Below, one piece after another: positions 1 to 47,801 of a DNA stretch of 47,801 bases (its first letter is position 1; every line of letters begins with the position of its first letter). The notes below the pieces were generated by a model. That model saw nothing but the letters and a program-made list of their open reading frames with translations. It ran no database searches and was not told the DNA's origin. The position numbers and the translations under genes were made by a program. The stretch is from Indolivaga macrotermitis (lineage in GTDB: Bacteria > Bacteroidota > Bacteroidia > Bacteroidales > Dysgonomonadaceae). Location: the NCBI RefSeq assembly GCF_900128985.1, contig NZ_FQUC01000022.1, positions 1 through 47,801 of the forward strand. Reading direction: 5' to 3'.

Positions 1-972
1 GGCGGCACTTTAGGGGTTACCGGTGCTGCTACTCTATCCAATACACTTGCTGTAACCGGTGCTACTTCCCTATCGAGTACATTAGGGGTAGCTGGTGCTA
101 CGACTATAGCTTCTACTGGAAGTTTTACTTTAGCTGGTAATGGTGCGGCGGCTAGCAATTTTCTGATGTCGGATGCTTCGGGTAAAGGAACCTGGACTGC
201 TTTGCCGACTACTGCGACAACCGAGCCTTGGCTGGTACAAGGGGGTACAACCCTTGCTTCGACTAATGCGCAGAATATTTATCAGACTGGAAGTGTGGCT
301 ATAGGGTCCAATACTGCTGATTCGTATAAGTTTCAGGTTACTGGTACGAGTAATATAACGGGGAACTCCCGCGTTGCCAGTTCGACGGTAGTGGGTAACG
401 AAACGGTTGGCGGTACTTTAGGGGTTACCGGTGCTGCTACTTTAAGCAATAACCTTACAGTTACAGGAACAACAACTCAGAACGGTGTATGGAAATATCC
501 TCGCACTCCGGGAGCTGGTAAAGTATTAACCTCTGATGCTTCGGGTAATGCCAGTTGGACAGACTTGGTTCCCGGAACAACAAATGGTACTATTAGTAGC
601 GCGAACAGAACATTCACAGCTGCCTATACTTATAGTTATTTGGGTATGTATGTGAGCGTACCTCCCGGAAAATCTCAGGTATATGTCGGTGGTATGGTAG
701 GTGCAACCGATATGTCAGGACATGTCACATTTACGTTATCAACCTCTAGTTCATCCGCCAGTTCTACGACTGGGTTCACTCTGGTTCCGCGTCTCGCCGG
801 ATTTCCTATACATAAAGATGCTCAAGCTGTCGGACAAGCCACTTTTTTTGTAAACAATACAGGCACTGCAAACATAACTCTTTATCTGTGGGGATATGTT
901 GGTGGTGGATCGTCAACCGCAACATGGGTTCTTTCAGGTGTATCAGAACCTTTCATTTTTGTTGCGCACTAA
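1..972 (+). CDS. Repetitive tail-fibre/adhesin-like surface protein, 5' end outside the window
   Basis: The reading frame is open from base 1, so the gene starts before the window and only its C-terminal 323 residues are seen; the first internal ATG (166) is not a credible start. The N-terminal part is built of degenerate 13-14-residue units of the type TLGVTGAATLSN / TLAVTGATSLSS, and the DNA coding one unit (1-40) recurs almost exactly at 412-451. The phrase (L)xSDASGxxxWT occurs twice (near 166 and 532), as in Bacteroidetes tail-fibre-like surface proteins. The last 130 or so residues form a Ser/Thr/Gly-rich, probably beta-sandwich domain that could be a receptor-binding or C1q-like head. 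Such a layout (repetitive shaft plus globular head) suggests an extracellular adhesin, but no anchor or secretion signal lies in the visible part. Function is inferred from composition only. Confidence 0.8.
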   Translation, partial: GGTLGVTGAATLSNTLAVTGATSLSSTLGVAGATTIASTGSFTLAGNGAAASNFLMSDASGKGTWTALPTTATTEPWLVQGGTTLASTNAQNIYQTGSVAIGSNTADSYKFQVTGTSNITGNSRVASSTVVGNETVGGTLGVTGAATLSNNLTVTGTTTQNGVWKYPRTPGAGKVLTSDASGNASWTDLVPGTTNGTISSANRTFTAAYTYSYLGMYVSVPPGKSQVYVGGMVGATDMSGHVTFTLSTSSSSASSTTGFTLVPRLAGFPIHKDAQAVGQATFFVNNTGTANITLYLWGYVGGGSSTATWVLSGVSEPFIFVAH

Positions 973-1606
973 TGGGAATTAAGGGATCGACAATAATTAA
1001 ATTTTATTCGTATGAATCACTATAAAGTACTGTTCAAGAAAATAATAGTTTAGATATATCCGGTTAATTATATTATATATTTTTTTCCTATAAATGTTGG
1101 TATGGTAAGTTGTGTTGTGTAGAGACGTTGTTTTATTGTGTTTAATTTTGTATTTGAATACTCTCCTTACAACAACTGCCACGAGCGTAAAACCAACATA
1201 GGGGCAGCAAGGTGCAGGGATTGCACTTTGCTGTTTCTTTTCTATTTCCCTTACGATTCTTATCGCTGGCCCTGCCTTTAATGCAAAAATATTCGAAGAA
1301 ATGCTATCTAAATTTGAAAATTTCGCCAACGAGGCAAGACAATAGAGGAATGTACTAAATTGTTTGATTTACCCAATCACAAAAATCCAACTAAAGCCAG
1401 TTCATATATTTTATATGGCATTTAAGGGGGATTTTTCCTCACCTATTGATAAAGAGATACCAAACAATGTCTCTCGTGTCAATTTAATAGATTTACTCAC
1501 TTTTGATAGAAGTGATTTTGACAAATCAGTTTCATAATCAGTTAAAAAAAATATATGCTTGGAATTTACAAAAAAACGACTATCTTTAGTCTTACACAAA
1601 ACCTAT
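973..1606. other. Intergenic stretch without a convincing gene
   Basis: Two minus-strand frames exist (997-1329, 110 aa; 1411-1599, 62 aa). The first runs through the hairpin repeat at 1202-1233 and ends in low-complexity Ile/Tyr/Asn sequence; the second has no recognisable domain. Either could be a decayed gene, but neither has enough support to be called. The sequence is AT-rich. Confidence 0.5.
1202..1233 (+). repeat. 32-bp hairpin repeat, copy 1
   Basis: The core is an imperfect palindrome with 11-bp arms AGCAAGGTGCA and TGCACTTTGCT around the loop GGGAT. The same 32 bases occur once more at 7704-7735 in reverse orientation with one clear difference, so the two copies form an inverted pair about 6.5 kb apart. 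There is no T-run that would make it a simple terminator. It may be a REP-like element or a recombination or structure-forming site. Confidence 0.7.
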
Positions 1607-1638
1607 AAAAAAGAGGATATGTTGTATATCCTCTTTTT
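1607..1638. terminator. Bidirectional intrinsic terminator
   Basis: Inverted repeat with arms AAAAAGAGGATAT and ATATCCTCTTTTT around the 5-base loop GTTGT. It has an A-run on the left and a T-run on the right, so it can act in both directions. It lies just 3' of the minus-strand gene ending at 1655. Confidence 0.8.
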
Positions 1639-1654
1639 CTATGAAATACGATTT

Positions 1655-2044
1655 CTATAAAAACTCCCCTATAAGAAATCCCAGTGATCCGGATATAACG
1701 GCTGAAATAACAACTACCGTCCAATTGATAGCTTTTAGTTTCAATTCCCGCCGTTTGGCTTTCGCTTTATCCGCTTTTATTTCTTCCTCTGTTTTTGGGT
1801 TCCTGAGGCGCGGGTTGAACAGGTGATAAGTAATACCTGTACTTGTTAGACGACATGCCAAATACTCCGATTCATTTGTCTCGCATAATCCTTGTACTAA
1901 GCCTTTGAGTTGTAAAGTTTCTACAGTTTTATTGAAATCTTGTTTTTCAATACAGAAAGTATCTCTTCCCGTTTCATGATTATCCGATTCTGCCAAGACT
2001 CGGATAATGCGCTTCTCTGTTTCAGTTAGAAACATTTTATCCAT
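1655..2044 (-). CDS. Small membrane-anchored winged-helix-like protein
   Basis: 129 residues starting MDKMFLTETEK. The first 75 or so residues look like a helix-turn-helix/winged-helix fold: helical (LTETEKRIIRVLAES), then FCIEKQDFNKTVETLQLKGLVQG and a beta-wing-like stretch. Residues about 82-103 are a very basic Lys/Arg/Glu-rich helix, and residues about 107-128 form one transmembrane segment (INWTVVVISAVISGSLGFLI). The topology suggests a cytoplasmic DNA- or protein-binding head tethered to the inner membrane. No specific family is recognised. It stands alone, with a terminator directly downstream at 1607-1638. Clean composition and a plausible start support a real gene. Confidence 0.7.
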   Translation of the reverse strand: MDKMFLTETEKRIIRVLAESDNHETGRDTFCIEKQDFNKTVETLQLKGLVQGLCETNESEYLACRLTSTGITYHLFNPRLRNPKTEEEIKADKAKAKRRELKLKAINWTVVVISAVISGSLGFLIGEFL

Positions 2045-2230
2045 GATTCATTTTTAAAGTTTGAGAGCAAATTTTATTATTTAACAGCACAAAATACAAC
2101 ATTGTTTAATGCATAAATAAAAAAAATACTGTTTACTCCCGACTTACATTTTCTTCCGTAATTGTTTTCTCTGTCCTTACCTTTAACATAAAGGTAATCA
2201 GCCACTTTATATTTTAGGGTAAATAACCAT

Positions 2231-2553
2231 ATGAAAATAATCTACAACACGATTTTACCGATCAAAGGGTATATAGCGATTAATCTTTTCGGAATCATCT
2301 TTGCCCGAAAAGAATATAACCCTTTGAAAGCTGCCCTCGTTAATCACGAGACCATTCACACAGCACAAATGAAGGAATTACTGTATTTATTCTTTATGGT
2401 GTCGAATGGCTTTTTCGACTGATCCAGTACCGGAATACCAAAGCCGCTTATTACAATATATCATTTGAACGCGAAACTTACAGCAATCAGGTTGATCTGG
2501 GATATTTAGGTATCCTGAAAGAGATTCGAATTCATCAAGTATTTATTAAATAA
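2231..2553 (+). pseudogene. Frameshifted small conserved Bacteroidetes protein
   Basis: The frame starting at 2231 (MKIIYNTILPIKGYIAINLFGIIFARKEYN...) holds HETIHTAQMKELLYLFF and then stops at 2420 in the wrong frame. From 2395 the -1 frame continues naturally as YGVEWLFRLIQYRNTKAAYYNISFERE and onward to a stop at 2551-2553. Joining the two restores a protein of about 107 residues like a family of small Bacteroidetes proteins with an NHExxHxxQ-type motif, a membrane-like stretch and a conserved ISFEREAY element. The motif resembles a zinc-metalloprotease HExxH (here HETIH), although no peptidase activity is known to me. Loss of one T in the run at 2393-2395 explains the break; a sequencing error cannot be excluded. 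Confidence 0.75.
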
Positions 2554-2562
2554 GAAAGCCAA

Positions 2563-2760
2563 ATGAAACAGATATTTGAGCAATTAACATTCATCCCTAA
2601 AATGGTCAATACATCCAGCAAAAAAGTACAGGAATGCGGTATTTGGAGTGCTGTATATTCACTACTGATGCGGTACCGGCAAGATAAAAAACATACAGAA
2701 TATTTTAGGGGTTCTTCCCGATGGTATTGTCGGGAAGAAGACACTTTCGGCAATAAATGA
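2563..2760 (+). CDS. Small hypothetical protein, possibly degenerate
   Basis: 65 residues starting MKQIFEQLTFIPKMVN, ten bases after the frameshifted gene 2231-2553. Its stop codon overlaps the start of the next small gene (ATGA at 2757-2760), which suggests translational coupling. The sequence is basic and aromatic and matches no family that I know. The second half (YFRGSSRWYCREEDTFGNK) looks like translation of an inverted-repeat-rich stretch, so the original gene may have been longer or in another frame. Confidence 0.4.
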   Translation: MKQIFEQLTFIPKMVNTSSKKVQECGIWSAVYSLLMRYRQDKKHTEYFRGSSRWYCREEDTFGNK

Positions 2761-2903
2761 TTATCGGACCAGAAAGAATTATTTCAGAAAATATAGAAGC
2801 CCGTAAGAGCTTATATGAAAGTATAATCAAGAAAAACCCTTCGCAAAGGAAGTTCCTAGCCGGATGGATGAATAGGATAAATGACTTAAAATTCGAGGAA
2901 TGA
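2757..2903 (+). CDS. 48-residue hypothetical protein
   Basis: Short ORF MIIGPERIISENIEARKS... ending ...WMNRINDLKFEE. It overlaps the upstream stop by ATGA (2757-2760) and the downstream start by ATGA (2900-2903). These back-to-back 4-base overlaps are typical of coupled genes and are the main evidence that it is real. The product is a charged, mostly helical cytosolic peptide; no function is assigned. Confidence 0.5.
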   Translation: MIIGPERIISENIEARKSLYESIIKKNPSQRKFLAGWMNRINDLKFEE

Positions 2904-3109
2904 AAAAATATATCTTAGTTGCTCTATCATTCGCTCTTGTAACCGGGGTCTCGGCTTGTTATGGAGTCCAAGCGAAAAGTAAGGAAAAGCCCAGAAAAGA
3001 AATAAGTAAGCCGAATCGTTTTGAAGCTCAGTTTCATAAAGCAGATAGTGTATTTACATCTAAATACTTAAAAGGTAACTATAAAATAATAATTATCCGA
3101 TGCGATTAA
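2900..3109 (+). CDS. Small secreted protein, possibly lipoprotein
   Basis: 69 residues. The N-terminus MKKYILVALSFALVTGVSAC is a signal peptide; the final Cys could be a lipobox (VSAC), giving an exported lipoprotein. The mature part is short and very basic (QAKSKEKPRKEISKPNRF...). The start overlaps the previous gene's stop by ATGA, and its own 3' end overlaps the next ORF by 10 bases. No family is recognised. Confidence 0.55.
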   Translation: MKKYILVALSFALVTGVSACYGVQAKSKEKPRKEISKPNRFEAQFHKADSVFTSKYLKGNYKIIIIRCD

Positions 3110-3285
3110 AGAGGCGTAAAGCTAAACAGTGGGCTAGGGAATGGATTAGGTATTCATTGTCTAAATATGGAGTAAGCAGGATTAAAGATATACCCTGTGA
3201 TTACCATTATGAATATAGTGTAATTGCATTATCTATTCTAGGATATAAATATAATTATACAACCGGAATAAAAACAAGATTATGA
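3100..3285 (+). CDS. Small basic hypothetical protein
   Basis: 61 residues starting MRLKRRKAKQWAREWIRYSL. The first 20 residues are strongly basic and helical; the rest is rich in Tyr, Ile and Gly. It is the last gene of the row of overlapping small ORFs at 2563-3285 and is followed at once by the first copy of the hairpin repeat (3287), which may act as the transcript end. No domain is recognised. Confidence 0.5.
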   Translation: MRLKRRKAKQWAREWIRYSLSKYGVSRIKDIPCDYHYEYSVIALSILGYKYNYTTGIKTRL

Positions 3286-3286
3286 A

Positions 3287-3460
3287 AAGAAACAGAATTG
3301 TATCACTACAACTCTGCTCCATATAAAAAACAATAATCATGTAAATTATTTACTCACTTATTCTAGATGATTTACGATGTAAATGTATATAAAATTCAAT
3401 AAATAAATATAACGAAAAAGTCCATTATTTATCCTGTAATTAATTCTTTTTTGCGGGTGT
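3287..3460 (+). repeat. Hairpin-bearing intergenic repeat, copy 1
   Basis: It begins with the stem-loop CAGAATTGTA-TCAC-TACAACTCTG (3293-3316). After an AT-rich spacer comes a tail with TTTACGATGTAAATGTATA and then AACGAAAAAGTCCATTATTT followed by TATCCTGTAATTA. The head is repeated at 3513 and 3963, and the tail again at 4047-4150. No coding function is visible. Confidence 0.75.
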
Positions 3461-3512
3461 ACTTCATTGGATTGAAACAACTTAAACAAGAATAGAATTG
3501 TAATTAAAAGCG

Positions 3513-3625
3513 AAAGAAACAGAATTGTATCACTACAACTCTGTTCCACATAAAACAATACTTGTATAAATTCTTTACTTACTTACTGTAATAAGAAATT
3601 TGTGTCCCAAATGTATAAAAAATTC
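3513..3625 (+). repeat. Hairpin-bearing intergenic repeat, copy 2 (shorter)
   Basis: Same stem-loop at 3520-3543, followed by a spacer resembling copy 1 (ATAAAACAATACTTGTATAA, then TTTACTTACTTAC) and by CAAATGTATAAAAAATTC as in copy 3. The AACGAAAAARTCCAT tail is absent, because the sequence runs into the gene remnant starting at 3632. Confidence 0.65.
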
Positions 3626-3631
3626 GATAAT

Positions 3632-3936
3632 ATGAAACGAACTATAAAAATTTATTTGACAGCTGTTATTTTATTAACACTATTAGTTGGATGTAATGAT
3701 AAACCATTTTCGGGTATTGTTGTAGATAAGGAATATATTCCGGTACATAAAGAACGCCGACATCGTAGGGTCGGAAAAATACATTCGTCCCGTAGACAGT
3801 GCCCTCTAAATGGATCATATATGTAGCAAACCGATATGAAGTTAGAAAACTGGAGATCGACAGTTTAAAATATCTTTCAAAGCGAGTAAGTCTCATCTAC
3901 AAGGAAAAAGGCTGTAGAGATACAGCCTTTAACTAG
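3632..3936 (+). pseudogene. Broken small lipoprotein gene
   Basis: The frame opens with a lipoprotein signal peptide, MKRTIKIYLTAVILLTLLVG followed by CNDKPFSGIVVDKEYIPVHK, and goes out of frame before its stop at 3824-3826. A second frame from 3811 continues as WIIYVANRYEVRKLEIDSLK and reaches TAG at 3934-3936. Between them the intermediate frame reads KYIRPVDSAL, so at least two indels are needed to reconstruct one protein of about 100 residues. This matches the usual plan of small Bacteroidetes lipoproteins with a 'GxVVxKEYIP' motif and a 'W.i.VAN' C-terminal half. I call it a decayed gene flanked by repeat copies 2 and 3. Confidence 0.7.
3907..3930. terminator. Hairpin at end of the broken lipoprotein gene
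   Basis: Perfect 10-bp stem AAAGGCTGTA / TACAGCCTTT with loop GAGA, spanning the last codons of the 3632-3936 remnant. The A-run before it makes it usable on the minus strand; the plus-strand T-run is only three bases long. Confidence 0.5.
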
Positions 3937-3962
3937 TCAAACGTAGTACTTAAAATCTATAA

Positions 3963-4150
3963 GGAAACAGAATTGTATCACTACAACTCTGTTTCAATGG
4001 TAGTAATTTCTATCATCTATCCTATTTCCTTAAAAAACTAATAAAATAAATAATTTACGGTACAAATGTATAAAAAATATAATGGATGAATATAACGAAA
4101 AAATCCATAATTTATCCTATAATTATTTCTTTTTTTTCCGGTTGTTTTTT
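3963..4150 (+). repeat. Hairpin-bearing intergenic repeat, copy 3
   Basis: Stem-loop at 3968-3991, extendable to a 14-bp stem (GAAACAGAATTGTA / TACAACTCTGTTTC). It is followed by an AT-rich spacer, ACGGTACAAATGTATAAAAA and AACGAAAAAATCCATAATTT at 4091, which matches the tail of copy 1. This is the best-preserved full-length copy together with copy 1. Confidence 0.75.
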
Positions 4151-4181
4151 TGATGTATTTTATACAAAAAAAAACGGATAA

Positions 4182-4379
4182 TTTAAAACGGAAACAAAGT
4201 ACGTAAAAGGAGAAACTATAACCAAAGAAAAAGTATTTCAGCTATATGCCTCTGCTGGCTATTTGACTTTAGATATTACCAATGTCGGCAGCGGATTCTT
4301 TTATCATAACCTTGGAATTGAATATCAGTTTCAACGAGATTTCAGGTATAATGATTTGAGGATTAAGTATAAGCTTTAA
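4182..4379 (+). pseudogene. C-terminal remnant of an outer-membrane beta-barrel protein
   Basis: An open frame of 65 codons without a start translates to ...KEKVFQLYASAGYLTLDITN... and ends GIEYQFQRDFRYNDLRIKYKL followed by TAA (4377-4379). Alternating hydrophobic and polar residues, a terminal strand ending in an aliphatic residue, and the motif 'G.EYQF' are typical of the last strands of porin-like outer-membrane proteins. The upstream part is missing and replaced by repeat copy 3, so this is a truncated relic rather than a working gene. Confidence 0.55.
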
Positions 4380-4648
4380 ACTAGCTTTATATCTCGGATA
4401 TAATACAGAGGAAAGGTATCTGTTTTATTTAGGAAAGTGATTTCTTTTAAATATAAACCATCATCAACTGTGTTTGTTCTATGTAAACAATTTAGAATGG
4501 TAGGACATTTCATCCCCCAACAATATAATTAGGCTACGCTATCTACTTGCACCCAAAATCTGAAAAATTCTCCATCTTTTCGCATACATAATTCTAAGAA
4601 CATAAAGAAGCAGCTTTTTGTTATTCACTATTATTATTTAGATAAAAA
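4380..4648. other. Intergenic, nothing recognised
   Basis: AT-rich sequence between the outer-membrane remnant and the terminator at 4649. No ORF with coding character and no obvious repeat. Confidence 0.5.
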
Positions 4649-4674
4649 AGGATACAACTAAAACGTTGTATCCT
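4649..4674 (-). terminator. Intrinsic terminator of the 4717-5445 gene
   Basis: 10-bp stem AGGATACAAC / GTTGTATCCT with a 6-base loop. Read on the minus strand it is followed by a run of six T (from the AAAAAA at 4644-4649). It lies 43 bases beyond the stop codon. Confidence 0.8.
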
Positions 4675-4716
4675 CTAACGGATCAGCATAAATAGCAAAA
4701 ACAATCAGTGTCGTCT

Positions 4717-5445
4717 TTATCTGACTTGGTTAATTGTGAAATAAGTACTTGTTCCTCCCACTAAGGTTACAGAAACTAAAGGAACTTTAGCTCCGAAGAT
4801 AATAGTGTCTCCGGCATTGAGTTGTACTAAGGTCTGCGTTTTACGGGTGGGAGGAGAGACATCCAAGTTTATTGTTAGGACAGATACATTTACACTTAAA
4901 AATGTCTCCTCGGCAATCAGCGTAAAGGCTGTTTCACCTGAATTTCTTTTGAAAATACCGACCCCTACTTCCGAAGCCGATACAACAGTTGATGTTTTGA
5001 ATTGGACAAAGATTTCATACAAGCCTGTGACAGGTGCAGTGAATTCGTAAGTGCCTGTATTGTAATCTCCATTAGGACGTGTAGTTACATCAGTATTAAT
5101 GTCAAAATCTTCTACAGGCATTGCAATCTGAAACCAACCGGAGGTTAGTATACTTGTTGCTAACGAGATAAGGCTAGTGGAAGAACCTCCCGCTGCCCGG
5201 ACAAATGACTTTAGCCCTGATGCACTACCCATAAGGTTTGCTACCGTATTTTGGGAAACTACATTGTTGGTGCCTAATACCAGAACATTTTGTGACGATG
5301 TGTTAGTTGGTACAGTGACTACCCGGAGATCTCCATTGATATCAAGAGCTGTAATAGGTGTTTCTGTGTTTATTCCTACTTGACTATATGCTAACAATGT
5401 GATAGACATAAACGCAATAAGCGTCGAAACCAGTCTTTTTTTCAT
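4717..5445 (-). CDS. Secreted GINT protein with C1q/TNF-like domain
   Basis: 242 residues. Signal peptide MKKRLVSTLIAFMSITLLAYS, then the Bacteroidetes surface-protein start QVGINTETPITALDINGDLR. Residues about 45-85 are a polar linker. Residues about 100-242 resemble a C1q/TNF-like jelly roll: YEFTAPVTGLYEIFVQFKTS, then a Lys/Arg-containing hairpin (GVGIFKRNSGET), LNAGDTIIFGAK, and a final strand TYFTINQVR. In this family the fold trimerises and binds ligands. The protein is probably exported and surface-exposed. It is one of three related minus-strand genes (with 6007-6783 and 6879-7646), but unlike them it has its own strong terminator. No C-terminal sorting domain or lipobox is seen. Confidence 0.85.
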   Translation of the reverse strand: MKKRLVSTLIAFMSITLLAYSQVGINTETPITALDINGDLRVVTVPTNTSSQNVLVLGTNNVVSQNTVANLMGSASGLKSFVRAAGGSSTSLISLATSILTSGWFQIAMPVEDFDINTDVTTRPNGDYNTGTYEFTAPVTGLYEIFVQFKTSTVVSASEVGVGIFKRNSGETAFTLIAEETFLSVNVSVLTINLDVSPPTRKTQTLVQLNAGDTIIFGAKVPLVSVTLVGGTSTYFTINQVR

Positions 5446-5795
5446 GAGTTTGTATTAATAAATAGGTATTTGTAAGTTTGTTTTGCTATTCATTTCATCA
5501 TAAACGAATATAGTAGCTAAAAAGTTTTTAGATCTAACTAAAAAAAGTAGTTACAAAAAGTTAATTTTTTTTAATTCTAAAATTCCACTATACACCAATG
5601 GTTTAGCCAATGTCATTTACCGATCTAATCTATTGATATATGGACATATATCTAATTTGACATTATGCAGAAAAGAATATATAGAAGGCCCTTTTCGTAA
5701 TCTATACATTATTGTAAAATTTATCAATCTTCACATTATTCCCATAATTAGTGTTTACATATTATAAATTGTTGGGAAATGGCGACTGTAATAGT
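5446..5795. other. Intergenic, promoter region of the 4717-5445 gene
   Basis: AT-rich stretch that must carry the promoter of the minus-strand gene at 5445. I see no exact Bacteroides -7 box (TAnnTTTG) in it and no ORF. It leads into a coding remnant at 5796-5937. Confidence 0.4.
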
Positions 5796-5937
5796 TCATA
5801 AGTAACAAGAAGTTTTGCAAAGTAGTGTATATCTGGAATAGAATAAGGTAGTATCCATACCACTACCAGTTATCGTTGCACTTACTCGCATCATAACAAC
5901 ACCTGTAAGAGTCCAGTATAATAAATCTCAATGGATT
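5796..5937 (-). pseudogene. Possible C-terminal remnant of a GINT/C1q-type protein
   Basis: On the minus strand, a frame of 46 codons reads LLYWTLTGVVMMRVSATITG, continues SGMDTTLFYSRYTLLCKTS, and stops at 5796-5798. It has beta-strand-like alternation and Thr/Gly/Ser composition similar to the neighbouring secreted proteins, but no start codon context and no signal peptide. It may be the leftover of a further paralogue lost from the cluster. Evidence is compositional only. Confidence 0.3.
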
Positions 5938-6006
5938 GGTATCTCCGCATTATTCAACTACTGTTTTTGCTGAAATAATAAATTCTTCCTGCTCATAACA
6001 GACTCA

Positions 6007-6783
6007 TTAATGAAGAAACTCACAGACAAATGTGCAATCATCTATATTATTCGCATTTGAAGTTCCTGTCTCATCTGTATACATTGTAATTATATCATTC
6101 TGATTAAAATCTAAAACAGTAATAAAGGTGGGATTTAATCCCCAAGTATTACTATATCCGATACAATTACCGGTCCACACTATTACCCCGTTTCTATAAA
6201 CCGCCGGAACAATTTTATATGGATTATCTCCAACCCTGTTTGTCCCCCAGTGTCCGGATATCGTGATTCTGTACTTTCCCGAAAAAGGAACCTGTATAGT
6301 TCCATTTGTAGCATTCGCACCTCCCTGAGCCGGATTAGATATTATTTGTGTAGAGAAGCCCGTAACCTGTCTCATCGCATATGAAGTATAGTAAGTTGGA
6401 GTCCATTTACCATTGAGAATAGCAAACCACGAACCCGCAACAGAAGCCCATGTACCCACCCCATTGGCATCGGAGAGAAGCATCTTATTTACCCCCTCCG
6501 AGGTATCCGATATTCTGATAGCGCCTACAGACGAACTTCGTATATCGAGTTTAGTACCGGGTGCGGCAGTTCCTATACCCACACTCCCCTGATTGTCTAT
6601 AACCACATCATCGGAAGCCTGCGTAGCCGATATAGTTCCGGTTGGCGGATTAGTTGCTGCAACAGAAGAAGCTGCATCTATATGTAATAAGGTTTTAGGG
6701 TTAGTTGTATTTATTCCGATCTGAGAATATATTCCGTTATTAAGAATAAATATAAATATGACTGTTATTGTAAAAGTTTTCAT
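6007..6783 (-). CDS. Secreted GINT protein with C1q-like C-terminal domain
   Basis: 258 residues with signal peptide MKTFTITVIFIFILNNGIYS and then QIGINTTNPKTLLHIDAASS. The stalk contains DDVVIDNQGSVGIGTAAPGT and KLDIRSSSVGAIRISD, a repeat grammar shared with the next gene (DDVIIDNKGNMGIGTATPVT; KLDIVSATPGAIRIVD). Residues about 120-258 form a jelly-roll-like domain: VPFSGKYRITISGHWG, then VPAVYRNGVIVWTG, then DFNQNDIITMYTDE, and a last strand CTFVCEFLH. The gene has a paralogue immediately upstream (6879-7646), and the pair probably arose by tandem duplication. Likely role is a surface or extracellular recognition protein; the ligand is unknown. Confidence 0.85.
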   Translation of the reverse strand: MKTFTITVIFIFILNNGIYSQIGINTTNPKTLLHIDAASSVAATNPPTGTISATQASDDVVIDNQGSVGIGTAAPGTKLDIRSSSVGAIRISDTSEGVNKMLLSDANGVGTWASVAGSWFAILNGKWTPTYYTSYAMRQVTGFSTQIISNPAQGGANATNGTIQVPFSGKYRITISGHWGTNRVGDNPYKIVPAVYRNGVIVWTGNCIGYSNTWGLNPTFITVLDFNQNDIITMYTDETGTSNANNIDDCTFVCEFLH

Positions 6784-6878
6784 TTCGGTTTTTTATTTTA
6801 GACAGAAGTTATGTTTTTTATTTTAAGCTTTAAAAGATATAATACCGGTTACTACGGAATAAATTCCGAAAAGTATTT

Positions 6879-7646
6879 TCACTGCACAAATTCGACTAAA
6901 AGAGTAAGGTCTTTTACCCCATTCGAATATTCTGTAATAGTCTCCACTCCTGCAATGGTTATTATATCATCTTTATTTAATTGCGCAAACGACATATAAC
7001 TAACCTGTTTTTCATTACTGATATTGGTATTTCCTAAATTGTGAGGTGCCCATATTTTTACCGAATTCTGATATACAATGAAGAAACCGGCAATATAGTA
7101 TCCCGAATACCTGTTCATCAAAGAAGTAGCATATATACATATCCGGTATACACCATCATACGGAATTTTAATAGATCCATTTACAATATCAGCAGCTCCA
7201 ATTCCGGCTTGAGAAGTAAACGCTCCGGAAAAAGACTTGATATCCCGATATCCGATAACCGATGTATAAGGGAGTTCTCCACCTGTTAATGCAGCCGACC
7301 ACGAACCTGTAACATTCTGCCACGTTGCGACACCGGTACCATCGATAGACGACAATATTTTCCCTTCCCCTTCATTCCCATCGACAATTCTGATAGCTCC
7401 GGGAGTTGCAGAAACAATATCAAGTTTAGTCACAGGGGTAGCGGTTCCTATCCCCATATTACCTTTATTGTCTATAATTACATCATCGGAATCATTAAGG
7501 GGAGAAGATGTTGTTCCGCTCGTGTTAGCCAATGGGTCTACATGGAAAATACCCAAAGGATTTTGGGTATTAATCCCGACCTGTGCCTGTAAAGTCGTTA
7601 TACTAACTAAGCATAATATTAATAAATATCTTTTTTTATTTTTCAT
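6879..7646 (-). CDS. Secreted GINT protein, paralogue of 6007-6783
   Basis: 255 residues from MKNKKRYLLILCLVSITTLQ, a good signal peptide. The same frame could be extended upstream to 7709, but that adds a 21-residue extension in front of the signal peptide, so 7646 is preferred. After cleavage comes QVGINTQNPLGIFHVDPLAN. The stalk (DDVIIDNKGNMGIGTATPVT) matches the downstream paralogue, as does the layout of the C-terminal domain: IPYDGVYRICIYATSLMNRY, FFIVYQNSVKIWAP, LNKDDIITIAGVET and final LLVEFVQ. It is C1q/TNF-like by pattern. It starts just right of an AT-rich leader and 58 bases from the inverted hairpin repeat at 7704-7735. Confidence 0.85.
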   Translation of the reverse strand: MKNKKRYLLILCLVSITTLQAQVGINTQNPLGIFHVDPLANTSGTTSSPLNDSDDVIIDNKGNMGIGTATPVTKLDIVSATPGAIRIVDGNEGEGKILSSIDGTGVATWQNVTGSWSAALTGGELPYTSVIGYRDIKSFSGAFTSQAGIGAADIVNGSIKIPYDGVYRICIYATSLMNRYSGYYIAGFFIVYQNSVKIWAPHNLGNTNISNEKQVSYMSFAQLNKDDIITIAGVETITEYSNGVKDLTLLVEFVQ

Positions 7647-7703
7647 TGCTTTTAATTCTAAATTGTTGTTATAAAAGAGTAATTTTTTAGGGATAGAAAA
7701 ATA

Positions 7704-7735
7704 CAGCAAAGTGCAATCCCTGCACCCTGCTGTCT
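7704..7735 (-). repeat. 32-bp hairpin repeat, copy 2 (inverted)
   Basis: Reverse complement of the element at 1202-1233: arms AGCAAAGTGCA and TGCACCCTGCT around ATCCC. It sits upstream of the gene starting at 7646, so the two copies bracket the surface-protein block at about 1.2-7.7 kb. Confidence 0.7.
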
Positions 7736-8896
<1,161 letters not shown>

Positions 8897-10093
8897 ATGA
8901 AAAAAAAGATTCTCCTACTGACCGGGTTATTACCCGTTTGTTTAAGTGCTCAGGTTGGAATAAACACTCAAACACCTGATATATCGTCTGTTTTTGATGC
9001 TGTCAGTTCAGACAAAGGAATATTAATACCTCGGGTTGTTTTAACTTCTTCAACGATGGATCTGGATCAGGTTTCAGGTCAACCCGCTGGCCTGATGGTC
9101 TTTAATTCCGGAGGAGCATTAGCTCAAGGATTTTATTATTGGAACGGACAGGAATGGCGTATTCTTACAAATGCCACATCTGTAGCCCCCTTGATAGGTG
9201 ATTTATTGTGCACAGGCGCAACACTAAATCCGGCTTCTTACCAAGCCGGCATGGCTTATTCGGGAGTTATGAAAGTTTCATACACAGGAGGTAATGGTGG
9301 TTTTTATTCAGGGGGAAGTACTTTTACCTCTCATGGATTGACGTTTACTTTACAGGAGGGCCAATTGGAGAATGGTTCCGGCGATCTTCTTTTTATTGTA
9401 CAAGGAACTCCTGATATAAGTACGCCGGAGGGGATCACCATACCAATAAATGGATCGTCATCACCCAAATTGGATATTAACTTCTGGAGTGGAAATTGTC
9501 AGATCAAAGTTGGGGATCAGGCAAATGCCGATATTAAAACAATTGCGACTATGAACTATATGGCATTTATTACAGATGCGGATACCGGCGCCAAAGGATT
9601 CTCTGTGCAATGTAACACTCCCGACGGGCTATATACTTTAAGGGTTTTTCTAAGACACTCGAACCAGACATCAGCAGCGACAGCAAGTAATAATACCGAA
9701 TCGGTAGCTTCAGGCTCAAATAATAATGTTCAGATAAGAAATAACTCGACTGTGCAGAAAACCCTGATGTGGAATTACTCGACTTTCTATGGCGGACAAA
9801 TAACCGATGCCGGTGGAAACTTACAAGTACCTTCTCATATATTTGGTGGTGGGCAGGGAAATACCTGGACCAGTAATTCTACTACAGCCTATGCTCCATG
9901 GGGAAATGCAGGTATATATAATGGAAATAATAGTGGGCCCGAGTACCGGTATTATTCGTGGATAGATACTTCTACATCTACTAAAGTGGCATATATCGCT
10001 ACCATTATGGCTGGGATAGACCCGGGAGCCACATTGACAGATGCCACAAAACAAAAAGTTTTTATTAAGATAGAGCAAATTACCTCTATGTGA
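8897..10093 (+). CDS. Large secreted GINT surface protein
   Basis: 398 residues. Signal peptide MKKKILLLTGLLPVCLS, then AQVGINTQTPDISSVFDAVS. Residues about 30-95 follow a common Bacteroidetes pattern (KGILIPRVVLTS, then PAGLMVFNSGG, then GFYYWNGQEWRIL) found at the head of many surface and tail-fibre-like proteins. Residues about 100-398 are Gly/Ser/Asn-rich beta sequence without a family that I recognise; it contains GGNGGFYSGGSTFTSHGLTF and several Asn-Asn-Ser loops. No lipobox, sorting domain or transmembrane helix is present after the signal. It is monocistronic, with an AT-rich promoter region before it and a strong terminator after it, and points in the opposite direction to the three C1q-type genes on its left. 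Confidence 0.85.
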   Translation: MKKKILLLTGLLPVCLSAQVGINTQTPDISSVFDAVSSDKGILIPRVVLTSSTMDLDQVSGQPAGLMVFNSGGALAQGFYYWNGQEWRILTNATSVAPLIGDLLCTGATLNPASYQAGMAYSGVMKVSYTGGNGGFYSGGSTFTSHGLTFTLQEGQLENGSGDLLFIVQGTPDISTPEGITIPINGSSSPKLDINFWSGNCQIKVGDQANADIKTIATMNYMAFITDADTGAKGFSVQCNTPDGLYTLRVFLRHSNQTSAATASNNTESVASGSNNNVQIRNNSTVQKTLMWNYSTFYGGQITDAGGNLQVPSHIFGGGQGNTWTSNSTTAYAPWGNAGIYNGNNSGPEYRYYSWIDTSTSTKVAYIATIMAGIDPGATLTDATKQKVFIKIEQITSM

Positions 10094-10155
10094 TAGTCTT
10101 GATGAAATAGTTATTCAATAAAAAATACTAACTATTAAATTTGAGTCCAATATTG

Positions 10156-10187
10156 ATAAGGAAGCAAATGCTTCCTTATTTTCTTTA
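10156..10187 (+). terminator. Intrinsic terminator of the 8897-10093 gene
   Basis: Perfect 10-bp stem ATAAGGAAGC / GCTTCCTTAT with loop AAAT (10156-10179), followed by TTTTCTTT. Confidence 0.9.
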
Positions 10188-10220
10188 TGAAATCTTAGAA
10201 GAACGTCTACTTTTTTTGAG

Positions 10221-10478
10221 ATGAAAACAGAAATCAATAAAGCTAATATAGAATATGCAGATATCAAAACATCAAGTTTGAAAATCGTTGAATCCTTTAT
10301 GGAGATCGTAAAAGACTCTTTGAGTAGTGGGAAAAAAGTTTATCTACGTGGCTTTGGCTGTTTCATTATAAAAAAAAGAGCAAAAAAGACTGCCCACAAT
10401 ATATCGAAAAACACTATAATTATCATTCCGGCTCATGTAATTCCTGCTTTTAAACCTTCGCATTCATTCAAAATCTAG
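10221..10478 (+). CDS. HU/IHF-family DNA-binding protein
   Basis: 85 residues. The fold is readable: two N-terminal helices (TSSLKIVESFMEIVKDSLSS), then the family hallmark GKKVYLRGFGCFIIKKRAKK (compare G..V.LRGFG.F in HU), a beta-arm region (THNISKNTIIIIPAHVIPAF) and the conserved close AFKPSHSFK. The DNA-intercalating Pro of the arm is replaced by Ile-Pro-Ala. The family bends DNA as dimers and shapes the nucleoid or assists recombination and transcription. The first 20 residues diverge from classic HU, so this is an accessory HU-like variant. It lies between the GINT gene and the 3' end of the giant-protein operon, transcribed towards it. Confidence 0.88.
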   Translation: MKTEINKANIEYADIKTSSLKIVESFMEIVKDSLSSGKKVYLRGFGCFIIKKRAKKTAHNISKNTIIIIPAHVIPAFKPSHSFKI

Positions 10479-10563
10479 TCCATCGGTTATTAGATTATGG
10501 AAAGACAGAGCAGAACAAAGCTTATTGTCCTGCCCTCCAAGCATAGAAATCACCCTTTCGTAC

Positions 10564-13500
10564 TCAATACTTCAAAAAACCAGTCATTTTCCCTCCTGTT
10601 ATTTTATAATAATTCGAAACATACTGAATTGTATCAAAAACCAGTGAATTCAACAAAACATACTCTTCAGAATTTTCGATCTTCGCCTTATCCAGAAAAT
10701 CCTTCCACCAAGGAATAAGATTAATTAAATCTTTGTAAAACACCTCCCTGACGGCTTGTCCGATGGCTGCGGGGGCGGGAGTGTCGGCAAGATTTATAGA
10801 AGAAACCCGTTCTTTTACCAAATCGAGTATGAAAATATTTTCGAGCAGGTTAACCGGAGGATTAGTATCCACCGCCTGGCTTTCGAGTGGAAAAGATTGA
10901 TATTCGGGTGGTATACGACTTACAAATGTTACGCGGTGCATTACTTTCCATGTAGGATTGAAGTTACTTTTTGCCTCTCTTAGTAATATGGCACGCGAGT
11001 CATTGGACGTGTTGAGCCATAGCGGATCCACCACTTTTTCAAAGAAATGGGTAAAATTGTCTTCGTTGGGCGAGAGATAAAACGTCATAAACCGATAAGT
11101 ATCCACTTTTCCTGGTTCGGGTTTTGAAGTGTAGTAGCGGAGAGGGTCTGAATCGCCCAAATATTTGTTGAGGAATCCTTCCGGGTCGGCATTTATTTCG
11201 AGGTTAAGGGCAGAGCCTTGTTCTTTTTGTTTCTCGACGGTTACGGAGAAGTGTGTTCCTCCTAGTAATGATGTTTCATTCCAGAGAGCAGTACCGGCAA
11301 AAACGGTTTCCAGATTAAAGTTGAATCCTAAGTTCCAATTGAAATCATAGTTTCCGCTTTGTGATTCAGTTAGTTCAGATACGTAATCTTTTTGTTCACT
11401 ATATAAACCTCCGGCTGCTGTCCAAACGTATGTGTTTACCATATTTTTCTTAGGTACGTTATTTTTCCATTCGTACAATAGGTTGTTGTCAATCACACTG
11501 TCAAGGTTTTCATCGTGACTCTTCCCTTTTTTTGCTGCGTTGAACTGGGTATAGGTGCTTCGTAGATTTTCTTCTTCGCGCTCTATTTTCTGCTTCAGAG
11601 CATAAGCCTCCCCAGGTTTGAAATAACTCCGGTCGGAGGATTCGGGGTCTTGTTGTAAGCCTATTCTTCCATCAAGACATCCATTTTTCACATAGGCCGG
11701 ATTAATCGGAAAGTACACTATATTTACGTCTTCGGGAATTTCTTTATTGGGTACGACCGACACACCGACAAGAGTACCTGTATCTTCTAATAGTAGGGTG
11801 TACATGTCCGCCGAGCCGGATTTTACAAGAGCATACCCTTCGTTACTTGGAATAAACCTCCTCTCGCCGGATTGTAGGAAAAATCCCCCTTTGATATCTG
11901 GGGCTTCCCAGTCGCCACAGTTATACATAAGGTGGCTTTCAGCTGTATGGAAAGAAGAACTTATGGATTTTCCGTTAGTTTCGTTTTCGGCCCAGTCAAT
12001 ATTTGTGGCTACGAGAAATTTAGCTTCAAGTTTGGTTATTTTCTTGTATATGAATTGTCCAGCTTCGCTTTCGCCTGAATACCCTCCTCCGATCTGAAAG
12101 GCAAAATTGGTTTGACTGCCGCTATTACGCTGTCCGTTGATGGTGATTTTATCTGTTTTCTCCTGCGTGAGTTTTACGGAGGTTACGTTATTGTATGAAC
12201 CATAAAAGGCGGGATCTTGATAATAAGGACGTGTCATATTTTCGCTTGGAATAGGTGGTGCTCCTTCTATGTATCCGATGAGTGAGGGTTTCATTTGTAT
12301 TTGTCCGAGATACACCATCTGCAAATCGCCAACCTTGTATCCCGTAATAAGACGCATTACTCCATCGGTTGTTTTGTAGATATAGGCGCGTTTTAATACG
12401 CTGAAAAGATTACCTCTGCTGTCGTATTGGCTGTCCGAATATTCAATAACCGCGGGACTACCATCAATCATAACCTGTTTACTTGTTGTCACTCCTCCGA
12501 GGGCATTGAGTACTACTGAAGCTTCGTTGCTTACGGGAGCATCTGATAATACCCATACTGGTAATTCTGTATCTTTCATACTTACAAATTTACCGTCGTT
12601 ACCATTTACGGAATAATCTACAACTATTTTTCCCGATCCTGCGTCAAATCGCCAGTATCCGACAAGGTTGGACTCTGCTCCCGATAGTTTTCGTTCCATA
12701 TTATCGGAAATTTGCTCCCAAGTGCGGGGCTGATTCCATATACGCAACTCGTCGAGACTTCCCAGGAACGGATAGAGGAAAGCCTTATCACGGCTGTACA
12801 TATTACCTATAGTGAATTGTTTTAACTGAGGCTCAAACCCGCCAAAGGCACTGGAATCACAGCTTTCTAGTATTTCTTCTTTTCCGTCTATAAGTAGAAT
12901 AAGGTTAGCGTTATCATGATACAGAATCCACATATCGCTATCACGAAAAGTTGCGTTACTATCACCTTTCTTATCATAGCCAACCCTTCCCACCTGTTCC
13001 TCAAATGTCCAACAAGCTATAATTCCATCTAATTGGCTACGGTCGAGTACATGAGAAGAATAATGATTTTTAACCTCCGGAGCGGATAAAACTTTATTCC
13101 ACAAATACAAGTCCGATAATTTTCCATAAAAATACGTATGCTCCCTTTGCTCGCTACTGTCGGGTTTAGTGCGTCCGATATTAAAAGCTGCGGTTGATGA
13201 AACTATACACACGGTATTATTTGTGTACATTTTCTTATTAGAGTCAAATATTGTACCCACTAATTCACCGTTTATATAAATATACATTTCGAGCAGGAAA
13301 TATTTTTTCACCCCTCCTGCTTTCACTTCCTCTATTTCTTCACTTAATTTTGCAGTAGCGACTATATAGTACTCTCCGCTGATAACTATTTTATCCTTCC
13401 CTGTTACTGTAAATAACTTATTTTTATCTACTGCTTTCCCTTCATATTCGCTTATTCCGGACAGGCCGATAGTAAAATAAGGATAGTTATCTTTTGTAAT

Positions 13501-16500
13501 ACCCAACTCGTAGCTTTGGTTTTCCAAATCTTTTCCGAATTTGCTGCATATTACTCTCTGGTTGTTTTCTTTTTCAGAAGAAACAAACCATGCTTCGGAA
13601 GATATTTCGTTTTCCACATTTAATAATTCCTGATTTCCGCAATCAGCATAATTTTCATTTTCCAATTTCACACCAAAATGTGGAGTATACACGACTGCGA
13701 TATGGTGCCAGTCATTTCCAGCGATAACGGCGTCTCTTGTTTGCACTGCGCTGTTATATACAGCTGCATATACGCGGTAGAACAAACCTCCATATTCCCA
13801 ATAATACGCACCGGTTACCGATGTATTATATCGTCCTTCGGTGGCTGTGGCGGTATTATTCACTTTGTCCTCTTTCTGATATATATCCATTCCCCAGCGA
13901 AGCAACAATCCGAGGGCATCGGGAGCTACTGCTTTCTGATACTGGTCGGAAATTTCTTTTGGAGCAAATGCATTATTCCATACAGTGAATAGGTTCATTT
14001 CCATTTCGAGCGCATATTGATGGGTGTTTCCTCCCAGTATTAGCGAATGGAATGTATTAATGGTATAGCCGCTTAATCTGAAGGGTGCCTTTTGATCGGC
14101 TTGTCCATTTATATAAAAACTCCAGTTATCTCCATTCCGCACAACGGTCACCATATTCCATTCCTTGTCTGTAAGTTTTGTACCGAGTATGTGTGTCGTT
14201 TGTTGCCCGTTATTTTTTATTACAAATATTAACTCTCCTTCCAGGCTGGCCTGTAATTCTTCATATTGATCTGCGTTAATTGTCGATTTTACATATAACC
14301 GCCCTGCCTTGTCTACAAGGGTATTTAAATCGGGTTTTATATAAAACTGGATAGTGTAGGTTGATGATTGGAATAATCTTTTCTCACTTTCTGCTACACT
14401 GTCATCTTTTGTTTGGAGTTGGGTTCCCTTTAAAAATTTCAGGGATGCTGTATTCGCGCATCCCATCATATACGGGAAATTGTTCTGGTCTTCTCCCAAG
14501 TTAGCATGTATTACACGCGAATATTGTATGTCTCTTATCTGGAGTTGATGTATGTTTAACCACGACTCGAGGGTTAATCCGGTAGATATTGCAAGTGTTT
14601 TTGTTGCTTCTACAGCTGGTATCTCTATTCCCGATCGTTTGTTGATGATTTTCACAGCATTTCCCGGGGGAAAGACACGCCATCCGCCGTCTTGTCCTAC
14701 CTGTTGAAGAATGCCTGTCTGTTCTCCTTTGCTGTCTGTGAGGATAGCGGGTGGATATCCATTATCGGATTGATGAGACAGATAAGCTGCAAACATAGCG
14801 GAACCTTTGGATTTTACTGATATTTGTTGTCTTCGCACCATTTTGGACCATCCCATTGTTTCCAAGCCTTGTGTTTTTTTCAATTGTAGCGTATGCGCTT
14901 CTACATCGTTTTCTACTCCCATATTCACAACGGAAAGGAACGAACAAAGAGAATATAAGCTTGCCTCCGACGGCATATTTACAATAGTATTATCTATTGA
15001 AGTGTCTACAGCCTGACGGGAATGATTAAAGAATAAATAACCTGCAATCTTTTTTTCTGTTTCCGCCCCGCTGTTTTTCATGGTATTGACAAACAGCATG
15101 AGTTTCCGGTCCACTTTTTTCCAGATTCCGATTAATCGTTCACCACCGATTTCAAGGATAATTTTCACATCACAATATGCTTCTGTATCATTGTCGGCAG
15201 GGGTTATAACAAATTCTTTTAATGAGGCCTGCAAATCGGGAACAGCAACCAGTAATTTAAACATACTGGCCTGTAGAGTGTATACACGGGTACTGCCGGG
15301 GTATATGTTTGCTCCGGTTGTATAATCGTAATTATCGGATGTTCCGTTTAGTACAGCCGTGAAAAGAGAAGCGTTTGAGGGTACATTTTTCCATCCGCTC
15401 ACAAAAGTTCCCGCCTGTGGGTTTTGCGGGTCTATGGGGCCTGTTATTTTAACGGATAGGTAATTGCTTGTTGTTTCTGCTTCGATGGTGATTGTTTGTA
15501 CTACGAAATGATCTGTTTGATTACTGATATAGAGCATATATCTTTCTAACCTCGGATTGCCCATATGCATGAAGGCTATATTATAAGCTCCTGATTCGTC
15601 ATAAAAAACAAATTTTTCTTCCTGGGATTTGAGGTCCACGGGGTCTGTTACATATTGACCACCTACAACGGAAAGGATATAATCGGCACGAGGAAGCATG
15701 CCTTGCCATTTTTCGGACGCGCTGAGCCCATCTGATAATTGGAGGCTGTAACTATTTTCTTCTGTTTTCTTTATTACAGCAGTGCTGTTATTCATGATCG
15801 TACCGGGTTGGCGTGAGGCAAACAAAATGGTACCGTGCAGGTAATTGTCGTTTAGCGGATCACCCGCCCCCCAGTTAAGCGCTGTTACTGCTCTTGCTAT
15901 ATTTGTATTATACTGTGCAGCAAGAAATCGCTGTTTTGCACCTTGATAATACAGATGTATCATACCATCGTAGCTACTTAGCAAGCATGGCCTTGTTCCC
16001 GGCTGCATATCGCCAAAGAGGTTAAAAGATTGCAAATTGTTCATTTCGGCAGTAAGCAATCCTGCTTCAAGAGTGAGTCCCTGGTCATCTGTCAGCGTGT
16101 TGAATGTGGGGGGGACAGCAGGGCAACTACTGTCTTTCCATATAGGACCTTCAAGAATTGCATCGCGACCAGGATATGTTGATGCTCCATTGTATGCTCG
16201 TGTACCGCTTCCTTCATTTAATTTCCAGTAGGCAAGCAACGCACTGTCGGCAGTTTCCTTTCCGGGTAATTCCTTATATAAAAATTCCGTTACTTTGGCA
16301 AGTTGATTTCCGCTCCATATCCTCACCTCATCCAGGTCGCCCCGGAAAGAACCCGATTCAAAACCTATCCGGTTTATTGGTTTGGCTGTGGGCTGCTGAT
16401 CTTTAAATACATCTCCTTCGGGGCTTAAAGCCTGTTCTTTGCCATTGATGTATATTTTGTATTCTCCCTGACAGAATATTACAGCCACATTATTCCATTT

Positions 16501-17772
16501 ATCATTAACAAGCACATTGTTTTCCGTTTGGGTAGATAGGAATTTTGTCCCGTTTCCAAATCCCATACCAATTTGATATTTGTTTGTAATCCACAGTAGT
16601 GGTGGATAGTCTTTTTCCTGTGTTCCGGTGTCGGGTCCCAATATGTAGTTTTTCCCTTCATTATTTTCTTCCGGGTATATCCATAATTGGATGGTGAAAG
16701 AAGAATCAAGTATTAACGGTTTTTCTCCCGAAGGAATAGTGAGATACGCCTTGTTATCAAAATGAAGACAGAACCCCGCAGGCTGGATAGTCCCCAATTG
16801 GATAGTAAGTAAAGTACCATTTCCATCGAAGAATGCGGGGATTCCGTCTTTTGATATCGCACTGTCGATAGTAGCTAACGAAACTTTTCCATTCGTAGAT
16901 TTTCCTTGTACAGTTAACAGATATCGGTAGCTGCGTTGCATTTGCAGGCGGTTGTTGTCTGCGGTCCTGACGGCTTCTTGTTTGTTGTATACTACCGCTT
17001 CGGGTATTCCTTGTACAGTGAAATTCTCTTCTTCGAGTGTTAATCTCATTACGCGGTTTGGCAATAGTATTTTTTTTTCTCCTGAAAATGGTACATCTTC
17101 TAAAGAGATCCAACCGTTTTGGGTTCTGGCAAAAGAATATGAATAAAGGCATCCGTCTTCTTCATTGACTAAAATAAACTGCCAACGTAGTTCTCCCTGT
17201 ACTCCGGTAGGAAGCAGTTCGGCACTGAATTTACCATTTCCGAGATTTACATATCCGTTAGCGGTACCTAGCGGAAGAATATAAATGGGTTCCACGAAAT
17301 TTTTCCCGTCCAGATTGAGGAAACTCTGGGTATCTTTTTTGCTGAGCGGTGTGTCGGGTTTTCCGCTTCGCTGAAAACGCACCTCCCATGAGGGTTGCAG
17401 CTCATATTGCGCGTCGGTCTGAACGTCAGCCTTTTCTTTCTGTACCATAAGGTAGCGGTTGAGGTAGAGTATGTTCTCATGGCTGCGGATTAGATATATG
17501 TATTCCTGATCGGTGACTACCTGAAAGTAGTCTGTTGTATTTATTGTTTGGGGAACACGGAGGATATTTATTCCCATCATTGCTGTTTCTTCAGGAAAGC
17601 TGAGGGTCAGTTTTCCCTGCCAGCCGTTGTCGTCGGGCGAATCTACTTTCAGGTTTAATATGTTGTATTTATAGATTACGGTAGCGTTATCGCGATCTTT
17701 CGCTGCCGAAAAATAAATGGCTTTTCCCTGATGATTTATTGCTACAGGGCTATCGGAGAATGAATTTTTCAT
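10564..17772 (-). CDS. Giant LamG/concanavalin-like protein, last gene of the tail-collar operon
   Basis: 2402 residues starting MKNSFSDSPVAINHQGKAIY, with no signal peptide or transmembrane helix. Residues about 1-320 are beta-rich with propeller-like strands. Several LamG/concanavalin-A-like domains follow: about 330-520 (FTIQLWIYPEE... YKIYINGKEQ... GDLDEVRIWSG... AYWKLNEGSG), about 1060-1300 (LTLESWLNI... WSFYINGQAD... LLRWGMDIYQK), about 1390-1590 (EAWFVSSEK... IYINGELVG... WTFEEQVG) and about 1610-1720 (GSLDELRIWNQP... GYWRFDAGSG). Residues about 1720-2402 contain a shorter conserved-looking block (IVYFPINPAYVKNGCLDGRIG) and an amphipathic beta region near 2110-2190. LamG modules bind glycans or proteins. 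Being co-transcribed with tail-collar proteins, it may be a fibre or receptor-binding subunit or an effector; this is inference. Its stop is at 10564, 86 bases from the HU gene. Confidence 0.85.
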   Translation of the reverse strand: MKNSFSDSPVAINHQGKAIYFSAAKDRDNATVIYKYNILNLKVDSPDDNGWQGKLTLSFPEETAMMGINILRVPQTINTTDYFQVVTDQEYIYLIRSHENILYLNRYLMVQKEKADVQTDAQYELQPSWEVRFQRSGKPDTPLSKKDTQSFLNLDGKNFVEPIYILPLGTANGYVNLGNGKFSAELLPTGVQGELRWQFILVNEEDGCLYSYSFARTQNGWISLEDVPFSGEKKILLPNRVMRLTLEEENFTVQGIPEAVVYNKQEAVRTADNNRLQMQRSYRYLLTVQGKSTNGKVSLATIDSAISKDGIPAFFDGNGTLLTIQLGTIQPAGFCLHFDNKAYLTIPSGEKPLILDSSFTIQLWIYPEENNEGKNYILGPDTGTQEKDYPPLLWITNKYQIGMGFGNGTKFLSTQTENNVLVNDKWNNVAVIFCQGEYKIYINGKEQALSPEGDVFKDQQPTAKPINRIGFESGSFRGDLDEVRIWSGNQLAKVTEFLYKELPGKETADSALLAYWKLNEGSGTRAYNGASTYPGRDAILEGPIWKDSSCPAVPPTFNTLTDDQGLTLEAGLLTAEMNNLQSFNLFGDMQPGTRPCLLSSYDGMIHLYYQGAKQRFLAAQYNTNIARAVTALNWGAGDPLNDNYLHGTILFASRQPGTIMNNSTAVIKKTEENSYSLQLSDGLSASEKWQGMLPRADYILSVVGGQYVTDPVDLKSQEEKFVFYDESGAYNIAFMHMGNPRLERYMLYISNQTDHFVVQTITIEAETTSNYLSVKITGPIDPQNPQAGTFVSGWKNVPSNASLFTAVLNGTSDNYDYTTGANIYPGSTRVYTLQASMFKLLVAVPDLQASLKEFVITPADNDTEAYCDVKIILEIGGERLIGIWKKVDRKLMLFVNTMKNSGAETEKKIAGYLFFNHSRQAVDTSIDNTIVNMPSEASLYSLCSFLSVVNMGVENDVEAHTLQLKKTQGLETMGWSKMVRRQQISVKSKGSAMFAAYLSHQSDNGYPPAILTDSKGEQTGILQQVGQDGGWRVFPPGNAVKIINKRSGIEIPAVEATKTLAISTGLTLESWLNIHQLQIRDIQYSRVIHANLGEDQNNFPYMMGCANTASLKFLKGTQLQTKDDSVAESEKRLFQSSTYTIQFYIKPDLNTLVDKAGRLYVKSTINADQYEELQASLEGELIFVIKNNGQQTTHILGTKLTDKEWNMVTVVRNGDNWSFYINGQADQKAPFRLSGYTINTFHSLILGGNTHQYALEMEMNLFTVWNNAFAPKEISDQYQKAVAPDALGLLLRWGMDIYQKEDKVNNTATATEGRYNTSVTGAYYWEYGGLFYRVYAAVYNSAVQTRDAVIAGNDWHHIAVVYTPHFGVKLENENYADCGNQELLNVENEISSEAWFVSSEKENNQRVICSKFGKDLENQSYELGITKDNYPYFTIGLSGISEYEGKAVDKNKLFTVTGKDKIVISGEYYIVATAKLSEEIEEVKAGGVKKYFLLEMYIYINGELVGTIFDSNKKMYTNNTVCIVSSTAAFNIGRTKPDSSEQREHTYFYGKLSDLYLWNKVLSAPEVKNHYSSHVLDRSQLDGIIACWTFEEQVGRVGYDKKGDSNATFRDSDMWILYHDNANLILLIDGKEEILESCDSSAFGGFEPQLKQFTIGNMYSRDKAFLYPFLGSLDELRIWNQPRTWEQISDNMERKLSGAESNLVGYWRFDAGSGKIVVDYSVNGNDGKFVSMKDTELPVWVLSDAPVSNEASVVLNALGGVTTSKQVMIDGSPAVIEYSDSQYDSRGNLFSVLKRAYIYKTTDGVMRLITGYKVGDLQMVYLGQIQMKPSLIGYIEGAPPIPSENMTRPYYQDPAFYGSYNNVTSVKLTQEKTDKITINGQRNSGSQTNFAFQIGGGYSGESEAGQFIYKKITKLEAKFLVATNIDWAENETNGKSISSSFHTAESHLMYNCGDWEAPDIKGGFFLQSGERRFIPSNEGYALVKSGSADMYTLLLEDTGTLVGVSVVPNKEIPEDVNIVYFPINPAYVKNGCLDGRIGLQQDPESSDRSYFKPGEAYALKQKIEREEENLRSTYTQFNAAKKGKSHDENLDSVIDNNLLYEWKNNVPKKNMVNTYVWTAAGGLYSEQKDYVSELTESQSGNYDFNWNLGFNFNLETVFAGTALWNETSLLGGTHFSVTVEKQKEQGSALNLEINADPEGFLNKYLGDSDPLRYYTSKPEPGKVDTYRFMTFYLSPNEDNFTHFFEKVVDPLWLNTSNDSRAILLREAKSNFNPTWKVMHRVTFVSRIPPEYQSFPLESQAVDTNPPVNLLENIFILDLVKERVSSINLADTPAPAAIGQAVREVFYKDLINLIPWWKDFLDKAKIENSEEYVLLNSLVFDTIQYVSNYYKITGGKMTGFLKY

Positions 17773-17796
17773 GTGAACAGGATTTTTTAGTGAGAT

Positions 17797-18270
17797 TTAG
17801 GTACGAGCTTTTATGTAGTAGTTTACATATACATTTATAGGTCTGGTTTCTTTGTCCCCTCCTTTGGTACAGGTATTTTGTTCTATGGTTTTTGTGTTAT
17901 CATTATATCCGATATTATCACCTTTTGTAACTCCGTGTGTTCCCTTATCGGAAGTAGGGAGATGTGGAATATTAGCTGAGAAAGATGTACCATTCGGCTT
18001 TTTTGTGCTACAGTCTTCGAACAGTCCCGGACCTAAAGTTTCCAGATTAGTTCCGGCTTTGGCTCCGCGCAGAAATTCACCCCGATAATCGGGTATCCGG
18101 AATGTTCCTTTTTGCTTATCTTCTCCGTATCTGTTGCCGATTATATCAAAAAGTTCGGCATATTCTGCCTTCGAAAGGTTCTGTCCATCACATGGAAGCC
18201 AACGATCATTCTTTGGTAAGTCATTTCCTTGCAACAAAATGGCACCTATCGGAAAAATATCTTTATTCAT
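17797..18270 (-). CDS. Phage tail-collar domain protein (single domain)
   Basis: 157 residues from MNKDIFPIGAILLQGNDLPK. The same frame extends upstream to 18345, but that adds residues overlapping the previous gene's end, so the start at 18270 is chosen. The collar domain is clear: PIGAI, then WLPCDGQNLSKAEYAELFDI, IGNRYG, FRIPDYRGEFLRGAK, and a close GGDKETRPINVYVNYYIK. The family includes short-tail-fibre proteins of phages and the microcystin-dependent (Mdp) proteins of bacteria, where the domain trimerises as a fibre foot. It is 41 bases downstream of a protein with two such domains and 24 bases upstream of the LamG giant, so the three are almost surely one operon. Confidence 0.9.
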   Translation of the reverse strand: MNKDIFPIGAILLQGNDLPKNDRWLPCDGQNLSKAEYAELFDIIGNRYGEDKQKGTFRIPDYRGEFLRGAKAGTNLETLGPGLFEDCSTKKPNGTSFSANIPHLPTSDKGTHGVTKGDNIGYNDNTKTIEQNTCTKGGDKETRPINVYVNYYIKART

Positions 18271-18311
18271 CTTACTCGTTTTTTTAGTTATAAAATCCTC
18301 TAAGTAGTTAA

Positions 18312-19385
18312 TCAGCGGAAACGGATATAATAATCTACGCTCCAATTCCGGGGTCTTGTTTCAGAATCTCCGCCTCCGGTGGCAACATTTACATTATTTA
18401 CTACACCACTATTCCATATAAAAGCGTCTTTTGCTGTTCCGGAAATAATGGAGCTACCTTCTTTTGAGGGCAAACCAGGTATTGTAGTAACAAAATCATT
18501 CATCGGATAGGCTGTGGCATCATTTTGTTTAGAGCCAACAGCATTGCCTATGTTTCCTCCTGCCAAAGAAGTTTCCCTTTTTCCGGCATCAGGATCACGA
18601 TTGGTATTTTCGCTTACTCCTCTTAGAAAATAGTCTCTGTAATCAGGTAAATTAAAAAGGAAATTCCCCGAACTGCCATGCGCGGTTCCTATCACTTTAT
18701 ATAATGTATCGAATGATCCTTTAGCCGACACCTCTTTCCCGTCACAAAGCATCCAATTTTGGGTCAGTTGATCCGGAATCTTTATTCCCGAAAAAGGAAT
18801 AACTGAACCTATGGGTGGAATAACATCCTCATTGTATTTGTCTTTGAATGAGTGCTTTATGATATAATATATGTATTTGTTTTTAGGGCGGGTTTCCAGA
18901 TCCCCTCCCTTACCATCGGTAGATACTCCAGCGCTGTTTCCTCCGTATTTTCCAGAGCTAGCAACATTACAGCCGGCATCAACGCTCCTGTTTACAATAT
19001 TGTTGCGATCTATACGAGCCTTGAAACTGTTCTTCGGTACGGCGGTAGCGTAACCTTGGTATGATCCAGGTTTATTTCCTATTGCACCACCGGACAAGAG
19101 TGATGTGCGGTCATTTTTATCGGGGTCATTATTTGTTGTACCGCTTGTACCGCGAATAAATACTCCGCGCAGGTCGGGTACATTAAAATGGTTATCATCC
19201 GCCTGTCCATAGTTCATTCTTATTGCATTAAAAAGTTCTCCATACTCTCCGGTACGCGCGAGTGATTGTCCGTTGCAATAGAGCCAACCCAATTCCTTGA
19301 GTTCTTTTTCCTTATCTCTATTTATAGCTCCGGCATAGGACAGGATTGTTCCTATGGGCAAAAAAACTGAAACATCTGTGTTCAT
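18312..19385 (-). CDS. Tandem tail-collar domain protein
   Basis: 357 residues with two collar domains in a row. The first has PIGTILSYAGAI near residue 11, WLYCNGQSLA, FNVPDLRGVFIRGTSG and a close GGDLETRPKNKYIYYIIK. The second, from about residue 192, has PIGSVIPFSGIK, WMLCDGKEVS, FNLPDYRDYFLRGVSE and a close GGGDSETRPRNWSVDYYIRF. All collar units in this operon share the GGD-ETRP-N signature, so the tandem arose by internal duplication or fusion. There is no signal peptide. It follows the 228-aa gene by 20 bases and precedes the single-collar gene. The likely role is a trimeric fibre or adapter component. Confidence 0.9.
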   Translation of the reverse strand: MNTDVSVFLPIGTILSYAGAINRDKEKELKELGWLYCNGQSLARTGEYGELFNAIRMNYGQADDNHFNVPDLRGVFIRGTSGTTNNDPDKNDRTSLLSGGAIGNKPGSYQGYATAVPKNSFKARIDRNNIVNRSVDAGCNVASSGKYGGNSAGVSTDGKGGDLETRPKNKYIYYIIKHSFKDKYNEDVIPPIGSVIPFSGIKIPDQLTQNWMLCDGKEVSAKGSFDTLYKVIGTAHGSSGNFLFNLPDYRDYFLRGVSENTNRDPDAGKRETSLAGGNIGNAVGSKQNDATAYPMNDFVTTIPGLPSKEGSSIISGTAKDAFIWNSGVVNNVNVATGGGDSETRPRNWSVDYYIRFR

Positions 19386-19405
19386 AGTGAGTATATTTAA
19401 GTTTA

Positions 19406-20092
19406 TTACGATTGTAAACTATTCGATATGATTTGAAGGATGTCCGAATACACTTCGGATATATTTTCCGCTGTCCAGCTCATGGCATCAAACAGCATTC
19501 GGTAGCTGGTAACAGGGTCTTCCTGCATGGCAGCATAAAGGGCATAAGCTTCCGTTTGTACACTTTCATTTCCGGTCATATAGCTGTCTTCGTATATTGT
19601 TTTGGCTTTACGGGTGGCATGCATCAGGTTACCGAGGCTGACTTCATGCCGTAACCAGGCTTGTTTTATTTGCAGAAGGTAGTCATACCGGTAGTCCTGA
19701 TTCGTGGCGTTTGTTTTTGAAAGTATTTTCCGGCACATACCGAGTCCCCAATATCCCATAATAGCTGGGGGTATCAGTTCTTGCCGGAAGAGCAACCAGC
19801 ATTTAAAATGTGGGTGTATGGTGGTTTGAAGCACTTCGGCTACCGTAAAAGAGTGTGGATTCTTCAGACCGATCCATTTCAGGAAAGTTTCTTCGTCAAA
19901 TATGTTATTGATTCCGAGGTAGACACTTTTTCGAGTATCCAGATGTTCTTTTGTGGCAAGTAATGTGGGAAGTGCGTTCCATTTTTTCAGGTCGTCGTAG
20001 GAAATCCTTTTCTCTAAGATTTTTTGTTTTTCGTTTGTAGAAATTGAATAGTCCATGTTGTATTGGGTTTTAGATGAATATAATTGAGACAT
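19406..20092 (-). CDS. Unknown helical protein, first gene of the tail-collar operon
   Basis: 228 residues starting MSQLYSSKTQYNMDYSIST; an internal Met at position 13 is an alternative start. An AAGGAAG ribosome-binding site lies 8 bases before the first ATG on the minus strand, which supports it. The protein is mostly helical, with many aromatic residues (WLLFRQELIPPAIMGYWGLG in the middle) and no transmembrane segment or signal. I do not recognise the family. Position at the head of an operon of collar and LamG proteins suggests a chaperone, assembly factor or regulatory partner, but nothing in the sequence shows this directly. Confidence 0.75.
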   Translation of the reverse strand: MSQLYSSKTQYNMDYSISTNEKQKILEKRISYDDLKKWNALPTLLATKEHLDTRKSVYLGINNIFDEETFLKWIGLKNPHSFTVAEVLQTTIHPHFKCWLLFRQELIPPAIMGYWGLGMCRKILSKTNATNQDYRYDYLLQIKQAWLRHEVSLGNLMHATRKAKTIYEDSYMTGNESVQTEAYALYAAMQEDPVTSYRMLFDAMSWTAENISEVYSDILQIISNSLQS

Positions 20093-20170
20093 TTAGTTAA
20101 CTTCCTTATATGTTTAGAAAAGTATGTATTTGAAATCTTACACCACTACATTTTGTATGGTATTTCCGTC

Positions 20171-20458
20171 CTAAATTTGAAGGTACAATCTCCTGATAAT
20201 AAAAAAGCTATTTTCCAAAAGCTTATTACAAATATGCGTAGATTCTCCCATGTCTAAATCCAATAGCCTTATAATAAAGTTTGTACCCAATAATAAAATA
20301 ACATTCATCTTAGCATCACTAGGCTCATAATCCAGACGGCAAGTCAACATTGAGTCCAAATATAAACCTCTCATTTGAACATATGTTTGAGGAAATTGTT
20401 TAAAATAATCTACAAATATTATGGCTATAGAAGATTCATTTTGACGTAAGCACCCCAA
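20171..20458 (-). CDS. Doubtful 95-residue ORF
   Basis: Frame starting MGCLRQNESSIAIIFVDYFK and ending ...ENSFFIIRRLYLQI. It is moderately protein-like, with no domain recognised. It sits upstream of the tail-collar operon on the same strand and beside a phosphoribosyltransferase remnant on the other, so it may be a leftover gene at the junction between the operon and the conjugative element. Confidence 0.25.
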   Translation of the reverse strand: MGCLRQNESSIAIIFVDYFKQFPQTYVQMRGLYLDSMLTCRLDYEPSDAKMNVILLLGTNFIIRLLDLDMGESTHICNKLLENSFFIIRRLYLQI

Positions 20459-20630
20459 ACGAGATATACAAAAAACGAGTCACATGAAGAATTTGAATTT
20501 GGCGAAATACCTACTGATAGATGATATACTTACAAGCGGAAACAGTTTTATTCAAATAAAGCGAAAATTGACAGAACTCGGAGCTAAATCCATTATTGGT
20601 ATATTTTTGGGAAAAACAATTTCAAAATAA
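20445..20630 (+). pseudogene. C-terminal remnant of a ComF-like phosphoribosyltransferase
   Basis: The plus frame is open from 20445 and reads RKHPKRDIQKTSHMKNLNLA, then KYLLIDDILTSGNSF and IQIKRKLTELGAKSIIGIFL, ending at TAA (20628-20630). LLIDDILTSGNS is the PRPP-binding loop of type I phosphoribosyltransferases (consensus hhhhDDhhTTG), and the following helix and strand also fit ComF-like proteins. The N-terminal half of the enzyme is absent and the open part is about 60 residues, so it is a truncated gene; an ATG at 20484 could still express a 48-residue fragment. It probably marks a deletion near the left edge of the conjugative-element genes. Confidence 0.7.
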
Positions 20631-21228
20631 GAACTTAGTTCTTCTTGTCTATTATAGAATCCAGTATTATTATTCAAATATTCTCTATTTTTTATTTCGA
20701 ATAAAGAGGATTGTACTTAAACTTCATATGATAATAAAACATAAAAATTATATTATAATGAATCCTGCGACCCTTCCCTCCATAGGTTATATAATCAGTA
20801 ATTCGAATACACACTATTACTGTGCATTCTATAATTACATTAATAACCTACATTTCGGAAACAGTCTCGGATAATAAACCAAGAGTAGCTACTTTCAGGC
20901 TACACTTGAGTATTAAACTTTCTACCGTATCTGATATGCTGCGACAGCATATATTTCTACTATTCTCTTTTCTAACGATGCCCTTTCCCGTTTCTACCAT
21001 AACCATTCCACGTTTGTCTGGGCGCCATCCTTGTTCGGTCTATTGTTCATCAGAGCAAAGGTATGATAGTGTTTCAGACATTCATATTCGAGCCCTGACG
21101 GGTTTCCGTAAAAATCTTCCTCTTTCCTTCGGCGAGCGTATTTATTGACGAAAAAATATGCCTGTACTGAAAGCACAATACCTTTTGTTGCTCTATGAAA
21201 CAAAAACGACCGACCTGACGGATGACGC
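20631..21228. other. Gap without a well-supported gene
   Basis: About 600 bases. Overlapping frames on both strands (20596-20874, 20822-21148 plus; 20994-21305 minus) are not persuasive. The minus frame ends with EEDFYGNPSGLEYECLKHYH and onward, which has coding-like composition and could be the tail of a degraded element gene; its N-terminal part would overlap the real gene at 21229. Confidence 0.4.
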
Positions 21229-21513
21229 ATGAAAAAAAATGTCATAATTATGAGAAACGGAAAAAACATATTGAAACAAAACTCCCTCCCCTCTGGAATC
21301 ATCATAAAATTGGGTTTGTGGGTAGCAGGGTTTGCCTTGTGTGCATGGGTGGTTGTTCATCTGAGTATAAACACATCCATAGTGTTGGGTTGTATACTTG
21401 CCTATATGGGGATATGCCTTGTATTTAAGGTAGTGAAGTTTGTACTAAAGGTCATTTTTTCGTTACTCTCCTTTATCCTCATTACCGCATTAATTCTATT
21501 ACTCATCTTTTAA
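21229..21513 (+). CDS. Small integral membrane protein of the conjugative element
   Basis: 94 residues. After a basic N-terminus (MKKNVIIMRNGKNILKQNS) come about three hydrophobic segments: IIIKLGLWVAGFALCAWVVV, TSIVLGCILAYMGICLVFKV, and VLKVIFSLLSFILITALILL. An internal Met at residue 8 (21250) is an alternative start. It is the first of five plus-strand genes (21229-24978) that converge on the end of the tra operon; the next gene begins 11 bases downstream. No family is recognised. It is likely an inner-membrane accessory protein of the element. Confidence 0.7.
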   Translation: MKKNVIIMRNGKNILKQNSLPSGIIIKLGLWVAGFALCAWVVVHLSINTSIVLGCILAYMGICLVFKVVKFVLKVIFSLLSFILITALILLLIF

Positions 21514-21524
21514 ACTTTACAGCC

Positions 21525-22583
21525 ATGACAAAATTATATTCCCTTTTCGGAGGAACAACAACAGATACGGAAGTTAAATCAGTAGAAGTCAACCAAATTA
21601 TACAAATGGAAGGCTATTCATACAGCAGGGATGTAGTCCATAAGATAACACATAACCAATTTGGCTATCATTACCACTTAATCAACCTCAGAACGCTTGA
21701 TTTCCACCAATCCGAAATAATTAAACCATTGAGTCAAAAGTTCGGTATCGGTATGTATTACGATGATAAGAACATCGAGTTTATGACCGAAGAAGAAGTA
21801 GCAGAACTCTACGCCAAGGCACAAGCCAAACGGGTAGATGAAATGGAACAGCAGAGAGCCGAAGAAAAACGCAGGGAAGAAGTTCGGGTTGTTGGTCGTG
21901 AATGGCTTCGGAACAATCTTCCTGCCGATGCAAAAGCAATTATTGTCGGTCGTCTGAAACAGGATGAATCCGATTCACAGACAGACTACTTTGCATCCTC
22001 TACCGTAAGTAATGTAATATTAGGTTTTTCCAAACACACAAGGGATATATTCTCCGAAATGCGTAAACACGCATCCAACTTTGAAGGAACAGCTTATTTA
22101 GCGGAATATAATGAAGATTACGAGCATAGGGAAAAATACTCTATGGGGGCAGGCTATTATTTAGGGGAAAGCAAATACAGAGGTTGGATAATAGAGAAAG
22201 AGCCTATCTATAACAGAGAAAGGGCAATCGAAGAATTTGCTTATACAGCAGGTTCTCCCGATGGTATTCATATTAAACCGAATAAGACAGAGAAGAATAT
22301 CAACAAAACCGATAATACCAATCCAAACGATTCGGAACAAGAGTCCATACAAATACAATCTGAGAACCTGCAATTTGAGATAGTCGATTATTCAGAGAAA
22401 GCGATTACCCTGTTCGGAGATACGAAGCCTATCAAAAACTTATTATCTGCTATGGGTGGGAAATTCAATCCAAGATTAACCCACAACAACGAAAAGAAAG
22501 CAGGATGGATATTTTCCAAAACCAAGAGAGAAGAATTAGAAGGAGTATTGAATCTGAATAATAATAATAACAACAACAAATAA
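21525..22583 (+). CDS. 352-residue accessory protein of the conjugative element
   Basis: Residues about 1-100 form a mixed alpha/beta region followed by a charged helix rich in Glu, Arg and Gln (residues about 100-130). Residues about 130-240 start REWLRNNLPADAKAIIVGRL and continue to GAGYYLGESKYRGWIIEKEP, a module also seen, to my memory, in other Bacteroidales mobile elements. After a Ser/Asn/Glu linker the C-terminal 65 residues hold ITLFGDTKPIKNLLSAMGG with KFNPRL and GWIFSKTKREEL. This pattern (GDTK..K..L...GGK.NP.L....GWIF) recurs in proteins of mobile elements and large DNA viruses and probably binds nucleic acid or protein. The end is a run of Asn encoded by an AAT/AAC microsatellite (22557-22580). 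Eight bases separate it from the PcfK-like gene. Function is unknown. Confidence 0.75.
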   Translation: MTKLYSLFGGTTTDTEVKSVEVNQIIQMEGYSYSRDVVHKITHNQFGYHYHLINLRTLDFHQSEIIKPLSQKFGIGMYYDDKNIEFMTEEEVAELYAKAQAKRVDEMEQQRAEEKRREEVRVVGREWLRNNLPADAKAIIVGRLKQDESDSQTDYFASSTVSNVILGFSKHTRDIFSEMRKHASNFEGTAYLAEYNEDYEHREKYSMGAGYYLGESKYRGWIIEKEPIYNRERAIEEFAYTAGSPDGIHIKPNKTEKNINKTDNTNPNDSEQESIQIQSENLQFEIVDYSEKAITLFGDTKPIKNLLSAMGGKFNPRLTHNNEKKAGWIFSKTKREELEGVLNLNNNNNNNK

Positions 22584-22591
22584 CTCAAGAT

Positions 22592-23005
22592 ATGAAATCA
22601 ACAGCATATTTTACAAGAACCATATTAACGTATTTAGAGCAACGGGCAGAAACAGACCCGTTGTTTGCCAAATCATTTGCAAAAACAGATAAGAACATAG
22701 ACGACTGTATCACATATATTCTGAATACAGTACAGAAAAGCGGTTGTAACGGCTTTACAGATATAGAGGTTTACTCAATGGCAGTACACTATTATGATGA
22801 AGATATTATTGAAGTCGGTAATTCTATGAATGGTTGTCATATAGCAGTCAATCATGTCGTAGAACTCACCGAAGAAGAAAAGGCAGAAGCACGTCAGGAA
22901 GCTATCAAGAAATTACAGAACGAAGCATATACCAAGATGAAACAGCCTGTTAAAAAGGCTAAAAGAGTAGAATTGAATCCACAACCCACATTATTTGATT
23001 TTTGA
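22592..23005 (+). CDS. PcfK-like protein
   Basis: 137 residues starting MKSTAYFTRTILTYLEQRAE and ending in a PTLFDF tail. The middle shows the PcfK-like features CITYILNTVQKSGCNGF, EVYSMAVHYYDEDIIEVGN and a long Lys/Glu helix. PcfK-like proteins occur next to PcfJ-like proteins in conjugative plasmids and elements of Gram-positive bacteria and Bacteroidetes; their job is not known. It lies 8 bases after the 352-aa gene and 3 bases before the PcfJ-like gene, giving an evident operon. Confidence 0.85.
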   Translation: MKSTAYFTRTILTYLEQRAETDPLFAKSFAKTDKNIDDCITYILNTVQKSGCNGFTDIEVYSMAVHYYDEDIIEVGNSMNGCHIAVNHVVELTEEEKAEARQEAIKKLQNEAYTKMKQPVKKAKRVELNPQPTLFDF

Positions 23006-23008
23006 CCT

Positions 23009-24262
23009 ATGAAACCACAAAATAAGTTCCAAGCAGCAGTTGTAGAAGCGAGTAAAAAATTACCGTCTATCACACAAGAACAGATACAATGGGGATATCA
23101 AAACTGTATCGAGCATATCGGACAGCGAACCTCCAAAGCTAAAATCACCTGTACAGAATGTAACCATGTATTCACAGGCGAGGAAGGAGAACACCAATGC
23201 CCTAATTGCAAAGCAAAATTGAAAGTTCAGACTACTAATAAGCGGATTTTTAAAAGCTGTGAATACCTATGTTTCATAACGACATGCCAAGGCTATCAGG
23301 TCATCCGCTATCTGATGATAAAATGCACGGCAAAAGCAGACTCATATCCCGAATACACTCATGCGGAAGTTATGCAACGATGGATTGCACCTGATGGCAG
23401 ATACTGCACCTTTGCAAAGCTTCGCCAAACTATGGGTACAATGTATTATGATTCGTGGATATTCAGCACACCTTTGGAGCTAAGAAGCGAAGTAGATGCT
23501 TATAACAGATTGTTCCCGTATTACTACTATCCGAAACGGCAGTTAATACCCGAACTTAAAAGAACAGGCATTAAAAAGCGTCATTTCAATCAAAGACCTT
23601 TTGATGTATACAGGGCATTATTAAAAGATAACCGAATGGAAACTTTTTTGAAATCGGGACAAACACATCTATTCAAAGCATTCCTAAGTGATACAAGCCG
23701 AAAACTCGATAATTACTGGGCATCTATTCGTATCTGCATCCGTAACGGGTATCAAATAAAAGATGCTACCATGTGGTTTGACTATATCGATTATTTACGC
23801 ATGTTCGGAAAAGACCTGCATAATGCTAAATATGTATGTCCTAATGACCTGCACAAAGAACATGACAGGTATATACAGAAGAAAGCAAAAGCCGATGCAC
23901 AGGAAGAAATCGAAAAACTACGGGAAAAGGAAGAATCATTTAGAGAAGCCAAAGCTAAATTCTTCGGACTTGTATTTTCTGACGGACATATTCAAGTACG
24001 GGTACTTGAAAGCATAGAGGAAATCATATTGGAGGGTAAGTTGATGCACCATTGTGTAGGAGGTTATTATTCAAAAATAGATTCTTTGATTCTTACCGCC
24101 TGTATTGACGGAAAGAAAATGGAAACTATTGAAGTATCACTCTCAAAACTACAAGTTATACAAAGCAGGGGTGTTTGTAACAAGAACACCGAGTACCACA
24201 ATCAAATCGTACAGCTTGTAGAAAAGAATATACCTCTTATCGAACAGAGATTGGCAGCATAA
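23009..24262 (+). CDS. PcfJ-like protein with zinc ribbon
   Basis: 417 residues. Near residues 49-71 is a zinc-ribbon pattern CTEC...CPNC (TCTECNHVFTGEEGEHQCPN). The C-terminal part carries the PcfJ signature KLMHHCVGGYYSKID (about residues 345-360), followed by a beta-rich end (METIEVSLSKLQVIQSRGVC). A charged helical hinge (KKAKADAQEEIEKLREKEES) lies before it. PcfJ-like proteins accompany conjugation modules, but their biochemistry is not established; a nucleic-acid-binding role is inferred from the zinc ribbon. The gene follows PcfK by 3 bases and is followed after 29 bases by another accessory gene. Confidence 0.88.
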   Translation: MKPQNKFQAAVVEASKKLPSITQEQIQWGYQNCIEHIGQRTSKAKITCTECNHVFTGEEGEHQCPNCKAKLKVQTTNKRIFKSCEYLCFITTCQGYQVIRYLMIKCTAKADSYPEYTHAEVMQRWIAPDGRYCTFAKLRQTMGTMYYDSWIFSTPLELRSEVDAYNRLFPYYYYPKRQLIPELKRTGIKKRHFNQRPFDVYRALLKDNRMETFLKSGQTHLFKAFLSDTSRKLDNYWASIRICIRNGYQIKDATMWFDYIDYLRMFGKDLHNAKYVCPNDLHKEHDRYIQKKAKADAQEEIEKLREKEESFREAKAKFFGLVFSDGHIQVRVLESIEEIILEGKLMHHCVGGYYSKIDSLILTACIDGKKMETIEVSLSKLQVIQSRGVCNKNTEYHNQIVQLVEKNIPLIEQRLAA

Positions 24263-24291
24263 AGGAGTCGTAATATTTAATCTGTATTAAT

Positions 24292-24978
24292 ATGGCACAG
24301 GAAGTAATGGACGATTGGATGCAGTATGCTAAAGATTTGGCAAAAGCTGAACGAGAACTAAAGATAGAGCATTGGGTATATATCACTTTTGAAGTAAGGG
24401 ATGAAAACCGAAATCGGGAGATACTGCACAAAATAGATTTACCCCGAGAAATGGTAGACCGTTGGCAGTGGCTTATCGAATGGCGAAGAGCAAAACTTGT
24501 CTGTAAGTATCCACGCAAACGGATAACAGTATATCATTGTGCATACGACAAGCGTACAGGCTTACAAACAGGATTTAATTTTCTATTATCGAAAGTAGCT
24601 TCCGCAAAGGCACAGATAACAAAAGTCGAGAGGGTTATTGCCCAATATATAAAAGATGAAACACAGAATAATCTGTTCTTTGATGAAAATACAGATGAGC
24701 AGCTACTTAAAGCCAAAGCTAAGTTGGAAAAGAAAAAGAACAATTATAATGAGGCGTATGCCATTTTACAAACAGAAGTAGAAAAACATAAAAACAACAA
24801 GACTATGTATAAGCTATTTATAGGATTCAAGAAGTTAGGTGAGTTCAAAACCATATCGGAAGCCAAAAAATATGCAGATGATAGTGGATTATCGGGAACA
24901 TTCAACCTTATTGGGGATAAGTATAAGGATAGTTGGTATGTTCCGACCTATTTAAAATCTAAAGAGCAAGTGGACTGA
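24292..24978 (+). CDS. Unknown accessory protein, likely a fusion of two modules
   Basis: 228 residues. The N-terminal half (about 1-95) has the pattern VYITFEVRDENRNREILHKI and VDRWQWLIEWRRAKLVCKYP, without a family that I know. Residues about 95-165 are a coiled coil rich in Ala, Lys and Glu. The last 55 residues start at an internal Met (MYKLFIGFKKLGEFKTISEA) and end FNLIGDKYKDSWYVPTYL; they look like a separate small protein fused in frame. The stop codon lies inside the terminator stem at 24972-24989, so this is the last gene of the plus-strand operon and faces the 3' end of the tra operon. Confidence 0.75.
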   Translation: MAQEVMDDWMQYAKDLAKAERELKIEHWVYITFEVRDENRNREILHKIDLPREMVDRWQWLIEWRRAKLVCKYPRKRITVYHCAYDKRTGLQTGFNFLLSKVASAKAQITKVERVIAQYIKDETQNNLFFDENTDEQLLKAKAKLEKKKNNYNEAYAILQTEVEKHKNNKTMYKLFIGFKKLGEFKTISEAKKYADDSGLSGTFNLIGDKYKDSWYVPTYLKSKEQVD

Positions 24979-25000
24979 TTTTTCAGTCCGTTTCTTTTTT
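24972..25000 (+). terminator. Intrinsic terminator of the PcfK/PcfJ operon
   Basis: Stem GGACTGA / TCAGTCC with loop TTTT (24972-24989), followed by GTTTCTTTTTT. It overlaps the stop codon of the gene ending at 24978. Confidence 0.85.
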
Positions 25001-25087
25001 CAATGAGCCTGTGCGGGTAAAAAAGAAACAAAAACCGAGGTGAGATTCCCTTTAATTTTATCCTAGTAAGATTAAACAAACAGTAGC

Positions 25088-25115
25088 AAAAAGGCTATTT
25101 TTAAACAAAATAGCC
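25088..25115 (-). terminator. Intrinsic terminator of the tra operon
   Basis: Stem GGCTATTTT / AAAATAGCC with a 5-base loop (25093-25115). On the minus strand it is followed by TTTTTGC, so it ends the tra operon just after the 35-codon mini-gene; on the plus strand it is a weaker second terminator. Confidence 0.85.
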
Positions 25116-25125
25116 CTTTCTTAAT

Positions 25126-25233
25126 TTATTCAATTTCCTCTCCCCACAACTCTGTATCACTTTTTACAGTCAGATACGAATAAATCATATTTATCCAACT
25201 GATAATATACGAAACCACCATCATTGTCATCAT
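25126..25233 (-). CDS. 35-residue membrane mini-protein after TraQ
   Basis: A short ORF, MMTMMVVSYIISWINMIYSY then LTVKSDTELWGEEIE. Its ATG overlaps the stop of the TraQ gene (ATGA at 25230-25233), a classic sign of translational coupling. Residues about 4-21 form one hydrophobic membrane segment; the tail is acidic. It lies between traQ and the operon terminator. Not a family that I know; possibly a small inner-membrane accessory or entry-exclusion-like peptide, which is a guess. Confidence 0.55.
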   Translation of the reverse strand: MMTMMVVSYIISWINMIYSYLTVKSDTELWGEEIE

Positions 25234-25664
25234 ACCTCTTCCTCCTCACTACTACTATCATTATTAAATGTGAATGAAAGAGTAAAAGAATTTCCTCTAT
25301 TATCGAAGAAATAAATATCAATCACTTGTTGCTCATCGGAATGGGAAGTATAATAAAATCGGAATGTCTCTTTTGTCAAATCATAATAGTCATTCGGTAA
25401 GAATGGCTCACTGTCATCCATTTGCAACACTCCTTTTCCATCGGGTTGGAAGTACCGAAAGCGATATGCAGCTTCATTAAAATATCCACTCCGTTCCAAT
25501 TCACACCTGATTTCAGCAGTTTCCCCGACTTTCAGTTTTTTCGGAACAGGCAGGTGAGTAATCTGGAATTCATAGCCTTGCTTAATATCAATATTGTCAC
25601 TACAGGCACACGCTATTGCAGCAAGCAATAGCGTAAAGATTATATATGATGCACATTTTCTCAT
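25230..25664 (-). CDS. traQ: TraQ-type conjugal transfer protein (DUF3872)
   Basis: 144 residues. The signal peptide MRKCASYIIFTLLLAAIACA ends in a lipobox (AIACAC), so it is probably an outer-membrane or periplasmic lipoprotein. The mature part starts SDNIDIKQGYEFQITHLPVP and holds VGETAEIRCELERSGYFN and YRFRYFQPDGKGVL, typical of the Bacteroides TraQ/DUF3872 beta-sandwich. It ends in an acidic tail (SSSEEEEV). It closes the main tra operon directly after traO. The TraP primase found at this place in CTnDOT-type elements is absent. Confidence 0.88.
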   Translation of the reverse strand: MRKCASYIIFTLLLAAIACACSDNIDIKQGYEFQITHLPVPKKLKVGETAEIRCELERSGYFNEAAYRFRYFQPDGKGVLQMDDSEPFLPNDYYDLTKETFRFYYTSHSDEQQVIDIYFFDNRGNSFTLSFTFNNDSSSEEEEV

Positions 25665-25707
25665 AATTCTCTTGTTTTTGGTATTGTTAATAAAAAGGTC
25701 TGAGACC

Positions 25708-26289
25708 TTAGTTAATGATTACTTTGAATCCTATTCCTATCTGTGTATGGAACTTATTGATTTCTGAACCAAGTAGTATCCGCTCCCTTACATTGACAAG
25801 TAAGGCAAACCTGTCCGAGAGAAAAGTCTCTATCTCAAAGGATACAGCTCCACCATATAGGAAATTCTCTTCAGTAATAATGGTTGCTCCGTCAAATAAC
25901 AGTTCTTTGCCCCAGTTCACAGTCTCGTAGCCTGCCATAGCCGAAGCCCCAACCGAGAAGAATACTGTTTTACTCGCATTCGATAAGAATTTCAGATAAT
26001 AACCACCTTCAGTCGTTATCTGTGATACAGGTATCAGTATATCTTTATACTCATGCGATTTTTGCATATACTCCGCACCAAATACCCAACGATTACCATT
26101 ATTCGTGTAAGCAGATAATCCGACACCACCGAAGAATGCCTGCCCGTCTTTCTTTTCCAATGCAAAACCATCGACAAAGCCTCCTGTAACCTGTATGCCT
26201 TTTTGTCCCGGCAGGTAGCGTTGAGCCTGAGCCTGCCCAATCAGGGCAAGGCTCAGAACAAATAATAAAGCTATTTTATATCTATACAT
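25708..26289 (-). CDS. traO: TraO-type conjugal transfer outer-membrane protein
   Basis: 193 residues. Signal peptide MYRYKIALLFVLSLALIGQA, then QRYLPGQKGIQVTGGFVDGF, the usual TraO start. The rest alternates hydrophobic and polar residues with many aromatics and glycine (RWVFGAEYMQKSHEYKD; VFFSVGASAMAGYETVNWG), in keeping with a small beta-barrel in the outer membrane, and ends in a strand IGIGFKVIIN. It lies between traN (40 bases upstream) and traQ. Family role: part of the Bacteroidetes transfer apparatus; exact contacts are unknown. Confidence 0.88.
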   Translation of the reverse strand: MYRYKIALLFVLSLALIGQAQAQRYLPGQKGIQVTGGFVDGFALEKKDGQAFFGGVGLSAYTNNGNRWVFGAEYMQKSHEYKDILIPVSQITTEGGYYLKFLSNASKTVFFSVGASAMAGYETVNWGKELLFDGATIITEENFLYGGAVSFEIETFLSDRFALLVNVRERILLGSEINKFHTQIGIGFKVIIN

Positions 26290-26329
26290 ATGTTATTGTA
26301 TTCAATGTTTAATAAAAAGGTCTATAACC

Positions 26330-27316
26330 CTATTTGACTTTTAGTTCATTAATCTCTTCTGCCCGTAACAGGTCTTCATTTTCAATCACAAAGGATTGAT
26401 TTCTCCCTCCGTTCTTTTCAAAGAGTTCAATCACCAGTTGCTTGTCGTTTGGTATCGTTACCTTATCAATAGTAAAGACAGTCCGCTCTACCTGATTACC
26501 GCCAACTGACGAAATAAAGTTGTAGGCACGCAACGGATAGATAACCGTTTCCTGGATAGCTGTCTGCTTTACCATTTTCTTATCGACAATCTTCATCCGC
26601 ACAAAATCAATATCGAAAGGCACATTGGACGAGTTCTTGATGGAAGTATGCAGATACAACAGGTTATTATGGGAGTAAATACCTTTCAACAGATATTGAA
26701 TACCGAAACGTTTAGACCCAATGTGCTTTACCAACCGCTTATCCGTATTGTAAATCGCCCTGTTTACCAGGTATACAATGCGGGGAGACTCACTCCCCAA
26801 TTCCTTTAGGTAAATATCCATTGAGTTATTCGGACGGTTGGCAGCTATACCATCATGCATGAAATCTTTCATTTCTATATTCAGCTTCTCCGGCTCACTG
26901 GCATATTTTACATTGAAGGTATAGTAGCTGCCATCCTGAGTAATAACTGCCATATTCGTTTCGGCTTCAAAGTCTTTGATGGAGGCTTTTACCCGCAGGA
27001 TATTTTCCGATGTTCCTGCTTTACCAGCAATAATACGGTTTGAGCCTAAATCCACATATTGAATCGGGGCTGGAAAGATAATATGCACCGTCTTATCAAA
27101 AGTCACCTCCAGCCCGTATGGTGGTATCATACGGTCGAAGGTTATCTTTTTGGATAAACCTTCATAATAATCTCCATATGTGGGTTTGAGAACTTGTTGA
27201 AGATCTTCCTGCATATCTTCCGAAGTTTTGTTTACAACAGGAATTGTTTCTTCTGTCTGGGCATTAATACTCAGACTTGCTATCATTAATGCTAATACGA
27301 CTATATATTTTCTCAT
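26330..27316 (-). CDS. traN: TraN-type conjugal transfer protein (DUF4138, VirB9-like)
   Basis: 328 residues. Signal peptide MRKYIVVLALMIASLSINAQ, then the DUF4138 features LEVTFDKTVHIIFPAPIQYV, DLGSNRIIAGKAG and ENILRVKAS. The following domain contains YLLKGIYSHNNLLYLHTSIK and a final conserved block with NFISSVGGNQVERTVFTIDK. By position and fold pattern it corresponds to VirB9 of type IV secretion: a periplasmic protein of the core complex that links the inner-membrane TraM (VirB10-like) to the outer membrane. It sits between traM (35 bases upstream) and traO. Confidence 0.9.
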   Translation of the reverse strand: MRKYIVVLALMIASLSINAQTEETIPVVNKTSEDMQEDLQQVLKPTYGDYYEGLSKKITFDRMIPPYGLEVTFDKTVHIIFPAPIQYVDLGSNRIIAGKAGTSENILRVKASIKDFEAETNMAVITQDGSYYTFNVKYASEPEKLNIEMKDFMHDGIAANRPNNSMDIYLKELGSESPRIVYLVNRAIYNTDKRLVKHIGSKRFGIQYLLKGIYSHNNLLYLHTSIKNSSNVPFDIDFVRMKIVDKKMVKQTAIQETVIYPLRAYNFISSVGGNQVERTVFTIDKVTIPNDKQLVIELFEKNGGRNQSFVIENEDLLRAEEINELKVK

Positions 27317-27351
27317 TTGATTTTTATTTTAGTTATTATTGTTGTTGACTA

Positions 27352-28659
27352 CTAACTGTTTTTCGGCATCAACATTACCTTATATCCGGACTTCAGCGTA
27401 ACCTTTACCTGCTTTATCTTTTTCTGCATATAGGCAGATAAGCCTTGTATGGCTCCTTTTGTCAGATCTGAAGTCAGTTGTGCACCTGTGCTCTCTGTCA
27501 TGGTAAAGCTTGTGCCTACACTATTTCCCATATTCGCCATGATTTCTTTGGCGGCATTCATTTCCAATGAACCTGGAATATAAATGCCTCTTTGTCCATC
27601 CGAATCATAGGTTGACATTTCTACTGGAATTATGGTTCCCTGGTATTCAATGGAGGATATTTGTATATCCAGCCGTTCATTCTGAACTTTGGCTATTCCG
27701 GTTACAATAGTATTCTCCGGCACAAGCATCGTTCCTGCCATTAATGGCTCAGTGAGTCTTAAACGGGTTGTTTGTCCGTCAACTATAACCTGGTCATCAT
27801 GGATAATGGCAGAAATTGTATTCTTTTCCGATACGCCTGTCTCTCCGCCCATGGTATTAAAACCTGTATTTCTGGACTGGTCATACATCCGGTACAGTTC
27901 CTCATAACTCAGGTTTTGAGAAAGTGCAGTGACTGTCCGGTTCTGTATCTGCCGGATAGGTGTAACTTTTGTCTTATCCTTGTCACTACTACTTTTTACT
28001 GTACCATTGGATATTTTTTTACTCAGGCTTTCCTGAGAAGAGGTATTGTCCGGTTGTCCCTGTGGCAGGTACTTTGCTGCCATCTGGTAGGATTTCTCCA
28101 TCAGTTCCAATTGTTCGTCCATCGAGCTTTTAGCATTTTCTTTTTCCTGTACTTTAGCTTCCAGTTCCTCCAGCTTCTTCTTTAGCTCTTCCTTTTCAGG
28201 ATCAGCCTGCGGTTTCTCATAAAAACTCCCCAGTGTCTTGTTTATATCCTGATAGGCAGAAACCGAATTACTGATCGGAGTTTTCTTCTCTTTCTGTTGT
28301 GGTATTGGGGACTGCTGTTCCGGCTCATCTGTAAGGGAAAGGCTAACCTGCTGTTTATCCTTTGTCTCATTTTCCAGAACATCCATGTATCCCTGAAGGG
28401 ATTGCATCCTGTCTTGCTGGCGTTTCTGCATTTGCTCCTGTTCATAGGCATCTTTCTTATCACCGATAAGCCCTCCTCCATCGGGATCGGGTATATCGGC
28501 ATTAAAGCCGGTTCCTTCCTGTTCTTTGGCTTTATCAGCTTGTGAAGGAGCAAAGATCAGCCACATACAGCCCGCAAAAACAATCGCCATCAATGCGAAT
28601 ACGACATATTTCTTAAGCTTTTGTTTTTGTACCGGGCTTATTCCTGATTGTTCGCTCAT
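27352..28659 (-). CDS. traM: TraM-type conjugal transfer protein (VirB10-like)
   Basis: 435 residues. Short cytoplasmic start, then one transmembrane helix at about residues 17-36 (KYVVFALMAIVFAGCMWLIF). A long Gln/Glu/Lys-rich coiled and disordered periplasmic region follows (about 60-260). The C-terminal beta domain (about 280-435) has LRLTEPLMAGTMLVPENTIV and IEYQGTIIPVEMSTYDSDGQ with RGIYIPGSLEM, the Bacteroides TraM hallmark, similar in plan to VirB10. It should span the periplasm as the scaffold of the channel. Its start overlaps the end of traL by 47 bases. Confidence 0.9.
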   Translation of the reverse strand: MSEQSGISPVQKQKLKKYVVFALMAIVFAGCMWLIFAPSQADKAKEQEGTGFNADIPDPDGGGLIGDKKDAYEQEQMQKRQQDRMQSLQGYMDVLENETKDKQQVSLSLTDEPEQQSPIPQQKEKKTPISNSVSAYQDINKTLGSFYEKPQADPEKEELKKKLEELEAKVQEKENAKSSMDEQLELMEKSYQMAAKYLPQGQPDNTSSQESLSKKISNGTVKSSSDKDKTKVTPIRQIQNRTVTALSQNLSYEELYRMYDQSRNTGFNTMGGETGVSEKNTISAIIHDDQVIVDGQTTRLRLTEPLMAGTMLVPENTIVTGIAKVQNERLDIQISSIEYQGTIIPVEMSTYDSDGQRGIYIPGSLEMNAAKEIMANMGNSVGTSFTMTESTGAQLTSDLTKGAIQGLSAYMQKKIKQVKVTLKSGYKVMLMPKNS

Positions 28660-29011
28660 ATTCTTTGAATCTTTGTTTGTTAATTTTTATACTGTTAACA
28701 GAGTCCTGTTTGATTTTCTGTCGATGCAGGTCGAACAGTCTTTTGTTTATAGCAGAGTCCATAAAATCATACTTTTTGATTTTATACTGTTCCAATTCCA
28801 ATTGTCTGATATGTTCAATCTCCATCTGTTTTTTCTCATTCTCTTTTCCCCAATTGTAAATGGTCGAGAATGTGATATAAAGATTACCTACTGTCAGTAT
28901 CAGGAGCATAATCAGAATTATTATTATCCGTTTGTCGGGTGTCAGTTCCCCACATAGGTCTTTGAGTTTATCCTCAAACCAATAAGCCAGTTCTTTTAAT
29001 TGTTCTTTCAT
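28613..29011 (-). CDS. traL: TraL-type conjugal transfer protein (DUF3989)
   Basis: 132 residues. N-terminal amphipathic part, one transmembrane helix at about residues 28-48 (IIIILIMLLILTVGNLYITF), then a long charged periplasmic coil (EKKQMEIEHIRQLELEQYKI) and a basic end. Length and layout match DUF3989/TraL of Bacteroides conjugative transposons, an inner-membrane subunit of the transfer machine. The 3' 47 bases overlap the start of traM, so the two are translationally linked; traK lies 11 bases upstream. Confidence 0.85.
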   Translation of the reverse strand: MKEQLKELAYWFEDKLKDLCGELTPDKRIIIILIMLLILTVGNLYITFSTIYNWGKENEKKQMEIEHIRQLELEQYKIKKYDFMDSAINKRLFDLHRQKIKQDSVNSIKINKQRFKEYERTIRNKPGTKTKA

Positions 29012-29022
29012 AGGCAGTGGTT

Positions 29023-29646
29023 TTAACGGGCAAGGACACGGATATCCTTATTTTCTTTGATCTCAAAACCTTCTATGGTAAAGCCATGCGGATTGTTATC
29101 GGAGCGGACTGAGTTCAACAGACGGCAGTATGTAATCAGGGAACGTTCGGTTATATTACTTTCCCGGATAATCATCTGCTTTCCATAGGTAGCTACCTGA
29201 TAGGGATAGACACTCAGGTTGCAGACAACACTGTCTATCTGGATCGTCTGGTTGATATTTCCCGATATAATCCGGTTATAGTAGCCTTTTTCTGACAAGT
29301 CCTTATAGTAGTTGAAAGCTGTTTTATCGGACAGGAGCAACGCCCTGTTGATATTACTTTCAATGGCGCTTTTGTCTGGAGACAGGGTAAAGAAGAGTTC
29401 ATGGAAACGCCTGACATGCTCTCTTGCCTCTACGGGACGGTTTTGTGACAGGTCCTGAGAGAGAGCAAGCATCAGTGATTTTCCATTATCCAGAACATAT
29501 ATTTTCTGACGCTGGGCTTCTGCAAAGTTATATGCACTATATACGGAGTAACCCGTAACAAGGGCACACATACACAGAAACACAATGCCGAAAATCCGAA
29601 GTTGCTTAAAACTTGTTTCAATATTTTTTAATGACTTAAATTCCAT
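29023..29646 (-). CDS. traK: TraK-type conjugal transfer protein (VirB8-like)
   Basis: 207 residues. It starts MEFKSLKNIETSFKQLRIFG with one transmembrane helix at about residues 17-37. The periplasmic part has the TraK pattern YVLDNGKSLMLALSQDLSQN RPVEAREHVRRFHELFFTLSP, then NINRALLLSD, YYNRIISGNINQTIQIDSV, and a last strand FTIEGFEIKENKDIRVLAR. It is thought to be an inner-membrane assembly factor comparable to VirB8. Upstream, the operon is interrupted by a plus-strand gene (29676-30017), so a promoter of that gene overlaps the traK start region. Confidence 0.9.
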   Translation of the reverse strand: MEFKSLKNIETSFKQLRIFGIVFLCMCALVTGYSVYSAYNFAEAQRQKIYVLDNGKSLMLALSQDLSQNRPVEAREHVRRFHELFFTLSPDKSAIESNINRALLLSDKTAFNYYKDLSEKGYYNRIISGNINQTIQIDSVVCNLSVYPYQVATYGKQMIIRESNITERSLITYCRLLNSVRSDNNPHGFTIEGFEIKENKDIRVLAR

Positions 29647-29649
29647 TTA

Positions 29650-29657
29650 TATATTTG
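29650..29657 (+). promoter_or_regulatory. Putative Bacteroides -7 promoter box for the 29676 gene
   Basis: TATATTTG matches the Bacteroides primary-sigma -7 consensus TAnnTTTG exactly. It is 19 bases before the ATG at 29676, which would leave a short leader. The -33 TTTG element is not obvious (a T-run lies near 29625). It lies only 4 bases from the traK start on the other strand. Confidence 0.5.
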
Positions 29658-29675
29658 TATTTAAATAGCGGAACT

Positions 29676-30017
29676 ATGGCTTTACCCGGAAACAGAAGAG
29701 TATTAAAGCATTACCTCATTATTACATCAATAATTATGGTGCTGTCTTTCATTGCACTGCCTTTTATTTTGGATAGTAATAAATCTGCTGTTGGTTCTTT
29801 ATTACTTAATACTCTTTACCTGTCTCTTCCTTTGGGCTGTATAATTTCTATGGTAAACGTTATACTTTTGGGTGTTTTTATTATTCGGGCAGTTGCTGAA
29901 AAGAATAATAGAAAGAGTTTGCTGATGGATTGTTTACTTATCATTCTAAATACAGCCTTACACTGTATTTATGTTTTAAGTACTCTTCTCTTTGGAGTTT
30001 TATTAGCTCCGGCATAA
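29676..30017 (+). CDS. Small membrane protein encoded against the tra operon
   Basis: 113 residues from MALPGNRRVLKHYLIITSII; a TTG start at 29655 would add 7 residues but overlaps the -7 box. Three to four transmembrane segments are visible: LIITSIIMVLSFIALPFIL, LLLNTLYLSLPLGCIISMVN, VILLGVFIIRAVAEK, and LLIILNTALHCIYVLSTLLF. It lies between traK and traJ on the opposite strand, filling the space almost exactly: its stop is 2 bases from the traJ stop. No family is recognised. Its placement in a tra operon suggests entry exclusion, immunity or regulation of transfer, all inferential. Confidence 0.7.
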   Translation: MALPGNRRVLKHYLIITSIIMVLSFIALPFILDSNKSAVGSLLLNTLYLSLPLGCIISMVNVILLGVFIIRAVAEKNNRKSLLMDCLLIILNTALHCIYVLSTLLFGVLLAPA

Positions 30018-30019
30018 TC

Positions 30020-31012
30020 CTATTTTCCTTTTAACCTTCCGACAATATTACCACCTGCGGCACCGGCTACACCTCCGGCGATTGCTCCGCCTTTGGTTGC
30101 AGTCTGATTTACATTCTTACCGAAGTTCCCCATACCTCCTGCTGAGATGATCCATCCGGCAACTGTCGGAATGGTAAAATATCCGATAATACCTATAATC
30201 AGGAACACAATGTAAATGGCATCGGAACTGTCCAGTGAGAAGTTCGGATCAGCCTGCATCCGTTCAATATCAGCTTGTAGCATCAATGATTGAAGCCTGG
30301 CTAGTATTGTACTGAATAAATCCGAAACAGGCAGCCACAGATAGACCGATACATAGCGGGTAATCCATTGGGTTAGGGTCGATGAAAAGCCGTCCCAGAC
30401 AGATATGGCGAAGGCAATAGGTCCGAGGATAGCCAGTACTATCAGGAAGAAAGTTCGGATTACATCTATCACCAGCGCTGCCGCTTTGAAAATGATCTCA
30501 AGCACCTCGCGGAATGCTTCCCGTATCCATTTCTTGGCATTGTACAGTCCCCGTTCGATATACATGCCTGCTATCTGTCCCGCATCCATAATCCCCAGTT
30601 CATCCAGTTGGGCTTCGAAGATTTCATTATCGACCAGATAAGCGGTTTCAGGGTTTCGCCGCATGGCTTCGTATTCCAGCTTGTCTTTTATCTCTGCATA
30701 TTTCTGCATATCGAATGTTTCAGACTGGAGCATCCCGTGTGTTCCCTGAACGACAGGACTCAATATACTATTGATGGTGCCCAGTACAATACTCGGAAAA
30801 AACATAATGCAAAGACCGATGGCAAAGGGACGCAGTAACGGATACACATCTATCGGTTCTGCCCGAGAGAGAGATTGCCAGACACGGTGGGCGACATAAA
30901 ATAATGCACCCAGTCCGGCTATCCCTTTGGCTACTCCGACCATATTACTGCATAATGGTATCATCTGGTCATAGAGTGTCCGTAATGTTTCATGAAATTG
31001 ATCAAAATCCAT
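30020..31012 (-). CDS. traJ: TraJ-type conjugal transfer protein (VirB6-like)
   Basis: 330 residues, starting MDFDQFHETLRTLYDQMIPL. Several membrane segments are seen: VGVAKGIAGLGALFYVAHRV, LRPFAIGLCIMFFPSIVLGT, AAALVIDVIRTFFLIVLAIL, GPIAFAISVW and AIYIVFLIIGIIGYFTIPTV. It ends with a Gly/Ala-rich tail (GGAIAGGVAGAAGGNIVG). This is the Bacteroides TraJ pattern, a polytopic inner-membrane channel component comparable to VirB6. It is 19 bases after traI. Its stop faces the stop of the oppositely oriented gene 29676-30017. Confidence 0.9.
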   Translation of the reverse strand: MDFDQFHETLRTLYDQMIPLCSNMVGVAKGIAGLGALFYVAHRVWQSLSRAEPIDVYPLLRPFAIGLCIMFFPSIVLGTINSILSPVVQGTHGMLQSETFDMQKYAEIKDKLEYEAMRRNPETAYLVDNEIFEAQLDELGIMDAGQIAGMYIERGLYNAKKWIREAFREVLEIIFKAAALVIDVIRTFFLIVLAILGPIAFAISVWDGFSSTLTQWITRYVSVYLWLPVSDLFSTILARLQSLMLQADIERMQADPNFSLDSSDAIYIVFLIIGIIGYFTIPTVAGWIISAGGMGNFGKNVNQTATKGGAIAGGVAGAAGGNIVGRLKGK

Positions 31013-31031
31013 AGTTATTCTTGCTTAAAGA

Positions 31032-31661
31032 TTACCAATAGCGTTCGTCCGGATTACCATACAAGGCATTTATGCGGGAGGTCTCACCGCTTTTCTTTGC
31101 CCGGAGGTAAGAAACGCCAATATTTTTATTGGTGTAATACTTAACAAGGTTCCTGTAACGGACCATCGAGTCATGGCAATGATCCACAACTTCCATACGG
31201 TCTTTATCCGTCAGAGATAAGGTGCTGATATTAACGACTTCTTTCAGTTCGCTTAATACATCATTGCTTTGCTCCAACAGTTTGGCATAGCCGGATGCAA
31301 TGGCATTGAGTTCTTCTATGGTGTAATTCGGATCCTGAAGCATCTTTTGGAAACTGTTGACATAGATATCCGATACTTCTCCAACCATCAGTATGGTCTT
31401 CTGGACTTTCCTGGCATCTTTTACCAGATTGTTGACAGCTTTCAGGGCATCGTAATATTCTTTTCCCTGATTATAAACCTTTTGGACTTCCTTAAAATTA
31501 TTGATCATATTAGTCGCTGTCGAGGAAGTATGTACAATCTGTTTGGTTGTATTGGCTATTCCCTGTGCCAGGTTGGAAGGGTCAATAACTGTCCATTGAG
31601 CATTTATATGGGTTGTGAAAAGCACAAGGCTTAGGCACAACATGAAGATTTTTATTTTCAT
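31032..31661 (-). CDS. traI: TraI-type conjugal transfer protein (DUF4141, VirB5-like)
   Basis: 209 residues. Signal peptide MKIKIFMLCLSLVLFTTHIN, then AQWTVIDPSNLAQGIANTTK, the hallmark start of DUF4141/TraI. The rest is a helical periplasmic protein (VYNQGKEYYDALKAVNNLVK; YIVEELNAIASGYAKLL-like helix; KDRMEVVDHCHDSMVRYRNL) ending NALYGNPDERYW. It is comparable in plan to VirB5 pilus-tip proteins. In this element it is separated from traG by an inserted fimbrial operon and lies just downstream of that operon's terminator (31724-31753), so it needs read-through or its own promoter. Confidence 0.9.
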   Translation of the reverse strand: MKIKIFMLCLSLVLFTTHINAQWTVIDPSNLAQGIANTTKQIVHTSSTATNMINNFKEVQKVYNQGKEYYDALKAVNNLVKDARKVQKTILMVGEVSDIYVNSFQKMLQDPNYTIEELNAIASGYAKLLEQSNDVLSELKEVVNISTLSLTDKDRMEVVDHCHDSMVRYRNLVKYYTNKNIGVSYLRAKKSGETSRINALYGNPDERYW

Positions 31662-31723
31662 GCAGCAAAATATTTAATTAAATAAAATTGATTTCTACAG
31701 AATGATTCTTCTGTCAGAGATAT

Positions 31724-31753
31724 AACGGAATGGAAGAGTTCTTCCATTCCGTT
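31724..31753. terminator. Hairpin between the fimbrial operon and traI
   Basis: Perfect inverted repeat AACGGAATGGAAGA / TCTTCCATTCCGTT with a 2-base centre (realistically a 12-bp stem and 6-base loop). It lies 12 bases after the stop of the last fimbrillin gene. The T-run after it is short on both strands, so it may attenuate rather than stop transcription. Confidence 0.6.
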
Positions 31754-31764
31754 TTGTGTAATAC

Positions 31765-32727
31765 TTAATAGAAGTCTATACGTCCTCCATTATTCGCCTC
31801 TTCCTGCCAGTCTGTAATAACCACATCGTCGATGACCAGCTCAGTACCGTTAACGAGAACATCGTAGGTATATTTATACCCCTGTTTCCAGGAAGTGTTC
31901 GCCGGTACAGAGTAGCTATATACTGTGGAATCAATAGTGAACCGTATAAGTATGTTCCCGTTTGCATTCACATTGTCAACCGGTATAACTATTACCTCAT
32001 TAATATCAGCTTCAGCAACCGAAGGCTCTAAAATATTATATAACCCGTTTACATTCTCAATAAAGGCAGGTTCATACCCTGCATCCGAAAATGTCAATGC
32101 ACCCGTGGCAATATCCAGTGTGGCAGAGCTTTTTAAGTCCATTTTACCCGAAGCATTGGAAACTTCGATCCTTGTCAGCTTGCTTTCCCCGGGATAATTC
32201 ATCTTGCTGATTTTAAATTGCAACAAGGATAAGGCATGGTTCATGCGCAGGCGTACATTCGGGTTGTCCCGGTTGATACTTCCCTGTCCTTCGGCATTTG
32301 TACCATACATATAATCGACCTGGTTCGTATGGTAAACATGGAAATTTGTAGATGTATAGCCCTGAGCCGGGTTGTAAGGATAATAGGCAAAAATAGTCGC
32401 CGGTGTAATCCCTAATTTTACAGATGGATTCAATACCCATTTACCGGATGTTAATGTAGCCATTACATTATTATACGGCCCTTGCGGATAATCACTACCC
32501 ATTGTCCCGTTAGTAACATACAATCCAAGCTGAGAACCTTCTCCAAAGGCGCTTAATGAGGACTTTGTAGACCTCAATGCAGTACCTGTTGCTGATATCT
32601 CGGTTTCAATACTCAGGTTGGCCGTACCATTTGCAGTCCGGTTAATTCCTTCCTCCTCATTGCTGCAACTATAAAAACCTGTTATTGATACGGCAATAAC
32701 CGCCATAGATAATAAGAATCTTTTCAT
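31765..32727 (-). CDS. Fimbrillin family lipoprotein (FimA/Mfa-like)
   Basis: 320 residues. Lipoprotein signal peptide MKRFLLSMAVIAVSITGFYS with Cys at about 21. The sequence follows the fimbrillin plan: FGEGSQLGLYVTNGT, then IFAYYPYNPAQGY, NQVDYMYGTN, VRLRMNHALSLLQFKI, an N-terminal transthyretin-like domain, then VIPVDNVNANGNILIRFTID and the close WKQGYKYTYDVLVNGTEL. Family members are exported as lipoproteins, trimmed by a gingipain-like protease and polymerised into fimbriae. It is the last of three fimbrillin paralogues here and is followed by a hairpin. Length fits the family (300-400 residues). Confidence 0.9.
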   Translation of the reverse strand: MKRFLLSMAVIAVSITGFYSCSNEEEGINRTANGTANLSIETEISATGTALRSTKSSLSAFGEGSQLGLYVTNGTMGSDYPQGPYNNVMATLTSGKWVLNPSVKLGITPATIFAYYPYNPAQGYTSTNFHVYHTNQVDYMYGTNAEGQGSINRDNPNVRLRMNHALSLLQFKISKMNYPGESKLTRIEVSNASGKMDLKSSATLDIATGALTFSDAGYEPAFIENVNGLYNILEPSVAEADINEVIVIPVDNVNANGNILIRFTIDSTVYSYSVPANTSWKQGYKYTYDVLVNGTELVIDDVVITDWQEEANNGGRIDFY

Positions 32728-32825
32728 GATTTAATAAATTAATTGTTTAGAAATTGCTATATCACAGATTTTTGGCACCTTATTTCTGCTTTATAGTTTT
32801 TGATTAGTATATGATTTTCTACTCC

Positions 32826-33701
32826 TTAATAAATTAATGGTATGCGGGTATATCCGCCATCTGTCCATTCTGCGATATCTGCCTGTACCACCCACAAATG
32901 GGTTCCTTCTATATATACCCTGTAAGTATACTTTTTACCGCTTTGCCAGATCGTACTTAACGGAAATTGCCATGACTTGATAAAACTATCAAATTGAAAA
33001 TTTACGATGATCCCCATTGCAGCTTCTGTCGCCTTGACCGGAACGACCATCAGGTTAACTTTCATTCCATATGTGGCATATTCATTATCCAATTGCCATC
33101 CATAAATAATAGCAGGATTGTATATGCCTTCCACATATTCCAGATTACCGGTCTGCAGGTCTAGTTTTGCCCTGCTGTGCAGGCCGGTACCTTCTATTAA
33201 GATACGTTCAATCATGATGGGAAACGGTAAGTTTACAGCTACAAACTCAAATTCTATAAGAGCCAGTGCATGCTTCATTTCCAATAATAAAGAAGGGTTA
33301 TATTGGTTTACCGTATATGCACTGCTGTACAGGTAATCAATGCCACTGGTATGATCTATGAATACCGGATTATCCGGTGTATATTCAGAGTTGAAAGGAT
33401 AATAAGCATATATCTCTTTATCCGATTCGGACAGTAGGACCGATGTTTGCAAAGACCATTTTGTACCATCATATGTTATTTTATTTTGTGAAGCGTTATT
33501 GCCGGAAAATATATGTAAACCGATCTGGTCTCCCTGCTCGAATACTGATTTTGATATTCCGTCTGCTGTCCAGATGCCTAAACCGGCAACTTCAAGTGAT
33601 AAAGCAGTATCACTATTACCCTGTTCCTCTAAAAAATCCTGTTGTTCACAGCCACATAAAAGAAATAAGCCGGATGCAATTATTAAACATATCTTTTTCA
33701 T
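32826..33701 (-). CDS. Fimbrillin family lipoprotein
   Basis: 291 residues from MKKICLIIASGLFLLCGCEQ; another Met two codons upstream (33707) is possible. The Cys at 18 is a lipobox (LCGC). Family features are FEQGDQIGLHIFSGN, IYAYYPFNSEYTP, GIDYLYSSAY, LLLEMKHALALIEFEF and the close WQSGKKYTYRVYIEGTHLWV. The ATG is translationally coupled to the previous gene: on the minus strand the junction is TGATG at 33699-33703. It may be a major or a minor fimbrial subunit; the data do not decide. It precedes a 98-base gap and the last fimbrillin. Confidence 0.88.
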   Translation of the reverse strand: MKKICLIIASGLFLLCGCEQQDFLEEQGNSDTALSLEVAGLGIWTADGISKSVFEQGDQIGLHIFSGNNASQNKITYDGTKWSLQTSVLLSESDKEIYAYYPFNSEYTPDNPVFIDHTSGIDYLYSSAYTVNQYNPSLLLEMKHALALIEFEFVAVNLPFPIMIERILIEGTGLHSRAKLDLQTGNLEYVEGIYNPAIIYGWQLDNEYATYGMKVNLMVVPVKATEAAMGIIVNFQFDSFIKSWQFPLSTIWQSGKKYTYRVYIEGTHLWVVQADIAEWTDGGYTRIPLIY

Positions 33702-34642
33702 CACCATTCAGCTGTTTGGATTATCTTAATATTAATATTCCCCTGATTCAAAGCAGATTTCAGATTACTACCCGCTGCTACCATTTCGGCCAGATAGGTA
33801 TACTTTTTTCCCTTTTCCCAGATAACTCCTGCCGGAACAGGCCATGTGTAAACAGCCCCATCGATTTGAATCTCAAAAACCACATCCCCGTCGTTTATTA
33901 TTGGGTCCATAGGCAGTACCATGACAGACAATAACTCATTGTCATCTTCATACGGATTAGGAATCACCAGATCGACAGGATATACAGTTGCCTCCTCATA
34001 ATATCCATCCAGGGTTTCAATAGCTCCCTCCATCTCAAACTCAAAATGCATAATCCCTTTGCTATGCAAATGTTTACCGCCTTCTTTATTACGGATTGTG
34101 ATTCTTTGTATATGCCCCATTCCGGCGGCATAATCATTCTTAACGAATCTAAACTGTATCAGACTAAGCGCATGGTGCATCAGCAGGAAGGCATGGGGCT
34201 GGTCTATATTCACATATGGCTCATAAGGCCATCCATACATATAGTCGGTTTGTGATGTATGTTCGACAACTACGTCATATAAAAAGAAATTTCCGTGTTC
34301 GTTATACCGGTACGGGTAAAAGGCAAACACACGCTGTGGTTCGGAGAACAACCATACCGCTTCGGACATTATCCATGCATATTGATCCCAGTAAGTATAG
34401 ACAAACTGGTTGCCCCAGAAATAATCCGGCAGGTATAAACCGATGGAATCCCCAACATGAAACTCGCGGATTGTACCACCGACTTTTTCCTCCAAGCTAG
34501 CATTTTCAGGTACCATAACAGTCCTTATATCCATCAGCACGGCTTCCGGAGAGGGTGTATTCTCCGGTAAATCATTATCGATACATGACAAGAGACCGGA
34601 CATTGTAAGGATTGCGATTACATTTATTAATAAATATCTCAT
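33701..34642 (-). CDS. Fimbrillin family lipoprotein
   Basis: 313 residues starting MRYLLINVIAILTMSGLLSC, with the lipobox Cys at 20. Family features are FHVGDSIGLYLPDYFWGNQF, VFAYYPYRYNEHGN-like block (RVFAFYPYRYNEHGNFFLYD), QTDYMYGWPYEP, AFLLMHHALSLIQFRFVKND and the close WEKGKKYTYLAEMVAAGSNL. It ends with a short IIQTAEW tail, and its stop overlaps the next gene's start. Three such genes in a row with different mature parts suggest a major subunit plus accessory or tip subunits, or antigenic variants. It lies 29 bases after the DUF5119-like gene. Confidence 0.88.
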   Translation of the reverse strand: MRYLLINVIAILTMSGLLSCIDNDLPENTPSPEAVLMDIRTVMVPENASLEEKVGGTIREFHVGDSIGLYLPDYFWGNQFVYTYWDQYAWIMSEAVWLFSEPQRVFAFYPYRYNEHGNFFLYDVVVEHTSQTDYMYGWPYEPYVNIDQPHAFLLMHHALSLIQFRFVKNDYAAGMGHIQRITIRNKEGGKHLHSKGIMHFEFEMEGAIETLDGYYEEATVYPVDLVIPNPYEDDNELLSVMVLPMDPIINDGDVVFEIQIDGAVYTWPVPAGVIWEKGKKYTYLAEMVAAGSNLKSALNQGNINIKIIQTAEW

Positions 34643-34671
34643 TTCTATGAATTTTAAATGATTACTAGTAT

Positions 34672-35577
34672 TTATAACTCGATGTGCCCGCCATCACTGA
34701 CATTCCAACCGGAGACAGACACTTCGATACCGGAAAGTCCGAGCCGTATTTCAATTGTAATATTTATAATCCGTGTCGTAAATCCACTGAAAACAGAAGT
34801 CAGATCAATTGTTTCCGAGTATGAGTTCCCGTTGGTCGTCAGCAATGATATATCAAGCAGATTATCGATCCTGCCCTGTCCCTGTTTATCCGGATTTATC
34901 CCGAATACCTGTAACCCGGAAGAGTAAATATTGTCATTTTCCGAATACCTGACACTATTGAAAGCTATCCGGGCAGAAGATTTTATCTGGTCGAGATTTT
35001 CCAACCCGTAGATATAGGCAATTCCTGATAATTCCCCATTTATTGCTTCGACTTTTGTAATACCGTTATCTATAACTATAAAATGGATATTGACCTGCCT
35101 TGTTGCCGGCCTGAGTAGGGGCGAACAAATAACCGTATCAAAAGGAACCACTGTCAGATCGATATTAGCAGCATATAAGTCCGGTGCCTGATAGGTATAC
35201 ACCTTACTATCCCTCTCATAAGTATCCAAAACTGCATTTGCCGTTTGCGGACAACCCATATCGGTAAAGGAGATATTTTGTAAACCATAAGAATTAAAGG
35301 CCAGGACCTTATAGGTTGATGCAATCATATCCTTTACGATCGTATCGTTTGAAATTCTAAAATCCCGGTTATTGGCATTACAGGATAAGAAATGAATATC
35401 CGTTAAGCCTGGCTTTCCTTTCTGCTGCGGTAATTCCGACCAGTCCGGTTTAATTTCCACATGGCCATAATAGGTACAATCCTCTGAAAAATCGACCAGG
35501 CTACAACTGTTACTACAGCATATACTCAAAATGGCATAAAGCAATGCTTTTAAATATGCGTACCTATTCATCGTCAT
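34672..35577 (-). CDS. DUF5119-like fimbrial anchor/assembly lipoprotein
   Basis: 301 residues. MTMNRYAYLKALLYAILSICC with a lipobox-like CSNSCSLVDFS (Cys at about 21-25). The mature part has YYGHVEIKPDWSELPQQKGK, then domains with beta-sandwich-like strands and a conserved end GLSGIEVSVSGWNVSDGGHIEL. This matches the DUF5119 proteins that I know to sit beside DUF3575 and fimbrillin genes in Bacteroides fimbrial loci, where Mfa2-like proteins anchor the fibre and limit its length. The start overlaps the end of the OmpA/TPR gene by 14 bases. Confidence 0.75.
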   Translation of the reverse strand: MTMNRYAYLKALLYAILSICCSNSCSLVDFSEDCTYYGHVEIKPDWSELPQQKGKPGLTDIHFLSCNANNRDFRISNDTIVKDMIASTYKVLAFNSYGLQNISFTDMGCPQTANAVLDTYERDSKVYTYQAPDLYAANIDLTVVPFDTVICSPLLRPATRQVNIHFIVIDNGITKVEAINGELSGIAYIYGLENLDQIKSSARIAFNSVRYSENDNIYSSGLQVFGINPDKQGQGRIDNLLDISLLTTNGNSYSETIDLTSVFSGFTTRIINITIEIRLGLSGIEVSVSGWNVSDGGHIEL

Positions 35578-37762
35578 CGTTATTTAGGTTATATGCTTTA
35601 ATCAGTTTATTGATTTCAGGATCAAGAGTCCCCCTCCAACGTTTTGCAGGGTCGAGTTCGACAGAGCGCAGGTACCGGCTGACGGCTTCCTCTACCTTTC
35701 CCATGCGGGAGGCGACAATAGCCAGCAAATATTCCCTGTTTGCCGTTTCAGTTTCATTTACCAGGATATTATAAGCTGCAACGTCATAGCCGAGGCTCAT
35801 TAAACATATAGCCGTATTAAAATCATTGTATTCCGACAAGATCGGTAATGTATCGCTATACCTGCGTTTATTCATAAATTCCATCGCTTTAGCATAAATT
35901 GTATCCGGTTCACTCGTATGGATCGTATCCTTTACCATTCCTTTGCGATGTACATGGAAGGTAAAATCTACAGCCCTCAATAAAGGATATAACCGGTCCC
36001 TGATCTCTTTATATTCGGCAGGGTATTTTTGCCTTATAGCTGTTTCTTTATCGTCCGGATCTGTGTTGGCAGCAATTATATCGAGTATTGCCTGTTTGTT
36101 TGAGCTGTGAACGGAATCCTGTATTAACATGCTTAAATTCTCCCAGTCTTCGCCTTTCGGATATGGTTTCAGCATATTGCCAATACCGTCGATATCACTC
36201 AATAATCCGGATAAATATTTTTGAATTTCTTCAGCCCTTTTTTTCGAAAGGGACATATTTGAACGGTAATTGCCTTCAAGCGAACATCCTGCGACCAGTG
36301 AAATACTATCCATTTCAAATACATCTGCCATTGTCAGGTTGTCCACCATATCCTGTACTTTTTCCAGTTCGTAACGGTTGTCCCCCAATTCAATATCCAT
36401 ATCGTGCTTACCCGTTTTGAAGGTAATATTGGCTCTGAGTGAAGAAGTCGCTTTACGTTCAATGATTTTACGCATATACCTGGGAGTCGTATCTAAGAAC
36501 TGCACCATCGATGAAACGATATAGTCGAGCGTATCGGAATGAGGCAACAGAAAATTTTCATCCTGTACCGATTGGACATACCCGTCGAGATAGATTTTCA
36601 TCCTGCGGCTGTATTCATCAGCCATGACTTCCTGTTTATAGTAATACTCAAATTTTCCTTTGTTATAGATAACCGTATCGAGCCTTGCCCTATCGTTTCT
36701 GGGGTACTTAACCATATCAGCAAAAGCGATATGTTTGTTGTCAATCAGCTTTTGATTTTCAGCTATCGATTTATCCTTCAGGAAACGTTTCTTGATGAAA
36801 GCCGAATCGGCGGCGGAAACAGGTGAATAGTCATTTGTGAAACCAATGGAATATTTCTCATCTCGGTATTTTTTTCTTATATACTGTGGAGAGAATTCAC
36901 GTAATAAGTGAAACTGGGGAATCAGGTTTACTATTTGTTCGTATCGTTTTGTATATAAAGCAGCTAATGCCAGGGTATCCCGTCTAAATTCAATATTGCG
37001 TTCATTTGTTTTAGAAGTAGACAGCTTTTGCCATAACCAATTCCTGCTACGGCACATTTTATTATTGAAAAACTCATAGCGTTTGTTTAGCCTGGCTTTA
37101 TATTTTGAATAACCCACATGATCCATCGAATCTCTGAAAACCCGTTGCAGTTCATTCCGGTTATATCGGCTGATAAAGCGGTTAAAAGCACCTGTTTTAA
37201 CAAAATATTCATTGAATAAGCTGTCAGGGACAATCTGTGAAAGGTATTTATCAAAATCCGCATATTGTTTTTGCTGGATTTTCTTAAAGTCTTCCCCGCT
37301 AATAACCAATTCTTCAAAATCCGATATATTGTCTGCCTTTATCAGGTGTGGGGTCAGGTTCAGTTGCCAGTTCTTGTTTATAAGTTCTTCCGGTACCGAT
37401 ACGATAAAATCCACATCTACTTTCCCGAAACGCTCCGGTACATTCTTTAGCTTTGCGGTTACCGTCACTTCTCCCAGCTGCACGGAAATATGGCTGTTGC
37501 CTTTTTCATCCGTTTCTGTCTGTGCATAGGTAGTCACATTGCCGTGCCTGTCTTTCATGTCAATGACAGAAGGCAGCTTTTTACTATTGTTTATATCCTT
37601 TTGTTCTTCTACCTGATTGACCGGCAAATGGATGTTCGCCCGAGCATCCCGGTTGATATGTTTTGTGCCGCAGGATGTTATCAGTATTATACAGGAAAGT
37701 ATCATGACAACACCGGTCAGGTACGCAAAAGGATATGTCGAAAATTTCAATTTCATTTTCAT
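35564..37762 (-). CDS. OmpA/TPR outer-membrane lipoprotein of the fimbrial operon
   Basis: 732 residues. Signal and lipobox: MILSCIILITSCGTKHINRD with Cys at about 31. Residues about 60-160 have a beta domain (ISVQLGEVTVTAKLKNVPER). Residues about 160-470 are charged and helical. Residues about 475-640 look OmpA-like: SISLVAGCSLEGNYRSNMSL with SKKRAEEIQKYL, then a peptidoglycan-binding-type block. The last 90 residues form TPR-like helices (YSDTLPILSEYNDFNTAICL; AVSRYLRSVELDP) and an acidic end. It resembles the DUF3868/OmpA proteins next to Mfa-type fimbriae in Bacteroides and Porphyromonas, which probably build or anchor the fibre. It lies 6 bases after the DUF3575-like gene. Confidence 0.8.
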   Translation of the reverse strand: MKMKLKFSTYPFAYLTGVVMILSCIILITSCGTKHINRDARANIHLPVNQVEEQKDINNSKKLPSVIDMKDRHGNVTTYAQTETDEKGNSHISVQLGEVTVTAKLKNVPERFGKVDVDFIVSVPEELINKNWQLNLTPHLIKADNISDFEELVISGEDFKKIQQKQYADFDKYLSQIVPDSLFNEYFVKTGAFNRFISRYNRNELQRVFRDSMDHVGYSKYKARLNKRYEFFNNKMCRSRNWLWQKLSTSKTNERNIEFRRDTLALAALYTKRYEQIVNLIPQFHLLREFSPQYIRKKYRDEKYSIGFTNDYSPVSAADSAFIKKRFLKDKSIAENQKLIDNKHIAFADMVKYPRNDRARLDTVIYNKGKFEYYYKQEVMADEYSRRMKIYLDGYVQSVQDENFLLPHSDTLDYIVSSMVQFLDTTPRYMRKIIERKATSSLRANITFKTGKHDMDIELGDNRYELEKVQDMVDNLTMADVFEMDSISLVAGCSLEGNYRSNMSLSKKRAEEIQKYLSGLLSDIDGIGNMLKPYPKGEDWENLSMLIQDSVHSSNKQAILDIIAANTDPDDKETAIRQKYPAEYKEIRDRLYPLLRAVDFTFHVHRKGMVKDTIHTSEPDTIYAKAMEFMNKRRYSDTLPILSEYNDFNTAICLMSLGYDVAAYNILVNETETANREYLLAIVASRMGKVEEAVSRYLRSVELDPAKRWRGTLDPEINKLIKAYNLNNDDDE

Positions 37763-37768
37763 TTAGAT

Positions 37769-38311
37769 TTAAAATAAATAAATAAGAGAGAGGGAGAGCT
37801 TATCGGGTACCGTTACCCAGTGGGAGTCATCTTTTTCCTTCCTGCCACACTTCTCACACTCGTACCGGGAATAATCTGCCCAAACAAGCCCGATCCCTCC
37901 CTCCACTTCCAGATTCCACCGTGTCGACAACATCCACGCATATCCGATACTGGCCCCTATACCATAAGCTGTTCCTTCATAACGGCTGTCTTTCCATGTC
38001 AGATGGTATTTCGAACCGATTGCATTAACCCCTGCAAAAGCATTTACATAGGATTCCAGTAACCAGTACCGTACTCCGGGCATTATCGTGAAATTCTGCC
38101 ATTTCTTATTATCACTAAAGACAAAAGGATTATAATAGACCGGTAAGTGCAATGACCATTTACGGTCTAGGGTCATACTTATCTCCGCGTTGAAGGTTGC
38201 AGTTCCTAATGCCGGGATATTGGTGCCCAACGAATAGAACTGGGCCCGTAATCCGCTGCACGATAAAAGAAAGACAGATAACAATATGTATTTGAATAAT
38301 AACTTTCTCAT
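37769..38311 (-). CDS. DUF3575-like outer-membrane protein, first gene of the fimbrial operon
   Basis: 180 residues. The signal peptide MRKLLFKYILLSVFLLSCSG with AQ (cleavage near 24) is followed by FYSLGTNIPALGTATFNAEI and SMTLDRKWSLHLPVYYNPFV. Alternating aromatic strands end with IGLVWADYSRYECEKCGRKE and a final LSLSLIYLF strand, the usual DUF3575 pattern of a small beta-barrel. DUF3575 proteins stand at the head of fimbrial operons in Bacteroidales. Two Cys in CEKC are unusual for a barrel and could bind metal or form a disulphide. It begins 136 bases after traG ends. Confidence 0.85.
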   Translation of the reverse strand: MRKLLFKYILLSVFLLSCSGLRAQFYSLGTNIPALGTATFNAEISMTLDRKWSLHLPVYYNPFVFSDNKKWQNFTIMPGVRYWLLESYVNAFAGVNAIGSKYHLTWKDSRYEGTAYGIGASIGYAWMLSTRWNLEVEGGIGLVWADYSRYECEKCGRKEKDDSHWVTVPDKLSLSLIYLF

Positions 38312-38447
38312 ACTATTTTTATTCAGGGTTGTTAATTCGGAATAAAATCAAGTGTGTCGATTGAAAATGAAGCCACATGAAAAATCCGAACACTTCTTTT
38401 TAATTTTAGAGTCTATATATAGGGGTAACTATTGTTGTAGAAAGCTT

Positions 38448-40955
38448 TTAGCTTTTGTTTATTTTACTTCCTGCCAGTTGTTTTATTGCCTGTTCTATAT
38501 CCCCTCCCAGCTTATTGGCTAACCTCAATACTTCCAACTTTTCGGTTTCCTCTGTCGTATAGGTCAGATATTCCTGTTTGGAAACTTCCGTCGCATAGAC
38601 AGCCGATTGTACGCCCCCCAGACCGATCCAAACCTCCTTATAAAACCGTCCCGGGTTATTGGACATATTAATGGATAGTATTTGTGACTTTTCCTTGTCC
38701 GTCAGTCCCAGCAGTTCCTGTATTGAGTCAAACTTATTCATATACTTTCGCTGGTCAAGAAGTATTTTACAGTCCGAATTATTGATAATACTTTCCTTGA
38801 CAATCGCTGAAGAAAGAAGGTCCTGGATCTCCTGTGTAACAGTAACGACTTCACCATAAAACTTCCTGACGGTTTTATACATATACTTCAGATACTCGGC
38901 CATATTCGGAGTAGAAAGGGCTTTCCATGCTTCCTCAATTATCAATTGTTTACGAATACCTTTCAACCGTCTCATCTTATTGATAAAGGCTTCCATAATG
39001 ATAATGGTTACTACAGGGAAAAGGTCTTTGTTTTCCTTGATGGCATCAATCTCGAATACGATAAAGCGTTTGTTCAACAAGTCCAGTTCCTTATCCGAGT
39101 TTAACAGGAAGTCAAAGCGTCCGCCTTTGTAATATTGACGAAGCGTAGTCAGCAGGTTATCAATATTGAAATCCTCCTTATCTACCTTAATTTCCCGTTT
39201 ACCCAGTTCGGCTTTATACTCATCTCTCATAAATTCATAGAAAGTATTGAAACTTGGCACAATGTTCCGATCTGTTTGTATCCGCCTGATATATTCATCG
39301 ACGGCACTGCCCAGCTCTCCCGATTCAGTCTTGGATATCCTGTCGTCTTCACTTTTCCAAAGTGTCAGTAACAAGGTTTTCAAGCTGTCCTTTTTCTCCA
39401 CATCGAATTGGTTGTCATCCGTATAAAACGGATTGAAAGAAATCGGATTCTCTTCGGTATAGGTAAAATAGACCCCATCTTCCCCTTTAGTCTTGCTGCG
39501 GATCATCTCACATAGGCCCTGATAGGAATTACCCGTATCCACAAGGACAACGTGCGTGCCCTGCTCCCAGTACTGGCGGACGAGGTGATTCATAAAAAAG
39601 GATTTTCCGCTGCCCGAAGGTCCCAGTACAAATTTGTTACGGTTGGTAATAATTCCTTTTTTCATGGGTAAGTCGGAAATATCTACATGGAGAGGTCTTC
39701 CCGTTACCCTATCTACCATCTTAATACCGAACGGAGAAGGCGAACTTTTATAGTTGGTTTCCTCGATGAAGAAACACAATGCCTGCTCGATAAAGGTGTA
39801 GAAGGATTCTTCACTTGGAAAGTCCCCCGCATTACCCGGAATACCCGCCCAGAACAAAGTCGCTGTATCTACCGTGTTATGCCTTGGTTTACATTCCATT
39901 AATGCCAGCTGACTTCCCACATCGTTCTTTATCCGGCTTAGTTCTTCCCTGTCATCGCTCCATGCCATTACATTGACATGGCAGCGCACCGAAGTCAGTC
40001 CATAGCTATGAGCATCGTTCAGGTAGTCTTCGATCCACTCTTTATTGATTTGGTTGGAACGGCTGTACTTTGACAGGGAATGCATATTACGTGCCTGTTT
40101 CTCAAAACGTTTGAGATTCTCCGTATGATCATCAATAAAGATGTATTGATTAACTATATGGTTACAAGACAGCAACACTCCGATAGGAGCAGCAAAGGAC
40201 AAGCGGCAATCGCTCCGGTCGGTAGATAAACGTTCATAACGGATATCGGTATTGATTTTCCCCGGCAGGTCTTCCACATCCGATAGTGTATGCAGGCATA
40301 GGTGTTTATCTCCTATTTTCATATCTCCTGCCTTCAGTGCAATGTCCTGTAAACAGGTCGTGTCTTGCTGCGAAAGGGAAAAATACTTTTCTACAATTCC
40401 GGCTTGCTCACTCGTGCCGACAATCTCATCAGTTGTAATACGAATCAGTTTAATAAACCCCGAATCATTAATAATCCGCTCAAATTGCCCGACTGCTTCA
40501 ATAAACTTCTGAAGGGTTTCCTTATCCTGCATTTCTTTGGGAATGATAAAGCCCCGTGTCAGTGCATTGAAGTTGCTTTGCTGGCGTGCCCTCTCTTTAG
40601 TCGTCTTGGTAACGAACAGGTAGGAATTATGGTTTAGAAACGGACGCTCATTGAAATGGCGTTCAAAACTCCGTGATAAGAAACTAATATCCTCCTTATC
40701 CAGTTCTGGCTTGTATTTTTCCTCCACAAACCAGTCCTGACGATGTACGACACTGTAATTAGGCAGAACCTTGATTGCTTTCAGCCAAGCGGAGTGCATT
40801 GCTTCGTATTCGGCGGATGTTACGGTAAACAGTTCGGGCAGTTCTACACGGTAGGCTACCGACAGGTCGGCATCTTTACTCAGGATGTAATCATGTTCGA
40901 CTGTCAATAAGGGGAATTTACTCTCCAGTGTTGCTGCTTTGGCTGTATTTCTCAT
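38448..40955 (-). CDS. traG: TraG conjugation ATPase (VirB4-like)
   Basis: 835 residues. N-terminal VirB4-like region (about 1-400), then an ATPase with Walker A at about residues 443-452 (VLGPSGSGKSFFMNH) and Walker B/hallmark LIIEEAWKAL at about 670. The conserved SKYSRSNQINKEWIEDYLND and GFIIPKEMQDKETLQKF stretches are characteristic of Bacteroides TraG. It is the energy source for pilus assembly and DNA transfer at the inner membrane. The ATG overlaps the stop of traF by 4 bases (40952-40955). The gene is followed not by traI but by the inserted fimbrial operon. Confidence 0.95.
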   Translation of the reverse strand: MRNTAKAATLESKFPLLTVEHDYILSKDADLSVAYRVELPELFTVTSAEYEAMHSAWLKAIKVLPNYSVVHRQDWFVEEKYKPELDKEDISFLSRSFERHFNERPFLNHNSYLFVTKTTKERARQQSNFNALTRGFIIPKEMQDKETLQKFIEAVGQFERIINDSGFIKLIRITTDEIVGTSEQAGIVEKYFSLSQQDTTCLQDIALKAGDMKIGDKHLCLHTLSDVEDLPGKINTDIRYERLSTDRSDCRLSFAAPIGVLLSCNHIVNQYIFIDDHTENLKRFEKQARNMHSLSKYSRSNQINKEWIEDYLNDAHSYGLTSVRCHVNVMAWSDDREELSRIKNDVGSQLALMECKPRHNTVDTATLFWAGIPGNAGDFPSEESFYTFIEQALCFFIEETNYKSSPSPFGIKMVDRVTGRPLHVDISDLPMKKGIITNRNKFVLGPSGSGKSFFMNHLVRQYWEQGTHVVLVDTGNSYQGLCEMIRSKTKGEDGVYFTYTEENPISFNPFYTDDNQFDVEKKDSLKTLLLTLWKSEDDRISKTESGELGSAVDEYIRRIQTDRNIVPSFNTFYEFMRDEYKAELGKREIKVDKEDFNIDNLLTTLRQYYKGGRFDFLLNSDKELDLLNKRFIVFEIDAIKENKDLFPVVTIIIMEAFINKMRRLKGIRKQLIIEEAWKALSTPNMAEYLKYMYKTVRKFYGEVVTVTQEIQDLLSSAIVKESIINNSDCKILLDQRKYMNKFDSIQELLGLTDKEKSQILSINMSNNPGRFYKEVWIGLGGVQSAVYATEVSKQEYLTYTTEETEKLEVLRLANKLGGDIEQAIKQLAGSKINKS

Positions 40956-41311
40956 AGGCCAGCCTCCTTCCTTTTTCTATGGAATAGGTTTTCAATCCTT
41001 TTCCGGTTAATGATATACTTAGGATGGTGGCTTATGGCTTGCATCTTCATTAGTCCGAATTCCCCGTACTTATCATTCAGGTAGAAAGTTCCCCAGACCA
41101 GTATGCCGGCTGTAGTGACTCCAAAGCAGATACATACTATCTGGCTGATGCCTATCATATACATAATCACAAAGACTATAAATACGGACAGCAGTCCTCC
41201 TGCGAAAATGAAAAGGTATTGAGACTTCAAACCCTTGAATTCAGCGGGCTTGCCAATCCCTTTGTTGATTGAGTATTCCATTCTTCTTGTTTTAATAGTT
41301 GTTGAACTCAT
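40952..41311 (-). CDS. traF: TraF-type conjugal transfer protein (DUF4133, VirB3-like)
   Basis: 119 residues. MEYSINKGIGKPAEFKGLKS marks DUF4133; a start at this internal Met (residue 11) is also possible. Two transmembrane helices follow (YLFIFAGGLLSVFIVFVIMY; IVCICFGVTTAGILVWGTFY), then MKMQAISHHPKYIINRKRIE and a basic tail. It is comparable to VirB3, a small inner-membrane protein that partners the VirB4 ATPase; its gene is directly coupled to traG by ATGA overlap. TraE lies 46 bases upstream. Confidence 0.92.
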   Translation of the reverse strand: MSSTTIKTRRMEYSINKGIGKPAEFKGLKSQYLFIFAGGLLSVFIVFVIMYMIGISQIVCICFGVTTAGILVWGTFYLNDKYGEFGLMKMQAISHHPKYIINRKRIENLFHRKRKEAGL

Positions 41312-41357
41312 GTAGATTTTTATTTCTCATTTGAGTTAATAAGAGGGTCTGCGACCC

Positions 41358-41657
41358 TTACAAGAAGAATGAACGAAGGATAGTGGCTGCAACAATCAGA
41401 AAGATACAGGCTCCGAACCACGAAGCGGCTGTTTTACTTGTGTCGGGATCGCCTGAACTGAACTTCCCGTACACCTTTACTCCTCCGATAAGACCAACTA
41501 CTGCCCCGATAGCATAAATGAGTTTTGTTCCGGGATCGAAGTAAGATGTTACCATATTGGTAGCGTCATTGATACCTTGTAAACCGTTTCCTTGGGCAAA
41601 AAGGGTTGAACCTATGGCTAAGAACATAGCCATAGAAAGAAGGGTCTTCTTTCTCAT
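41358..41657 (-). CDS. traE: TraE-type conjugal transfer protein (DUF4134, VirB2-like pilin)
   Basis: 99 residues. Signal peptide MRKKTLLSMAMFLAIGSTLF with AQ, then GINDATNMVTSYFDPGTKLI, a first membrane helix (YAIGAVVGLIGGVKVYGKFS) and a second one (ASWFGACIFLIVAATILRSF). This is the DUF4134/TraE layout, similar to VirB2 pilin precursors: a short protein with two hydrophobic helices and a cleaved signal, likely the conjugative pilus subunit. It precedes traF by 46 bases. Confidence 0.92.
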   Translation of the reverse strand: MRKKTLLSMAMFLAIGSTLFAQGNGLQGINDATNMVTSYFDPGTKLIYAIGAVVGLIGGVKVYGKFSSGDPDTSKTAASWFGACIFLIVAATILRSFFL

Positions 41658-41867
41658 AAATCTTGATTCTTTTAGGTGCCGTAAGGTTGGATAGGCCCCA
41701 CGGCGGGTTAAACTTGAATAATCTGGATAATTAGTGCAGCCGCAGGCTGTCTTGTTTTACAGAATCTACGACCGGAAATACTTGTCAACTCGTTTATTTG
41801 TTAACTGTTGACTGATTACTGTTAATTGATTTTTACATAGGCTCATTGTTTTAAATTGTTTATACTC
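41658..41867. other. Intergenic space within the tra operon
   Basis: 210 bases between traE and the TraD-like gene, longer than any other space in this part of the operon. It has a small inverted repeat (CAGCCGCAGGCTG near 41741) and several TTGTTAACTGTTGAC-like stretches (41797-41830). A second promoter for traE-G could lie here; I see no exact -7 box. Confidence 0.4.
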
Positions 41868-42593
41868 CTAAAAAATACTGTTAATGTCAAAACTCTCAAA
41901 CTCCTCTGAGCCGGATATTCCCTCCTCTTGGTTCAGGTTATGCTTTTTCATATGGAAACGAATAAGGGTATTTACCTTTGTCAGCGTTTGCTCATCATTT
42001 GAAATAACCTGTTCTACTATTTCGGTGAACTTATTCTCATACAGGACACGTCCGGCTTCATCTTTTTCATCATCCGATGGTTTCTCTTTGGCAATTACCT
42101 GTCCGGTGTTTACCAGTTCGTCATAGCTGGCTCCGCTTGCCAGGATAGCCCCTTTCTCCAATTCAAGTTCAATCGCTTCCTCTTCCGGATCAATCTCTTC
42201 CTGTGGTAAACTTTCGGATCGTTCCAATGGGACATCGACATCATCCATCAAGCCCGGATCTTCGTCCGTTTCCGGAACAAAAGTATTTTCTTTTTCTATA
42301 ACTTTTTCATTTTCAGCATCTGAGGAAGTTTTTGTCCGGCTATGTCCTATTTTTGTTCTACTTTCCCCGATTACGGAAGTTTTTTCATTTACATCAGGCT
42401 TTACTTTATTTACTTTATCCTCTTTTTTGTCTTCCTTTTTTCCGGGTAGGTTCCAATACATCCATTCAACAAGTCGTATCACTTTTCTTAGTAAAATCGG
42501 ATAAAGAAACATACCCAACACAACTGAAGCAATCACAATAACTATCTGTACAACATATCTGCTACTCATAAGGGGCTTTATATAATTTATCAT
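41868..42593 (-). CDS. TraD-position membrane protein of the tra operon
   Basis: 241 residues. One transmembrane helix at about residues 14-36 (VVQIVIVIASVVLGMFLYPI), a basic stretch and then a very acidic, disordered middle (EIDPEEEAIELELEKG). A conserved-looking C-terminal part follows with YDELVNTGQVIAKEKPSDDE, VLYENKFTEIVEQVIS and FDINSIF. I know this protein as the gene between DUF3408 and traE in CTnDOT-type elements (called traC or traD in different elements); function is unknown. The start overlaps the DUF3408 gene by 32 bases; an internal Met at residue 9 reduces the overlap. Its codons 67-79 (ESRTKIGHSRTKT) contain a DNA motif repeated at 43861 and 44480. Confidence 0.75.
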   Translation of the reverse strand: MINYIKPLMSSRYVVQIVIVIASVVLGMFLYPILLRKVIRLVEWMYWNLPGKKEDKKEDKVNKVKPDVNEKTSVIGESRTKIGHSRTKTSSDAENEKVIEKENTFVPETDEDPGLMDDVDVPLERSESLPQEEIDPEEEAIELELEKGAILASGASYDELVNTGQVIAKEKPSDDEKDEAGRVLYENKFTEIVEQVISNDEQTLTKVNTLIRFHMKKHNLNQEEGISGSEEFESFDINSIF

Positions 42594-43002
42594 GTATTTC
42601 TTTCATCTCCTGTTTATAAAGTTCAAAGTGATGTTCCAGTACCGCATCAACATAAGAAAAGACAGACAGCTTTGTGTTGCGGTATAGTTTGAGCATCTTG
42701 TCAATACGATCATAATGGTCTTCTCGGAGGTAGATAGTCTTTTCCTGCCTGCCCGTAATATCGGAAGGTCTGATAAACAGTTCCTCATAATTACCCTTAG
42801 TCTTTCTCTTTTTGCTCTCTTTACCTTCCTTCTGTGTAGCCAACTCCGTATACTCTTTTTCATCCTCAGATGTTTCTTGTTCCTGCTTTTGTGAAGGAAT
42901 ATTATCCGGCTTTCTGACCTTATTTAAAGCCGAAGGTCCCGTCATATTCATGGATGCAATGATGAAGTCTTCATCAATATCTTCTTCTGTTTTCTTTGCC
43001 AT
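42562..43002 (-). CDS. traB: TraB-type conjugal transfer protein (DUF3408)
   Basis: 146 residues from MAKKTEEDIDEDFIIASMNM. The frame could begin four codons earlier (43014), but that start lies inside traA. A Glu/Lys/Ser-rich linker (about 30-70) precedes the DUF3408 core RPSDITGRQEKTIYLREDHY, DRIDKMLKLYRNTKLSVFSY and VDAVLEHHFELYKQEM, a ribbon-helix-helix-like fold that probably binds DNA. It lies 4 bases after traA and together with it may act in partition or regulation of the element. Confidence 0.85.
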   Translation of the reverse strand: MAKKTEEDIDEDFIIASMNMTGPSALNKVRKPDNIPSQKQEQETSEDEKEYTELATQKEGKESKKRKTKGNYEELFIRPSDITGRQEKTIYLREDHYDRIDKMLKLYRNTKLSVFSYVDAVLEHHFELYKQEMKEIHDKLYKAPYE

Positions 43003-43006
43003 ATGA

Positions 43007-43768
43007 CTAAACATTAATAATTTGATATATTTCTGCTACTAATTCTTCTATATAGCAGCCTTTTATCAGCTGTTTATCAGGGGGAAAGACTGTAGAGCGG
43101 AAAAAGGGACGGTGCGTTTCGTCCATTTCTCGCCTGAATCGTTTTGTATCGGGAATACGGGTATTAAGTATAGACAGGCCCAATTCGTCGATGGCATCTG
43201 TATAGGCATCATATAATGGTGTCTTTTCCCGGGCATCGACCATAGTCCAAAGCAGGTATAACCCTTTTATGCTGGATTTACCTACTGTTATCAGGTTTTC
43301 ATTCAGGGAAGAAGCAAAGCTGAGTGTACTGGCCAGTACCAGACGGTCAGCACTAATCGGAGCAAAGATAAAATCCATCTCTCGCAGTGTTTTTACGACT
43401 CCCTTACTATTCATTGTTCCGGGCAGGTCAAAGAATATAATATCTATTTTTTCTGCACTGCCGGCAATAAGTTTTTCTGCATCTTCTATCGCATCAATAG
43501 GATTACTGGCGATGACAGGGTAAGCTTTTTTCTTTATTTCCTTGAATTGGTTAAAGGCCATACGCTTATAAAAGGGATCGCTGAAAACTAACTCGGAATC
43601 CCGTTTACGCATTTCCATGATACTGTGCTGGGGAAAGTCACAATCAATAACAGCAATCGACTTTCCATCCAGATAGTGCATATAACTGGACAGCAGAACC
43701 GTAAAAGCTGTTTTACCTACTCCCCCTTTTTGTGTACTGAATGCTATAAATAATGTTTCACGTTCCAT
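43007..43768 (-). CDS. traA: TraA, ParA/MinD-like ATPase of the conjugative element
   Basis: 253 residues. Deviant Walker A FSTQKGGVGKTAFTV at about residues 11-22, a Walker A' AVIDCDFPQHSIMEMRK (Asp at about 43) and a Walker B-like block IIFFDLPGTMNS (about 110-120). The C-terminal part (RIPDTKRFRREMDETHRPFF) is typical of Bacteroides TraA. ParA ATPases dimerise on ATP and bind DNA; here it starts the tra operon and may position the element or the transfer machine. The leader to its left lies in the gene-free region up to 44855. Confidence 0.92.
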   Translation of the reverse strand: MERETLFIAFSTQKGGVGKTAFTVLLSSYMHYLDGKSIAVIDCDFPQHSIMEMRKRDSELVFSDPFYKRMAFNQFKEIKKKAYPVIASNPIDAIEDAEKLIAGSAEKIDIIFFDLPGTMNSKGVVKTLREMDFIFAPISADRLVLASTLSFASSLNENLITVGKSSIKGLYLLWTMVDAREKTPLYDAYTDAIDELGLSILNTRIPDTKRFRREMDETHRPFFRSTVFPPDKQLIKGCYIEELVAEIYQIINV

Positions 43769-44641
43769 ATAGATATATTTTGAGGTTTATACTGATGCCT
43801 TCCGGCTGATTTTCACACAAAAGAAGATAGATTTTTCATTAATTCATTCAATATCAACTACTCAGGAAGTCTTTGTCCTGCTATGTCGCCTTTTTGATGT
43901 TTTGAAGACCAGCCAAGTAGTTAGAAAATCAATTATCAGGAAGAGAGGATAACCAAAAGGCTAATTAAATAAATAGCCTATCAGCAGGCTTACTGCATAT
44001 TCATGTAGATAACATTCCAGCCCACAAACCAGAATATCAGGTAAGTGAATAACTGTAAAGCAATGTGACTAATTTGCCTGTTGATTAGAGGGATGATTAT
44101 TCTGACGGTTAACAGGTAAGCAAACTGGGTGAGTAGTCATAAAGCAAACTAAATGGTAAGAGTAATGATTATGCAGTTAATAGGAAGGCTGATTAATCAG
44201 CTGTATAATTATTTGACAAGGAAGCAAGGGAATCAGTAAACCTCAATGCCGATTATTTATCCGATGCCTAAATCATATGGCAATCCGGCTAATTGGCTAG
44301 CCAGCTAATCAGATACAATATTAAAAAACAATAGTTTATCTATTAAAACAGATGCTTTTATTTTATAATGGTGACATCTTATTATTGTTGTTTTTCATTA
44401 TGGAAATAGAAAATTTCAGTATTACAACTCCCAATAAAATTAATGACCACAGACAAAAAAATGCTCCTCAAAATAGGCTGGCAGCCTTTGTCCGACTATG
44501 TCCATTCGCTGTATTTCAATAGTTTATATCTTCGTGGCTTTGGAATATAAACTCCTGGCCAATGGGATATATGGGGTAGTATTGTAACGGTAAAAGGATA
44601 GTTTCTAAGCTATCTTTTCTATGACAATCATCATATTTTCC
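43769..44641. other. Gene-free region with palindromes and degenerate repeats
   Basis: About 870 bases between traA and the oriT candidate with no credible ORF. The stretch 43935-44310 is full of related short units: CAGGTAAG or AGGAAGC-like words at about 43935, 44035, 44112, 44183 and 44218, and palindromes such as GCTGATTAATCAGC (44188-44201), TGGCTAGCCA near 44294 and GGCTAATTAAATAAATAGCC near 43959. This suggests regulatory or replication/transfer-related binding sites. It also carries two copies of a TTTGTCC-CTATGTC motif (43871, 44486). The tra promoter must lie in it. Confidence 0.6.
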
Positions 44642-44790
44642 TTTAGCTGAAAGTTATCCCCTTTCAGCTAAAATGACAAATCCGCTCTCATTATTAACTC
44701 GGCGGATTTTAATGTTCGTCAGAACATGGCAAGATGTGTTTTGAGTACACTCAAAACTGTTTTAAGTGCCTTAAAACCATCTTGCCCCAC
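44642..44790. other. Candidate origin of transfer (oriT) with three-way-junction inverted repeat
   Basis: Four inverted repeats are packed into 145 bases directly upstream of mobA. (1) TTTAGCTGAAAG / CTTTCAGCTAAA (44642-44672). (2) AAATCCGC / GCGGATTT (44678-44709). (3) GGCAAGATG / CATCTTGCC (44728-44786), which encloses (4) two hairpins, TTTTGAGT-AC-ACTCAAAA (44739-44756) and GTTTTAA-GTGCC-TTAAAAC (44759-44777). Repeat 3 plus its inner hairpins folds as a three-way junction or cloverleaf. Such structure close to a relaxase operon is how oriT regions look; the nick site itself is not identified. The right arm runs into CCCCACTCC, a short C-rich stretch. Confidence 0.65.
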
Positions 44791-44855
44791 TCCTCTGAAA
44801 TCGGGGGATAAAAATATTCCGAAGTCATATTTTTCACTGATTATCCAAATTATTA

Positions 44856-45311
44856 ATGTTTATGAAACAGAAGAATAATTTAAAGAACAAGGGTGGACGA
44901 ATCCCCCTTGCAGATCCGGCGAAGAACCGGCATGTATTTTACCTGAACGATGCAGACGAAATTCGCTTTACGACTCTTTATCATCAATCGGAAGCCAAGA
45001 ATATGGCTCACTTTATTACCTCCTGCATATTTGACAACCCTGTAAAAGTCGTCAAAATAGATAAAGGGCTGCATGATTATTATATGCGATTGACAACATT
45101 TTTTGACCAGTTCCGTGCAATCGGGCACAATTACAACCAACTTATAAAGATGCTTCACTCCAATTTCGGAGAGAAAAAAGCATTGGCTTTTCTTTATAAA
45201 CTGGAGCAGGCAACTATCGAATTGGCTGGGTTGAATAAGAAAATTATAGAATTGACACACGAGTTTGAACAAAAATATCTTGCGGATGGTAGCCAAAATC
45301 AGCTCGGGTAA
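44856..45311 (+). CDS. mobA: MobA-type relaxosome accessory protein
   Basis: 151 residues starting MFMKQKNNLKNKGGRIPLAD; the second Met is an alternative start. The pattern GGRIPLADPAKNRHVFYLND (basic, then a short beta-strand) looks like a ribbon-helix-helix-type DNA-binding start, and the rest is helical with a conserved RAIGHNYNQLIKMLHSNFGE stretch as in MobC-like relaxosome proteins of MOBP elements and MobA of CTnDOT-type elements. It is probably the oriT-binding helper that recruits MobB. It lies 70 bases from the oriT candidate and overlaps mobB by 26 bases. Confidence 0.85.
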   Translation: MFMKQKNNLKNKGGRIPLADPAKNRHVFYLNDADEIRFTTLYHQSEAKNMAHFITSCIFDNPVKVVKIDKGLHDYYMRLTTFFDQFRAIGHNYNQLIKMLHSNFGEKKALAFLYKLEQATIELAGLNKKIIELTHEFEQKYLADGSQNQLG

Positions 45312-46515
45312 ATCGCTTTTCGGAGCACTATCATATAACCAGACCAAGGTTGATAAAGGTCAGGCAGATGTTCTTTTCAGTCAAAATATTATCCGCACAA
45401 TAGATGGTTCTTATAATATTCCTCTATGTATGCGCTCCTTTGCTCCTTATCTTGCAGCTAATAATAAAACTATAAATCCGACTATCCATATTTCATTGAA
45501 TCCTCATCCGGATGATGTATTGACCGACGAACAGTTAAGCTGTATAGCACAGGAGTACATGGATAAGTTAGGTTATGGCAGGCAACCCTATCTGGTATAT
45601 AAGCATGACGATATTGACCGGAAACACATTCATATAGTATCAATACGGATAGACGAGAATGGTAAAAAGATAAACGATTCTTTTGAGAAAAAGCGGTCTG
45701 ATACTATCCGAAAGGAACTTGAAAAGAAGTACAATCTGCTACCGGCTGAACAACAAAAGAACAGTAATAACTTACCACTAAAGCCTGTGGACATCAAAGT
45801 AGGTAATGTAAAAAGGCAAGTGGGAAACATTGCTAAAAGCCTGATGAAAGACTACCGCTTTCAAAGCATCAATGAGTATCGGGCGCTCCTCAATATTTAT
45901 GGTGTAACTGTAGAAGAAGTAAAAGGAGAGGTTCGGGATAAAGCCTACAACGGGTTGGTTTATTCGGCATTGGATAAGAAAGGAGAAAAAACAGGTAATC
46001 CATTTAAGGCATCTCTGATTGGGAGGGATGTAGGCTATGATATTTTGCAGAACCGGATTGCCTTTTCTAAAAAGTCAATGAGAGAAAATCCGGTATATAA
46101 CAGAACTAAAGCCATAGTTTCAAATGCTCTACACAGCAAACCGAAGCGTAAGAATTTTGAAAAGGAGCTGGCAAAGAATGGTATCTCCGTATTATTCCGG
46201 GAGAATAAGGATAAACGTATCTATGGGGTAACCTTTATCGACCATCAGGAAAAAGCAGTATTCAATGGTTCAAAGATGGGTAAAGAATTTTCGGCTAATA
46301 CTTTTCAGAATCTATTTAACGGACAATCTGATGATAAAACTACCAATAATCAGGTATTCGATAATGACAAGGACTACACTACTTCTCAAGAGTCGGCAGT
46401 CGAGGCCATGGCAGGGCTTTTCTCTATGGAACAGCACGGGGATAATTATGAAGAGATTGTTTTTTCTAACCGGATGAAACGCAAGAAGAAAAAGCCACGC
46501 AGGCCGAAATTATAA
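45286..46515 (+). CDS. mobB: MobB relaxase (MOBP-type)
   Basis: 409 residues from ATG at 45286 (MVAKISSGKSLFGALSYNQT), the usual start of Bacteroides MobB relaxases; a TTG at 45265 would add seven residues inside mobA and is rejected. The metal-binding histidine motif is RKHIHIVSIRID near residue 112, preceded by the YMDKLGYGRQPYLVYKHDD stretch and an N-terminal Tyr (YNQT) that may be the nucleophile. The C-terminal half is basic and helical with a KRKKKKPRRPKL tail. It nicks oriT and leads the strand through the TraG/MobC channel. It sits between mobA and mobC with 39 bases to mobC. Confidence 0.93.
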   Translation: MVAKISSGKSLFGALSYNQTKVDKGQADVLFSQNIIRTIDGSYNIPLCMRSFAPYLAANNKTINPTIHISLNPHPDDVLTDEQLSCIAQEYMDKLGYGRQPYLVYKHDDIDRKHIHIVSIRIDENGKKINDSFEKKRSDTIRKELEKKYNLLPAEQQKNSNNLPLKPVDIKVGNVKRQVGNIAKSLMKDYRFQSINEYRALLNIYGVTVEEVKGEVRDKAYNGLVYSALDKKGEKTGNPFKASLIGRDVGYDILQNRIAFSKKSMRENPVYNRTKAIVSNALHSKPKRKNFEKELAKNGISVLFRENKDKRIYGVTFIDHQEKAVFNGSKMGKEFSANTFQNLFNGQSDDKTTNNQVFDNDKDYTTSQESAVEAMAGLFSMEQHGDNYEEIVFSNRMKRKKKKPRRPKL

Positions 46516-46554
46516 CAGATTTCAAAATTACTAACAATTAAAAATTCAGATAAA

Positions 46555-47706
46555 ATGCAAAACGAAGATGATTTAAGAGGCTTAGCCAAAGTAATGGAGT
46601 TCATGAGGGCCATTAGTATATTATTTGTAATCATTCATATTTATTGGTTCTGTTACCAGTCTATTCGGGAAACGGGTATTAATATAGGAGTTGTGGATAA
46701 AATTCTGCTGAATTTCCAGAATACCGCAGGACTATTTTCAAATATCCTATGGACAAAGTTATTTGCTGTGGTGTTTCTGGCTTTATCCTGTCTGGGGACA
46801 AAAGGTGTAAAGGAGGAAAAAATCACATGGAGCAAGATATATGTATTCCTGTTCTTTGGCTTTATATTTTTCTTTCTCAACTGGTGGATACTGGTTTTAC
46901 CTTTGCCATTAGTTGCCAATACCGGTATTTATATTTTTACCATGACCATTGGATATATACTGTTATTGATGGCCGGACTTTGGATGAGTCGTTTATTAAA
47001 GACCAACCTGATGGAAGATGTTTTCAACAACGAGAATGAATCATTCATGCAGGAAACACGGTTGATGGAGAACGAATATTCGGTAAACCTGCCCACATTA
47101 TTTCAATACAAAGGGAGGAAACATAAGGGATGGATAAATGTTGTTAATCCTTTTCGGGCTTCTATTGTCTTGGGAACTCCGGGAAGTGGAAAATCTTATG
47201 CTATTGTCAATAATTATATCAGGCAGCAATTAAGCAAAGGGTTCTCTATGTATATATATGATTACAAATTTGATGATTTGAGTACCATTGCTTATAACGA
47301 ATTATTGAAGAATATGGATAAATACAAGGTGAAACCAAAATTCTATGTAATAAACTTCGATAATCCGGCTAAAAGCCACCGATGTAACCCGATTGCTCCC
47401 GAGTTTATGACCGACATTAGTGACGCATACGAATCGGCATATACGATAATGCTTAACCTGAATAAGACATGGATACAAAAACAGGGGGACTTCTTTGTGG
47501 AATCACCTATTATCTTACTGGCCGCCATTATCTGGTATCTGAAAATATATAAGAATGGAAAATATTGCACATTTCCTCATGCTATCGAGTTCCTGAATAA
47601 GAAATATGCAGATACATTTACTATTCTGACTTCTTATCCCGAACTTGAGAATTACCTGAGCCCCTTTATGGATGCTTGGGAAGGCGGAGCGCAAGATCAG
47701 TTGCAA
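46555..47706 (+). CDS. mobC: MobC/TraG-type coupling protein (VirD4-like), 5' exon only
   Basis: 384 codons of the coupling ATPase are seen. Four membrane helices lie in the first 150 residues (ISILFVIIHIYWFCY; LFAVVFLALSCLG; IYVFLFFGFIFFFLNWWILV; IFTMTIGYILLLMAGLW). The ATPase domain starts with Walker A VLGTPGSGKSYAIVN at about residues 204-215, then DYKFDDLSTIAYNE, and QKQGDFFVESPIILLAAIIW. The protein matches family sequences as far as AWEGGAQDQLQ. In the family GQIASAKIPL-type sequence should follow, but the frame instead runs VRP and stops at 47718. The break coincides with a group II intron 5' end at 47707, so the gene is split and its 3' exon lies beyond the window. It recruits the relaxosome to the transfer channel. 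Confidence 0.9.
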
Positions 47707-47801
47707 GTGCGCCCGTAAGGGTATATAATAAATATAGCTTTGGCAAGCTATTAGGTTCGCGTTCTTTGAAAAATAACCTATCATCACCCGGCTTATCCGT
47801 C
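47707..47801 (+). mobile_element. 5' end of a group II intron inside mobC
   Basis: The sequence begins GTGCGCCC directly after a complete codon of mobC, agreeing with the group II 5' consensus GUGYG and closely with the start of the lactococcal Ll.LtrB intron (GUGCGCCC...AGGGUG). Folding by eye gives GCCC-GUAA-GGGU (47711-47722), then ATAGCTT-TGGC-AAGCTAT (47735-47752) and TAGGTT / AACCTA (47752-47779), the same order of hairpins as at the start of domain I. The 5' exon ends CAGTTGCAA, a candidate IBS1. Domains I-VI and the intron protein lie outside the window, so the element is recognised only from its 95 bases. Confidence 0.8.

Follow-up and report, generated by a model that had tools for sequence, protein, structure and literature searches.

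A group II intron interrupting the coupling-protein gene mobC of an Indolivaga macrotermitis conjugative element

Near the end of one contig of the Indolivaga macrotermitis draft genome, the reading frame of a conjugative coupling-protein gene, mobC, follows its family for 384 codons and then breaks. Is the gene decayed, misassembled, or interrupted by an element that is removed from its RNA, and where is the remainder of it? The window analysed here is the whole of contig C9 (NZ_FQUC01000022.1, 47,801 nt), one of 49 contigs in the draft. A first-pass annotation had proposed that the break is the beginning of a group II intron; the 5' part of mobC and the intron start do lie in the window as it described, with the small correction that the window ends where the contig ends, 95 nt into the intron. 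Upstream of mobC are the Bacteroidota conjugative-element genes traN, traM, traK, traJ, traG (VirB4 type), mobA and mobB. A TraI-looking gene in the window gave only weak TrbJ matches in a profile search, and has a motif in common with the TraI-type genes that related introns interrupt elsewhere. Also beside the tra genes are a 2,402-aa ORF (10564-17772, minus strand), LamG-like by eye, and, after it, ORFs at 17797-19385 that resemble phage tail collar proteins by eye. The features discussed below, in window coordinates, are:

44856-45311, plus strand: mobA gene (NF041324, 192 bits, cut-off 150)
45289-46515, plus strand: mobB relaxase gene, directly upstream of mobC (NF041325, 555 bits, cut-off 400)
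46555-47706, plus strand: mobC exon 1, residues 1-384 of a VirD4-type coupling protein, with a YWFCY domain and Walker A motif GTPGSGKS at residue 207
47701-47706, plus strand: IBS1 (TTGCAA), the final six bases of exon 1, pairing 6/6 (G-U included) with EBS1 TTGTAG of the Bacteroides gallinarum and Phocaeicola plebeius mobC-site introns
47707-47801, plus strand: the group II intron as far as the contig end (95 nt), with its GUGCG 5' end and the beginning of domain I
47716-47718, plus strand: in-frame TAA closing the unspliced reading (387 aa, ...DQLQVRP)
47734-47751, plus strand: second hairpin of domain I, pairing 47734-47740 with 47745-47751 and showing compensatory changes in an alignment of 10 introns
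47752-47780, plus strand: domain I stem 3 (47752-47757 with 47775-47780), from the same alignment

Boundaries of the interruption and the second exon

The mobC frame (384 codons, ending ...GAQDQLQ) runs on past 47706 as GTG CGC CCG TAA, with the stop ending at 47718. Exon 1 alone matches positions 1-383 of the 655 in the Bacteroid_MobC model (NF041326) at 616 bits, where the cut-off of 900 is meant for the whole protein. As the annotation had read it, the family match breaks after ...GAQDQLQ, exactly at 47706/47707; two paralogues in the same genome, on contigs C29 and C32, continue there from DQLM into GQIAS. Its choice of GTGCGCCC as the intron 5' end was also sound: the 95 nt from 47707 recur, 100% identical, on contig C36 beside an unrelated exon, so GTGCGCCC is a real element boundary. 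The GTGCG at 47707 agrees with the group II 5' end GUGYG and is the same in this second copy; a chance occurrence of GTGCG is ruled out, since the 95 nt recur at another place in this genome as well as in a relative (see below). The window alone gave no match to Rfam.

A domain V, a 3' AY end and in-frame GQIAS-like mobC sequence had been predicted downstream, and all three are found on contig C23. Its first 93 nt match the Rfam model Intron_gpII (RF00029) at 41.5 bits (gathering 40) over model positions 7-77 of 77, the match being cut 5' by the contig start; contig C30 gives the same score, and on both contigs domain V lacks no more than its first few bases. The catalytic triad of domain V lies in its first bases. 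In the predicted fold of domain VI an A stays unpaired 7 nt before the 3' end, and the intron finishes in CCTAT, hence in AT. Directly after it MobC resumes, its second part beginning at base 94 of C23 with the GQIAS-like sequence. Joined to exon 1 this part gives, in frame, a 667-aa MobC that is collinear with, and of the same length as, the corresponding parts of the paralogues (residues 155-654 on C29 and 155-667 on C32), both of which are uninterrupted and constitute empty sites. The exons thus rejoin in frame at a site that is elsewhere unbroken, and a frameshift or pseudogene break in mobC is ruled out because exon 2 was found in frame. Exon 2 holds VIIDELP at its residue 77, Walker-B-like by eye. 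Continuity of the reading frame makes C23, and not some other contig, the probable continuation of C9.

The abrupt end of C9 is accounted for by a second copy of the intron. Contigs C30 and C36 are the two flanks of a second insertion, antisense in a DJ-1/PfpI-type gene: 163 residues on C36 match DJ-1/PfpI at 50.2 bits, and the start of the gene can be read by eye on C30. The last 95 nt of C9 reappear, reverse-complemented, where C36 begins, with a different exon adjoining. The shared terminal sequence is exactly 95 nt in this pair and likewise between C23 and C30 (the first 95 of each), where it comprises 93 nt of intron 3' end and a GG that both exons happen to have. Two intron copies with identical ends would break an assembly and leave C9 to stop inside the intron; the exact 95-nt overlaps at both ends of a two-copy repeat look like the footprint of a k-mer assembler. 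Being antisense, the second copy cannot splice out of the DJ-1/PfpI gene's own mRNA. The genome holds both near-identical copies (the DJ-1/PfpI copy has ends identical over 95 nt on each side) and empty targets (mobC on C29 and C32), and the identity of the ends at both sides implies recent mobility. As the junction is located at a contig end, one might suspect a chimera in which mobC has been joined to an unrelated repeat. The identical junction occurs at the same codon boundary within contigs of other organisms, in independent genomes, and exon 2 was found with the reciprocal intron end, which leaves the chimera a negligible probability and led to its rejection.

Neither the interior of the intron nor an intron reverse transcriptase (RT) was found in the readable sequence of the genome, whose short contigs, as fetched, read N, so that the search is uninformative; for this copy the RT, EBS1 and the start of domain V are deduced from its relatives. 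PF08388 found nothing in the genome, but it is unsuited to this class of intron, since it does not match the intron protein of Dysgonomonas alginatilytica described below either. Separately, contig C12 (47504-48316) carries a 346-aa RT ORF that scores 110 bits against TIGR04416, below the intron-RT cut-off of 300, and that fits a generic RT model best among those of PADLOC.

The annotation had further folded the start of the intron into three domain I hairpins. In an alignment of 10 introns (where row L056 carried 24 exon bases in front and was cut short), hairpin 2 has three pairs changed on both sides with 98.6% of cells paired, and in hairpin 3 one pair is so changed and 91.4% of cells are paired. 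No pair of hairpin 1 shows such changes (85% paired, with one pair broken in five of the ten introns). The three together give a covariation score of 0.188 against 0.093 in shuffled alignments (0/500 as high), with an ordinary count of further pair types (61/500 shuffles). Taken by themselves, the 95 nt have an unremarkable folding energy (z -0.24; 78 of 200 shuffles as low).

A complete relative and recognition of the target

In Dysgonomonas alginatilytica DSM 100214 (NZ_QICL01000063.1) the same mobC site is occupied by an intron that is complete, at 2,553 nt; a single 4,079-bp contig holds most of mobC exon 1, the intron and the start of exon 2. Compared with this intron, that of I. macrotermitis is 93% identical over its first 92 nt and 94% over its last 78 nt; the adjoining IBS1 is TTGATG there, with a Met codon, and TTGCAA in the window, with a Gln codon. 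The D. alginatilytica intron has a whole domain V and an RT: its 610-aa protein contains RVT_1, Intron_maturas2 and AI2M-like HNH domains, scores 300.8 bits against TIGR04416, barely over the cut-off of 300, and has as its best PDB match LtrA of Ll.LtrB (5g2x, E 7.6e-152). Across seven sources, RF00029 was matched over gathering in six (L031 53.9, L032 56.8, L034 56.7, L035 57.2, and C23 and C30 at 41.5 each), the exception being L033, whose record stops inside the intron; domain V is whole in L031, L032, L034 and L035. The mobC-site intron belongs to what we take to be the IIA, LtrB-like class. Two traits bear on this: an LtrA-like RT/maturase/HNH protein is present in the D. alginatilytica relative, and EBS1-IBS1 pairing with delta-delta' beside EBS1 holds across the relatives. 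A delta base directly beside EBS1 is the arrangement of IIA introns.

The pairings were scored in 43 distinct introns out of 47 aligned, themselves drawn from 49 tabulated (L087 had no 5' end found and L063 no 5' exon); the 3' end was found by pattern in 30. Pairing between a domain I loop and the final six exon bases reaches a summed score of 387, against a mean of 235 and a maximum of 297 in shuffles that ignore relatedness (0/2000 as high). All six positions are paired in 24 of the 43, against a mean of 5.5 and a maximum of 13 in shuffles of the same kind. The delta-delta' pair, between the base before EBS1 and the first base of exon 2, is present in 27 of 30 introns (missing in L056, L091 and L035), where shuffles that again ignore relatedness give a mean of 14.4 and a maximum of 22 (0/5000 as high). 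TTGCAA had been named as IBS1 at the first pass; it does pair with the EBS1 of relatives at six of six positions, and its position is corrected to 47701-47706.

The codon before 26 empty mobC sites is ATG in 11, CAG in 7, CAA in 7 and GCA in 1 (counting L003 and L160, which are one gene, and L143-L146, which do not differ in sequence at the site); six further loci did not match the empty-site pattern, one of them being the interrupted gene of Xylanibacter muris. In X. muris, EBS1 is CATCAG and the site ends in ATG. In B. gallinarum and P. plebeius, EBS1 is TTGTAG, with sites ending in CAA and CAG and one mismatch each; TTGTAG also pairs 6/6 with the TTGCAA of the window and with the TTACAG of the second copy. 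The fit is weak in D. alginatilytica (L050; two Watson-Crick and four G-U pairs) and in Bacteroidales bacterium OttesenSCG-928-M11 (L061; 4/6), as it is in two relatives at other sites, L060 and L035 (score 3 of 12 each). From these few cases, EBS1 may track the Met/Gln codon variation of the mobC site.

The mobC site in other organisms

MobC was searched by tblastn against the fetched loci (the best 80 of 114 relatives, and others). An intron splits it at residue 384/385, and both exons were recovered, in D. alginatilytica, B. gallinarum, P. plebeius, P. coprocola, X. muris and Bacteroidales bacterium OttesenSCG-928-M11, and the downstream exon alone, with the same split, was found in Paramuribaculum and a Tannerellaceae bin. 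Among 393 genomes of the order, with at most three candidates scored per genome, MobC was matched in 33 and was split in two, I. macrotermitis itself and X. muris. Among the matches listed, at least 40 that exceed the family cut-off run across the site unbroken, 5 of the 40 having an in-frame stop somewhere. The junction pattern was matched in seven of the 393 genomes and a reversed control pattern in two; of the seven, the same two genomes are mobC cases, and the match in G273, when read, did not look like an intron and was set aside. The intron RT was found at E 1e-100 in four of the 393, X. muris among them, and a relative of mobC exon 1 in 117 plasmid records. Exact scans with a 22-base pattern gave no match in either genome_contigs or viral_contigs; a protein scan of viral_contigs gave four relatives, the best 44% identical.

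RT trees were built from 58 rows and then from 52, after removal of L091, L094, L096 and L103 (frame-broken) and of L100 and L102 (long branches). In the 52-row tree, six mobC-site introns from four families, two of the six being identical, form one clade (100/100), and the mobC-site intron of M11 is placed elsewhere. A single origin, with all seven rows as one clade, was rejected (p-AU 0.0005, for a grouping set before the 52-row tree but after the 58-row tree had been seen). The mobC site is the home of one intron lineage, and a second lineage arrived there separately.

Several occupants of the site depart from the usual form. Two mobC-site introns, in L051 (2946) and L061 (1182), start with CTGCG, not GTGCG, and that of L051 ends in CCAGT in place of CCTAT; the first and penultimate bases of L051 may have changed together, or the CTGCG copies may be dying. 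In the Tannerellaceae bin (L103), a further break divides mobC exon 2 near residue 455, the pieces lying about 900 bp apart (4858-6561), and the RT region contains 15 stops when read in a single frame. Might the copy in I. macrotermitis, too, be a shortened, ORF-less or protein-dead intron in decay, one that splices, if it does, with help in trans? The impaired look of L051, L061 and L103 would be consistent with this, as would the failure to find an intron RT among the genome sequence that can be read, and there is a precedent for an ORF-less intron in a VirD4 gene, B.th.I2 of the Bacillus plasmid pAW63, which has been described as putatively ORF-less, in a 935-bp gap (PMC1196294). Nevertheless, the identical 95-nt ends at both sides of two copies imply recent mobility, the short contigs that read N make the absence of an RT uninformative, and the closely similar D. 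alginatilytica intron has an intact ORF. We consider a decayed copy quite improbable.

Consequences for transfer and comparison with known systems

The annotation's central proposal, a group II intron interrupting a conjugative coupling-protein gene, is borne out by two exact boundaries, exons that join in frame, domain VI and a domain V that lacks just its start, a second copy in the genome, and complete relatives at the same site. The best explanation of the whole, which we hold with high confidence, is that mobC is split between codons 384 and 385 (DQLQ/GQIAS) by a mobile LtrB-like (IIA) group II intron that would be spliced out and would spread by retrohoming. The intron RNA, with its maturase, would remove itself so that the 667-aa MobC is made. 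The 387-aa unspliced reading extends three codons into the intron and retains Walker A, and it lacks the Walker-B-like stretch of exon 2, so an active coupling protein should need splicing. In retrohoming, EBS1 and delta of domain I would find an empty mobC by its IBS1 and the base that opens exon 2, the HNH domain would cut the second strand, and conjugation would carry the intron between hosts. Conjugation itself would then depend on the splicing of mobC, a claim weakened by the two uninterrupted paralogues in the genome, which could supply MobC in trans. As MobC is the coupling protein of one class of Bacteroidota conjugative elements, an intron here would add a splicing step to its transfer path.

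By analogy with Ll.LtrB, the excised intron may also reopen the spliced mobC mRNA through EBS-IBS pairing and damp transfer. In the case of Ll.LtrB, the excised intron is reported to reopen the relaxase mRNA, which is lost, and to reduce conjugation frequency 3- to 4-fold (PMC6003770). That the intron is mainly such a brake, a regulatory device keeping transfer low, is a possibility to which we give somewhat less than even weight: complementarity of EBS1 to the exon is kept in several mobC-site introns, but it is poor in L050 and L061, and braking would add to splicing rather than replace it as an explanation. Splicing followed by retrohoming remains the preferred account.

Related introns occupy other genes. 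The 5'-exon pieces of 12 of them, searched unjoined, match transfer genes in seven cases and not in the other five:

L056, L064 and L093: TraG/VirB4, at three different places
L060: MobB/relaxase, ending at the HxH motif (by eye)
L067: TraJ, a fragment below the whole-protein cut-off
L071: DUF4141, annotated as TraI in a close relative
L069 (2490-2939): CD1115-type VirD4 of a Clostridiales bin, where the interrupted gene again encodes a coupling protein
Non-transfer hosts: helicase C-terminal domain (L084), tyrosine recombinase (L083), Toprim (L070) and M23 peptidase (L035)
L075: nothing matched in the family search

The motifs taken by such introns elsewhere (in TraI, TraG/VirB4 at three places, TraJ and MobB) are all uninterrupted, by eye, in the element of the window (31032-31661, 38448-40955 and 30020-31012, all minus strand, and 45289-46515, plus strand). 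Three records hold the same intron family with RT and domain V but in a different host: TraG/VirB4 in Bacteroides faecis (NZ_CP103143.1), a gene annotated TraI in B. ovatus (NZ_CP081918.1), and a place in or just after an M23-peptidase-like stretch of an Alistipes plasmid (NZ_AP023050.1). One may go further and propose a guild of related IIA introns that share out the conserved motifs of conjugation genes, one home codon in one gene to a lineage, with EBS1 of the mobC lineage following the Met/Gln codon, and with splicing and mRNA reopening acting as element-specific switches of conjugation. The homes cited for it are the coupling protein, three places in the VirB4-type ATPase, the relaxase HxH motif, TraI and TraJ; as a whole it strikes us as unlikely.

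Introns in transfer genes are already known, and the mobC intron is a new member of this group. No paper on it was found in the open-licence literature, most subscription papers being outside the scope of the search. One source counts group II introns across gut genomes (PMC6907783); another, a Bacteroides thetaiotaomicron transcriptome table, has a YWFCY-domain gene adjoining a group II intron RT within BT2614 to 32 (PMC10434189), which may be the same arrangement. Like Ll.LtrB, which resides in the relaxase gene ltrB of pRS01 in Lactococcus lactis, the mobC-site intron is a mobile one lodged in an essential transfer gene, and its complete D. alginatilytica form encodes an LtrA-like protein; unlike it, the host gene is that of the coupling protein and not the relaxase. 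Splicing of Ll.LtrB has been reported to enable relaxase expression, and the relaxase to stimulate intron mobility (PMC4256276). The D. alginatilytica protein is 46% identical to a Lactococcus plasmid RT located just after a relaxase-domain gene, and this RT forms a long branch outside the Bacteroidota lineages in the tree. B.th.I2 shares with the mobC intron its place in a VirD4-type coupling-protein gene, and differs in being putatively ORF-less, whereas the complete D. alginatilytica relative encodes an RT/maturase/HNH protein. What is added here is one lineage at home in mobC, a second and separate arrival, and several relatives in other transfer genes. A home site used across four families, together with that second arrival and the motifs taken in other transfer genes, makes the link between introns and conjugation testable beyond the lactococcal model.
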